A DNA stretch of 64,000 nucleotides from Papaver somniferum (Eukaryota; Streptophyta; Magnoliopsida; Ranunculales; Papaveraceae): contig NC_039358.1 of NCBI RefSeq assembly GCF_003573695.1, positions 100,130,117-100,194,116 of the forward strand, in the 5' to 3' direction. Position 1 is the first letter of the stretch; the number at the start of each line of letters is the position of its first letter. A program made the translations under genes and the position numbers. Below the pieces are notes generated by a model. It was given only the letters and a program-made list of their open reading frames with translations, ran no database searches and was not told where the DNA came from. Positions 1-64,000 of this stretch are shown in pieces.

Positions 1-1186
1 TGTTGCTCAAACGCACATCAGAAAATATCAAAATTCTCAAGACTGAGACGCGGACACTTTGGTGACGTGAGCATGTTACCTTGACCGACCAAGGTTGGCT
101 CTTTGGATTGCAGGAGGCCGGTCCCATACTTTTTCATCATTTGACCTAATTTGTTCACATTAGGTTCAAACTCTTCCAAACAATTTGGAATTTCATAAAA
201 CGATCGTCAGTCGATCCCATGACCAACCAGGGCCGGTTTTATGACCCCTTGGTCGGTCCTTAATCTCTTCATAATTTATTAGGTTTTATCACCTAAGGTT
301 CAGACGAGCATTATTTCAATAAATGATTAAACCAGCATTTGATCATCTTTTCACCAACTGGTCTTCAAGAGACTTTGGTATTTTGCTCACTAGAGTATCT
401 GAGCGTTACATGGTCGACTAATCATCCCATGTAGACGGTCCCTCCTTCACTCGGTGGTTGATTTTTAATAAATCATCAATTGATCAACAATTGATCGAAA
501 TTAGGGTTTTCGAATCCAAGGTTCATAATTCCAGATTCAAACGCTAATAATTTTACGTTGATCCCATTATCAATATTTTAATTAATTATACTCGGTTCAG
601 TTTCCATATTCTAAATTAATATTTTATTTGGTTCTGTACCAATAATTCATCAAACGAGCAACATTTGCTTAGATGAGCAATATTTGCTCGGACTAAGGAA
701 TATTGGTTCAACTATCAATATTCAACAATCCATTGAATGAGCAATATTTTCTCACCTTAACTATCAACATTTACTCGAGAATTATACCCTTGTCTCAATA
801 GACATGTTCGATTCATGAGTCTTAGAACATTTGCAAATCACATTCGACTCAGCAATACAAGGACTCATCATCCCATGAAGTCAGCAACTGACTAACTAAA
901 TACACGTCTGCCTTGCAGACTCACAATCACGAGACATCAATCGTGTTACATGGGGGGATATTAACTAGGATTTTGGTCTGGCGGTCTATGGCACGTGTGT
1001 TCATACACACGATGAAATGTGAGCAAGTCGTGCAATCAGTTGGAGGAGTTAGCAAAGTAGTGGATGGAAAATCAACCAAGTCTCCGCACGATGAGTAACT
1101 GGTTTTAACACGATTTCCACTTCCCCACTCTTTGACTCCAGCAACTGTCACACTTCATGGGATCAGGGTGTTTACAATTCTAGCAA

Positions 1187-1194
1187 TATAAATA
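1187..1194 (+). promoter_or_regulatory. TATA box of the LTR promoter, copy 1
   Basis: TATAAATA in the context gcaatataaataagtctc. It is repeated at 1714-1721 and conserved in the 3' LTR at 16416-16423, as expected of the retroelement's core promoter. Confidence 0.6.
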
Positions 1195-1713
1195 AGTCTC
1201 TGAATCATGATTGAAACAACAGACAATTTTTCGTAAAACAAGACACTTTTTTGTCGAACAGACAACAAGAGTACACAAACTCATCGGCTGAACAATTACT
1301 CTCAACAGAGCAAATTCAATCAATCAGAACTTATCTTATTTCTTCACGCAGAATACACAACACACCTACAATCTTTGATCACCATTGATCTCACACATTT
1401 TTCATCTTCCCTCCTACAGATCGACCCATCCTCTCTTGTGACCGAATTGACTCTGGAACGACCATTGTATTGGTTTAGGCCGGAATCCTACAGATTAATC
1501 TCTAGAACTTAAAGCACTCCCTTTTTGCAGTGCATCTGTGTGAGGTTTAATAGTTCGCTCGGTTCAAGGAGTTTCCTCCGCACGGTCGTCTCCTCAATTC
1601 CGTAAAAACCAGCGAATCGTTTTTCCCCATCTACACACGATTTCCACTTCCCCACTCTTTGACTCAAGCAACTGTCGCACTTCATGGGATAAAGGTGTTT
1701 ACAATTCTTGCAA

Positions 1714-1721
1714 TATAAATA
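1714..1721 (+). promoter_or_regulatory. TATA box of the LTR promoter, copy 2
   Basis: Second TATAAATA, 527 bp downstream of the first, inside the duplicated segment of the 5' LTR. Two spaced core promoters would give two possible start sites in this LTR. Confidence 0.6.
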
Positions 1722-2143
1722 AGTCTCTGAATCATGATTGAAACAACAGACAATCTTTCGTCAAACAAACAACAAGAGAACAAAACTCAGCGTCTGTAAA
1801 ATTACTCTCAACAAAACAAATTCAATTAATCAAAACTTATCTTATTTCTTCACGCAGAATAAACAACACACCTACAATTTCGATCACCATTGATCTCACA
1901 CATTTCTCAGCTTCCCTCCAACAGATCGACCCATCCTCTCTTATGACCGAATTGACTCTGGAACGACCATTGTCTTGGTTTAGGCCGGAGTCCTACAAAT
2001 TGATCTCTCGAATTCAAAGCACTCCCTTTTTGCAGTGCATCTGTGTGAGGTTTAATAATTCGCTCGGTTCAAGGAGTTTCCTCCACATGGTCGTCTCCTC
2101 AATTCCTTAAAAACCAGCAACTCATTTTGCCCCATCTACAGAT

Positions 2144-2161
2144 TGGCGACCACAGTGGGAG
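2144..2161 (+). other. Primer-binding site of the outer Tat element
   Basis: TGGCGACCACAGTGGGAG lies three bases after the LTR end and starts with TGG, complementary to a tRNA CCA end. I do not assign the tRNA with certainty. Confidence 0.7.
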
Positions 2162-2195
2162 ATCATTCTCTCGGTTGCAATCCAATTCTCACAAA

Positions 2196-2448
2196 GATGG
2201 TCAGTCTTAGGTCTACTTCAGAAACTCCAAATCAGAGTCTTCAAAATGCTGACACTCCTCAGGCTCGTCCGAATGACTTTGCTAATATTCATTATCCTTA
2301 TTTTACTACTCCTTTCTCATCTATAAATGCATTTGATGGGGAAATTACGTCATTAGCTGAACTAGCAAGAAGGCAGGAAATTTTGGAGAGAAACATAAAT
2401 CGATTGAAGGGAACAATCGATATTTGTTCAACTGCATGGTGGATCTGA
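2196..2448 (+). pseudogene. gag remnant of the outer Tat element
   Basis: An ORF from the ATG at 2196, about 50 bp after the primer-binding site, encodes a short polar protein ending in a charged segment (ELARRQEILERNINRL). Its position is that of gag. The capsid-type Retrotrans_gag domain and the CCHC zinc knuckle expected over the next ~1.5 kb are absent, and the protease frame begins almost at once. This is best explained by an internal deletion. The identification rests on position rather than on a recognisable gag domain. Confidence 0.6.
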
Positions 2449-3254
2449 AAAGAATATTAGGGGCTCAAGTCGTGGAACGCTCATCTCTTGACACCACTGA
2501 TGCTAGCCCTCAAGCCAACAACTTCACTACTTATAAAAAGCTGGTGGACCTGGAAGTTACACATTTGATTGAAAATTTAAGTGAACTCCTACACTTCTCC
2601 AGAGATCAGCGTATGAACACATTCGTTGCACTCAACCAAATATCATCCGGCGTGCAGCTAACTCCACCATCTCTAGCAGTTGAAGAAGTATCCATGGTGT
2701 CTGCACATTCGATCAACAATATCACCTTCGGAGAAGAAGACCGCATGGAAGACGAAGGACACAATCGAGCCTTGTACATGACCGGTTTTATCAAGGACTC
2801 TGAATTCAGGAGAGCTCTCGTTGATACAGGCGCTTCTACAAACATTATTCCTATGAAAACTCTCAAAGAGGGCAAGATCCCACAGAGTAAAATTGTCCGC
2901 CATCCCATCTTAATGACAGGTTTTGAAGGAAGCCAGAGCCATACATATGGATATGCATATGTAGACCTGAAAGTAGGACCTATTCAATCAAAGGTCAAAT
3001 TTCACGTAATTGAGCAAGAACCCGATTACCACATGATACTCGGACGACCATGGCTCCATGATAACAAGGTGGTTCCCTCGACGTACCATCAATGCATGAA
3101 GGCTCTACTCAACAAAAAAATTGTTCATATTGCGGCCTCATCATCTCCTTATGCTCCGGTCTACGATGTTGAATTCCTTGAATCTCAAAAAAAGCATCCC
3201 CGAACCTCCAAGCAGGATCTGCAGTACTCCACTCCCAGGCTGGAAGTCCATTGA
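2436..3254 (+). pseudogene. Retropepsin-like aspartic protease region of the outer element
   Basis: The frame from the ATG at 2436 is open to 3254. The catalytic motif VDTGAS is at about codons 129-134 (Asp codon at 2823-2825), followed by the family's second signature ILGRPWLH near 3035-3055. In Ty3/gypsy elements this enzyme cleaves the Gag-Pol polyprotein inside the particle. About 100 residues before the motif look like a gag-protease linker. It is followed by ~300 bp with stops in all frames before RT starts near 3564, so the polyprotein is broken here. Confidence 0.88.
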
Positions 3255-3563
3255 AGAAGCTTCTGACAAACCATCATCTTCATGTGCTAAACCGATCAAG
3301 TCACCTGCTACACCGATCAAACGCCGCAAGGATCAGGCCTCAACTCCATGATCTAATTTCATAGCCAGTCACGATGCGGAGAGGAGGATCATTTACCGTC
3401 GGCGCAAATATTAGCAATTAACAGGGGAGAACGATGAAAAGTCTCCCCGCCCGAAGAATCATGTCAGAGTGAATAATCACCTGATGAAGAGATTCAAGAT
3501 GCTCCAAGACTATTACAAGATAACACTGATTCCACTATTGATGACCTCGAAACAATCAACATC

Positions 3564-3962
3564 GGGACGGAGGATGATCCAAGGACAATCTTAATTAGTT
3601 CCGCACTGTCACCAGAAGAGCGGACGGAACTGATAAGTCTGTTGAAAGAGTACCAGGATATATTTGCTTGGACATACGATGAAATGCCTGGTCTAGACGA
3701 AAAATTAGTCATTCATCATCTGCACATCACTCCTAGCTCCAAAGTTGTCAAACAATTGCCTAGGCAGTTCAGACACGAAGTCGAGGAACAAATCAAAGTC
3801 GAGATTCAGAAACTACTGGCAGCGAGGTTTATCAAACCCATTTAACATCCAACATGGCTGGGAAATGTTGTTCCTGTCAAGAAGAAAAATGGTCAAATCA
3901 GATGTTGTGTTGATTTTAGGAATTTGAATAAATGTGGTCTGAAGGATGATTTTCCCCTACCC
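3564..3962 (+). pseudogene. Reverse transcriptase, N-terminal part, cut by insertion
   Basis: One frame reads from about 3564 through DIFAWTYDEMPGLD (the FAWSY.DMPGLD signature of Tat-type elements), then a stop (TAA at 3842-3844), and continues as VPVKKKNGQIRCCVDFRNLN, the RT fingers motif. It breaks off at 3962 after a codon for Pro. The same domain resumes at 7093 in the expected register, so the RT was split by the element at 3963-7087. Confidence 0.9.
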
Positions 3963-4217
3963 TCATAGGATCCTGATACTAATCACACAAGACCCTAATA
4001 CTCACTCAAACCATAATAACCATTTGATCTGTTGATTGGAGATCAACCACCATAATAAGCAGAGCTTACTTAAATTTGTTTCATTAATTTTCATGGATTA
4101 TTCAAACCCTAAAATAAACTATATATTTATAATAATCAATACTTGTAATGCAAGGAAATAACCCTAAACTAATTACTAAAAGCACCCGTAATTCTATTTG
4201 GTGTCGGTGTCCCAACA
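3963..4217 (-). repeat. 3' LTR (minus-strand sense) of the nested element
   Basis: 255 bp matching 6833-7087 along its whole length. It ends gtgtcccaaca, whose complement gives the TGTTGGGAC start. The opposite terminus has lost its consensus (TCAT here against TGAA in the other copy). Confidence 0.92.
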
Positions 4218-4296
4218 TCCCCAAGCCCTTGAAACACAACTTGTCCTCAAGTTGGATCGCAAGACAAAATGATATATCACATTTCGCAATTACAAG

Positions 4297-4983
4297 CTAA
4301 GGAGGCTTCCATAGTCTTGATAAGCTTGTCATGTACAAGGGAACAATTAATCCAATTAGTCGCGTATCTGGATCAGCGCAAACGGCTTGAGAGTTAGCAT
4401 CTTTGTTGGACATATGAATCATTATGACTTGGGCAGCTGCAACATTAGGTGGCAATTCTGATCTGAAATATCCCTGGTCTCCAAGTGTATTTGTACACTT
4501 GGCCATTAAATTCATAATTTGGAATATTTTTCCACGATCAAATATCCTGAATGCAAGAGAGTTCACATGGCGTCCCTGTCCTTGTCCAGAAATTAACCGA
4601 CCCTTTTGGTGCATCATGTAATAATCATACATGGTTGTGGTTGCTTCTATGAATTCAATCACTGGACGGTCATAAGAGCTTAAATATATCGTTCCTTCTC
4701 TGTTCCATTTAACACCAGTATATATACAGACAATCTTGTCCATAATTGTTGCTCCCGAAAATACTTTTGAATCTTCCGAAGTGACGAACAACTTAGAATT
4801 CCTAACACCATCTTCACGAAGTTCTTCATTGTCGAAAACTTGGCAATTAGAAGGCTGAGAAAAAGAACTTGACCCTGTATCCGGTATGTAGAGATCGTTA
4901 CAGTAAACCTCAGATGAATTATCTTTTCCACCCTCCTTGAATAGGACCTTGTCCCCAAAGGTATGAACTTGACGCAGGTGCAA
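4297..4983 (-). pseudogene. Unrecognised ORF of the nested element
   Basis: A 228-codon minus-strand ORF contains DKVLFKEGGKDN near its start and a mixed polar body. A similar KVLFKEGG phrase lies upstream of the 5059-5700 ORF (about 5715-5750), so this element seems to repeat a module. No enzyme motif is visible. The KVLFKEGG phrase resembles linker or C-terminal text seen in plant Ty3/gypsy polyproteins. The function is unknown. Confidence 0.45.
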
Positions 4984-5058
4984 TTCCTATCTGTATCTCA
5001 TCAAAAGCAATAGCCTTAGATTTGCCTTCTTCTGGAAGAAACTTTTTAATTGCAGCAG

Positions 5059-5700
5059 CTAGTTTAGTTTCCTCCCGACCAGCGTGTCTAATGGGTAATG
5101 TAGATTTCCCATGATCAATTGTCCAGTGGTCCCAACATTTACGTCAGGTTCTGTTCGTGTAAATGTAACCCCAACCTCACCTGGATTAAGACGGGCATTA
5201 GATTCAAGTGGAACATTGTTTTCACGACGGCAGTGCAATTCAGTGCAAAAGCCAATTTCGAGAAGGGAGAACTTGGTCGGAGAAATGGAAACTGGATTGA
5301 CGACACAAATGGTAACCTCCATGCCTATATTCTTTTTATCCTTTCCATGACTATAGTGTGAGACATCTTGTTTTTCTTCGGAAGGGATGGAATAGTCTTG
5401 CGTAGAAACTGTTACCTTATCAATTTCTTTCTCTTTATTCTCTTCATTTTGCAATCCATGACAAGTTTCTTCAACAATATCGACTGAATAAACATCATTC
5501 TCGACTACCGTTGATGACAAAGATGATGTAGAAACTTTATTTTGTACTTGCATAGTCTGTAGCTCAGTGCTCGATATATTTTGAGATGCTAGCAAGGCCT
5601 TAACTCTGGCATCGGATGATATACGATCAGCATGAACCTTTTCCAATAATTCAGTTAACGGTGTCTTTTTTCCATCTAAATCAGAAGCAATAGGTTGCAT
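5059..5700 (-). pseudogene. Gag-like leader ORF of the nested element
   Basis: A 213-codon minus-strand ORF opens with PLTELLEKVHADRISSDARV, which resembles LAALLEKICADTIASSRRLD in the ORF at 6087-6419. The two may be copies of one gag N-terminal segment. The rest is acidic and polar, with no enzyme motif. It probably belongs to the gag-derived content of a non-autonomous element. Confidence 0.45.
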
Positions 5701-5714
5701 AAACTGTTGTTGTA

Positions 5715-5999
5715 TTATCCCACCCTCCTTAAAAAGGACCTTGCCCTCAAGGTCCGAGCTGGAAACTGTGGGTACAATATCGTTTTCCTCTGCAATGGCT
5801 GTGGATGAACATGCTTTATAGGTACATTAGCCGGGAGTCTTGACCAAGACTTTTCCCACTCAAATGTATTTGTATACACTTTCTTTTCAGAACTATAATG
5901 AGTAATTTTCTGTTCCACAAAAACATCGGAACTGCAATTAATGGACTCTCTCGCGTATACATGAACATCACCAATACTTGAGTGAGTTGTATGTGCCAA
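5715..5999 (-). pseudogene. ORF fragment of the nested element
   Basis: A 94-codon minus-strand frame ending in SFLRRVG, lying between the two leader-like modules. Its relation to gag is not visible from sequence. I see no motif and no initiation context. Confidence 0.3.
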
Positions 6000-6086
6000 G
6001 GCGGAACGGGTACGGCATGGATTAATACCCTTGCGAGATGGAAACCAAGAACAAAGTGTGCGACAAAATTGTGGCCATGTTAGTTC

Positions 6087-6419
6087 TCATAGATCATATA
6101 TCTTCCTTTGGTACCAACGAATTGCATCACCACTGAGATGGACAACATCCATGGATACTTTTTCGGCATCAGATATATATACCATGAAAATTAAAGTATT
6201 CTCTGCCTTAAAAAGCCACCCTTCCGCATCATCTTCGTCAAAAATAGGGAACTTCAAATTTGTTGCAGGCATACCTCGCAACCCTGCAATTATGGAATCA
6301 AGTCTTCTACTAGAAGCTATAGTATCTGCACATATTTTTTCCAGCAGCGCAGCTAATTGTGTATTTGGCTTCATTGACAAACTCCAAAAGAAAAACTTGA
6401 AGTCCCAAAGAAAAGACAC
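6087..6419 (-). pseudogene. gag fragment of the nested element
   Basis: The minus-strand frame reads LKFPIFDEDDAEGWLFKAEN, close to the LPxFDGxDPxxWLxxAE core at the start of plant Ty3/gypsy gag proteins, preceded by a short helical leader. It lies just inside the primer-binding end of the element, as gag should. About 110 residues remain; the capsid core and zinc knuckle are missing. Confidence 0.72.
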
Positions 6420-6814
6420 CTAAACAAACTTGTACTGGTACTGGTCGTTAACCTAAATAAATTAGGTTTGGAAAGGTGGAACGTAAACACTAAACCAGTT
6501 AAGATGATTACACGAACAAGACTTGAAATAATCAATTTAACTCACCAGACCAGAACTGTCTTTTTGTTGTTGTAGCACCCTGTCACCGGATTGACGTGTC
6601 GTCCTACCCTTATTCACCAGGAAGATACGAGGTTGCTTGACAATAGTGATACAGATACCTCAAATCCAATATTCACGTTTTTTTTTAATCGTTGAATGAT
6701 GCTTTTCGATAGATAACGTCAGCAATCAATCGTTCGTGTTTTTTTTAATAAGATGGATACGGATGGGATGGTATAGCAGCGGAAGATGTAATGAATAATA
6801 ATAATAAGGATCTA

Positions 6815-6832
6815 AACCTAGTTGATACCAGA
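6815..6832 (-). other. Primer-binding site of the nested element
   Basis: The complement reads TGGTATCAAC from about 6830 downward, next to the LTR. TGGTATCA matches the 3' end of plant initiator tRNA-Met and fixes the element's orientation as minus. Confidence 0.75.
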
Positions 6833-7087
6833 TGAAAGGATCTTGATACTAATCACACAAGACCCTAATACTCACTCAAACCATAATAACCATTTGATCC
6901 GTTGATTGGAAAGCAGCCACCATAATAAGCAGAGCTTACTTAAATTTGTTTCATTAATTTTCTTGGATTATCCAAACCCTAAAACAAACTATATATTTAT
7001 AATAATCAATACTTGTAATGCAAGGAAATAACTCTAAACTAATTACTAAAAGCACCCGTAATGTTATTTGGTGTCGGTGTCCCAACA
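6833..7087 (-). repeat. 5' LTR (minus-strand sense) of the nested element
   Basis: 255 bp, from TGAAAGGATC at 6833 to CCCAACA at 7087. On the minus strand it precedes the primer-binding site. Confidence 0.92.
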
Positions 7088-7092
7088 TACCC

Positions 7093-8388
7093 AACATTGA
7101 TATGCTCGTCGATGCAACCAGTGGTCACGGTATGTTCTCATTCATGGATGGTTACAACGGATACAACCAGATCAAGATGTACGAGCATGATGCCAACAAG
7201 ACCGCATTCCGTATTCCCATTGGGAACTTTCACTACACTGTGATGCCCTTTGGATTAAAGAATGCAGGTGCTACCTATCAACGAGCTATGACTGCAATAT
7301 TCCACAATATGATGCATAAACAAGTAGAAGACTATGTTGACGATGTGGTCGTGAAATCGAAGACTCGAGCATCCCACTTAGAAATACTGAAACAGGTTTT
7401 CGAAAGATGCAGAAAATACAAATTAAAGATGAATCCTTTGAAATGCGCTTTTGGTGTCTCTTCTGGAAAATTCTTAGGTTTCCAAGTTACGACGGAAGAA
7501 ATCAAAGTCGACCCATACAAGATGAAATCTATTACCACCATGCCTCCTCCACGCACCGTGAAAGAGCTTCAGAGTTTTATAGGAAAGGTAAATTACATTC
7601 GATGCTTCATTCCTGGGTTAGCTCAACTCATTGATTCATTCACCCCTCTACTGAAGAAAGGAGCGAGTTTCACATGGACAACTGTTCAACAAGATGCCTT
7701 CGAAAAGATACAACAAATATTATTTTCACCTGCTGTCATGAAATCTCCAGTGCAAGTACGACCATTAATACTCTATACAGCCTCCAGTGATGTTGCTATT
7801 GGAGCTCTTCCTGCTCAAGAAGATGAAGAAGGTGTCGAACATCCGATCTACTACTTCAGTCGTATAATGAGAGATGCTGAGCTACGATACCCAAAATCTG
7901 AAAGAACATGCTTAGCATTGGCTGACGCAATCCAGAAATTCAAACACTATTTACTAGCCAACAGAGTTGTACTTGTTTCCAAGGCCAACCCTATAAAGTT
8001 CTTACTATCGAAGCCAGCCTTGATAGGGAGACCAGCGAAGTGGCTACTGCAGATGTCAGAGTTTGACATGGCCCATGTACTTCCCAAGGCAATCAAAGGT
8101 CAAGCAGTTGCAGATATACTCGCTGCCTTTCCAGGAGAAGATGTCACAAAGTTACATGAAGACGTGCCTGGAGAATTTCCAGAGATCTTGATTGTCAAAG
8201 AAGAAACGTGGCTCTTATACTTTGATGGATCCGCCACCCCTAGCAATGACACTGGAGAAGCGGGCATGGTGCTTGTATCTCCGCCTGGAGAAGTATTCTC
8301 ATACTCGTTTAAGTTGGATTTCCATTGTACCAACATTTCAACAGAATACGAAGCTTTCCTACTAGGATTGTCTTTGGCCAAATAAGCA
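7093..8388 (+). pseudogene. RT (palm/thumb), RNase H and start of the second RNase H
   Basis: This continues the RT cut at 3962. In order: MPFGLKNAGATYQRAM (about 7230-7290), the catalytic YVDD (codons 7333-7344), LGFQV and the thumb region, IGKVNYI, then RNase H with ASSDVAIGA and YYFSR, and from about 8212 a second RNase H-like domain starting WLLYFDGSATPSND. The dual RNase H is the established hallmark of the Tat group. RT copies the element's RNA; the RNases H degrade the RNA strand. The frame is open for about 430 codons, then ends in TAA (8386-8388) inside the second RNase H. Confidence 0.93.
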
Positions 8389-9008
8389 GGAGCAATGCAC
8401 CTCGAGATAAGGGGGGGGATTCGAAGCTGTTGGTCAACCAAATGAATGAAGTCTACTCTCTCAAAGAAATAACTTTTTCTCCATTCAGAGCCGAAGCACA
8501 ACGGTTATTGACTCATTTTGCTGATGCAACAATCGTCCATACCGGTCGAACTAATAACAGACATGCCGACTGCTTAGAAACTCTTGCCTCTAAGATACAA
8601 TTTGAAGGAGCGGAGAAATCTATCACGGTGCTAAGGCGTGTTGTATCATCTACCTGTCTTGCTCAAATTCAAGATGTTCAAGCAAACGACTGGCGAGCAC
8701 CTATTATTCATGAATTGGGCAGTTCTCTTTCAGAAGGGAAAGTTAACCTCAAGGAACTAAAAAATTACTTCTTGCTTCATGGGGCGTTATACTATCGAAA
8801 TCCCGATGGGTCTTTATCACGATGTCTTGGAAACGAAGATGCTAACGAGCAACTAAAATGTATACATGAAGAAATCTGCGGACTGACGTCGGTAGTAACG
8901 CTTTACAGAAGACTTCAAAGGATGGGATACTATTGGCCTTCCATGGAGCTCAGTCAAGAACTCTGCAAAGATCTTTTCCCAATTGTCAGACGCCTCCTCA
9001 TCATTTAG
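8389..9008 (+). pseudogene. Second RNase H (C-terminal half), linker and first HHCC-like module
   Basis: After the stop, homology continues (AGAMHLEIRG), crosses a run of eight G at 8411-8418 that shifts the frame, and goes on as DSKLLVNQMNEVYSLKEI and ADCLETLASKI. It then enters a linker with LHGALYYRNPDG, HEEICG and RLQRMGYYWPSM, which resembles the region before integrase zinc fingers. A second, better HHCC module follows at 9220-9345, so the module appears twice. The HHCC ligands are incomplete in this first copy. Confidence 0.82.
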
Positions 9009-9039
9009 AAGCTTTGACAGTCCATCACACTGGGGACTA

Positions 9040-10265
9040 GGAACCTTACATCAAGTACCTTCGGGACAATGACTTGCCGTTGGAATAGAAAGAAGCAGTC
9101 AAACTCATTCAGAGAGCCAAAAGATTTGTCTTTCTTGATGGAGTCTTATACCGCAAAAGCTTTGGTGGGAACTTGCTGAGATGCTTAGCTGAGAATGAAA
9201 TCCCAACAATTTTAAAAGAAATGCATGATGGAGAGCATCAAGGAAATAGGAAATTATTTCTCCAAATTCATGATAAATATTATTGGCCTACCATGGAAGA
9301 CAATGCAGCTGCACACGTTCAGAGGTGTCATCAATGCCAAGTCCATGGTAATCTCATCCACACTCCTTGTCTCCCATTGAATTATGTGAATAGTCCATGG
9401 CCTTTCTATAGTTGGGGACTAGATATCATCGGGAAAATCAATCCATCATCTTCGAAGTAGCACGAATACATCATCATCTCAACTGAGTATTTTACCAAAG
9501 GGGTTGAAGCTATCCCTCTTCGAAGCACCACTGGACTCACGATTGCAGCCTTCATCAAAGAGTACATGATATGTAGGTTCGGTGTTCCTAAACACATTTT
9601 CACCGATAATGGAACTCCTTTTGCCAACAAGCATGTGACAGAATTTCTCGAGGAATACGACATCAAACAAGTTGTATCCATACCGTACTATCCCCAAGGG
9701 AACGGACAAGCAGAGAGCACCAAAAAAACTTTGATCTGAATTCTCAGCCGAACAATTCATGATAATCCTCGAACGTGGCATGAACAATTTTCTATGGATT
9801 TATGGGCCTATCGAATCGCACCGAGGATCTCGATCGGAACTTCACCATACTCCCTTGTCTATGGAGCCGACGCCATACTCCCAGCAGAAATCAAAATTCC
9901 TTCAGCAAGGATTGCAGCAGCCAGTGGAGTATAATGGGATGAATCCGAAGTGTCCAACTCAAGAATCGCTAAACTGGACATGCTCGAGTCAAGGAGCGCT
10001 AAGGTAGAAAAATACGTGGAAGCATACAAACAAAGGATCTCCAGAGCTTACAACAAAATGGTAAGACCCCGAACATTCCAAGTAGGAGATTTGGTATTAA
10101 AGACAGCAAAGCACATTCAACAAGATATGTCTGCTCCAAAGTTCTATCCGAAATGGGAAGGACCATATGTAGTCATCAAGGCAGTATCAGTGGATATTAC
10201 AAGATCTTGGCTATTGATGGAGGAGTAGAAGGAAATATAATCAACGGCAAATGGCTCAAAGCATA
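9040..10265 (+). pseudogene. Integrase of the outer element, with several stops
   Basis: After an in-frame stop near 9090 come the zinc module (HDGEHQG ... CHQCQVHG, 9220-9345), then the DDE core: WGLDIIGK (first Asp, about 9415), a stop at 9457-9459, FTDNGTPF (second Asp, about 9600) and GNGQAES (Glu, about 9710). The C-terminal part reads FQVGDLVLK and YPKWEGPYVV, ending near GKWLKA at 10265. Integrase joins the cDNA to host DNA. At least four stops or frameshifts interrupt it (including about 9738 and 9933), so it is inactive. Confidence 0.92.
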
Positions 10266-10468
10266 GTATGCCTGATCAACAGAAAGCAATTACTTTTTCA
10301 TCATTCAAGCATATTTCAAAATATAATTTATATTCCTCCAAAAGAGAGTGCAAAATTCTCATTTGTTCATTAGACATTCATCAATTGAACAAAATTCCTT
10401 CATATAATCAATTATTCTACCTTACCCAAAAGAATATCTTAAAACCTACAACCATCTCAAGTGATCAC

Positions 10469-11465
10469 TCAGAGCAAACCGTCCAACAACAAATAATTTT
10501 TTCTAAAGGCCATCTCAAGCCTCTTTTGAAAATTTTCAGTCTTCACCTTCAAGTCTTGGACAACTTTCTCAACCCTTGCTGATTCCAGAGCAAATGCTCT
10601 CTACTCTTCCATGATGGCAGTGGTAGCAGAAATCACATTAGCAGCAGCCGCCGCTCTATCAATCTTGATGACCTCGAGCCGACGACGAAGCCAACCTACT
10701 TTGAACCGCAAAGTCTCACAATTCGAGATCATGTCATCCCATCTGTTCAATTCATGGTTCTTGACATCTCGCAGATTTATCTTGATCATTTCATCGATGA
10801 TAGGTAATAATCCAGCAATGGTAGTCAGAAGGGTCGGCAAAAAACCTCTCCATACTTCAGTAGTAGAAATGTGCTCGTACCTCCTCCAAAAAAAATCTTG
10901 CTATACAAGGATGCATAACATTTGGGGATGATGAAACCACCGACTAGCTGATTGTCTGGGAAAGTATTAACCATGGGAGTGTCGAACGGAAGTCCAGCTG
11001 CCGGATACTCACAAGAAGGAACCCTAGAATCAACATTTGCAGAGTTGGTAGAGTTTTCGTCAGCACGGTCGTCATCATCAGCTACAACTACGGACTTCTC
11101 GTTCTTTGTTTTCCTGGCGTCAACAACAACATGAACATCGACCTGCGACAAAAAATATTCAATTTCAGAAAAATTGGATAAGTGTTTGTTTGGAGAGAGC
11201 CTCTGGTCATAAACTCACGTATGTTCCAGTCTCAACACGAGTAGACCTATAACGAGCGGGAGCCTTGACAGTCCGCTTAGGCCTTAAACAGTAAGAGAAA
11301 GAAGAAGGTCGATTTCCCTGATTGTCCTGCGACAAATAATTTTTTTCAATCAACTATTATGATTATATGAAGATAAAAGAAAAGCGTGCAACTTACCGAA
11401 ATGGACGCTCCAACCTTGTGCTTTACCAGAGATTCATTTTGGGAAGAAGCGCTACTACCAGACAT
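10469..11465 (-). pseudogene. Spliced antisense gene A of the outer Tat element
   Basis: On the minus strand an ATG at 11465 opens a 23-codon exon (11397-11465) ending at a GTAAG donor. Exon 2 is 11219-11326 (36 codons) between a TTTGTCGCAG-type acceptor and a GTGAGT donor. Exon 3 runs from 11142, again after TTGTCGCAG. Introns are 70 and 76 bp, and all junctions are phase 0. Exon 3 encodes a basic then acidic stretch (VVVADDDDRAD), GGFIIPKCYASLY, and a long helical, coiled-coil-like tail. A T8 run near 10890 shifts the frame, TAG at 10601-10603 is premature, and the frame then stays open to 10469. Extra antisense ORFs at this place are established for Tat-group elements. The function is unknown. 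Confidence 0.75.
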
Positions 11466-12024
11466 GATAATGAGAGGTATGATCGTGATCAAAATTTCTT
11501 TTGATAATATGCAAAAGCGGAAGAAGATATGTCATATAAATAAGGAACCCCGAGTCTTGAAGATATATACAAGATACAGTGGATACTTATCTTCTGCGGA
11601 TAGTCAACTCAGTTGCGAGCTTTACTGAAACCCTAAGTTTCAAACAAGATCAATACTGGAGACGTGGAGGAAAATAACGTATTGGGGACTGACAATGACC
11701 AAAGCTGGACATAGTTTGAAAATATCCCCACGGCTTTGTGCACGTCACACGTCTTCCCAGCCTATGCGACACATTCTAGTATTATTCATAGACGGAAGTC
11801 ACTGGAGCACGCTGAAAGGGATTATGATGGATTTTGGCACAGGAACATTGATTCATTTCATTTAATTCAATCATAAGTGCAAGAGGAATCAATATTAATA
11901 AAAGGGTTTCTCATTCAAAAAAGAAAATCCTAATTCTGAAGTGAAGTTGTTCAAATAATCAAAGAGATGTATACTATGAAGACTGAAAAAACGTTCAAAT
12001 GTTCAAACAAGATTATGAGCAAGA

Positions 12025-12538
12025 CTAATCGTCAGAGTCATCCGATTCGTCGTCATCATCACCATCATCCTCTTCAGACTCTTTCTCGGAATCACTGTCT
12101 GATCTGGGGAATTCTTCCTCGAGATCGCCATACATTGCATAACAGTAATCTTCTTCATCACGTTCATCTTGGAGATCAGCCTCAACCAATCGCTCAATCT
12201 CTCTGTGTATGGCCTACTTCTGCGTACCATCGGCTCCCATATAGGTTCCTCTTCTTCGGCATATGAGTCTGAAGCTACACCATCAGGACGAGATCGGAGT
12301 TTCTCCTCAGCTTCTAGTGTTTTCCGCTGAATTTTACGCCTTTTCTCCCGATAATCAGCTATTATCTCCTCCCTGGCTTTCCTCTTCTAGAGCTCATCAC
12401 GAACAACTTTCAGCTCATCGAGGGGCATGCTATTTATTATCTTCTTAGCACGATCCGCATTGGCACGTGCATTAGCAGCAGAGATCTTGAAATCCTCCTC
12501 AGAAGAGCTAGAAGAATAATCACTGCTGGAAGTCACCA
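12025..12538 (-). pseudogene. Antisense gene B of the outer Tat element (acidic protein)
   Basis: On the minus strand an ATG at 12538 follows an acceptor-like TTCTGGTTCCAG by three bases. The protein begins Ser-rich (MVTSSSDYSSSS), continues basic and helical, and ends strongly acidic (SEEDDGDDDDESDDSDD) at TAG 12025-12027. It is interrupted by one in-frame TAG near 12390 and one frameshift near 12215. Small exon-like pieces upstream (near 12621-12635 and 12680-12693) have AG and GT borders, and a 5' UTR exon is likely at 13351-13485. Charged, low-complexity composition suggests a nuclear or nucleic-acid partner, but that is inference. Confidence 0.6.
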
Positions 12539-13350
12539 TTATCTGGAACCAGAAACACAGAATCATGGATATGCCAATGTCAATTTCACAATGAAATGGT
12601 AATCCTTAACTCTTACCTGTTTGTGATTTCACTAACAGAGTGATTATGATATAGGAGTTAACACTTCAAAACTCACTCGTTTCTTCGAACCTACAAAGTG
12701 AACAAAACTTTAGTTTTCGAAACTTGATTTTTCATAAAATCATGAACTTAATTTCTACTATGCGAACATTCACCATTGAGTTATGAAAAATTCACACCAA
12801 GGCAATATTTCATCATAAATAATTGTCTACTTTTAATGATTATTCAAAATCAAAATTTGATTTTCCAACAAAATAATATTTATATATATGAAAACATGAT
12901 TTACTCACGTATTCTTTTAAAAAAATAAGTATATATATATATATAATATATTTTTGAACGTGAGCAAAACTCACGTGAATAAAAAAAAATAGTGAATATT
13001 TCACGGTTTTAACAAAAAAAAAAACTTTCTCTTTCGTACGATCGTCCGTCTTTGAAACGAAGGTTTATTTCGATTTTGTGAAGATTCACACCTTTTAAGA
13101 TAAAGTTTTGGTTTTCATGAAAGCTCATAGACAAAATTTTATCACTGGACACAGGTCTATTTCAAAAAAAAAATCTCTCTTAAGCTAGGGATTATTGCTA
13201 GTTTCTTGAACTAATGATCGAACGAACGTACGTTCCTAAAACAAGGGTTTTTTCATAAAACACACGCCTATGTATACATATGTATATACAAGTTTAACAT
13301 GAACAACTCATGAACAAACAACAAACTTTCGGGAAAAAAAAATCGCTTAC

Positions 13351-13517
13351 TTGGTCGGTGTCGGCCGGACGGTGGTGGCGACGGTCGGACGCTGGTGGCT
13401 CCGGCGAGATCTTCTGCTCTCCTTCTCTGCTGCTGACGTGAAGAAGATGAAGGGGTGAAGGTGGTGGTCGTTCGTGTGGAGGAGAAATAAAAAAAAAAGG
13501 TTTTGTTCCCTTTTATA
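13351..13517 (-). promoter_or_regulatory. Candidate antisense promoter and 5' UTR exon in the Tat element
   Basis: Minus-strand TATAAAA at 13511-13517 (context GATATAAAAGGGAAC) is followed by CT-rich sequence typical of a plant 5' UTR, ending at a donor CCAA|GTAAGC (exon end 13351). A GGGCCC core, found in plant site II promoter elements, lies just upstream at 13562-13567. This would drive antisense gene B through a ~0.8 kb leader intron. Confidence 0.5.
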
Positions 13518-13802
13518 TCAAATTTTATTTCCAAAACCTAATTCCACAAGGATTTCCTTTTGGGCCCGAACCCGTGAATCCTAAACCGACCAAGGTTCCA
13601 TCACCGAATCAGCGGTGCTACATCAATTTACGCTCGTTAGATGATGCTCTTCATGCCACTGGGATCTTCGTTCAAGCCATGGTTCGCTCGTGCAGTCGAA
13701 AATCCGGTAACATCTTATCTTACGACTAAGTTCAATTACTTATTTTGTTCATAACTAGAAAATCACCATCCAGTGCTGACTGAGGAACATGATTGTCCCT
13801 CA

Positions 13803-13819
13803 CTAAGTAGGGGACTTAA
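13803..13819 (+). other. Polypurine tract of the outer Tat element
   Basis: ctaagtaggggacttaa ends directly before the 3' LTR start TGTAGATG at 13820. A GGGGAC core next to an LTR is the usual plus-strand primer of plant Ty3/gypsy elements. Confidence 0.82.
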
Positions 13820-14539
13820 TGTAGATGGTGGATTTTCTATAAAGGCTAAAATCGTAAAACCATAATTGTACATACTCCTGATCCAGCAATCAGATGAGTA
13901 TTAAGGTTCATGTCTCTCATTGAAGCATGAAAGCTCATGCCGCAAGAACCTCTGACTGAGAATACTGTCTCTCAGAGCATATGAATATGCAGTCACTCAA
14001 CTGAGGCAACGACATATCTCATGAATACTGAGCAATTTCAGTAATTACTTCTATATAGAATCGAACGATTGGACGGCTCCTAGACAGCTTGCCTGCTAGT
14101 ATAGAGCAATAACGTCTTCAGGATGTAACAATGTTTTGCCTGACTATATAAAAAAAATATGACGCTTAAACAAGCTCATGTCGCTCAATTCTTGAATAAT
14201 TAATGCTCCTAGGCGATCGTGCTAGTATAGAGCCATCAATTAATTATTTCTAAATCATTAGATTCATTAACTGAATCCCTAGAAAATATTCTACGTTTTT
14301 CATAATATTTCATTACTTCAATTCATGGTTCTTCCCAGCAGAATTCCATGGGTTAGTGATAAATATTCAACGTACGGGCATCTGAGCCGCTATCGAGTAA
14401 GCCCCGACCAAAATGGTGCAAGTGTATTCAGCAATAATGCACTAACGAGCACCTGAATGCACGAACGAGCGTTCCAAAATACGAAGGAACGATGAACCTA
14501 TGCAAAATAGGGAGAAAAATAATAATATAAAATATTAGG

Positions 14540-15200
14540 TAAGGCGCCAGGGGATTGGCCCACCGGCCGGCCAGTCATGTCGTGGCCAGTCTCACGCCTA
14601 ATTCTTTATTTTATCATATTTTTATTATTTTTCCTTGATCTCATGAAAATCCCTTCATTTGAACAAAACTCATTCGTTTGAGGAAACTCCTCAGTTTCAT
14701 GGTGTTTCCTTCATACCAAGGAAATAATATAAAATTGGGAAAGGTGTCAAAGGACCGGGTCTACTAGACGGTCGGTTATGCCCTAGTTGTGGCCGGTCCC
14801 ACACCTCATGATTCCTTATTATTTTATTATTATTATTTCCTTCATCCCATGAAATTCCTTGATTTCATGATATTTCCTTCAAATCATGAAAATAATATAA
14901 AATTAGGGAAAATTCACGGGACCGGGCCACTAGTCGGCCGACCATGCCCTAGCCATGCGCGGTCCCACACGCCCCTTATTTAATTATTATTATTATTATT
15001 GTTTCCTTCATCTCATGGAAATTCCTTCATTCAAGGAAACTCCTTAGTTTCACAAACTCCTTGATTTCATGATATTTCCTTAAAATCATGAAAATAATAT
15101 AAAATTAGGAAAAAGTGCCATGGGACCGGGCTTATTGGCCGTCCGGCCATGCCTTAGCCATATCCGGTCCCACACTTCATGATTCCTTGTTTTATTGTTA
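14540..15200 (+). repeat. Irregular tandem repeats inside the 3' LTR
   Basis: Four diverged units of about 165-210 bp, each with a GC-rich core around ccggtcccac (near 14585, 14793, 14958 and 15161) and AT-rich arms with ttccttcat and aaaataatataaaatt. A further related core lies at about 15375, and its match in the 5' LTR is at about 117. Spacing varies, so expansion was imprecise. Confidence 0.72.
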
Positions 15201-16415
15201 TTATTTCCTTCATCTTATGAAGTTTCTTCAGTTTGAGCAAAAACTTTCATATTTTCTCAAAATGTTGCTCAAACGCGCATCAGAAAATATCAAAATTTTC
15301 AGGACTGAGACAACACTTTGGTGACATGAGCATATTACCTTGACCGACCAAGGTTGGCTCTTTGGCTTGCAAGAGGCCGGTCCCACATATTTTCATCATT
15401 TGACCTAATTTATTCACATTAGGTTCAAACTCTTCCAAACAATTTGGAATTTCATAAAACGATCGTCAGTCGGTCCCATGACCAACCAGGGCCGGTTTCA
15501 TAACCCCTTGGTCGGTCCCTCATCTCTTCATAATTAGGTTTTATCACCTATGGCTCAGACGAGCATTATTTTAATGAATGATTAAACCAGGATTTAATCA
15601 TCCTTTCACCAACTGGTCTTCAAGAGACTTTGGTATTTTCTCACTCGAGCATCTGGGCGTTACATGGTCGACTCATCATCCCATGTAGCCGATCCCTCCT
15701 TCACTCGGTGGTTGATTTTTAATAAATCATCAATTAATCAACAATTGACCAAAATTAGGGTTTCGAATCCAAAGCTCTGCAAAACATAATTCTGAGCAGA
15801 TTCAAACACTAATAATTTTACGTTGATCCCGTGATCAACATTTTAATTATCATACTCGGTTCAGTTGCCAGTATTTTAAATTAATATTTTATTTGGTTCT
15901 GTTACCAATAATTCATCAAATGAGCAACATTTGCTCAGATGAGAAATATTTGCTCAGACTAAGGAATATTGGTTCAACTATCAATATTCAACAATTCATC
16001 AAATGAGCAATATTGGTTCACCTTAACTATCAACATTTATTCGACAATTATACCTCTGTCTCAACAGACACGTTCAATTCATGAGTCCCAGAACATTTGT
16101 TCAACTCCGCAATACAAAGACTCATCGTCTCATCAAGTCACAACTGACTAACTAAAATCACGAGACATCAATCGTGTCACATGGGGGGATATCAACTAGG
16201 GTTTTTGGTCTGGCGGTCTACAACACGTGTTCATACACGATGAGAATGTGAGCAAGTCGTGCAAGCAGTTAGAGGAGTTACCAAAGTAGTGGGTAGAAAA
16301 TCAACCAAGTCTCCGCACGATGAGCAACTGGTTTTAACGCGATTTCCACTTCCCCACTCTTTGACTCCAGCAACTGTCGCACTTCATGGGATCAAGGTGT
16401 TTACAATTCTTTCAA

Positions 16416-16423
16416 TATAAATA
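16416..16423 (+). promoter_or_regulatory. TATA box of the 3' LTR
   Basis: TATAAATA in the same context as the boxes at 1187 and 1714. It could drive readout transcription towards 16.9 kb. Confidence 0.5.
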
Positions 16424-17119
16424 AGTCTCTGAATCATGATTGAAACAACATACAATCTTTCGTCAAACAAACAACAAGAGAACAAAAACTCAACGTCTGA
16501 ACAATTACTCTCAACAGAGCAAATTCAATCAATAAGAACTTATCTTATTTCTTCACGTATAATACACAACATACCTACAATTTTGATCACCATTGATCTC
16601 ACACATTTCTAAGCTTCCCTCCAACAGATCGGCCCATCCTCTCTTGTGACCGAATTGACTCTGGAACGACCATTGTCTTGGTTTAGGCCGGAGTCCTACA
16701 GATTGATCTCTCGAATTCAAAGCACTCCCTTTTTGCAGTGCATCTGTGTGAGGTTAAACAGTTCTCTCGGTTCAAGGAGTTTCCTCCGCACTGTCGTCTC
16801 CTCAATTCCTTAAAAAACAGCAACTAGTTTTGCCCCATCTACAGCTCTATACAATGATGCTTCATATATATATATATATCGATTATTTTGAGCTTCTTAC
16901 TTAAAATCGATGCTTCATATACATCGATTGCGAACGATATTTTATAAATATCGATTTTATAAATAACTTATTATTTAACCTAAAGAGCATTACATGCTAT
17001 TTCTCGCGACAAGTCTCACAACTTGACTTGTAGCTAGCATATGACCGCCCGCCGCCTAGCTTGTGCGTGATTTGTCAAAAAATAGGTCTTGCAAGTAAGA
17101 CCCACTCAGCGACTTGCCA

Positions 17120-17745
17120 CGTATTTTCTACAAAATACTCGAGACATCAAACATGTCACAAGCCGGAGGATGTTCATCGGGGTATTGGTCTGGCGGTTTA
17201 CAACGTGCGGCGTGCAACACGCCCATTATAAGAAAGTGTCAGGAAAGACGAGCGGTTAGTGATGATAGAGAAGTAGTGGGAGTAAAACCAACCAGTCTTC
17301 CTCTCATGGTAGGGACGTGGTTTTTACCATTCTACACAATCTCCACTTCTCCATCACTCAACTACTTCCACTTCCTATGAGATCAGTGTGTGTTCGACTA
17401 TGACTTATATAAATATATTTTCCAATCTATTTCAACCAACAGAAGTGTTATCAGCACAAGTATCCAGAAAACACAAAGAATTTATAGCTTTACATTTCGC
17501 AAGCAAGTTCCACATTCCGATACAAGTCATAAAACAACCACACTTTCATAGTTCAACATTCTGATCTCAACACCTGCTTCGCTTCCCTCCCTAAGATCAA
17601 CCCTCCTCTTTCATTTTGTGACCGAAAAAAGACTGGAATGGCCATTTCTTGGTTTAGGCCAGAATTGTACAGATTGATCTCTCGAATCTAAAGTACTATT
17701 GTGCATTACATTTGTTTAGGGTTTATATTCGTTCCTCGGCGGCAC
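17120..17745 (+). repeat. Relic LTR related to the outer Tat LTR
   Basis: Phrases of the Tat LTR recur in the same order but diverged: ggtattggtctggcggttt (about 17180), a TATATAAA-type box at 17406-17415, ggtttaggcc (about 17650) and gattgatctctcgaat (about 17675). It has no intact end and abuts copia sequence. It is an older, truncated member of a sister family. The AT-rich 16844-17110 before it holds a short (AT)n run and nothing else I recognise. Confidence 0.75.
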
Positions 17746-18683
17746 ACCCAAATTTACCATTTCCAGCAGAATCAGTTTTTACCCTACTACAATTAGCATC
17801 CATATTTACGTCAAAAGTTGTACTCTTTCCCCTTCGCTTCAGGTTTTGTCCCATGTGGTTTTCCTGACAAGGTGTTAACGAGGAAACATCTTGTTGACGT
17901 TTAATTTCTTTCAAAATGTTGATATTTGTGCTCTTTTTCCTTCGTCCAAATTTTTCCCACTGGGTTTTACTCACAAGGTTTTAGTGAGGCAATAGTTCAA
18001 CATGGTGGTCATCCAAGGGGGAGTTGTATCAAATTACGGTTATTTGGTGGATTCCTGCCGTTAACTAAGTCATTTTATTAGACCACATCAACATAACCAT
18101 CTCCTATGACTTTGGATATCTTTCTAAATGGATGAGGTATGATCACAAATTTTGTTCACCTATGCAACTGTAACTACATATTGGCACTTTGGTGGAAAAA
18201 TTACATCAACTACTTCTGCAAATCATCTTCGAGAAGCAAGTCCTCAATGTATTTAACGAAGCATGAATACTTGAGAACACTACCATTAGAAGACAAACAC
18301 AAAAGAAGACTTCATCAACTGGCAAATTTCTCATGAAAGCATTCCTATCTTTAGTATTCAAGAAATTCGTTCATCAAAATTGGAAAATCTCGACTCGAAG
18401 ATTTGCAAGCCAAGATTCAACTGAATTACTTATTAAGGGGAGCATCATAGTAAAAGGTATTTTACCGGACTATCACGTTGTACTCTTTTTCCTTCGTCAA
18501 GGTTTTGTCCCACAAGATTTTTCCTTGTCAAGGTTTTAATGAGGCAACATATGCATGACCAGCTTCGTTCTAAGTTTACTCACAATTATACTCTTTTCCC
18601 TTCGATCAAGTTTTGTCCCTTTGGGATTTCCTGACAAGGTTTTAACGAGGCAATTAGCTTAGACACAATGTCATCAGGGGGAG
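17745..18683 (+). mobile_element. 3' end of a Ty1/copia element
   Basis: No intact ORF remains. Around 18350 the text FKKFVHQNWK resembles the FxKLVHxIGM motif at the end of copia RNase H. A ~70-bp motif (ctcttt.cccttcg ... ttttgtccca ... gacaaggttttaacgaggcaa) occurs four times: 17821-17890, 17928-17994, 18480-18550 and 18588-18654. Each pair is followed by a purine run (ccaagggggag at 18014 and tcagggggag at 18674). This is the usual text just before the 3' LTR of many plant copia elements. Confidence 0.72.
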
Positions 18684-18874
18684 TGTTATAAACGTGTAAT
18701 TATGTTAATAATATCTAGGGTAAATCTCGTTTATTAATGGGATGCCCTTGTGTGTAGCCTTATAAATAGAGGCTCTAATGTTTGTCTATTGTACACATCT
18801 AATGTAATTCTCTCTGCTTCTTCTCCTTATTTTCTGTCTACTTCTCTATTCACGGGAATTTTTAAATTTTGTCA
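18684..18874 (+). repeat. Copia 3' LTR, about 191 bp
   Basis: It starts TGTTATAAACG directly after the polypurine run and contains TATAAATA (18761-18768). It probably ends at ttttgtca (18874), though the end is chosen only by the CA rule. No matching 5' LTR was seen, so the TSD is untested. Confidence 0.6.
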
Positions 18875-19991
18875 TATTACTAGATAACCCGTATTATTAA
18901 ATAAAGGGATATCTTTTTGAAATTATCTTTTTAATTGATTATTGTCGGTATAAAAAACAAGTATAATTTGATAGTCATATTTATATTCATTAAGTATGTG
19001 TTTTAAAATGTTTTTCAACGGTATAACACGCATGAATATCCATGGTATAATATGAGAGGTAAATCATTTCTAAATTTTACCGATTACTAATTATTATCCG
19101 TACAAATATGATTGTAAAAAATATTTAAAATTACTCATTCTTCCTCCTGGTCTGAAGAGTTTATATTCATTTTCTTCCAAGCCTTAAAAATTGTGCAAAC
19201 TGGAACCAGGTAACCTTTCGTGGGATTGAGGAAGTATATGTTAGGTTTTACGGTTTTATTCTCTTTCTTTAGGCAGAAATAAGGTGTCATTGTGGTGTCA
19301 TTTTTGTTTCACCGGTGACAGGTCGTACACAGATTATCTTTCTCTCATTCTCTCCCCCTCTCTCTCTCTCCACAGGAACTCCACCAATTTCCATTTCTAC
19401 TGCTGGTAAAATTCTGTAATTTCACCTTATTTTTTTTCACCATTTCCTTTCCCGTTATCGTTATCATTATATTGATTGATTAATCTGCATCTACGTAGGG
19501 GAGCCAAACTGAGAAATACTACAAAATGTTTGTTAAAGTACTAATTAGGTTGAATTATATTCATTTCATTTGAAAAGTTTAGGTTTCTCAAAAAAGAAGA
19601 TTATGAAGAAGAATATGAATGAACCTGAGAAAGTTTAGATTGTAGTTTTCATTAAAGATTTCCGGTGGTTGGAATCATATTAACCTTGTTTGCATTTTCA
19701 TACAAGTTGTCCATAATCTACCTTATAATAATGACGCTGACAAGTTTTCTTATTGACTGTATGAATGAATTTGTCTGTTAGAGATAGCATGTCGCGAATG
19801 TTTAAAAATTTCATAATCACCTTTCGATTATTAAGAGCTGATTGTGATAAACTGTCCAGAAACACTGTTTTGTGAAACGTTCTTACCTAGCTTTCAATTA
19901 TTAAGAGCTAGGATATGATTTTCTCATATCTGTGTAATTATGACTGCACTATCTTTCTTTGTTTTACATTGGTGTCTTCTGTTGATGCTAG
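18875..19991 (+). promoter_or_regulatory. 5' flank and leader of the SLT-domain gene
   Basis: The first 300 bp are AT-rich with no feature. A pyrimidine-rich tract (19340-19378) precedes an exon-like stretch ending at a donor CTG|GTAAAA (19405), and an acceptor gatgctag ends at 19991. These suggest a leader exon and intron before the coding start. A further donor-like CCAG|GTAACC lies near 19209. The true transcription start cannot be fixed. Confidence 0.4.
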
Positions 19992-20014
19992 ATGACATAA
20001 GCGTATTTGCTGAG

Positions 20015-22288
20015 ATGGGTGTTAGCTTCAAATACTGGGATGATTGCCTCGACGCAGACGACATGGAAGAAATGTGGAATGATGTGGAGGTGAGTAAGGA
20101 ATGGATTGACGCTGGAGAAATGAAAGGACAGAAAGTTCACTTGTCACGCGATCCTGATGGACAAGCATTTCTCACACAGACTGAGATGAAGGTAAATGAG
20201 TAATTTACATATCCTGTTTGATGAATGATGACACATTTGTTTACACTGCTGATAACACGCAATAGTGTTTGCATGCCAAGGACAATATGATGTATTAGTT
20301 ATTCTATCCATCTGAAGTTCACTTAGACGGGGCTCCAAACATTTTTCTAGTCTCTTATATTTCACCATCAGAAAATATATCTGTAATCCTGCCTTGACTG
20401 TTCTACTTTTGCTTGTTTATTGTTTGGTGTGTATCAGGCTGTGGCTGGGATTGTCGCTCGTAGGCATTTCTTATCGCAGATTGATCCGGTAATCTTCTAA
20501 TGGCTATATCATTATTGAACTTCTTCAAAAACACCATAAATGATATTTCTCATTCATCAAATCTATTAAGTTCTTTCTGGAAATGTCACATTTTCTAATT
20601 TTATGACCCCGGTATGTGATTTCTGCATTGATGCATATTCCTGTGCTTTCAGTTTTAAAGGCTTAGATGTATGAAAGACTCACTGCAATTTTGATTTAAA
20701 GTTTCCAAAGTTTTGCTTCCTTACTTTGTTTTGCAGGACATGATTTGTGCTATTTCTGAACTTGAAAGTGATAGACAACCTCTTGCAATGCGGTACAATA
20801 AAAAAACTAAGGACACCACTGTGGGGATAATGCAGGTTCTACCAAAAACTGCAGAGTGGCTAGTGAGGTATGACTAGATGACATAACAATTGCTTCTTGA
20901 AATCCAAAGTTAAAAAGATTACAAAAAGTGCCGCAATGCATCATATCTTTAGGCTAACGAAGCTCTGGAATTCCTTCCAGGGAGAATGGTTACCAGACCT
21001 ATCAAATTGAAGGGAACTTGGAGCTATTGCACAAGCCTTTTATAAATGTTTTTTTTGGTGCAGCATACCTTAAGTGGTTATCAAGTTATGATGGAAAGTA
21101 TGATACCAATAGTTCAGTCTCTATTCAGTAGGGATGCTATCTTTTAATAAGATGTAACCACATTTCTTAAAACTTTCTTCAGTGTTTTCATACTGCGGCT
21201 GATGTTTTCAGAGATAGGAACGAAGAGTTTGTGGTGAGGGCTTATAGAGGGGGCCCAAAGAAAGCTAATCACAAGTCAACATTGGATTATTGGAGAAGAT
21301 ACCTTTTGGTGAAGCAGAGTCTGCCATCTAGGAGGTTGAGTGTTTTAACATATGCATACTTGAGGATATAAAAAGTTTTATCTGCTAGCCTTGTTAATAT
21401 TCCCATAATCGTGATTGGATTGCTGCACAACAATGTGTGACATCTGTTGCATAAAATCCTGGTTTCTGTTTTGAAATCTTCTGATATGTATACGACATTT
21501 TGGAACCAATAAAAGGGTTTCAGTAATTTGATTCTGACCTAAGGAATTTGCAGTTTCACCATTTATCAGACATGACTAGTAAACCCTCTGTGTAGGCCAC
21601 TTGGAGATGGTTCATTTTTTTTCCATCTTTGTGAGTGTTCCAGTCCAAAACTTTATTATCACCACGATAAAAAACTCGTTCATGAACTTTTAACTGCATT
21701 AAAAACCGATAGAGTTCTTACAGTAATGGGGCTGCTGAAAGTCTTAGATGATCCGAGGTGTTTTTTTTTGTTTCAGGATGATGTCTATGGTGAAGAAATT
21801 ATCCACATGATAAATACCCCATGAATTATCTTCATCTGGGCCTCCAAAAACAGATGCAGATAAAAGAAATTGCTTACTTATATCTTATATTTATCTGGTC
21901 ATTTGGTTTCATAAAAAGCACGGTGCACTTATTTGGTATGCTTGAACTCCAATAGTACAAATTTAATTATGCTAGAACCATAGGTTAGACCCTAATCAAA
22001 GGTATTATGGTTTTTTGATGTTCCTTAAACTTAATGGCTTGGCATATCTAGAATACAATACAAATAAGCAGCTGGCTTCTATGGGAAGGGTGTTGACCGT
22101 TGAGTTGTCTAGGCTGGAATAACTCTAGAACTTATATAGGGATTCCTTTTTCCCCAATGATTGGATAGAGCTTTTGTTGCTTTATCTCTCTATCTCAGTT
22201 AGAAACGTGTTTCATTTGGGTGTTTGGTTTGGAAAATGCAACATAATTCTGGAATTTTCAGTAAAGGAGAAGATATGGTCTGTTTTAC

Positions 22289-22323
<35 letters not shown>

Positions 22324-25300
22324 AGAGTAAGGTGCTACTGTCGTACTGATTCTCTGCTAACAATTTTACGAGCTTGATCCGAGGACTCTTAATGGATTTG
22401 TAGTCTCTTACAGGAACCTTAGATGCCTTTTGGCCCTTTTCTAGTTTCGGTTGATTATCTGATGTATGGTTTCTATTAGCATATCACCTATCTTAATCAT
22501 GCATGTGTTTGTCTTCTTCTTCCTTGAGGTTATTGGCTCTGGGTCTGTGACCCTGCAAGTATGCTTCCTAGTTAAGTGCCACACTAATAGAAAAACGAAA
22601 TTGATTAATATTTTCTGATTGTCTTGCAGACGGATGTTCGAGAATCATTCTTCAGTGCCTAACGATTCTGCACCTGCTGTACATGTTCCACAGGATAAAG
22701 GTATCATTTCTCATGTGACATTAGACAATCATTTGGAACTTCACCTTTCAATGATGGTTCATGCCAAACACAGTACTAGCGAGAGCAATCTTTTGCTGTG
22801 AATTAGTTATCATGTTCTTTAATTATTGTCACGAATAATTCTGCTAGTTGTGATTCTGTAGCACCCTTGGTTTAGGATTTTATATTCTCAGCATGATTCT
22901 ATTTCGGTCGCTACGTATATTTGCAAATCTTTAGCTAACTTGATGGGAATTTGTTCTTTTCTCTTTCAGAAATCTTACAACTGTCAGGCAGTCAACTAAC
23001 CTTCGTCTTGATGAGAAAACAGGTGAATGGAGATACTGGGACTCAAGAGCTTCGCCAGAAGACATGGAAGAGTTGTGGAAGGATTCTGATGTGCTCAGAG
23101 AATGGACTAAATCTGGAGAGCAACGAGGAAAAGTGCGCTTTTCACATGATCCAGAGAAAAGACCATACCTTTCTCGGCCAGAATTGAGGGTAAGATTAAC
23201 TGTATAAGTAGAAATGAATGTATCATGAGCCTTCATAGATGATTTCATTTCGTTTGTGTATGACCAGTTTGGTTTCTCTTTTTTCTTCTCCTGAACATCG
23301 GTTTAAAATTATCAACTCTTTCACATGTTGTTGTTTTTAGTTCTTTTCTGGACCTTCTATGTTACTTATTTTGCAAAGCTCACAAGTAGAATGTATGTTA
23401 GGTGATATCTCACACCTATCCTACGAAGTATCCTATAAAGTTTTTTGCTGGACTAATTTTTATTTACTTTCACCATTACTTTTCTGCCAAAATGTTATTA
23501 GTTTAAAGTTCCAAACCTTGAATCGTTGTCTAAGTTGGTTTGACTAGAATTATATTACTAGATTGCATAAGAACTTTTTTCAAACATTACATGTGCCTAA
23601 TACGATTAATCCTGCATTGTTCAAGGGGATGCCTAAGTGAGTAATGACGCAGGTAAATCTAAGTCTGATCTCGCTTTTGGCCATATCTCAGGCTTGAGGC
23701 TCATCGGCGCCTAAGGGATCTTATTGGACGACCCGGGAACAAGGAGATGAGATTCTTTTGTCCCTTTTTATCAAAATACATAAGAAAGCATGTGATATCG
23801 GGTCCTAATATTGACTATTTAAGGTAGTTTGGATACTCTGGAAGATATGCTGCTGCGTGTTCGCAGTCCATCGCCTTACCTTGAATCATGCCCCAAGGGA
23901 AAAAGCTTATCGCTAATAAATACACCAACCCTAAACCCTATATTGAGCAGCAACAAAACTAATAATTTGAAGAAAAAAAATATTAAATCATGAAAAATAG
24001 CTGTTCTATGTGTTTGCAAGTTATCTCAATGTCTGTCCTCAGTGCGTACGCAAGTATCATTTCATTTAACTTGTATGAAAAAGATGTTGAAGTAGAGAAT
24101 GAACTTGTTCATAGTAATTGACTAAATGTGTCCTTTTCGCGAAACCTCGAGGATTGGTAACTTAGGTAACGAAGGTGAAACTATGTTAACAGTCAAATCT
24201 ATAATCGTGATAGATGTTCAACGGCTGTTTGCCATAGGTGATATGAGTACATGAATGCCAGTAGTAAGGTATCACCAATTGTTTTGACAGGGTGCTCTTT
24301 TCTATTTCTAATACTAGTTGGTGATGAGGTAAAAAAAAAAGACATTTTGAAACATTTCATATCTCGATATATGTTGCGCTTGTTATATTCCACACTTGCT
24401 TTCTCTCGCAGGCAGTTGCTGAAATTATCGTTTCTAAGCACTTCAGTGACAGTGGAATCAGACCTGTAAGTACCTCCATTCCTTGGAATATGATAAGTAA
24501 ATTTGTTGAGAAAGGTTCACTTTTTATACTGATATACTGCAACCATCATCTTGGCGTGTTCCTTAATGAATAAAATGGCGCCACCATCATCACTATCTTC
24601 ATCCTCAGATCCATTAACATTATCACTGCTAATGTCACTACCTCCTTTATAGTCAAAATGGAGCCATTAAGTTATAGATAGTCATGAAACGGTATATATC
24701 AGACTATGAAAGGTACAATAAATTTTCATTAACTTGGGCCGGGACAAGGTTTTCTTTATATTTCAACTGTTTGGTAATCTTTATCCAAAACTAACATGGA
24801 TTTAAAAATGATTATGGAGTTATTTGATCAGAACTGTGGTGGGTCTTGTGGTCTTAATTTGATTCTCACTAGATATGTCAAACTTTCATAATTAACAAAA
24901 TAGTAGACTTCTAATATTTGTTTGCCAACTAATCATTGCGGGACTTTTCAACCTGGGATGCTTGTATAATGCTGAGGTCATGTGTTAGGTTATTCCACGA
25001 AAGAATTTTGAAAAGGTGATCTGAACTATGAAAATGTCAAAATGAGTGTTTCGGTTCGTCTTAACCACTCTGGTGAAGACATTGCTTGTGTTGTATAAAA
25101 ACATTACTAAATTTTTTTAATAGAATGATGATCACAGAAAGTTGGCTGTACCTTTGCCCTTCGCCATTTCGGTGAGTATATATTTTTTTGAAGATACTTA
25201 AAGAATCTTAAGTTGTGATGAAATTTTATGATTTTGATGATTTTTTTATATTTTATCTTGATGGTTTTACTAGAGAGGATCTAAGAATTTTTTAGGGTTT

Positions 25301-26248
25301 CTATTCCTAACTGATGATACCATAAAGGAAATGGGATTTCATTATTAATGATGAAGACTGATACAAGACTAGTACTGTTTATATTTCTAACTACTAACAA
25401 TATACCCACTAGGTGTAAACCAAGTGTGGAAACAAAAGAAAGACTAGATTTTCTTACTCAAATAATAATGTTATCTTGTGAAATGCTCTTGTTTGCAGAC
25501 TGCGCTATCTGCCCTTGCAGAGGTCAACGGCAAGCGTTTTGTGGATGGTATTGGTTCTCACACTGGCATCATGGGGATTGATTATGAAAAAGCAGTCTGG
25601 CTTCACAGGTCTGTAAATGACATTCATGTAGCTAACTTACCGAATTGCTTGAAGATTATTTTTTTCTTTTGTGTTCATTATCTTCTTTCCAATAGCCTGG
25701 GATCATTTGACTCTGGTATCATCTTTTATTTTTAATTGGTTCTTTGGAATATCTAGGGAACTTGGTTACAAGGCATACAAAATTGATTCTGTTGAGGATC
25801 TTCTGAACCCGTTCGCTTCCATGTACTTCGCTGCAGCTTACTTGGTCTGGCTAAACAAATATGAAGGAAGGTGTGTTGCCGAGTATTAAAATTAATAAAG
25901 TTCTTTGATCTTTTTTCTTTATCTGGGTAAAAAATTGGAACCTTCATTTATTCACTGGAATGTTTACTATGCTGCAAAACAGGGAACGAAGTCCTCAGTT
26001 TGTCATTCAAGCTTATCTTGGGGGACCGGAGAACGTTAAACTTCAAGAGACTGGCCCCCTTTGGCTTAAGTTTGAACAAGCTTTAAGCTACTATGAAGAT
26101 CCAAAATCTCTTAGGTATCATCATCCTCATTTTATGATTCTTTGAGTCTGCTAAGTTCATAATGTGGTTTTGTTCTTCTAACCAACACTTTGTTGAATCA
26201 TCAACCTTCTTCTGTAGGGAACAAGGAGGAAGCTGCATCATTTTGTAA
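20015..26248 (+). CDS. Tandem SLT (lysozyme/lytic-transglycosylase-like) domain protein, 12 coding exons
   Basis: Exons are 20015-20191, 20438-20488, 20737-20867, 20981-21097, 21212-21334, 22970-23189, 24412-24465, 25124-25171, 25499-25608, 25757-25870, 25983-26114 and 26218-26248. All have GT/AG borders and matching phases (1308 bp, 435 residues). Residues 1-76 and about 205-291 are copies of one module (MEEMWND / MEELWKD, AVAGIV / AVAEII). Each is followed by an SLT-like domain. Domain 1 has a candidate catalytic Glu86 (ELES) and GIMQVLPKTA (106-115). Domain 2 reads GIMG at 330-333, and its Glu is shifted, so it may be inactive. SLT enzymes cleave beta-1,4 sugar bonds in peptidoglycan; the plant substrate is not known to me. 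No signal peptide is visible from this ATG, but the frame is open upstream, so an N-terminal exon may be missing. Confidence 0.82.
22290..22322 (+). repeat. T33 homopolymer in an intron
   Basis: An uninterrupted run of 33 T in the 1.3-kb interval between the fifth and sixth coding exons. It could be a microsatellite or the tail of a minus-strand retroposon. I saw no flanking direct repeat. Confidence 0.85.
22630..22700 (+). other. Exon-like 71-bp segment that would break the SLT reading frame
   Basis: It has a good acceptor (attgtcttgcag), a donor (AAAG|GTATCA) and an open frame continuing exon 5 (RMFENHSSVPNDSAPAVH). Its 71 bp are not a multiple of three. Inclusion shifts the next exon into a frame with a stop near 23185, whereas skipping restores perfect phase. 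It could be an alternative (poison) exon or a constitutive linker exon that has lost a base. Confidence 0.5.
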
Positions 26249-26600
26249 AGTGTATATCTGTCTACGTTACTTGGAAAACATCATACCAAGAAAAGTCATT
26301 CCACATACTGTAAAATCAATAGAGATCTTATTTTTGAGAAGACAACCTTTTGCTTGGCACAAACAGGGAGCAGAACGCCTTGGAAACAAATAAGAAAACA
26401 ACTGATTAAGTTAGCATGGACATGTATACTATTTCACCTGAGTGAAGATTTTAGTGAAAAATTTATGTATAATGCATAAAACTAATTTGATCTGTTTGTA
26501 CTGAATCTATTGATTTATTTGCACTTTGTAGGCAATGTAGTTGTCAGGTATCTTCAGATCATTCCCATCCAGTAATTTAATTAATCAAGATTGAATTAGG
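26249..26600 (+). other. Probable 3' UTR and downstream flank of the SLT gene
   Basis: AT-rich sequence after the TAA at 26246-26248. AATAAA-like signals are weak (ataatgcataaaac near 26470). Nothing coding is visible before LINE homology starts at about 26620. Confidence 0.35.
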
Positions 26601-26619
26601 CGGGCAGAACCAAACCCAT

Positions 26620-27520
26620 TAAGAATCCAGATTGATCATTCTCTCTGCATTCCTGATTTATGTAAAAATTGCATTTAAAACAAAAACAAGGAGATACCAA
26701 TTGAACCTTTTCTTACTAAAATGTGGTTCATATGGAAAGAAAGGTGCAATAGAGTCTTTCAAAGAAAATCTAAAACCTCTACTTAACCACCTCTACTTAA
26801 CCGTCTCTAGAAATTCAACCATATTCAATATTGGTCAAAGAAACCTTCTCTTAAGAAAAGTAACAATCATTCAGTAAAGAAAACTAGCATTCCTTGGACA
26901 GCACCAGAGTTACATTGTCTTAAGATTTACGTTGATGCAGCTTGAGCTTCTGCCCATTCACCTTCTAGCTTTGCCTTAATACTAAGAGATGATGCAGGTA
27001 GTTCCGAAGGAGGAATAGCAGGACCATCATCAGGTTCAGATCCGCAAGAAGCTGAAGCTATAGTCATTCTTCAAGCAGCATTTTAGCAAAGGAAAAGAAT
27101 ATCAAGCAATTCAGTATTGAAGGCGACTATGAAAGTCTTTTTTTATGTATCTAAACGACACCTCTTCACAAATATTTTGGCAGAAAAAACCTATTGGATG
27201 AAGCAGACATAGTAGCAGACTCATGTCCAAATTTTTTGGGTTTTTCTTTTGTTTCTGGGACAGGAAATGCTGTTGCAGATTCCTTGACAAAATTTGCAAA
27301 AAATTTACCTTCAATTTCGGATTGGGACCATAATCCCGGATTGGGACCATAATCCCCCCAACATGTATTCATTATAAACTCTTAGTAGATAAATCTAATA
27401 TTAGGAGGAACAATTCCTCCATATTAGATGGCTCTACTAGTTCTGTATTCCAGGCTCTTTACGAGTCTTAGTTTCCTTTTAATGAAATCTTATTTACAAT
27501 AAATATATAAATTAGGAGGG
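26620..27520 (+). mobile_element. LINE 3' fragment (linker and RNase H)
   Basis: The stretch near 26722 reads MWFIWKERCNRVF, the W.IWK.RC..VF phrase found between RT and RNase H in plant L1-like LINEs. Near 26890-27070 comes an RNase H-like region (IPWTAPE, IYVDAA, ALILRDDAG, EAEAIVILQA), then GNAVADSLTKFAKN (about 27265-27305), with stops between. It ends in a 3' UTR-like stretch with a short A-rich end near 27510. It is 5' truncated and dead. The following 27520-28060 holds no gene I can recognise. Confidence 0.72.
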
Positions 27521-28059
27521 TAGTATCAAACAAGATTGAATTAGGCGGGTAGCTTCTTTTCATTATCACTACACTACAAACAGGTTCACCCAATTGTCGC
27601 TCTTCGCCCAACTGCCAGGAAAACGCATAAGCTCATTTTAGCACGCACACTTTGGTTTTTTTTTTTTTTCTTAGAAAGATAGATATTATATTTAGAGAAA
27701 GAATACTAACCTAGAACTGATTCATGAGATCAGTTCCGTCTTCCATGAAGTTAGAATATAAGCTCATTTTAGCTCCTTAAGACTTTAGAGGTGGATGGGC
27801 CCAGTAGAGAATGTTAGTTTTGATATGCAGAATGATTTGGCCAGTTACAACACCGCCCCCCCTAGACAAAACCAAGTGTTGTTTAAAGGGTTGTAATTGC
27901 TCAACTTATATTATTTAGAAGTTTGATTTGTTTACCAAATCCACTCTCGGTCGCATTTTTACTCTCAAATCCATTTTATTGGACAGTTCAACCTCGCACT
28001 TTCAACATGGGTTTCACTCTCAAACCGAATGGTAGCTCAGAATAGAAACTGCAGTCATC

Positions 28060-30593
28060 GCTATAATCATGTGCCCACCTATGAAAGCTTATCAAGGGGT
28101 AGTTGGAATAAAGCTAGACATGACCAAAGCATTTAACAGGATGGAATGGGACTATCTACATCAAGTTACGACTCACTTAGGTTTCTTTAAAAAAAAATGG
28201 TGTCAAATAATACATCACTGCATCAACACAGCTAAAATCTCAATTCTAATCAATGGCATTCCAACAATTTTTTTCTCACCTACAAGAGGTCTTAGGCAAG
28301 GTGGTTCAATATCTCTTTATATTTTTATTCTCTGCATGGAAGGATTCAGTAGATTCACTTATAAATGATGCAAAAGAAAAAATCATTGAACCAGTCATTC
28401 CGTCCAAGCAGGTCCTGCAATTTCTCATATGTTATTTGCATATGACTGTATTCTATTCTCTAAAGCATGGAGATTATCAACAAGTTCACTTCCTCATCTA
28501 GTCAGATGGCCAATCTAGAAAATCAAGTGTGTTCTTCAGCAAGAACTTAAGCAAATAAGCTTGTGAAGATATTCTCAGGATGCTACAGATGAAGCAAATG
28601 GATGAAGGTGAAAAATATTTAGGTACCTTTCTTCAAATTACTAGAAGCAAAGATGAGTTTTTTGGTCCTTTCTATAGTTAAAATGAAAAACAGACTACAA
28701 ATATGATAAGGAAAGCTAACATCTCAAGCAGGTAAAACCATTCAGATTCAAGCATCTCTAAGCACCACAGCTAGCTACAAAATGGGTCTGTTTTGAAGTA
28801 CCAGATAAAACCGCTGCAAGAATGGGCAGAGTTCAAATAAGTTACTTCTGGTGTAAAAAGAATGCAAAGGGAGGAAATGCTATCTCATGGAAAAAAGTCA
28901 GTATACCAAAAAGATATGGAGGTCTGGGTCTGAAAAATCTAAAGCTAGTAAATCTTACTTTCCTTGCAAAATTAGCTTGGATATTATTAAATGAAATACA
29001 AACAATGTGGTATCAAATTCTAAAAGCCAGATACTTCAAAGGGAAAGACCTTTTGGAAGATGACACTTCAAAGAAAATAAGCTCTTAGATTTGGCAAAGT
29101 ATATAGACAGGTTTGCAAATCATCAGATCTTATTACATATGGGAGGTTGGTGATGGCTCTTCAGTTATGGCACACAAACACAGATGGTTTCCTAAACCAG
29201 AAGAAGGAGATTCTGTTTCCACAATTACCTCTCAACAACAAATTGATACCAATGCAAGGTTTCATAATTCATATATACATACACCAAGGGATGGAATGTT
29301 AATAAACTCAGCAATCAGTTCAAAAATGCTCAGGTTCAAACAATTGTCAACATAAGAATACCTGACTCAGGCAAGGACAAAGTAATTAAGATGGCATCTA
29401 ACAAAATGTGGAAGACTCACAACTAACTCCCTTTACAGAGAGATGATCAAAACTCAAAAATTACATCGGTGGAATAATCTTCTATTGTGGCACGGAGGTT
29501 CCATACAAAATTCAACAATTCCTTTAGAAATGTTGCCATGAAATTTTGCCTGTCAACAAGGAAATTAGCAAGTACAAACAAGACATAAGCAATTTATGTA
29601 CTTTCTGCAACAAAGAATAAGAAACAGCTACACACCTGCTATGCAAATGCAATTTGGTTTGGGATCTCAGAAGATCTTCACAAGTCAAAACAAAATCACA
29701 CATCTCTCAAAAACGGGACAAGCTCTTGGCTCTCTAATTGAAACTCTCTTGAGGCTACTAACAAATATCTTGTTAATGTAGATACTTGTACTTTATGGCA
29801 CATATGAAAAGCAAGATGTGAAAAAGTTTTTGAAAAAAAATCATATCATCCTAGGAGCATTGTGGGTAGAAGTGCATTGGCTTGAATGCACAAATACTTA
29901 GTAGTATTGGCTTACATGAACTGCATTGGCTTGAATTGCACAAATACTTAGTATAAGTATTTGTGCATGAACTGCATTGGCTTACATGAACTGCATTGGC
30001 TTGAATTGCACAAATACTTAGTATAAGTATTGGATTGAATTGCATGAACTGCATTGGCTTAACATGAAAATACTTAGTATAAGTCACATGAACTGCATTG
30101 GCTTGAATTGGCTTGAATTGCACAAATAATTAGTATAAGTCACAAAATAGAAATTGTACAAATACTTAGTATAAGTCACAAAATAGAAATTGCACAAATA
30201 CTTAGTATAAGTCACAAATACTTAGTATAACTCCTCTAATCTCTTACATGAACTGTATTGGTTTGAATTGCACAAATATTAGGTATAAGTCACAAAATAG
30301 AAATTGTATTGTCTTAACAGAAGGCTGGAAAAAATATAAACTGATTGTGTGTGACTCTGCAGGGAGATTCGTGGCAGCAATGGCCTACTCAGCAAGAGCC
30401 AGAGATGTGAATCAAGCTGAATCCCAGATACTTCTGAAAGCTTTACAATGGATCAAGAACATGGAGTATCGGAATGTTACCGTTGAATGAGATAATAGGT
30501 TTGTTGTTAGCTGTTGTAATGGTAGAATAGAGGATTTTCAATGGTAGAATCAGAATATCATCTCTAAATGTCAAAAAATCATATTAAGTTTAG
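28060..30593 (+). mobile_element. Degenerate L1-like LINE (RT, thumb, partial RNase H)
   Basis: RT motifs in order: LDMTKAFNRMEWDYL (about 28110-28155), ILINGIP, GLRQGGSISLYIF (usual GLRQGDPLSPYLF) near 28290, and LFAYDCILF near 28433, where the catalytic FADD has become FAYD. Downstream are YGGLGLKNLKLVNLTFLAKL (about 28915) and WEVGDGSSV (about 29140), then an RNase H part with AESQILLKALQW near 30415. Many stops are present. The segment 29870-30300 is expanded into tandem repeats, and the end is interrupted by a solo LTR. Confidence 0.85.
29870..30300 (+). repeat. Decayed minisatellite inside the LINE
   Basis: Units such as aactgcattggcttgaattg and cacaaatacttagtataagt are repeated many times in variable order and length, with three or more copies of each. 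They interrupt the LINE between its RT and RNase H parts. Confidence 0.85.
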
Positions 30594-32641
30594 TGTAATG
30601 CCCTGTAATTTTAGTTATCATTTCGGGCCGGATTTTAAGTGAGTTCGCTTAGGTTGTTATTTGCATTGCCTTGTATGGGTTGCTTGAACTTCTCCTATCA
30701 CTTAGTAAAAGGTTAGGGTGGAAATAGTCATCTAATTATAGTTTTGATAAATAAACAAAAATAAAATAAATTTGAGGAAAATGAAGAGACAATTAAAAAA
30801 ATAAAATAATAAATATGAGATTTAATATTAATAATAATATTGGTATAAGGTTTATTATAAATAAGGAGAAATGTATTAGAGAAGAAAGTTTTAGATGTTA
30901 GAAAACCAAAAGCTAGAGAGGATGAGAGGAAGATGGAGCTAGAGATTTTTGGAGAATAATGATAAATAAAATCAAAAGGAGTTTGTAGAAATTAAGAGGT
31001 AGAATGTTAGATCCCCTTTTCTCTTTTTCTTTTTGTTACACTTGATTTTGATTTCGCTTAATTTTACATAGTTAGGTTTCTGAAATTTATCCGTGTAATT
31101 ATAAGTATCCGATTGATGATCAACCTTCTAATATCGATAGATAACATGTTTAGAAATCCATGGTTAGAGCATCTCCGACAGAAGGTGTAAAAAATCCTAC
31201 GTGGATTTATTATTTAGTCCTTTTATTTATGGGGTCTATCCAAAGAGAAAATTTAGGACCTTATGCTTAGAAAACTATCACCAACAATAGAGGTTTTTAT
31301 TCCTTGGAATTAATTGTTAAAAGAGAAAACATGGGACATGGAGGTGCATCCCAATGTATAGTTAACACTTTCTTCAAGACCTTCTTATTTAGTATGGCAT
31401 CCCTCGTGGTTTGTAGGACCTACTGTTGGAGATGATTTTAGTTTAAATGGGGGTCTAAAATCGTATGTGTCATATAAAAATAAAATTATGACCTTCTGTT
31501 GGAAATGCTCTTAAAATTTGAAGACAATCCACCATAAATTCACCATTTTAGTTTGGGTGATATATCTGAATTTTCTGAAAAGTTTCGTTTTAAAATGTTT
31601 TTGGTTGATTTTGGTAACCTTAATGATGTTAGAATGATTTGTGATCTAAACAAAAATTGTAGATATATATATGATAGCTTTCATTGGGATTTAAATTTGG
31701 TCAATTCCAGGTTAATATGAACTTAGGTGAATATTTTTGTAATATGATGTAATCTGCCCAGTTTTTAGGATTCCATTGTAAATAGGATAACTATGGTTTG
31801 AACCATTGGTTTCGTTTAAAACTTGTGTATGATAAACTTAAGAATGACCTGGTTGCATACAATCAAGCTAAACATTGATCTGGTTTGTATATTGTATTAT
31901 ACGAATTTATAGATTCTTATTTGAAATAATAGTGTGATTGCTAAATTGGGAGTTGTTGTGAAATCACAACTTGTTGATGACGTTTGGAATATTAGGATAT
32001 ATGATCATATGATTTTTATAAGCAAGTGCATGTTTATTTTAATAGCAGGGCACGAACCGAGGAAACTCGTACAACTTATCGGAATGACCCCGATAAACGG
32101 ATTGGCAGGGCATGAACTGAGGAAACTCATGCAACTTGTCGGAATGACCCCGATAAGAGGATATGGGGGGGGGGGGGCAAGAACCGAGGAAACTCGTGTA
32201 TAAAGATAAATGAATGAGTTTATTTAATGGATAAACAAGTAAATCCATGAAGTTATGTTGAATTCTCATGTTGTATGTGCTCTTTAATTGATTGATATTT
32301 TTTCGCATGTTTTGAAAAAGGGAATGCATTCTATCGAGCTGTCATCTCACCCCAATTGACATTTCTTGCAGATATTACGGAGTGTGAAAGTGGAAATTAA
32401 GAAGTTAGTTATCTTGTTGACTGTGTGCATATATCTTGTAATTGCCTGACGTATAATTGTTTGTTAAGAATATTATTTAAGATGTTTAAAAAGATACTTT
32501 TTGTATTTAAATTTACTTGTGGTTGGTGAAATATAATAAACAAAGAAAAAAATATATGCAATAGTCTTGTTCTGACCCGTAACGCTTCGAGTTCGGATCT
32601 CCATATGGGTTTGACCCAGAACCGAAGCTCGGGGTGTTACA
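30594..32641 (+). mobile_element. Solo LTR of a Ty3/gypsy element, 2048 bp
   Basis: It starts TGTAATGCCCTG and ends GGGGTGTTACA, with TGTAA/TTACA inverted ends. It is flanked by the exact 5-bp duplication tttag (30589-30593 and 32642-32646). It has no coding sequence. The ends resemble those of plant chromovirus-type LTRs (TGTAAT...GTTACA). It formed by LTR-LTR recombination after insertion into the LINE. Strand is set by the TG-to-CA reading and is not otherwise proven. Confidence 0.9.
32045..32203 (+). repeat. 60-bp tandem repeat in the solo LTR, with a G13 run
   Basis: Two full 60-bp units (32045-32104 and 32105-32164) begin gcagggca and contain gaggaaactc and cggaatgaccccgataa. A third partial unit follows a run of 13 G at 32165-32177. 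Confidence 0.88.
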
Positions 32642-32646
32642 TTTAG

Positions 32647-32844
32647 AGTCTTGTAAGGTTTCTTTCAAAAAAAAAAAGGTCTTGTAACAATGCAACTAGA
32701 ACTAGTATTAGGTATCCAACTTGGTGTGATGAATCTCCAAGAGTTATTGCAGATATCTTGTCTTTAGGCAAGCACTAAGTCTACAGCTTTGGTGTCTCTG
32801 AAGTCGGGTCATTGTACTTTGTACTTTTTATTTAAATTAAATCG
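32647..32844 (+). other. Flank of the solo LTR, possible LINE 3' remainder
   Basis: An A-rich run (about 32668-32678) and weak LINE-like text (ARTSIRYPTWCD-type frame near 32690) suggest the rest of the interrupted LINE. I cannot align it further. Confidence 0.3.
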
Positions 32845-33736
32845 TGCAACAAAATGTTTTGACAAAACATTTTGACAAACCGTGCGGACGTTAGATATTT
32901 TATATCTAACGGCTCATATCAGCGCTTACGTGGAAATTTAGCCGGTTTCATTTTGTGTTTGGCTCAAAACATCGGAAACAAAATACTTTTGATTCCTTAG
33001 ATTGTCTTCTCTTTTACGAGGTAGGCCGTTAGGATTTGTCAAAGTCTTATGTATTTCATAAATAGATAGATGAGGCCCCGAATAGCAGACGGGAGCAAGC
33101 TGATTATTCTTTGCAAATGGAAGGATACAATTTAAAATCATATAAAAGAAAATCAATGAAAGAAGTTTATAGGTCTTATCATCACATATCTTCTTATCTT
33201 CATGATGGTATGCATCATAAGCTCATTCTTCCAATCAAAATTAGGGCATCAGGATGATGAATCACCATTTTATACATGATTTTTATTAGAAAAATAATTC
33301 CCTTTAAATCCACTTAATCTTATATGCCTGAGAATTTAAATCAGGAGATAAAAAAAATATGGTCTTGATTTTAGAAATTAGGGAAACAGACATGTTAAGG
33401 TATCGTTGCGGCAATAGGAGAAGGAACTTACCGCTTACCAGCTTCATTAACTTAAATGTATAGTTTGGCATTTCTAAAAAAACTTCGTTGTTAATTATGC
33501 TCATGCGTTGGTACCAATGACCAAACAGGAAAAACTATTGTTAGTGGTGATAAGTATGATAAGGCAAAAGACAGTGATCATCATATAAAGTTCTTTCTAA
33601 CCTGGGCATAAGTACTACCAAACAAGGAATAACGTCAGTTAGAGGCCACATCGTTTCATATTATTGACCGTCGGATAAATTTCATTTAATGGTTTGGATA
33701 TTTTGTAAAAATGTTTTGTCAAAACATTTTGTTGCA
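32845..33736 (+). mobile_element. Element with 29-bp perfect terminal inverted repeats
   Basis: tgcaacaaaatgttttgaca... at 32845-32873 is the exact reverse complement of the sequence ending ttttgttgca at 33736. Each end is itself a small palindrome (aaaatgttttgacaaaacatttt). No transposase is visible in the 0.89 kb, so it is probably a non-autonomous DNA transposon. No convincing target-site duplication was found, and the family is unassigned. Confidence 0.7.
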
Positions 33737-34499
33737 GGATCACAACCCTTTAATAAATACCGATTCATCAATCCATTTAACAACCCTTTGCATTTTAATA
33801 CCAATTCATTTTATTAAATAAAAAATGTAAATAATTGTTATCTAGTTTATTTGATAAAGGATTCTTACGTGCTATTAATTTTATCTTGAAAAATAACTTT
33901 TTGATCCACATCTGGTCTCTTCCTATAAACATCAAAATGAGGGAGGGCGAAACATGATCAGTACAAAACTCTTACCAAAGTATTTTATTTTCTTCAGTTT
34001 CACTTGATTGACAAAGCTTGACTGACTTTTGTAAAAAAAATAATACTAACAAACGGTATTGTGTTTATAACCGTAAAAGACATAAAGAATACTTTTAAAA
34101 TAAATTCGTATTGCATTTTTTTATTTAAATGAACAAATTCAATCAATGTACAAGTTTATGACCCTAATTATGATGGAACCAATCAATTTAAATTCATAAC
34201 AAAGTAGGTTACAACTTTTATATCTGTCGGATGTTTTTAGCTGAGATGAGACTGGGATGGTTGGATGCAATGTTTGTCTCTCAAAATATTATCCATCCGT
34301 CCAAGCTCAAAAATCCCTTATGTTTTGTATTATAGATACAAGAAAACTTTGACTTACCACTAGCCTATATCAGCTCACATCCATTGATAAACCCATCCAC
34401 CAAGTCTTATTCCGTTAACACGTCACCGGTGTACATCACCACTACCCGCAATCATTTGTTTTTAGGTCTATTTAGGTAGCTAGTTCTACATAGAGGTTT
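33737..34499. other. AT-rich interval, nothing recognised
   Basis: No ORF, splice pattern, repeat or RNA feature I can support. Confidence 0.5.
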
Positions 34500-34515
34500 A
34501 AGTCTATCTCCATAT

Positions 34516-34824
34516 GACAAAGAAAGGTGCTTCTTTGGCAGCTGGAGTTAGACAAATTCACCTTGGAAGACCTCAATGTTTGCCAAGAGTTGAAATGCCA
34601 AATGTTGAGTACTATTGATTTGAATGAAAAAGAAGAATTAAGTGTAATTGGTGGATCTGAATTGTTTGGGCCTGAGTCTTGTACATTTTAGTTTAAAAGT
34701 CTAGAATTTAGGCCTGATATAGGTTTGTATCATTTGATTTTAAAGGTTGAGTCTTCTTGTAATTAACTTGGAAGTTTGATTTTTTTCAATGAAAAGTATA
34801 TGATTCAGAAAAAAGAAGAAAAAA
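34516..34824 (+). mobile_element. 309-bp retroposed fragment with A-rich tail
   Basis: It is flanked by a perfect 16-bp direct repeat aagtctatctccatat (34500-34515 and 34825-34840) and ends in aaaaaagaagaaaaaa. A long target-site duplication plus an A-rich tail is the mark of L1-type retroposition. The first ~95 bp are open (GASLAAGVRQIHLGRPQC) and end in a stop, followed by UTR-like text. It is either a 5'-truncated processed copy of a host mRNA or a LINE 3' end. The source is unknown. Confidence 0.85.
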
Positions 34825-34840
34825 AAGTCTATCTCCATAT

Positions 34841-36469
34841 CAAAACTACTACATGATATCTTTTAAATTTATGTTTGTTTTACCACTATCTAACAACTTT
34901 GTATGGTGTAACCAAATTTGAATATTTCTCATTTCACCCATATAAAATTCAAAAATTCAGTAAAGATACATTCTTAAATATAATGTATTAAAAAATTTGA
35001 AAATTTGAAAATTTGAATTGAATATACAAACAATGACAATACCCAAATGAGCAAAATCTACGCACGAGCAGACTTTCACCCTCCGATGCACTTCCCCACC
35101 AGCCCTATAATAACAGATAACCATCCTCAGTTTCCATTCTCACAATTTCACGACCACCTTCACATAATCATCTGCTCGCATCCATCACTATCAGTCAGTC
35201 CATACAACCACCATTCTAACATCAGCTCATCCACGCCCTACCAACATCTCTTATTTCACGATAAAAACAAACAATGACATTCGATGATCAGAGCTCAGAA
35301 GAAAAATAGAAAGGATAAAAAAACAACGACACTCCAACAAACAATGCATATATACTAACCTAACAATTTTAGAAGAAAAAAAATGTCACTGCTGGTTTAT
35401 ATTCATATAAAACATGCAAGATTTTGGTACACTTGGATCAGACAATTAGAAATGTTAACAAGTGTGCTCAGTAGGTATTTACGTAGACCCAAAATGAAGT
35501 ACCTAGGATATATCATGGGGTTCCAATGCTAACACCTATAAAATATCAAGGATAGTCCAGCATAGAGAAAGTAGAACTATTTCGGGTCTAAGATCCACAT
35601 ACCAAGCAGGTCTTCATAGAGATGCCCTGATCCTGATTTTCCTCCAAGCCATGAAATATTCTATCCGGAACACACAAATATATTATTTGAACCTACCATT
35701 GATATATATCCATCTAAGATACCTAACACTTCCTCTACAACAAGACTAGTTAGATTGTTCTTAATTTCTACGAGGTGGAGATAAAAATAGTTGTTTACTC
35801 CATACTTGAGAAGATTTAGTTTTACTTGACCGATACTATAGTACTACATCCCCGAAAGAGGTACAAAAAGTGTTCTGAGACCATCAGAGAAACGACTGTC
35901 TTGTGACGACTCGGCGTCGCAGCAGGGTGCTGCTAGAGCAGCTTCCCTGACAGATCTCCTTACAACTAAAATAGTTATTACTACTGGAAGTCCAATGTCA
36001 ATAATATGTACTTACTCTTGCCTGCAAGTAAATATAAGCGAGTTGCCTTGTAAACCGAATGTGGATTCTGACCGAAGGAGCTAGAAACACGGCCATTCCA
36101 CAATTTTCCATCTGACTTGGCTTTGTTTTTCAACCTATATAACTTTTCCAGCTTTTGCTGCAGATACATGTACCGCAAGAGTTGGAAAAGAATGTAAGAA
36201 TCTAAAAAACGTAAGATACATAATAATATGATATATTAGAAATCAAACCACTCAGGGGAACACACGGGAGATACCATTTACCTTTATAACACAAAGACCA
36301 CGAAAATTTTCAATCATTTCGTGAGCCAGGTTAGCCCACAACTTTCATATGCACAATCGTCTTGGCATTTTTCTGATCTTGCTTCGCTCAAGTGCTATCC
36401 TAGCCTACTTTAACACAATACAAACATGAGTCATCAAAATGAACGTTGTGAAGTTTTTCATTTTTTTTA
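34841..36469. other. AT-rich interval, nothing recognised
   Basis: Short ORFs occur (for example 35047-35277), but none has coding character. No repeat or RNA gene was found. Confidence 0.5.
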
Positions 36470-36472
36470 CAC

Positions 36473-36538
36473 GATCAGCGCGGGAATTGAACCCGCCGCA
36501 ACCTACAGGTTGGGAGTCCAACCCCTGGCCAACAGATC
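36473..36538 (-). pseudogene. tRNA-like remnant
   Basis: On the minus strand a perfect T-arm (GCGGG TTCAATT CCCGC) is followed by a plausible acceptor 3' strand (GCTGATC) and preceded by a stem-loop-like GGTTGGACTCCCAACC in the anticodon position. The anticodon loop does not fold with 7 nt, and the D-arm and 5' acceptor strand are shortened. It is probably a degraded tRNA or tRNA-derived element. Confidence 0.4.
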
Positions 36539-36703
36539 TAATTCTAGTAGGTTTGAACGTCGTGAAGCTAATCGAGTGATAGCAACAGAAATAAAATGTT
36601 TACAGTTTTAGAAAAAAATATTATGGACTAAATAATAAATATTGCGTAAATGAACCATATATTTTCGTTTCCACAGATTACGCAAGGATGAAAAATTGTA
36701 AAC

Positions 36704-36819
36704 CTTTTTAAACATATTGTAAACTATGATTGATATTTCATCTCAACTCTCAAATATAAATCTTTTTAAACATATTGTAAACTATGATTGATATTTCATC
36801 TCAACTCTCAAGTATAAAG
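36704..36819 (+). repeat. 58-bp tandem duplication
   Basis: Two almost identical 58-bp units (36704-36761 and 36762-36819), starting ctttttaaacatattgtaaa. Confidence 0.92.
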
Positions 36820-38379
36820 CTTCTCTTGAAGTACATAATATTTGCTAGGGAAGCATCATTTTACAATATAATATTTCTGGAGTAATATTGATATTTTTTA
36901 CGACTTTATCATCTAACATAACAACAACTTGTGCATATAAGACAATCTGCGGGGAAGTTCGAGATTTTTTTTTTGTAGCAGTCGGGTAAGACAATCAGAG
37001 GAGAGGTGAGAGGAAATATAAAATAATTTGGATCGAGAAAGAAATTAGAAATTTGTTTGAGGACATATTAGACATCTCACAGATTAAACAGAGATTTGTC
37101 CCAAAGATAATACCTGATCGGTGCTATCTAATTTCCTCTATTTGATAGTTGTTTAGCCTCTATATTGGTAGAGGTAGTGGAAAAAACTAACTACTACTTA
37201 AGAAATGGGCCCACCTCTATATAGAGGGAGGAAGTGCTTTTCCTTTATATAAAAGAACAAAGAAACATGATGTTAGGCTATTGGATGTTGTTTATTTTCA
37301 CCGCTTGATAACACGTATGACTCACGTGCTAATGGTAATTGACACTGTTAAGCAAATAACAATTAAATGATTAATAAAGATACAAATATTTTTATAACCG
37401 TCAAGATGATTAATGACAGATCTCGGACTCAAACTCTAATTATGAACTTTCTGAGATCCTGCAACATTGATCGTAAAGTTGAGATCCAAAAATTCAATAT
37501 CCCTCATGTAAACTACAAGGATCCCGCTAACATTATTTTTGTTAGGGATTATAAATCTTTCACTTCACTTATAATTCTCTAAAAAGAGTAATCCTTGCCC
37601 ATTTTTTCAAATAATGATATAGGTTGTACATCAGTGCAAGCATTATGCACATTCCCACTGCTCCGATATAGTTAAAAATAAAATATTTTCTATATTGTGC
37701 AATCTGATCTAATTAATATGAAAGAAAATGAGCAACATTTTTATTATTAAGTTTTTTGATTTTTGGATCCCGTCAAAATGAACATTAACACTATATCGTC
37801 CCAAAAATGTTCAGTTTCATAATTCGGTCTTAGTCAGATAATGGACTGGTCAATTAGTTGGAAACCGTTAGGTAACAATTACTTTCTGTTTTGTAGTATA
37901 TTTAATGTTATTTATATATCTGATTTTTTTAATTGAATATTTTTAAAAGAACTCGAAAATTATTTTCTAACTTTTTTTATATAAACATCAAAAAAACTTT
38001 TGTTAAGGAAAAGATTATTAGTAATTTATTTTTGTAAGTTCTTTTAAAAATTCAAGTAATTTACTAAATATTGAAGTTTAAATTAACTCACCATTCAATT
38101 CCAGAAAATAAATAGTTTTTTTTTGGAAAAATATAATTAAAAACTCACATCTTAAGTAAAAAATTGAATCATACCTTTAAGAAGTATTGAAAAACATATC
38201 TTAAATCTTAAACTTAAAATTATTAAAAAAATACTTATTTTCTCTAAGTGACGTGATATTAAAATAACATAAAATGATGTTAAACACCAAGGTGAGCAAG
38301 AAAAAAACTCCAACCATAAGTTGATATCCATAAACTCCATATTTCATGTCTTATTCAATAAACTTTTGTGCATTCATAT
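36820..38379. other. AT-rich interval, nothing recognised
   Basis: No gene, structured repeat or RNA that I can support. Scattered poly-A/T runs only. Confidence 0.5.
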
Positions 38380-38487
38380 TGTGATGATCCTAGGTCTCGT
38401 GGTCTTTATAAAGGATTACTTATGAGAATTAAACAAGCTTATGAAGAGAAGGTGATAAATATAATCGTGGATTTTGATGGTGAAAAT
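38380..38487 (+). pseudogene. Short LINE-like coding flank left of the copia element
   Basis: An open frame (DPRSRGLYKGLLMRIKQAYE) runs up to the left LTR. The right flank after 53109 continues as a similarly charged frame (EIENFCLDSDNEKW) that leads into LINE endonuclease text. It is therefore plausibly the same LINE, split by the insertion. Confidence 0.4.
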
Positions 38488-40890
38488 AGGGGGTCTAACA
38501 ACCTCACCCAAAATTGCGCTTAGCAATCTGTATGGACTAACTCCAATATACTTTCAAGAGAATCAACTAGACGGTCAGACTCAATCTTAAGAAAAAGTAT
38601 ATCCAAGAGTTATATCTCAATTTCTCGATTCAATCCGCAATCAAACAAATAGGAATTTGCGAGCCTGATTGAATATAAGAGAAATAACTTGAACAGTACG
38701 AAAGACCAATGTTCAAGGATCAATCAATTTCAATCAACAACCAAAGGTTGGATTTACCAATTGATCGATTCAACGCACAACCTGTGATATTTCAATTATA
38801 TAACAAAATATAATGCGGAAAAGAAATAACACAGACACCAGAAGTTTTGTTGACGAGGAAACCACAAATGCAGAAAAACCCCGGGACCTAGTTCAGATTT
38901 GAACACACATTGTATTAAGCCGCAAAAGACACTAGCCTACTCCAAGTTAACTTCAGACTGGAATGTAGTTGAGCCCTAATCAATCTCACACTGATCAAGG
39001 TATAGTTATGTTCCTTACGCCTCAAGAACCACGCCTGATTCTGCGCACTTGGTTCCCTTGGCTGATCTCACCCACAACTAAGAGTTGCTACGACCCAAAG
39101 TCGAAGACTTGATAAATAAATCCGTATCACACAGAAAAGTCTATTGAATAGATAAATCTGTCTCCCACAGAAATACCTATATATTCCGTCTTTTGATAAA
39201 TCAAGGTGACCATGAAACAATTGATAAATCAGACTTATATTCCCGGAGAACAACCTAGTATTATCAATCACCTGACAATAATCTTAATCGATTAACGAAA
39301 CAAGATATTGTGGAATCACAAACGATGAGACAAAGGTGTTTGTGACTACTTTTCAATCTTGCTTATCGGAGATAAAATCTCAAGCAAATCTTAAAGAAGA
39401 TAGTACTCAATCACAATAGAAAACAGCAAGATCAGAACAAACAACTACAGAGAAAATAGTTGGGTCTGGATTCACAATCCCATTGAAGTCTTTAAGTTGT
39501 TAACCTACAGGGTTTAATGAAAACCCTAATGTTAAAGGAGAATCGACTCTAGCTTATGCAACTAGTATCACACAGGAGGTGTGGGGATTAGGTTTCCCAG
39601 TTGCTAGAGTTCTCCTTTATATAGATTTTAAATCAGGGTTTGCAATCTAAGTTACCTTGGTAACAAAGCATTCAATATTCATTGTTAGATGAAAACTTGA
39701 TTAGATTCAAGCTAATATATTTCAACCGTTAGATCAAACTTAGCTTGTTATATACAAATGAAATGTACCTTCATTTAGGTTTGAGTAACGTAGATAAACG
39801 TGTACACTTAGTCGGTTCAACAATAATTAACCAATGGTTAGCCATATGATCACTTTCAAATCAACCTTATTCATCTTTACCATAACTAGTTCAAATGACT
39901 CAAATGAAACTAGTTAGAGAGTTGTTCAATTGCTTAGATCTCATAGAAGTATACAAGACACAATTGAAGCAAAATCGATTTTGATTCACCCGAATTAATT
40001 CATGAACATCATAGCCACGGTTTGCAAAATATTGCATTCCTTATTATGTGAATGTTTTGATTCATGAACAAACCGATTTTAGAAAGTAACATACTTAAGT
40101 ATGAAAACGAGTACGCATACCTAAGTAGCCGGACCGAGTTTGGTTACGCCAGTACGCGGACGGGTACGCATACCAATTCACACTTCCAAACTCCAGCAGA
40201 AATTCACGGAACCCAAACTTCCGCCAGTACGCCTACCCATGTTCCGTACTTCCAACAACCAACCAGTACGCGTACGGGTACGCATACTTAGGTTACCGGC
40301 TTTGGATTTTACACAAATGTGAATACACACTATGTTTATATACAAACATGGTTACTTGTTCTAAACTCTTATTTCAATCATTGAAACTTTCTTAGTGGAC
40401 GAAAATAGTTGTTATCCACAAACTATTAGCATCAAAGCAATTTTCAAGTTATTGAAATAATCAATATGACTTTCGTCAAGAGTAAAGATGAACTTGGTTA
40501 AAGTGAAAGCTTACCAACACATATTTCCAGAAATAGATAAGTGAGTTAAACTCAGCTCGAAATAGCAAATGTGTATAATTGAAGTCTATATAGCAATACG
40601 AATTTTGTCTCAAAATAAGAGATAGAATGAATAGGTAGACTTTTGACTGATAGATAAGTTCAAGTCTCCACATACCTTTTGTTGATGAAGTTCCACAAGT
40701 TCCCTTGAGTAGTTCTTCGTCTTCATTCGATGAATGTCGTGGAGTCTAAAGCTCAACTACACTTACCATCCTAATCCGAGAATTAGCTACAAGTAGATTA
40801 GAAATCAAGACTTATAGTTTTGGAAAATAAACTTGACAAACAAGCTTGAGATAGCAACGCTTGCGAGTTCGACCGAGCAGTGCTCTAATA
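38488..40890 (-). repeat. 3' LTR (minus-strand sense) of the copia element
   Basis: It begins (plus strand) ggggtctaacaacctcaccc and ends gagcagtgctctaata. It matches the right LTR throughout. The plus-strand region 40090-40300 contains repeats of acgggtacgcata. Confidence 0.92.
39615..39624 (-). promoter_or_regulatory. TATA box of the copia LTR
   Basis: The minus strand reads CTATATAAAG, conserved in the other LTR at 51874-51883. Confidence 0.55.
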
Positions 40891-40910
40891 ATCTCCCCCT
40901 TTGTCAATTG
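40891..40910 (-). other. Polypurine tract of the copia element
   Basis: The plus strand atctccccctttgtcaat reads ATTGACAAAGGGGGAGAT on the minus strand, directly before the 3' LTR. Confidence 0.8.
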
Positions 40911-42284
40911 TAGTGGCAAAACTATCAATACAAAATAAATAAACATTGTAGCTTCTCATTCAAATGCTTGATCTCCTTGTTTCTTCAACATTACTCGAAA
41001 TCTTCGTCCCTTCCAAGTACTCAAATGATTCAAAATGTGTTCAATTCATCATCATCGTTGTTGAAGATCCATAGATATAACAATGAGAAAACAATAGCTC
41101 TCAATCATTGTTATACAGTGTCATAGGATTATTACACAACATCAAAGTTCAATTGTATCACAACTTCGAAAACAATACTATGGTGATATGTATCACTCCC
41201 CCTTAGTCAATACTTCATCTCATATGAAAACCACTCCCCCTTACATAAAGATCCGTAAACCATATGTATTTGTAGTGTAAACTACACATTAATTCTCCCC
41301 CTTTTTGTCAATAAAATTGGCAAATATACGAAAATTAGTGGGATCCTAATGAAATTTCCATAGAGACACTTCATGACCAAAATAGAAGCACATATCAACT
41401 TGTTTAGATGCAATCATATAGCAGAAACTAAATACATTCATCAAGGAGTTTATAAAGATACAAGATAACGCTTATAATATTCCAAATCCGCACTCCCCAC
41501 AAAGATTTGGAAATTAAGCACAAGTTCAATTAAGAACTCTCCCCCATAAAATATCATTCCCGAAAGAACAACAAGAACGACCTTACTTTTACAAGAAAAG
41601 AAGGATTTCTTTGGACATTAACAAATCACATGAAACATGAATTTGTATCCAAAAATCTCAATTGAATTAACCACAAGGAAAATGATCAATTCAATTGGTC
41701 ATGCTCAACATAAGAGAACTGACGGAGCAACACAATACATACACAAAGATGTGGATCAGGGAGAAACCAATACTGCGGAATAATCAAAGATCCATTCTAT
41801 TTTTCATCATCATTTGCACAATGACATATAATAGACTTAACCTTTGTAAACAAAAGTTCATCCTTTCTTCCATTAATATTTGCATAATGACATAAAAGGC
41901 TTAACTTTTTTAATCTAAAGTTCATTCTATCTTTTATCAATACTTTTATACCGACATATAATAGAGTTAACTTTTGAACAAGTATGGGACAGTGAAGGTT
42001 CACGGACGTAAACAACATTCCCATAACAATTTGCAATATATAAAACCATAAAGATTAATACTGCAAAAATCATCTTCCAAATAAACTTTAGAATTTAAAT
42101 AAATAAATCTAAAAACATTGCAAGATGAAAAAACGTGGCAATAGCTATGTGTACTCACAATAATGGCTATTCCAAGCCCTAGTTATCATTCTTAAAAACA
42201 CAAGAATAAATTCTCATAAGAAGTATCCTAGAAAATAAACAAGAGAACAAAAACAATTCTGAGACCAACACAACCCAACACATG
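40911..42284 (-). other. Non-coding 3' interior of the copia element
   Basis: About 1.4 kb without an ORF of coding character. Several purine-rich runs on the minus strand (complements of ctcccccttag near 41205, ctcccccttac near 41233, ctccccctttttgtc near 41294) look like duplicated polypurine tracts. A ~65-bp motif (agttcat.ctttt / gacataa) repeats irregularly at 41790-41960. Confidence 0.55.
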
Positions 42285-42911
42285 TTAAAAACAGAGATTG
42301 TGTTCAGTAACTTCACGGGTTTCTAGACCTTCAAGCTTGTGACTGACAGTATCAACAGCTTCTTTGGAGAAGATATCCTCTTTGAGAAGATCCTTAACAT
42401 GTGACTTCTTGAGAACAAGGTCAGATTTAACCTTTTTCAACTCAGTTTGTAAAACATCAAGATCCTTCTTAGAGTTTTCAAGCTTCAGTTTTGCTCTCCG
42501 GAGATCATTGAGAAAACCATGAACTACTTTAGAAGAAACCATCTCGGCATTTTCTCGATCTTGATGAGAGTATGCATAAAAGCATGATGCACCAGGATGA
42601 AGATTGTCACCTTTAACAATGGTTCTTTTCTTCTTTACTTCGAACTCGAAGTAAATAGAGTTATTAGTAAAATCTTCCGGCAAATCCCAAGAACACGGAG
42701 GAGCATCCATTCTAGATAAACAAAACCTGGAGTATGCATACTCAAGCAAAAGTTTTTGGTATTTAAATGGTTTCTCAAGGAAACACAGTTTAGGGTTTCC
42801 AAAGAAGGTCTGTGACACGTAATATGGGTACCCGTGCGAACACAAACTAGACCCATAGTCGGAAAATGCCTCAATATTGAAAAACATAACGCAAGAAAAC
42901 AAGTTTAACAA
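42285..42911 (-). pseudogene. Coiled-coil ORF of the copia element
   Basis: A minus-strand frame of 208 codons. A good start may be the ATG of MDAPPCSWDLPEDF (about 42710). The C-terminal half is rich in Lys, Glu and Leu with heptad spacing (DVLQTELKKVKSDLVLKK), so it is probably a coiled coil. It has no enzyme motif and lies where pol or env would be. Coiled-coil ORFs occur in SIRE-type gag, so it may be displaced gag sequence. The function is unknown. Confidence 0.45.
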
Positions 42912-43104
42912 CAGAGTTTTGCTACACGAATAATTTTACAAAATTTAGCTCAATAAATTTTACATTATCATCAGAGAAAAATTTAGAGCATAAAAGTAGC
43001 ATTTTGACCTACCAAAATTTCAAAAATAAATTAAAGAAAAACAAAAGTTTCGTCAAAACAAAATACAAATACTTATGCAAACATGTTTGTAAAAGATAAT
43101 CCAG

Positions 43105-43456
43105 CTAGGAGAGGTAAGAAAATAGCCAGAGAATCGGGAAACACTTTACCATCAAGTATACCTGACCATATCTCACCCAACAAGGATTTTTTGTGAGTGA
43201 GATTTCAACCTTGTGATTAATTAGCACAAGTATGAGCCTTGAGCTCATCAAATGAACATTGTTTTCGGTTAAACCTATTTCTTCTGAACTTTGGAGGAAA
43301 ACCATTATGATGCGAACAGTTATCATAAAATTTACTATTATCAAAATACGACGCATAGTATGTATTCTTACCTGAAGAATTTTGACTAGAGGGAATTGAA
43401 AGCCTGTTAATAGTCTCTTTATAACCTTTAATTATCATTTTTAGGTTGTCTTCCAT
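43105..43456 (-). pseudogene. ORF fragment downstream of copia gag
   Basis: Minus-strand frames continuing the gag region after a stop: MIIKGYKETINRL, then a polar, basic segment with HHNGFPPKFRRNRF. Composition fits a gag tail or spacer. No further motif is visible. Confidence 0.35.
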
Positions 43457-43459
43457 CTC

Positions 43460-44422
43460 TCATTTTTTGCTTCCTTCTTCTGGTACCTTTTCCACATCAT
43501 GAACAACATTATCTCCCTTTTTAATAAAAGAAAAACCATGAGTTCTTCTTGAACGAAATGGTTTAGGAAGACTGTTTCGCAATTGAACATTTGAGGAACA
43601 CATCGAACTGACTTTCCTGGTGGGGTACACAGGGTGAGTACTAAAACCAATTGGTCTAGACATACGAATGTCAGTTACACCTTTGAGAATTAAATCTAAG
43701 GTGTTTTGAAGACGAACAATAAAATTGTCATTCAACCTCGATTTCCTCTTTTGTTCAACATGTCCTTTTGAATCACAAAAGAGACACACTTTCTGATCAC
43801 CTGAGTGATTAGATAACACAGTCTTAACACCATCGTTGGGAGATATCTTCCTTCCATGTGATGTGGATATTCCTTGATTATAGGAAGACACAAGCACATC
43901 TCCTTCAACATGAAGGAATTTCGATTTTGCTTCTGGAACAAAAAATTTTCCAGTTAAATCAGGAGCAGTTGGTATAGTGGACTCTTTGGAACATTCTTGA
44001 ATAGAGAGTTCACTCAAAATAAGTTCAATTTCCAAAGCATCCTCTTTGAGTTTTTCCTCAAGCAGCGTTCGTGAAGAACAGACTGAGGCTTTTTCCTCTC
44101 GAAGAACCTTTAGAAGAGAGTCATGCTCATTTACCATACCAACAAGAATATTGACTTTGTGTTTCAGTCGGTTGACATTATCATCCTAGATTTTAACAAG
44201 TTTTAGAATCACTGCACTCTCTTTGGTTGCTTCCCTTTGAACTTCAGAGTAAGACTCGTCAGTAAGGTAATCCGGGTAACACTTGTCAATAGAAATCTGT
44301 TTCGTTAAAACACTAGGTTCGGCTATATTCGAGATTGATAAATCTTTCTCTTCAATAGATTTCATATAAACAGACCTTTTGTTATTGGTGATGTGTTTAT
44401 CAAAGATAGCACTTCTGTCCAT
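43460..44422 (-). pseudogene. SIRE-type gag-like protein
   Basis: Two minus-strand frames in the same phase, 44422-44186 and 44137-43460, joined through a TAG at 44186-44188. The second has a helical, charged N-terminal part (SLLKVLREEKASV, EEKLKEDALEIEL) and a zinc-knuckle remnant CLFCDSKGHVEQKR, in which the last Cys is lost. Gag would form the particle and bind RNA. It lies directly after the primer-binding site, as expected. Confidence 0.65.
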
Positions 44423-44467
44423 ATTCAGATCGCTACAAACACAGACTTATGAGGTCTTTAATGTGTT

Positions 44468-44484
44468 TGCCTGCTCTGATACCA
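44468..44484 (-). other. Primer-binding site of the copia element
   Basis: Minus strand TTGGTATCAGAGCAGG, complementary to the initiator tRNA-Met 3' end, ten bases inside the right LTR. Confidence 0.85.
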
Positions 44485-45008
44485 ATTGAAAAAGTGGGGG
44501 TCTAACAACCTCACCCAATATTTCTCTTAGCAATCTATATGGACAAACTCCAATATACTTTCAAGAGAATCAACTAGACAGACAGACTCAATCTTAAGAA
44601 AAAGTATATCCAAGAGTTATATCTCTATTTCTCAATTCAATCCGCAATCAAACAAATAGGAATTTGCGAGCCTGATTGAATATAAGAGAAATAACTTGAA
44701 CGGTACCAAATACCAATGTTTAAGGATCAATCAATTTCAATCAATAACCAAAGATTGGATTTACCAATTGATCGATTCAACGCACAACCTGTGATATTTC
44801 AATTATATAACAAAATATAATGCGAAAAAGAAATAACACAGACACCAGAAGTTTTGTTAACGAGGATACCGAAAATGCAGAAAAACCCCGGGACCTAGTC
44901 CAGATTTGAACACCACAATGTATTAAGCCGCCACAGACACTAGCCTACTCCAAGTTAACTTCGGACTAGAATGTAGTTCAGCCCTAATCAATCTCACACT
45001 GATCAAGG

Positions 45009-45466
45009 TGTAGGATCAGAATCTCGCAACAATTATGTCTCAGCGAAATGATCAATGGTATTGCACAATAGCGTCGCAAAACAATTTCAGAAACGACGTC
45101 AGCAAGGATCATGAGAAAGATGTGATAGTCTTGCGAAAATTAGAGAGCTTGCGAAATTAACATTTGTAAAGTTGTGAGAATGTCGCAAACCATATCCGAA
45201 AATAAAGGACAGATTAGCTGTCATCCACTATGTATTTCCTTATAAATAGTCATTCCAGTTGTAAAAAGAGGGAGAGATCTTTTTTGAGTAAGAAACAAGT
45301 AAATAGGAGAGAGAAAGTTCAGAGCAAAGTTCATTCTTGATTTCTTTATCTTTCTTGTAAGAACATTCAAAAATTAATCAATAAAATTAAGAGTGTAAAC
45401 CTAAAAATGAGTTGATCAACAATGAAATCATATGAGGGGTGAAGTGTAGGATTTCCTGCAACTACA
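45009..45466 (+). repeat. 5' LTR of the gag-only element
   Basis: 458 bp, TGTAGGATCAG to GCAACTACA, with TATAAATA at 45241-45248. Confidence 0.95.
45241..45248 (+). promoter_or_regulatory. TATA box of the gag-only element's LTR
   Basis: TATAAATA, preserved in the right LTR at 51022-51029. Confidence 0.65.
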
Positions 45467-45468
45467 TA

Positions 45469-45486
45469 ATGGCGCTAGAAACAGGG
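45469..45486 (+). other. Primer-binding site of the gag-only element
   Basis: tggcgctagaaacaggga, three bases after the LTR and starting TGG. The tRNA was not assigned. Confidence 0.75.
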
Positions 45487-45602
45487 ACGAGTTGAAGATT
45501 ATTCTAGAGAAAACTAAAAATTGATATTGAGATTTGTGAAAATTTAAAATGATTGATTAAGAATTTTTCATAATTTCTTCCAATATTGTTAGCATTGAAG
45601 AA

Positions 45603-47775
45603 ATGGCTAGAAGAAGAAATACATCCGAACAACCGAATACTATTAGAAGAAGCAAGTGAATTGCTGAAAGAGAAAGAAGTGAGATGGGAGAATCTACTAG
45701 AATGAGAAATAATAGAGAAAATCTAATTCAATCACCAATTCAACAAACATTAGTTCAAGAGAGGAATACAAATTATGACAGAGTGAGCATACACACTTGG
45801 CGATCAAATTCAGCAGAAGAAATAGAAGAAGAACAACAAAATAGAAATTATAGACAGGAAGAGAGAAATCAAGAAGCAGATGAAGGAATAATTCATGGAA
45901 ATGAGGAAATTGGAGCGTTAGAAACATTGAGACGAATAATAGATGAAGAAAGAAGAGCTGAGGCAGAAGAACGTGCGAATCTAACAAGGCAAAATCACGA
46001 ATTAAGGATGGAGAATATCAAATTGCAGAATAGAAGATCGAGAAGTATTACAAAATCATATTCCAGATCGATTAGAAGAGAAATGAGGCAAAATTCACCC
46101 ACGATCAATGCTGGAAACAATATTCATGAAGAAATATCAAATCCTAATGAAGAATATCGCGAAAATAGAGAAAGAACTGATGATCGTTACATTCCACAAA
46201 ATGAAACTTTTGATGATGGGCAAATTGGAGGAAATCAAGAGAACGAGCAAATTCAGAGACAATATAACCAAGATGGCGAAGGAAATCAAGAGGAGGGAAG
46301 AAGAATTTTACACGTGAGAGAAAATCAAAGAAATCAACAGACAATTGAAGAAGAAATTGAAAGACATAATGCTGAACAAGCACGTTTAATCTGCGAACGT
46401 GAAAGGTTGAGAGCGGAGATGGAAGAGCAAGAGCTTCAGGAGACAATTCGCCAAAACAATCATGAACATCGAGAAAGAAGGCATATACAAAACCGGAATA
46501 ATGATAATCTCAATTAGGAGTATGATAGAGTGAAGAGAATGGCTGAAAGACAGCGAATTGAGTTGATAAGAAATGAACAAAATTATGGAGGGGAAAATGA
46601 ACGACATCATCATTTGCGAATTCAAGATAGGGATGAGGAAGAGAATCGCAGAAGAAGACGATATGAGGATAATGAAGAAGAGATACGAAATTTCGCAAGA
46701 GAAGATAGACGTGAACGCAGAAGAAGAGAAGCAAAATTAAAGAGACCAAGGGCCAAGATTCAGGTGTAAATAAAAAAATCTTGAAAGAATTAGAAGAAAT
46801 GAGAGGAATGCTAAATAACAGAGGAGAAGTAGGTAGAAGACAATTGGATGAAGCAATATAAGAAGCTGCGAAAACTCCATTTACAAGGGAAGTACAATTG
46901 AGAGGAATACCACCGAAATGCAATTTTCCCGCATTAACCAGCATTTTCGATGGAACAACTTGTGCAATTCAACACATTAAAGCTTATGTGAGGTGCATGT
47001 TACAATGGGAAAATCATGATGTGGTATTGTGCAAATATTTTGCATCCAGTTTAACAGGAGAAGCGCTAAAATGGTTTGAATATTTACCAAAGAATACAAT
47101 AACCCCCTTCAATCATTTGCAGACCACATTCTTGGGAGCATATATAAGTAATAATTCCTCACGACCTGGTATAGAAGATGTGTTTGGATTAAAACAAAGG
47201 ATTGGCGAAAGTTTGAAACACTTGAATAAAAGATGGAGAACTATGTGTAGCGAAATGGATGGCCGTGTAGATGAGAGATATCTCACATTATCATTTATCA
47301 ATGTTATGTTTGCAACAAACCAGTTGTATGTTCAAATTTTCAGAGTCAAGAAGACGATTACAATGACTGAATTGTGAGAACTTCAAGAAGAATACATTGC
47401 TTTAGAGGAAAAACAAAATGAAATGGAATCATATCCATTTGCGAACACCAGCTCACAAACAGCGAATGCAAGCTTATTACCCAAGCTAATAAATATAGTG
47501 GCGAATACTTCGCAATACAACAAGAAAAGGAGACAAATAACAATCAGCAGAAATTGGAAGTTATGGGGAGCCGAGATCAAGAAGAGTATGAAAGAGAAAG
47601 AAATTTCTACAGACGTGGAGGAAATAACAAGATTCAAAGACTCGATCAACCGCAAGAAACTTATGGAGATCAAAGACCAAACTTTAATAGAGGGCAAGGA
47701 AGTCATAAAGTAATATTGGAAAAAATCAAGATGCCACCTCTAAAGGCAAGTGTAGAGAACTTCCATCACTATTAG
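45603..47775 (+). pseudogene. gag of the Tat-like element, with stops and frameshifts
   Basis: It begins MARRRNTSEQP at 45603. In-frame TGA at 45657-45659, TAG at 46515-46517 and a shift plus TAA between 46769 and 46862 break it. The first ~370 codons are unusually rich in Arg, Glu, Asn and Gln. The Retrotrans_gag core follows at about 46940-47377 (FDGTT, CKYFASSLTGEALKWFEYLP, HLNKRWRTM), then an Arg/Gly/Asn-rich tail (FNRGQGS, about 47690). No CCHC knuckle and no protease follow. Gag would build the particle. Its 3' end overlaps the antisense gene tail to tail at 47726-47775. Confidence 0.85.
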
Positions 47776-50420
47776 ACTCTTCATCGTCAGCTTCGCTATC
47801 AGAGATAATCAAACTGGGAGTGTTCTGTGGGATTTCTTCTAAAAGACAAGGATAATCAGAATGTGGGATATTATGATCATCACAAACTATTTGGATGGTT
47901 TGGTTGCGAAAGTGCGTAGCGTCATTCTTAAAATTCTCAACAGTGATTATGATTTGATTCTTCAATCTAGAATACTTGTCGTTGCAAGAAGAAAGATTCT
48001 TTGCGAGTTCCTTCTTTTCAGCTTCAAGTTCTTCAATCTTTTCACGATATTTATTTTCAGAATCTGCGAACAAAAGGCAACCAATTATTAACTTGATGAA
48101 AATTCATAAGAAGCAAAAGATTAGTAAAGAAGAGCAATTAGCAACCTTCTCTGTCAGAAATCATGTCTCTAATCAAGGTTGTATGTTCAACTTGGAGACT
48201 AACATTTACGCCTAAATCTTTTCTAGCATCATCTAAAATTTTCGCAGCCCAGACAAATTCATCCTCACTACTTATGAGAAGACGAGAACGAATTTTATTT
48301 TCCCTTTCGCAGAGTTCAATATTCTTGCGGTTAGCTTCATCTCGCTCAAGTTGAACTTCAAGGAGAGCCTCTTGGAATTTCCCTAAAGCCTTGGCACCTT
48401 GATCAGAGATACGATCCTTATCATCTATGAGACCGCTAATTTTGGTTTTTAATTCATTGGTTTTATCTTTGGAATCAATAAGGAGACGCTTAAATCTGTT
48501 AGTTAAGCCTAAACTGGATCTATGATCAATTTCTAAGAGGCGAAATTTCGATCTAAGTTCATTTAGAGAAAGAGATGAAATTCTATCATTTGAAAAGCTA
48601 TTTAAAGAATTGTTAAGACGTTCAAGAAGGGTATCATTATCCAAGGCATTAGGGAATGAGCGAAGAAGGGTGGCTTCATCATAAAGACCATAGATGTCTG
48701 CAAAAAGGATTATTTAAATAAGATAAAACAACAGGATGAATGAATAAAGAGAAAAGAGAAAAGTAACATACCGTAAAGCTGATTATTAGCTTGTTGAAGA
48801 CTAGAAATTTTATTCTTATACGAGGAAGAATCAATTTCTGATTGTCTATTTCTCTCGCGAAGACTTTTAACTTCAGCTTCCAATTCTTCCGTTTCTCATG
48901 ATCCTTCCAATTCTTCATTCTTTTTGCGAAATTGAAGATTTTTCTTTTCAAGATTTTCGCGTCTTCTCTCCAGATCTGAGGCAACAACAAAGGAAGCTTT
49001 TCCATCCTGCGAAAACAAATAAAAAATATTAATATGGAAAGAGATTTTGAGTTATAACAATAAAAAAGTAAAAAGATAAAAGTATACCAAACTATTGAGA
49101 GAATGCAAGAAGTCGGGAGTCACTGATCTAGAAACTCTGCGAAGAGAGTTATCACCATCCAGTAAAGTGACATCACAAAGGGTGACGACAGCTGTGCAGG
49201 TATTTGCGAATTTGCTATCTCCCATCCCTTGTAGAGAATCAGAAAAGAGGCCAGAAAGCTTAGCCATAGAAGATTCAGGTGGAGAATCTTCAGTCGCAGC
49301 AAGATCATCGTTATCTTCATCACCCTTATCACTTTCAGAACTTTCGTTAGGAAGAACATTTGAAGGAGAAGGAGAACGAACTTTTCTTTTCTTTGGAGGA
49401 GGACCAGTTGATTTTTCCCTGCGAAGAGTACCTTTACCTTTATCACCAATCTTTGCAGCATCAACAGATTCTTCTACTTCAGCAATAACCTTCACACACA
49501 GATAGAAATAAGAAATGGAAGCATGGAAGTAACAGTACTATTTAAAGTCATGAGAGAAAATCTCTTACATCATCTGTGTATGAGAAAAGATCTAACAGAG
49601 TACTAGATTTCCCAGTCCGGTTATAACTATCCTTTAGTTTTTGGATCTGCGAAATATCGCAAGAGTTAGCGAACAGAATAGTAAAAAATCAATAAAGAAA
49701 TATAAAATGAGTTAAAGGGGAGAAACATACCTCTTTCTTCTTCTCGGGCCAAGAGAAAACCCAAGGTTGATATGCAGCGAGATTCACAGGAAGAACGTTT
49801 GATCCAACAATGTAAGGACCCTTTAGCATTAAAGGAAACACACACCATTTGTCATCTTTGGATTGACGAGGAGTTGTATTTTTACCAGAATGTCAGTCAA
49901 TATCTTGCATAAGAATTTTGGCTTCATCAATATTATCTTTCCTTCTTAATTGAATACCCCAGCGAGTATTCTCCTTCTTCATGGAGATAAGTTCGTAGTT
50001 TTCAAAGAAATTCGCCACTGTACATTTCTCAGCAACTATCTCTAGGTCTGCGAATTTTGGATCCCTAAGTTATGTGGAGTAAAGAGATCCTCTACCAGCA
50101 CCACGATTAGCGAATTCTAGCATCAGACGGATGCAATCCCCACTTAGTTGGAAAATGGATCGCGAAAATTTCGGATGAGCGAGAATTTCATAAAATAAAG
50201 GAATTTCTGGGTTATAAAGAGGAATAGGGAGACCTTCGAGAAGTTGACCTAGAGAAATTATGATTGATTGATCATCACAATTTTGATTGGAGAAAAGCTT
50301 GACAGAAAGAATTGATTTAGCATTCATACCAGGAATGGGGGAGAGTGAAAGACCTTTATTAGCAAGATCTTTTTGGACATCTTGTAGATTCTTCTCATAT
50401 CTATGACCACTTGGAGCCAT
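47726..50420 (-). pseudogene. Six-exon antisense gene inside the Tat-like element (765 codons)
   Basis: Exons on the minus strand: 50420-49731, 49646-49569, 49489-49088, 49006-48772, 48697-48146 and 48063-47726. All donors are GT and acceptors AG (several TTTCGCAG or TTTTGCAG), and every phase matches (2295 bp). Residues 1-230 form a globular part whose stretch GLPIPLYNPEIPLFYEIL resembles the plant 'putative gypsy-type transposon' domain. Residues 286-293 are PPPKKRKV, a classical NLS-like motif. About 391-700 are coiled coil, and the tail is acidic (ISDSEADDEESNSDG). Three in-frame stops (codons 117, 176 and 427; 50070-50072, 49893-49895, 48896-48898) make this copy a pseudogene. A nuclear accessory role is inference. 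Confidence 0.85.
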
Positions 50421-50580
50421 GTTTAAATACAGAGTATGGGAATGTATAGAAAGAAAAAGAATTGAAGGAAGAAAAAATTACAGCAACAGAATTTGCAGAA
50501 GAATGACAAAGTTGCAGAGATAAGAGAATAAAAATAGAAGAGAAAGTAAAAAAGAAAAGTGGAAAGAGGGGGGAGAAGAG

Positions 50581-50590
50581 TATATAAATA
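50581..50590 (-). promoter_or_regulatory. TATA box of the antisense gene
   Basis: The minus strand reads TATTTATATA, about 160 bp before the ATG at 50420, followed by a CT-rich leader (cttctccccc, ctttccac) as in plant 5' UTRs. It lies outside the LTR (which starts at 50790), so the gene has a promoter of its own. Confidence 0.5.
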
Positions 50591-50775
50591 AAATTTACTT
50601 CTTGAAGAAATAAACACCATTAAGACGAAGAGACGTGAGCGGTTGAAACATAGCGGTTACAGAAGACGTGTCAAGAAATAAATGGAAGAGAGAGTACGTG
50701 TGATAAATGTGGAATATGAAAAGATGAGCAGTTACGGCATTTCTCACATCATTCTCTACTTTGCAGAGAAGATAT

Positions 50776-50789
50776 AAGAAGAGGCAAGA
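50776..50789 (+). other. Polypurine tract of the gag-only element
   Basis: aagaagaggcaaga, directly before the right LTR. Confidence 0.65.
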
Positions 50790-51247
50790 TGTAGGATCAG
50801 AATCTCGCAACAATTATGTCTCAGCGAAATTATCAATGGTATTGCACAATAGCTTCGCAAAACAATTTCAGAAACGACGTCAGCAAGGATCATGAGAAAG
50901 ATGTGATAGTCTTGTGAAAATTAGAGAGCTTGCGAAATCAACATTTGTAAAGTTGCGAGAATGTCGCAAACCATATCCGAAAATAAAGGACAGATTAGCT
51001 GTCATCCACTATGTATTTCCTTATAAATAGTCATTCGAGTTGTAAAAAGAGGGAGAGATCTTTTTTGAGTAAGAAACAAATAAATAAGAGAGAGAAAGTT
51101 CGGAGAAAAGTTCATTCTTGATTTCTTTATCTTTCTTGTAAGAACATTCAAAAATTAATCAATAAAATTAAGAGTGTAAACCTAAAAATGAGTTGATCAA
51201 CAATGAAATCATATGAGGGGTGTAGTGTAGGATTTCCTGCAACTACA
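50790..51247 (+). repeat. 3' LTR of the gag-only element
   Basis: 458 bp, same ends and length as 45009-45466. Confidence 0.95.
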
Positions 51248-51873
51248 CAAGGTACAGTTACGTTCCTTACGCTTCAAGAACCACACCTGATTCTGCACAC
51301 TTGATTCCCTTAGCTGATCTCACCCACTACTAAGAGTTGCTACGACCCAAAGTCGAAGACTTGATAAACAAATATGTATCACAAAGAAAAGTCTATTGAA
51401 TAGATAAATCTGTCTCCCACAGAAATACCTACGAGTTTTTTTTTCCGTCTTTTGATAAATCAAGGTGAACAAGAACCAATTGATAAACCAGACTTATATT
51501 CCCGAAGAACAGCCTAGTATTATCAATCACCTCACAATAATCTTAATCGATTAACGAAACAAGATATTGTGGAATCACAAACGATGAGACGAAGGTGTTT
51601 GTGACTACTTTTAAATCTTGCCTATCGGAGATAAAATCTCGAGCAAATCTTAAAGAAGATAATACTCAATCACAATAGAAAACAACAAGATCAGAAAACA
51701 CAACTACTGAGAAGATAGTTGGGCCTGGCTTCACAATCCCAATAAAGTCTTTAAGTCGTTAACCTACAGGGTTTCGTGAAAAACCTAAGGTTAAAGGAGA
51801 ATCGAGTCTAGCTTATGCAACTAGTATCACACAGGAGGTGTGGGGATTAGGTTTCCCAGTTGCTAGAGTTCTC

Positions 51874-51883
51874 CTTTATATAG
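51874..51883 (-). promoter_or_regulatory. TATA box of the split copia LTR
   Basis: Minus strand CTATATAAAG, as at 39615-39624. Confidence 0.55.
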
Positions 51884-53109
51884 ATTTCAAATCAAGGTTT
51901 GCAATCTAGGTTACCTTGGTAACAAAGAATTCAATATTCACAGTTAGATGAAAACCTGATTAGATTCAAGCTAATATCTTTCAACCGTTAGATTGAACTT
52001 AGCTTGTTATACACAAATGAAATGTACCTTCATTTAGGTTTGAGTAACCGTACCTAAACATGTACACTTAGTCGGTTCAACAATAGTTAACCAATGGTTA
52101 GCCATATGAGAACTTTCATATCAACCTTATTCATCTTTACCATAACTAGTTCAAATGACTCAAATGAAACTAGTTAGAGAGTTGTTCAATTGCTAGATCT
52201 CATTGAAGTATACACGACACAATTGAAGCAAAATCGATTTTGATTCACTCGAATAATTTATGAACATCATAGCCACGGTTTGCAAAATATTTCATTCCTT
52301 ATTATGTAAATGTTTTAGTTCATGAACAAACCGATTTTAGAAAGTAACCTACTTAAGTATGAAAACGGGTGCGCATACCTAAGTAGCTGGAACGAGTTTG
52401 GTTACGCCAGTACGCGTACGGGTACGCATACCAATTCACACTTCCAAATTCCAACAGAAATTCACAGAACCCAAACTTCCGCATGTACGCGTACGGGTAC
52501 GCATACTTAGGTTCCCGGTTTTGGGTTTTACACAAATGTTAATACACACTATGTTTATATCCAAACATGGTTACTTGTTCTAAACTCTCATTTCAACCAT
52601 TGAAACTTTCTTAGAGGATTACAATAGTTGTTATCCACAAACTATTAGCATCAAAGCAATTTTCAAGTTATTGAAATAATCAATATGACTTTCGTCAAGA
52701 GTAAAGATGAACTTGGTTAAAGTGAAAGCTTACCAACACATATTTCGAGAAATAGATAAGTGAGTTAAACTCAGCTCGAAATAGCAAATGTGTATAATTG
52801 AAGTCTATATAGCAATACGACTTTTGTCTCAAGATATGAGATAGAATGAATAGATTGACTTTTGAGTGATAGATAAGTTCAAGTCTCCAGATACCTTTTG
52901 TTGATGAAGTTACACAAGTTCCCTTGAGTAGTTCTTCGTCTTCATTCGATGAACGTCGTGGAGTATAAAGCTCAACTACACTTACTATCCTAATCCGAGA
53001 CTTAACTATAAGTAGAATAGAAATCAAGACTTATAGTTTTGGCAACTAAACTTGACAAACAAGCTTGAGATAGCAACGGTTGCGAGTTCGACCGAGCAGT
53101 GCTCTAACA

Positions 53110-55680
53110 GATGAAATTGAGAATTTTTGCTTGGATTCTGATAATGAAAAATGGAAAAATGAGGAAGCAAGAGGTTTCTCCTCGAATCAGGTTATTTATG
53201 CTAATTTTCTTTTATATTTTCATATGATGAAGTCATTTATAGGGCTGCATCACCCTCTAATGGATCTTAAGATCATAGATCGAAACATTAGAAGTTTAGA
53301 TGATGATGCTAAAGTAATTTTATTAGAAATGTTATTCGCAAAATAACATTTCAACTTACTCTTTTCAAAAATCAAAAAAAAAAAGGTTGTTGATAAATCT
53401 TTGATTACAGACTTATAGGGAAATAATAATTGTGATTTCATTTGCTTACCTTCAATTGGTAGATCAAGAGGTTCTATTATTTGGAATCCAAGTTTGGTAT
53501 TTATCGAAGAATCTCTTCTAGGAGCATTTTCTGTCACAATCAAGTTTCATAGTCTAAGTTTTATTTTGTTTATGGGGCTACTGATTCAAAGGATTATGAC
53601 CAATTCTTGCATGAGTTGATGGACGTTAGATTCTTTTGGAATGATCCTTGGTTTGTGGGTGGTGACTAGAATCTATTCTATATCAATTGAAAAGAAATAG
53701 AGATGGAAGTTGTGTGCTCAACAAAAGATATTTTAGCATATTTTCTTAATTCTTGTGATTTAATGAATTTGCAAATGTATGGCGGTAAATTCATATGGAC
53801 AAACTCCCAAAAGTCTCATTTGTTATGCAGACTTGATAGATTTGTATGTTCTTTACATTGGGAGAAGCAGTGTCCAAATTTGGTTCATTTCAGGATGAAG
53901 AAACCTATTTTTGGTCACACTCCTATTATGCTACATTGCAATGATGTCACTTCTTCTTAATCACCATTCAGATTTGATGATTTTTGTTTATCTCATCCTC
54001 AATTCCTTGAAAACATGAAAATTTGATGACATTCTTTAACTTTTGTGCGTAGACCAAGTTTTGTGCTTGCCAAGAAACTTCAGGGTTTGAAAATTCTTAT
54101 TAACTGTTGTATTCAATATGAAATTGAAAGATTAGAGAATTTCATTATTGTCTATGATAGTCTTGAGAAGATGAATTTGCTCTCCAATGAAGACTACATT
54201 GATAGAGAGGGGACTAAAGTTAAGCATAAGTTTGCTCCAGTAAATTCAACAAGGAGATAACATGTAACGAAAAAGGGTTATATGATGGAGAAAGAAATTC
54301 TAAGTATTCCATAAAAATGCTACCTTGAGGAAGCGAAATAATTACATTAACTCTCTTATTGTTACCGGTTCTTTGTGCTAAGAATTTCTATTCTAAATTT
54401 TTTGAAGAACACACTAATTACAGGCCTAGCTCTGATGACTTTGCAATGCCTTCACTTTCTGCCCAAAAAAGTTATGATAAAGGGATCTTTTAATGAGTAA
54501 GAAGTTAAAGTTTTTATCTGGAATTTTGCTTCTAATAAATCTCCTGGTCCAGATGAATATACTATGGAGTTTTTCAAGGAAGTTTGGGAGATCATAAAAC
54601 TTGAATTGATGAATGTTATCAAGGAGCTTGAGAGTTTTCTTTCTAGATTAGAGAATAAACTGCACTAATATCATTCTCATTCCCAAGTGTGATGAAGATG
54701 TATGTATGAATCAATTCAGACCCATAAGTCTTATGGAGGAGCGTACAAAACTATTTCTAAGCTATTGGCAGATGGACTAAAAATAGTACTTCTTTCTCTA
54801 ATCATTGAATTTCAAGGTGCCTTTGTGGATAACCGACAAATTATGGATGGAATTCTAATTGTTGCTGGACTTATTCAATCAAGGGAAATAGCTCATATTC
54901 CTGGGTAGTAGTTAAAGTAGACTTAGAAAAGTTTTTGACCATTTAATCTGCAATTGTATAAATGTTATAATGGGCAGATTTACTGAGAAATTGGACAAAA
55001 TAGTATGTATTTTCTGTCAAATTATCTACGGCAATTAATGGACAGTCATCTCCTCTTTTTAGAAGCGTAAAGGGTGTTAGGCAGGGTGATTCAATTTCAC
55101 CATTCTTATGCATCATGGTCGCTAAAATATTATCTTTGATTACTAAAGAAAAGACGCTGCTACGGATTCGACTTCTGTTTCCAGGCAAGGTACTACCATC
55201 TATCACTTATAGTTTGCCGATGATCATATTGAGGTACTACCATCTATCACTTATAGTTTGCCGATGATCATATTGTTTTATCTTGATGATAGTACTAAGC
55301 AAATTTCCAAAGTGAAGAATGTTTTGATGGCTTTTGAGCTAATATCTGCTTAAGAGTCAACTTCAAGAAGATTGATGTTGTTTGGGGAAACTCAAAGTGC
55401 TAATACTTGTGCTCATTTGTTTAGCTAACCTAGTATAAATTTTCCTATCTATTACTTGGGTATTTCATTTGGTAGCTGCAAGAATTGATTCACTTTGCTA
55501 TTTGGTGAACATTTTGGATTGATTAGAATAAAAGAATTTTTCATGGAAAATACATGTCAACAGAAAAACTGGTTGATGATACTAAAGCTCTTTTATTTAA
55601 CTAGTCTACTAGTTTACTGTTGCTTTTGTTTCTCGTTTTTAGCTTCTTTTTTGGCCTTTTTACCTTTCTTAAAATAATTT
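53110..55680 (+). mobile_element. Degenerate L1-like LINE (endonuclease and RT), split by the copia element
   Basis: Endonuclease text appears near 53450-53680 (LPSIGRSRGSIIWNP, then PWFVGGD) and 53760-53850 (CDLMNLQMYGGKFIWTNSQK, RLDRFV). RT text follows: SNKSPGPDEYTMEFFKEVW (about 54530), KTISKLLADGLKIVLL (about 54750), EFQGAFVDNRQIMDGIL, RQGDSISPF (about 55080) and a remnant of the FADD box near 55215. Many stops and shifts are present. A 44-bp exact duplication falls on the FADD region. The left part probably continues at 38380-38487. Confidence 0.82.
55188..55275 (+). repeat. Exact 44-bp tandem duplication
   Basis: 55188-55231 and 55232-55275 are identical (aggtactaccatctatcact...). The unit contains the LINE's tttgccgatgatcat, the nucleotide trace of the catalytic Asp pair. 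Confidence 0.95.
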
Positions 55681-55705
55681 AAAAATAAATTTACTTTAAG
55701 GTATA

Positions 55706-56114
55706 GAGGGAGGATCCATGGACACTCTTAGATGAACAAGGTCGGACAAGATTTGTGCCATTTTCTCCGTAAAACCCAAACGATAATGAATTTAAGTTTA
55801 ATATTTTATTGATATGTTCCTATTATAGGACTCTACATTCCTACAAAAAATTAGCACAATTCGAGATGTATAAAACCACCATCTACCGCTTTGAATATCA
55901 GTCGTTCAAAATTAACGGTTGAAATTACGATCGATGGATGGTCAGGTTTGCTATCTTGAATTGCATTCATTTTTGGTAGGAATGTAAAGTCTAATAATAG
56001 AAACATATCAATAAAATAGTAGACTTAAATTCATTGTCGTTTGAGTTTTGCGGAGAAAATGACGTAAATGTTATTCGACCTTGTCTATCTAAGAGTGTCC
56101 ATGGATCCTCCCTC
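55706..56114. mobile_element. MITE, 409 bp, 9-bp target-site duplication (Mutator-like)
   Basis: The ends gagggaggatccatggacac and its reverse complement form long inverted repeats extending about 90 bp inward with mismatches. The exact 9-bp duplication taaggtata lies at 55697-55705 and 56115-56123. A 9-bp TSD with long TIRs is typical of Mutator-like elements. No transposase. Confidence 0.92.
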
Positions 56115-56123
56115 TAAGGTATA

Positions 56124-56652
56124 TGGTATACTCTGTAACGGATTGACCGGTTAGCCATAAGCTATCTGTCCGGCATCCAAATAATTTTACGGTGTTTAAC
56201 AGTATTATTTAACTAGCGTGCACGTGATTTTTGTTTGATATACCACCTCGAGTCGGGGTTTGCATTTGGGTTTCGTTTCACTTTGTTTTGCCATTCAAGT
56301 CAATTCTGTGACCGTGAGATACAAAAATCCTAAAATCTTAGGAGCCCAAGACACCTCATCGATCTGGATACCAAAAGTTTACCAACTGACCGAATAAAGG
56401 ATTTCTGTTCCGCACATACATTAGTATTAAATTCGTCAGACAGGTTTGAATAATGGTTCTCCCTATCCCCAAAACTTTCGGTTTGATTGTTGATTACGTT
56501 TCTTAATGTTGCATATTTGTGCCCGCAGACAGGAATTTAGTTTAGCCACTTTCGAGGATAAGAAAACCACCTCCAGTACTGTCCAAACATACAAGAGTAG
56601 ACCATAAGTTATTGTTAACTAGTACGAAAACTAACTTTAATTTTCTCAAGAA
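56124..56652. other. Upstream region of the small gene, nothing else recognised
   Basis: No ORF or repeat. It probably contains the promoter of the gene at 56771. Confidence 0.4.
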
Positions 56653-56660
56653 TATATAAA
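56653..56660 (+). promoter_or_regulatory. TATA box of the small plant gene
   Basis: TATATAAA, about 118 bp before the ATG at 56771. A start some 30 bp downstream would leave a leader of roughly 80 bp. Confidence 0.6.
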
Positions 56661-56770
56661 GAGGAACAAGTTCGATTCATTTTCACACTCATTTCACAGT
56701 AGCGAATATCACTGTTGCTATTCAAGACAGTGTAGTTAGTTCAGTTGACAGAGACCGAGTGGAAGTGGGA

Positions 56771-57193
56771 ATGGCACTAAAGGGGATGTTGTGGTGGGAA
56801 AAGCATAGCTCCACCACAGACTCAGCACCAAGTAGTACTACCACCACCAGCTGCAAGAAGAGACCGCAGATCAGTAGTTCAGCACCAGCACCAGCACCAG
56901 CACCAACGTCAGAGAGAAACTGTTGTTATTTCTTAATCGAGGTGTTAGTAAGAAAATTGAAGAAACAAAGCAGGATGTTATGTTCTGGGAAAGGAAGGTG
57001 TACAAGTAGATCAACAACTAATACGTCTAACTGTAACTATGATCCATGGAGTTATGCTCTCAACTTCGATACAAGTGGATGTGGAAACACGTGCGATGAC
57101 GATGAAACCTATGGACGTCGATTTTTCGCTTTCTCATCTACATTCATAGCAAATGCACAACCAAGAGTAGTAACAGAAGACACATCTAGGTAA
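56771..57193 (+). CDS. Small plant protein with a YDPxSYALNFD motif
   Basis: The first ATG after the TATA box is at 56771 (140 residues to TAA 57191-57193). The N-terminal third is Ser/Thr-rich with an (AP)n run (APAPAPAP). A basic helix follows (LVRKLKKQSRM), then YDPWSYALNFDTSGCG and RRFFAFSSTF. YDPxSYxxNFD is a motif I associate with uncharacterised small plant proteins; I do not name the family. The 3' end may be spliced: CTAG|GTAATT at 57190 and TTTTGCAG at 57252-57259 would join a second exon starting CATTGATTTTGG and give a longer, hydrophobic C-terminus. The gene looks intact. Confidence 0.65.
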   Translation: MALKGMLWWEKHSSTTDSAPSSTTTTSCKKRPQISSSAPAPAPAPTSERNCCYFLIEVLVRKLKKQSRMLCSGKGRCTSRSTTNTSNCNYDPWSYALNFDTSGCGNTCDDDETYGRRFFAFSSTFIANAQPRVVTEDTSR

Positions 57194-57476
57194 TTAAACT
57201 GTACCGTACCAATATCTAGCAAGTTAATTAGTGCAGTAGTTTCATTATCATTTTGCAGCATTGATTTTGGCAACCTCTACGATCTACATTTCATTTCTTT
57301 TTTCTTTGTTCTTTTCTTTTTGGTGTGTGTGCACCTTCCTCTTTGCTCTTTTTTCTTTTCTTGTAACTAATTCAGATTTAACATTTTGTACCAATGTATT
57401 TCATTCAAATTCAGCTTCACGTGTGGATTGGAAGGCCGGTCATAGAAAATTTATGTGTAGATTTATGAAGATATAA

Positions 57477-57805
57477 ATCTAGAAATTTAATGCTCATGAT
57501 TGTTTTGTCTTATAAAATGATATCTCATTGAATGTGTGGTATCCATCCCATAACCCGGCTAGTTCGGGCACTAGTTCATTTATTTAGAGCATGTTACTAG
57601 ATGATAAAAAAAGGTTATTGGAAATAAATTTTACACAACCCTTATCCAACTATTATTTAACTACCCATTTTATTCCTGATTAATTAGCGTTAATTAATCA
57701 TATTAAATGTTATTGATCATTTTAGATCTGAGATCAACTAATGTAAATCGATCTTCATTTGAATCAAATGACTAAAAAATTTGATTTTTTTTCGGAAACA
57801 CAATC
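57477..57805. other. AT-rich flank, nothing recognised except a duplicated 21-mer
   Basis: 57751-57771 is identical to 58631-58651, which lies at the start of the ORF at 58418-58657. Confidence 0.5.
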
Positions 57806-57954
57806 CAGAATCGGTTTACGTTCATGTACTTTTAAACCGATTCTGGGTACTGTTTTCGAAATTAACAAAGGACTTACAGAATCGGTTTAAGTAGGCATAG
57901 ATACAATCTGATTCTAACAATCATATTTTTTTGAGTCATATATAAACCGATTGT
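57806..57954. repeat. Hairpin array, cluster 1 (3 units)
   Basis: Units at 57806-57845, 57877-57915 and 57917-57954. Each is 38-40 bp with arms of type (C)AGAATCGGTTTA / TAAACCGATTCTG or ACAATC / GATTGT. The first has a perfect 13-bp stem and a ~14-nt loop. Confidence 0.85.
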
Positions 57955-58044
57955 GACCTTTTCATAAGATTTCTTTTTCATTCATTTCATATCTTCTCCT
58001 TTTCGTAGGAATCACGGATGCACTTAGCACGTGCATCAAGCATT

Positions 58045-58657
58045 TTAACCCTTAGGTGACCTAGTGGACGAGTTATAGTCTCGTGAGGGTTTACATAGAG
58101 GTCTACCCACAAAACCTACACAAAAGCTTCTAAAACCATCAATCTTCCTCGGAGGAATCCGAGTCCGTTCTCCCACCATAAAGTCCGGGCCATACTCCGG
58201 AATTTTGGATACCATGAAGTGATAGCTTGCATCGAATGCGAATGCTTCCCCCTTTTCCTCCAAGTAGCCTGCTTTCACGACTTCATGCCACAAAAACACA
58301 ACACAAACTTACTTACTTAGTGGTGTTTCATTGGAAGATAAAACAACATGGATTAGGTAAAATAATCCACAAAAATACTTACAAATTGTTCAATGAACAA
58401 GCTAAAGTGGCTAGCGTTCAAATCCGATGTTGGATAGCTATATAAGAAAGTATCGCATTTTCGATGACTTGGTGCCTAGCATGGATTTGTTGAACACTTC
58501 TTCCATTCGGATTTCCAAAATCTTGCCTATATTTGTTATATACCTTTGTCCAAAAGGTTTCGGCACCTACCCGTACGGAAGACTGATATTTAATTCCAGT
58601 TTCGACATACCATGCTTTGGTGATGGATAAATCTTCATTTGAATCAAATGATGCCAT
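58045..58657 (-). pseudogene. Myb/SANT-like transposon accessory protein fragment (PIF/Harbinger ORF1-like)
   Basis: On the minus strand an ATG at 58657 begins MASFDSNEDLSITKAWY and continues with FWTKVYNKYRQDF and RSVQQIHARHQVIENAI. This is the layout (acidic start, AW, FW..I/V...Y, R-rich helix) of the Myb-like ORF1 proteins of plant DNA transposons and of related NAM-associated proteins. A shift near 58435 breaks the frame; the alternative phase continues to a GTAAGTA donor near 58385. A further block at 58299-58045 reads FLWHEVVKAGYLEEKGEAF and FMVSKIPEYGPDF. ORF1 proteins bind DNA and aid the transposase. No transposase was found. Confidence 0.55.
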
Positions 58658-58878
58658 TGTTGTATGTAGAGGTATTGGGAGAGTTGTAAAGAGTAGATTA
58701 TGATATGAGATTTGGAGAGTATATGTATATAGGTGTGTGTTGTTTTGTGGAGGTATAGAGTGAGAGGGTATAAAATGTGCAATTTTGGGGCAAATGGGGT
58801 CCAAGGATGAGCTCTTTATATATAGAGAAAGGTCCCAACAACTATTTTTTTTTTTTGAAAAAAGTGAAATAATTTGGA

Positions 58879-59173
58879 ACAATCGGTCTTCTAGAATGTC
58901 CATAAAATCCGATTGTGTTTCTATGCCACCAAGAATTGGACTTTATTGTTGTCAACATAAACCGATTAAAGACATGTAAAAGTTTTGAATTTTAAACCGA
59001 CACTAATAGGTTTATATAAATGCACATGTGATCCGATTCTAGCTTGAAAAGGATACAGAAAAAAAAACATCTATGTGGCATGAAGAATCGGATTATACTG
59101 ACCCAACATATAAACCGATTCTCTTATGACCTAGACAATCGGTTTATGTTGACATATCGAGTAGCCTAATTGT
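58879..59173. repeat. Hairpin array, cluster 2 (5 units)
   Basis: Units at 58879-58916, 58931-58967, 59003-59040, 59084-59122 and 59135-59173. Arms are of the form (A)CAATCGG/AGAATCGG ... CCGATTGT/CCGATTCT. Unit length is constant at 37-39 bp, and arm sequence varies by a few bases. Confidence 0.82.
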
Positions 59174-59372
59174 TGGCATGTGTTTGGGTAACATAATTAT
59201 TGAGCATGCATAAACTTGTTTGATACACATAAGATTATAATTAAAACTTTAAGTGCATTAAGTTCAAACCAGGATCATCCAAAATATAAACCTTAACCAT
59301 CCCAAAAGAGTGTTAAAAACTTAAACAACCAAGTCTTAAAACCTTAAATTTTTAATTACCTAAAACTTAAAC

Positions 59373-59745
59373 TTATAAATCATGGAACATAAGGAGCAGC
59401 AACACCAGGAGCATTTGCGAAGCAGCACCACCAACACCAGCATCAAGAGCAGCAGCTTCTGCATCATCCATGGCTTGATATTCAGCCATTTCTTCAAACA
59501 TACCTTCCAAATGTCTGTGGCGATCCCTCTCAGCTGAAATCAAATCCCTCTTTCTCCTTGCGAACCTGATGATCTCATGGAGCTTTTCTAGTGCAAGCTT
59601 GTCTACCAGTGCCAGGGCTTCCTCCAGACGGGTCTCACGCTCATATGCAAACTTGTATAGGCTTATTTGTGGCACGATTTGTGGTGCCCTGTGAATGTAT
59701 TCATGGGTGATATCTCAAGAGTAAAATGCTAGGTGGCTGAAGTCC
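59373..59745 (-). pseudogene. Coiled-coil ORF between hairpin clusters
   Basis: The minus strand opens at an ATG near 59745 (MDFSHLAFYS, then a TGA) and continues in frame for about 110 codons: ETRLEEALALVDKLALEKL, FARRKRDLISAERDRHRHL, EMAEYQAMDDAEAAALDAG. It has heptad-like charge spacing, so it is probably a coiled coil. The end is Leu-rich. An acceptor-like TTTGGTAG precedes the ATG. The protein is not recognised. Its position between hairpin clusters suggests the same mobile unit as 58045-58657. Confidence 0.45.
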
Positions 59746-59847
59746 ATATCTACCAAAAAAAAAAAAAATCAAGTTAACAATTGGTACATAATTAAACATA
59801 TGTAATACGATTCTCAACAACAAAACACACAGGAATGTCAAACATAA

Positions 59848-60153
59848 ACAATCGGTTTATGTGATACATATACAAAAATCGATTATGAAATGGTACCTGA
59901 AGAGACAATTCCACAATCGGTACATTCATAAGCAAATTAAATCCGATTGTGGAAACCTAGAGTTTAATAAAAATTAGTACCAAGAATTTGTTTATGCTAA
60001 TGCACTTATAAATCGATTCTGGTGATGTCTTTTCATATTCCGATTTCGGATCCAGAATCGGTCGATGTTAATCATCATATAAATTGATTACTCTGCATGC
60101 TCTTCATGGCTGAAGAACAAAACAGAATCGGATTATACGAATAAACCGATTGT
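59848..60153. repeat. Hairpin array, cluster 3 (5 units)
   Basis: Units at 59848-59885, 59913-59950, 59983-60020, 60054-60089 and 60124-60153 (the last shorter, 30 bp). Same arm consensus as clusters 1 and 2. Confidence 0.82.
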
Positions 60154-60159
60154 GGGTAA

Positions 60160-60955
60160 GATCAAAGATTTTGATTTTCAAAAATCGAAGATTTAAACAC
60201 ATCAATCAATGAAGAAATGCCAATAATACAACGAGTTGATGGATATTTACCTTTTTCTTGGTTGGATCGCAGATCGTTGGAGAAAAGGATCAAAAAAAAA
60301 TTGATTAGGTTTTGAGAATCTGGAAAGATTAGGATGAAAATATAAAGTTTTGCTGATTTAGGTTTTTATGTTTTTGGACTTTACTGAAAATGGTAAAGAT
60401 TAATATTTATGTGGGTTAGTTTTAGGAATTAATTTGGGGATAGATTAGACTTTTTAAGAAGTTTGGATCCCCAAAGCCATTTGATAAAATTGGGAGAGAA
60501 ATTTGATAGGCCCCAAATAATTAGCCTAGGCCCCAATTTAGCCAGGATCTATAAATTCTCTGTGTAAGTGCCTCAATTCATTTTTAGGTTCTTAAAATCC
60601 CATCACAGTTTGTCCATAAAATGGACGATTCAACCGTAATTTTTTTTATAGTAGTGATCTAGCAACAAATAAAAAAATAAAATTAGCTTTTGCTTAACAA
60701 ATAATTAATTAAAAAAGTCAAAAAAAAAAGTAAAAGATATAAGACAGACTATGAAAAAGGATGGGATCCCTATAATTTTACCTCTCAGTTCTCAAAGTAC
60801 CTCTGAACAGTAAACATAAGTTTTAGCAAAACCCCACTCTCATTTTTTAGCACATGAATTTAACTACTGTTTCTCATCAATCAACCTCACTATAAATAGT
60901 TCAACATGGGTAAATAACTAAATACTGGGTGGAAAAAACAAGATATAAAATCATT
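60160..60955. other. AT-rich interval, nothing recognised
   Basis: It contains ggccccaaataattagcctaggcccc-type inverted text near 60511-60536, which may be a transposon end. No gene is visible. Confidence 0.4.
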
Positions 60956-60959
60956 TAGT

Positions 60960-63194
60960 TAATAAATAATTTTAATTTCACGAATATTGATGGTATTGAA
61001 ACCTTTGACCAAGCGGTGATGAAGATGGAGATGAGGAACTTTTATAGCTCTTTGTTTACTGAGGACAATGATGTTGCTTTTTCTCTTGAAAGATTGGAAT
61101 TTGCAAGAATTGCAGATGAAGAGAAACTGGAGATGGAAAAGAAGTTTACTGAGGAAGAAGTTTTTGGATTTATTAAGAGTTCGGGAGCCAATAAGTCCCC
61201 AGGGCCTGATGACTTTTCTATGGAGTTTTACAAAAGTTGTTGGTCAATAATCAAGGATGATTTCATGAAGTTGATGGAGGAATTTATAAATTTGGTACAT
61301 GGGATTGGAGATTTAATTGATCCTTCTTATCTTTAATACCAAAAAAGGAAGATTCAAGTACATCAAAAGATTTTAGACCACTTAGTTTATTGGGCAGTGC
61401 TTATAGAATTTTGTCTAAAGTACTGGCTAACAGATTGAAGGGAGTTATGCATAAGTTGGTGAATGAATATCAAGGTGCTTTTGTGAAAGATAGGCAGATC
61501 TTGGATGGTGTTTTAATTTCTAGTGAATGCATTGATAACAGATTGAAGCAGAAGAATCCAGGAGTACTTTGCAAAATAGACATGGAGAAGGCTTTTGACC
61601 ATGTGAAATGGAAGTCTTTGCTGAGGATTTTGGAGAAACATGGGTTTGGAGGAAGGTGGATATCATGGATAAGATGGTGTATTTCTTCAGCTAATATAAC
61701 AATGTTGGTTAATGGGAGCAATACTGAGAAATTCAAACCTTCTAAAGGTTTGAGACAGGGAGATGCATTGTCTCCATTTTTTTCTTGCTGGTGGTGGAAG
61801 TGTTGTCCAAACTGCTTCAAGATGCAACAAGGAGATGTCAAATACATGGTTTTCAGGTGGTGGATAATGGAACAATGGTATCACACTTACAATTTACAGA
61901 TGATACCCTGATATTCATTGATGCAACTGTGGAAGATATTAGAAGACTGTTTATTATTCTTAATACTTTTGAATTGTTGACAGGGCTAAAATTAAACCTG
62001 GAGAAGATCTCAATGATTAGTGTGGGGGAAGATGATCAGGTGGAGATGTTAGCAATGGAGCTGGGTTGTAAAGTTGAGAAGCTACCAATTAAGTATTTGG
62101 GATTACCTTTGGGGGCAACAACAAGGTGTTCATCAGTGTGGGATGAAGTTGTGCATAGAATGGAAGTTAAATTGGAAACTTGGAAGAATAAGTTTTTATC
62201 CAAAGCTGTAAGGTTGGTATTGATTAAAAGTTGTTTAGCTAGCTTACCAATATACTTTTTGTCTTTAATTCATATGCCTTCTAGTGTTGAATTGAAACTT
62301 ACAAGATTGATGAAGAACTTTTTATGTGATTCAAGTGTGGAGAAGAGGAAGATGTGTTGGGTTTCTTGGTTGAAGATTTGTAGGCCAAAGAATCTAGGTG
62401 GTTTGGGAATCAAGAATCTGAGATGTATCAGTAAGTCTTCAAAGGCTAAGTGGATATGGAGATACACAAGAGAAAAAAGGGCATTATGGAGAAGTATAGT
62501 GCAACAGAAGTTCAATAACAATTCTGAAATTTTAATTTCAAGTGACGATGTAAAACCAGTTGGAAGGAGTGTATGGAAGAATATTCTAAATACTACTTCA
62601 TTTTTGCAGAGTCATCTTGATTTTAATTTGAACAATGGTAAGAGTATAAGATTTTGGTTGGACAATTAGACATTTGGGGGTATTCTGAAAGATAGATTTC
62701 CAGCAGTATACAAAGCTTGTAGTACTAAGTTGGCTTCAGTGAGTGATATGATTCAAAATGGTTACTTGTATTGTCAATCCAAAAAGAATTTGTCAGTAGC
62801 TGAGCAATGGGAGTGGGATATGTTGTGCAATGAAATAGGACCAGTTCATGGTCTTAATGAGAATGAAGATACTGTGGATTTCTTTGGAGGGTTTTCTGTC
62901 AGGAAATGTTACCAATTGCAGGTGCAAGATGAGCCATATGTATGTGATTTTAACAAATTTCTTTGGAAGAAGAATGTGCCACCAAAGGTAAGCTTCATGC
63001 TATGGGCTTATTTTCATGATTCATTGCCTACTTTTGATATGTTAAGACACAGAAGAATTGAGGTGCAGAATGAACATTGTTTATTTTGTAACAATGAGAT
63101 TGGAACTGCAGATCATATGTTTTTGCGCTGTGATTATGCTTTTAAGATTTTTGGTCAAAATTCATTAAAGGATTTTTGGTCAAAGTTCACATAA
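60960..63194 (+). pseudogene. L1-like LINE reverse transcriptase, few lesions
   Basis: RT text in order: NKSPGPDDFSMEFYKSCW (about 61190), AYRILSKVLANRLKGVM (61400), EYQGAFVKDRQILDGVLIS (61465), DMEKAFDHVKW (61580), GLRQGDALSPF (61750) and FTDDTLIF (61895; usual FADD). Then come KYLGLPLG (62090), NLGGLGIKNL (62395) and a zinc-binding CLFCNNEIGTADHMFLRC (63075-63130). Lesions visible: a stop near 61334, a shift at a run of T at 61779-61785, and TAG at 62667-62669. The 5' part (endonuclease) is missing, so it is a 5'-truncated insertion. L1 RT copies its RNA at a nicked target site. Confidence 0.9.
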
Positions 63195-63944
63195 TAATTA
63201 TAATTTTATATGAGTTTCTGTTGAATTTATTTGATTTTTTATCTTCAAATTGAGATAAAATTTTCACTTATCTTGAATCTGTCATTGGGTTTATATTTTT
63301 ATGATGGTTTGGACCGATTTTGGTTTTTTGGGTTGAATTGATTTTATATTCCAACAAATTTTAGATCTGAATTTGAAGTCATGATTGTTTCAGTTTGATT
63401 TATTTCTTGTGTTTAATGATAATTTTGGATCAAGCAGTTACAAGAGATGATGTTTGAGATAAATGCTTGCGACAACTTTCCGAGGAAATAAACTGTATTG
63501 TGTATGGATCATACGGAGAGAATATCCAACAATTATTAAGGAGACATTTTTTTTCAACTATAAACTGAAACATAAATCTCTTCAAAAATATATGTGAGAT
63601 TTGTTGGTGTTGTATTATTATGTGAACTAATCTCCCCAGACTGTTTTGTATAGAAATATGGAAGAGTATAATGAAATCTCAAGAGTAAGGAGCGTATAAT
63701 ATTTGTTGAGCTATGCCAAGGTATATTTACTCTCTTTGACTCATTTTTTTTTGTCACGGTATGTGGTTAGTGCAATGGCAGTTGTGTTTTTAGGTGTTTC
63801 TAAGATGGTTCATGTAATGGTTGTTGGTCTAATTAGGTTCCAGACTTCATTCTGCCTTACCTTATATGGGTGTTAAATTGCAATCTTATTATGAAATGCT
63901 AGTGTTTATCTACCTAAATATGAAACACTCAAGAGTAAATTTAT
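63195..63944. other. AT-rich interval after the LINE, nothing recognised
   Basis: No ORF with coding character and no clear poly-A tail or TSD for the LINE. Confidence 0.45.
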
Positions 63945-64000
63945 GATGAAACCAATTTTGGTTTCATCTAAATTTGGTGAAACCGATTTTGGTTTCATCT
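63945..64000. repeat. Two 25-bp near-palindromes at the window end
   Basis: 63945-63969 and 63976-64000 read g.tgaaacc.attttggtttcatct and differ at two positions. Each folds on itself (GAAACC/GGTTTC). They may be the start of a repeat array that continues past the window. Confidence 0.8.

What the first reader, a model, noticed from the sequence alone, without database searches (positions are those of the whole stretch)
47726..50420. Six-exon spliced gene antisense to gag inside a gag-only Tat-like retrotransposon
Six minus-strand exons with GT/AG borders join in perfect phase into 765 codons, which is very unlikely by chance. The product has a globular N-terminus resembling the plant 'putative gypsy-type transposon' domain, an NLS-like PPPKKRKV, long coiled coils and an acidic tail. 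It has its own TATA box outside the LTR. An element that dropped pol but kept this gene suggests that the gene was useful to it. Extra antisense ORFs are known in Tat-group elements; a multi-exon gene kept by a gag-only element deserves a closer look. Three stops kill this copy.
Basis: partly seen in the sequence, partly recalled or inferred. Interest (0 to 1): 0.9.

Follow-up and report, generated by a model that had tools for sequence, protein, structure and literature searches.

The report
Spliced antisense gene in poppy retrotransposon
A jumping element present in many copies in the opium poppy genome carries, on its opposite strand, a six-exon gene that selection has preserved across several element families; such opposite-strand genes are known in related plant elements, but no earlier description of one with five conserved introns was found.

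Summary
Six minus-strand exons (50420-47726) join at GT/AG borders into one frame with three internal stops, far beyond chance. The window is opium poppy, judged by protein hits and genome size. The gene is multicopy: 149 siblings scored at 92-96% identity in exon 5, splice-site pairs kept at 62 of 70, dN/dS 0.26 overall and 0.21 at the largest distances, and two further families, 38-58% identical, with the same architecture. Corrections: this copy lacks about 2.65 kb found in siblings, so it looks gag-only and its last ~10 codons are a fusion; siblings encode gag plus protease, with no RT or integrase match in 12 of 12 contexts. No PF04195 match was found. The window's LTRs match gag-less, pol-bearing elements (97%) better than those of three gag-type siblings (85-88%), implying recombination. 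Antisense accessory ORFs and this gag/pol split are known (PMC11963269, PMC12582370); the five-intron architecture and the unmatched N-domain look new. Function is inferred: a nuclear coiled-coil accessory factor.

The parts
45004..45008 (.). target-site duplication CAAGG (left)
   Evidence: repeated at 51248-51252
45009..45466 (+). 5' LTR (TG...CA), 97% identical to the 3' LTR; 11 of 458 sites differ, about 1.5 My at 8.1e-9
45470..45489 (+). putative primer binding site (TGGCGCTAGAAACAGGGACG); its first 18 bases are also in pol-type L035
   Evidence: the tRNA was not identified
45684..47377 (+). gag: N-terminal low-complexity region and capsid domain (Retrotrans_gag PF03732 in 46898-47377, E 1.8e-7), broken by stops
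47756..47759 (.). deletion junction; L037, L038, L039 and L056 hold about 2.62-2.67 kb here (rest of gag, protease, non-coding 3' region)
47726..48063 (-). antisense exon 6: coiled coil and acidic tail; codons from 47755 downwards are fused to gag-side DNA by the deletion
48146..48697 (-). antisense exon 5: coiled coil, the most constrained exon (pN/pS 0.14)
48772..49006 (-). antisense exon 4: coiled coil; one internal stop (codon 427)
49088..49489 (-). antisense exon 3: serine-rich and charged, NLS-like PPPKKRKV, least constrained exon (pN/pS 0.53)
49569..49646 (-). antisense exon 2
49731..50420 (-). antisense exon 1: conserved N-terminal domain of about 230 residues with no Pfam match; two internal stops (codons 117, 176)
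50577..50586 (-). TATA-like motif TATATACTCT, 166 nt upstream of the ATG, between gene and 3' LTR
50790..51247 (+). 3' LTR
51248..51252 (.). target-site duplication CAAGG (right)

Best explanation
SHOWN: this is a decayed, internally deleted copy of an abundant poppy LTR element family whose complete siblings encode gag and protease but show no RT or integrase, and which carries, downstream of gag and on the opposite strand, a six-exon gene starting about 370 nt from the 3' LTR. The gene behaves as a protein-coding, spliced gene: frame, splice sites and intron order persist, and non-synonymous change is suppressed at larger distances while recent pairs approach neutral decay. INFERRED: it is transcribed from its own promoter near the 3' LTR. 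Because it runs antisense, its introns are not introns in the genomic RNA, so they survive reverse transcription. The product, an N-domain followed by a basic NLS-like segment, long coiled coil and acidic tail, is most likely an oligomeric nuclear accessory factor that helps elements of this group in trans (control of element transcription or silencing, or a nuclear step of the pre-integration complex). Reverse transcriptase and integrase would be supplied by pol-bearing partners with nearly the same LTRs and primer site, with which the family has recombined. Confidence: about 0.9 for the anatomy and selection, about 0.35-0.4 for the role.
For: Spliced frame beyond chance. 150 scored matches of exon 5 including the window itself, 144 of the 150 without a stop by my count, though the list holds best hits only. 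Splice-site pairs intact at 62 of 70 (14 copies x 5 introns). dN/dS 0.256 overall, falling from 0.61 to 0.21 with distance (13 copies, 78 pairs; dN/intron divergence 0.49). In the P0002 family exon-5 dN/dS falls from 1.22 at dS<0.05 (12 pairs) to 0.22 at dS 0.8-1.5 (30 pairs). Introns 4 and 5 at the same places in the P0001 gene (L061), introns 3 and 5 in L031, intron 4 in L034. Gag in the expected opposite orientation in 10 of 12 contexts, RT or integrase in 0 of 12. LTR mosaic with pol-type elements. TATA-like motif in the 12 copies examined.
Against: No transcript was examined: splicing and promoter use are read from sequence and from database gene models only, and at least one such model (P0002) contains an artificial intron around a stop. 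The N-domain has no recognised relative and its models are poor (mean pLDDT 34.8 and 51.7), so a nuclear or DNA role rests on a motif and analogy. 12 of 14 copies have at least one in-frame stop, and of 30 exon length changes against the window only 16 are multiples of three, many of them the same shared 27-base difference. Across families the antisense protein changes faster than gag capsid (pN/pS 0.38-0.49 for exon 5 against 0.11-0.24), so constraint is real but weaker. In 1 of 12 contexts gag is in an orientation that does not fit (L057) and in 1 it is absent from the stretch held (L063). The copies are related, so pairwise values are not independent, and copies were picked by protein similarity.
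Confidence: 0.6

Rival explanations
1. The antisense transcript, not the protein, matters: it pairs with genomic RNA and tunes silencing or translation, and the frame is incidental.
For: Antisense RNA from such regions and a possible dsRNA role are discussed in PMC7264820. Promoter-side sequence is shared by gag-type and pol-type elements while gene bodies differ.
Against: It does not predict a falling dN/dS or splice-site retention, nor a protein conserved over families whose DNA has diverged.
Confidence: 0.12
2. The gene is a transduced host gene carried as cargo.
For: Multi-exon structure, and database names that suggest host genes (cAMP-inducible prespore protein-like, interactor of constitutive active ROPs-like).
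Against: The two named loci traced (P0001 in L061, P0002 in L031) lie opposite gag in elements of this kind. The 13 named profile hits are poppy proteins whose names show no common host function, some of them evident chimeras; the other 5 hits are unnamed. No Pfam match for the N-domain.
Confidence: 0.05
3. A divergent member of the TRP28 (Transposase_28, PF04195) antisense ORF family of Retand elements.
For: Same strand, same place next to the 3' LTR, coiled-coil-type domains (Smc and others) in some. TRP28 was found in 97% of the Retand clusters surveyed (PMC11963269). By eye, and from recall, the proline/aromatic pattern of exon 1 looks alike.
Against: No PF04195 match with any of four N-domains at E<=10, in the genome (controls silent) or among the profile hits.
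Confidence: 0.35
4. The N-domain gene acts only in cis, as a packaging or regulatory DNA segment.
For: Both gag-type and pol-type elements keep an antisense coiled-coil ORF next to the 3' LTR.
Against: The selection is on codons, and the N-domain is not detectable in 8 of 8 pol-type loci (L050 and L035 are the same copy, so 7 distinct).
Confidence: 0.08

Closest known systems
Antisense TRP28 ORFs of Retand elements (PMC11963269; parts 1-3 of 5 of the text read)
   Same: Antisense to gag-pol, between the coding region and the 3' LTR, present in most clusters surveyed, proposed regulatory or DNA-binding role; non-autonomous members known.
   Different: Described as ORFs found with ORF Finder; here six exons with five conserved introns, no PF04195 match, carried by gag-protease elements without detected RT.
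Grande gene23 (maize), as reviewed in PMC7264820 (parts 1-2 of 3 read); the primary paper was not seen
   Same: Antisense accessory gene with its own promoter and nuclear product.
   Different: Carried by a different element; whether gene23 has introns was not checked, the primary paper not being read.
Papaver Retand Groups I, II and III (PMC12582370; passages read)
   Same: Group I has mainly GAG and PROT (sublineage M only GAG), Group II lacks GAG, Group III has all six domains: the layouts of the gag-type and pol-type elements seen here.
   Different: 'antisense' and 'spliced' occur 0 times in that main text; it mentions two additional transmembrane ORFs, whose figure is a supplement not seen. 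That my elements belong to those groups was not tested by sequence.
Cinful/Zeon of maize (PMC8547701; passages read)
   Same: Complementary pol-coding and GAG-coding members of one LTR family.
   Different: No spliced antisense gene is mentioned in the passages seen.

Membership tests
Retand lineage, Papaver Group I | RT/RH/INT phylogeny | not testable with these tools
   the element has no RT; the pol-type partner has one but no lineage tree was made
Retand lineage, Papaver Group I | GAG and PROT present, RT/RH/INT absent | tested here: met
   (protease motif read by eye in siblings; the window copy lost it; RT and integrase sought with two RT and one integrase queries)
Retand lineage, Papaver Group I | antisense ORF between coding region and 3' LTR | tested here: met
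Retand lineage, Papaver Group I | 5-bp target-site duplication | tested here: met
   perfect in the window, L056 and L038; one mismatch in L037; not matching in L039
TRP28 / Transposase_28 (PF04195) | match to the Pfam profile | tested here: not met
   one search found none, but its controls did not ring
Retroviral-type antisense accessory gene (HBZ-like way of working) | spliced antisense transcript from a promoter near the 3' LTR | not testable with these tools
   splice sites and a TATA-like motif only; no RNA data
Complementary gag-type / pol-type pair (Cinful-Zeon type) | separate elements coding gag or pol that share LTRs | tested here: met
   two pol-type elements examined whole; mutual dependence itself not tested

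The most novel reading that the evidence does not exclude
Poppy has a split retrotransposon system in which gag-protease elements carry a five-intron antisense gene with a previously unrecognised N-domain and pol-bearing elements carry a different antisense coiled-coil gene, so that antisense orientation serves as the way to keep an intron-bearing nuclear regulator through RNA-based replication, with the two halves held together by recombination of their LTRs.
Probability: 0.35. Interest if true: 0.75.

Novelty: new variant of a known kind. Interest (0 to 1): 0.52.

Why it matters
Antisense accessory ORFs are common in Retand elements but unexplained, and a 2020 review asked for a look at antisense and spliced transcripts (PMC7264820). 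Here one is a large multi-exon gene under measurable purifying selection, in elements that seem unable to copy themselves, with 149 close siblings scored and several thousand first-look candidates. It shows how a retroelement could keep introns through an RNA intermediate, and it gives a concrete family, junctions and a domain with which to test function.

Tried and rejected
PF04195 as the domain: rejected as unproven. An extra small intron in exon 1, suggested by database model P0002: rejected, because other copies read through there as coding. L033 as a minimal element holding only the antisense gene: rejected, because its left LTR is truncated and its right LTR is followed by a primer site, so it is a tandem or deletion derivative. 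Shared stops (codons 117 and 176 recur in other independent copies) as proof that broken copies move: rejected, because the window copy is closest to copies without them (30 against 6 diagnostic sites in exon 1), so recurrence or short recombination is not excluded. P0001 as a domesticated host gene: rejected, because it lies opposite a gag-protease ORF. Indels in multiples of three as support for coding: dropped on recount (16 of 30). Structure: models too weak, and the PDB fold search gave nothing at E<=0.001. PDB sequence search of the first 257 residues found nothing.

Errors of my own: one search stopped on a script error; one search failed to fit P0002 to L031 exactly and was replaced by reading frames; exon 6 was read in a wrong frame and redone; the gag value (0.43) included a copy with 3 stops in the aligned capsid (L038), and without it is 0.20; the exon-1 value (0.50) is above that (0.285), probably because copies with indels were read through by local alignment. 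Rows dropped: L044, near-identical to L045; L016, L031, L032 and L033, duplicates of other rows, where 5 of 465 pairs had no defined dS.
Full report
What is there. Six minus-strand exons between 50420 and 47726 join at GT..AG borders into 765 codons including the terminal stop, with three internal stops. The longest spliced frame with at most three stops is 2400 nt, against mean 938 and maximum 1230 in 100 dinucleotide shuffles, and 1218 on the opposite strand. The element is bounded by LTRs 45009-45466 and 50790-51247 (97%) with the TSD CAAGG and sits inside an LTR of an older element. The LTRs differ at 11 of 458 sites, about 1.5 My at the Papaver rate quoted in PMC12582370.

Host and homologues. 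The genome is 2.7 Gb and the named database matches are Papaver somniferum. The spliced protein finds P0001 (464 aa, 56% identity over 55% of the query) and, from its first 260 residues, P0002 (636 aa); in an alignment of the three the window matches P0001 at 254 of 439 and P0002 at 237 of 618 positions. A profile of N-domains finds 18 proteins at E<=1: 13 named P. somniferum, 5 unnamed; none has PF04195 (only 7992 candidates were scored). Pfam gives nothing for the window protein at E<=1 or for four unbroken N-domains at E<=10. The family search of the genome with PF04195 found none, but its controls did not ring either.

Siblings. Exon 5 alone gives 150 scored matches of 6726 candidates, the window itself and 149 others at 92-96% identity; 6 of the 150 listed have a stop in it by my count, and the list holds best hits only. 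Complete siblings L037, L038 and L039 are 8.4-8.9 kb. They match the window element on both sides of 47756-47759 but hold about 2.62-2.67 kb more there, as does L056: in L037 and L039 the rest of gag, a protease motif read by eye, and a non-coding stretch. The window copy is therefore a deletion derivative. Its gag-only appearance and the last ~10 codons of exon 6 come from that deletion.

Selection. In 14 copies GT/AG is kept at 62 of 70 splice-site pairs. Over 13 copies (78 pairs) dN/dS is 0.256, falling from 0.61 at small to 0.21 at the largest distances; dN is 0.49 of intron divergence; per exon the pN/pS ratio is 0.29, 0.30, 0.53, 0.31, 0.14 and 0.22. In the P0002 family, exon 5 of 31 sequences (30 loci plus the window) gives dN/dS 1.22 at dS below 0.05 and 0.22 at dS 0.8-1.5. 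This is the signature of source elements under constraint whose insertions then decay. Decay is plain: 12 of 14 copies have an in-frame stop, and of 30 exon length changes 14 are not multiples of three. Gag capsid in the window family gives 0.20 with the broken copy L038 left out. Between families the antisense exons change faster than gag (exon 5 pN/pS 0.38 and 0.49 against gag 0.11 and 0.24; synonymous sites are near saturation, so these ratios are overestimates).

Architecture across families. P0002-type genes (L031, L032, L034), the P0001 gene (L061) and the window family all lie opposite a gag. A 3' LTR just upstream of the gene was found in the window family and in L031, L032 and L034; in L061 the LTRs were not delimited. 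Of 12 contexts examined (window, L031, L032, L034, L037, L038, L039, L056, L057, L061, L062, L063), gag is present in the fitting orientation in 10, in a non-fitting orientation in 1 (L057) and absent from the stretch held in 1 (L063); RT or integrase of the tested kinds is found in 0. Not all stretches reach the 5' LTR. Introns 4 and 5 are at the same places in L061, introns 3 and 5 in L031 and intron 4 in L034; intron 5 of L031 has a GC rather than a GT donor, and the usual acceptor of intron 4 was not seen in L031. Database gene models of poppy use several of the same junctions, but P0002 also invents an intron around a stop, so models are weak evidence.

The pol-bearing partner. The window LTR has 40 scored matches of 3054 candidates, two of them its own LTRs, the others at 96-98%. 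Two complete elements, L035 and L036, share the LTR at 97% and the primer site but encode protease, RT, RNaseH and integrase and no detected gag (domains read from frames, RT also by tblastn). They carry another antisense ORF set: basic and coiled-coil, with a last-exon acceptor at a similar place and an acidic end; its longest exon has 150 scored matches including itself, 24 with stops by my count. The N-domain was not detectable in 8 loci, of which L035 and L050 are one copy. In 60-base bins the window element is 90-100% like L035/L036 over the LTRs, against 60-100% like L037-L039; just inside the 5' LTR this turns to 40-52% and mostly 88-95%. Three more copies of the N-domain gene have the same kind of LTR (L056, L057, L058: 93-97% to L035 and 84-86% to the L037 and L039 LTRs over full length; one partial match of L057 to the L037 LTR is 92.9% over 336 bases). 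The simplest reading is past template switching between co-packaged gag-type and pol-type RNAs; gene conversion is not excluded. Groups of these layouts were described in Papaver as Retand Groups I and II beside autonomous Group III (PMC12582370, passages), and a mutual dependence of this kind is described for maize Cinful and Zeon (PMC8547701, passages).

Mechanism. Shown: a conserved, spliced-looking, selected antisense gene. Inferred: own promoter (TATA-like motif at -153 to -167 in 12 window-family copies; in four P0002-type copies a similar motif lies at -52 to -142), intron survival because the introns are reverse-complemented in genomic RNA, and a nuclear accessory role from PPPKKRKV, coiled coils and the acidic tail (coiled coil judged by eye) and from analogy with Grande gene23 and the TRP28 proteins as summarised in PMC7264820 and PMC11963269. 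Structure prediction did not help (mean pLDDT 34.8 and 51.7; no PDB match at E<=0.001).

Novelty. Antisense accessory ORFs in this lineage and the gag/pol split are known. I found no description of a multi-exon antisense gene in such elements in eight full-text searches of the open-access library or in the passages seen of PMC11728184 and PMC6317226; most subscription papers are not held, and the gene23 paper was not read. I file it as a new variant of a known kind.

Noticed in passing
38483-45013 and 51248-53107: Outer LTR element with LTRs of about 2.4 kb into whose right LTR the studied element inserted (93-95% identity between its LTR parts).
   Followed up: partly
1-16844: Another large gypsy-type element with protease (2424-3254) and RT/RNaseH (7018-8385) frames, named by eye, and long, internally repeated LTRs of about 1.6-2.1 kb.
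   Followed up: no
55704-56116: Inverted repeat, arms of 203 nt, 80% complementary with a 7-nt loop; perhaps a MITE-like hairpin.
   Followed up: no
P0009, P0013, P0014: Poppy gene models that fuse parts of the N-domain to F-box/LRR, LRR and metalloproteinase-like sequences; annotation chimeras or real captures.
   Followed up: no
L050-L055, L035, L036: Pol-bearing, gag-less elements (L035, L036 seen whole) carry a different antisense coiled-coil ORF set without a detectable N-domain; 150 scored matches of its longest exon.
   Followed up: partly
G000:C3879:1542634-1549076: Three exon-5 matches of the family at a regular 2947-base spacing, a local tandem array of part of the element.
   Followed up: no
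L061 (G000:C10:27825500-27835400): A low-copy third family (two copies at 96-98%, the other matches listed at 67% or less, list cut) with a 644-codon open gag-protease frame opposite the antisense gene.
   Followed up: partly
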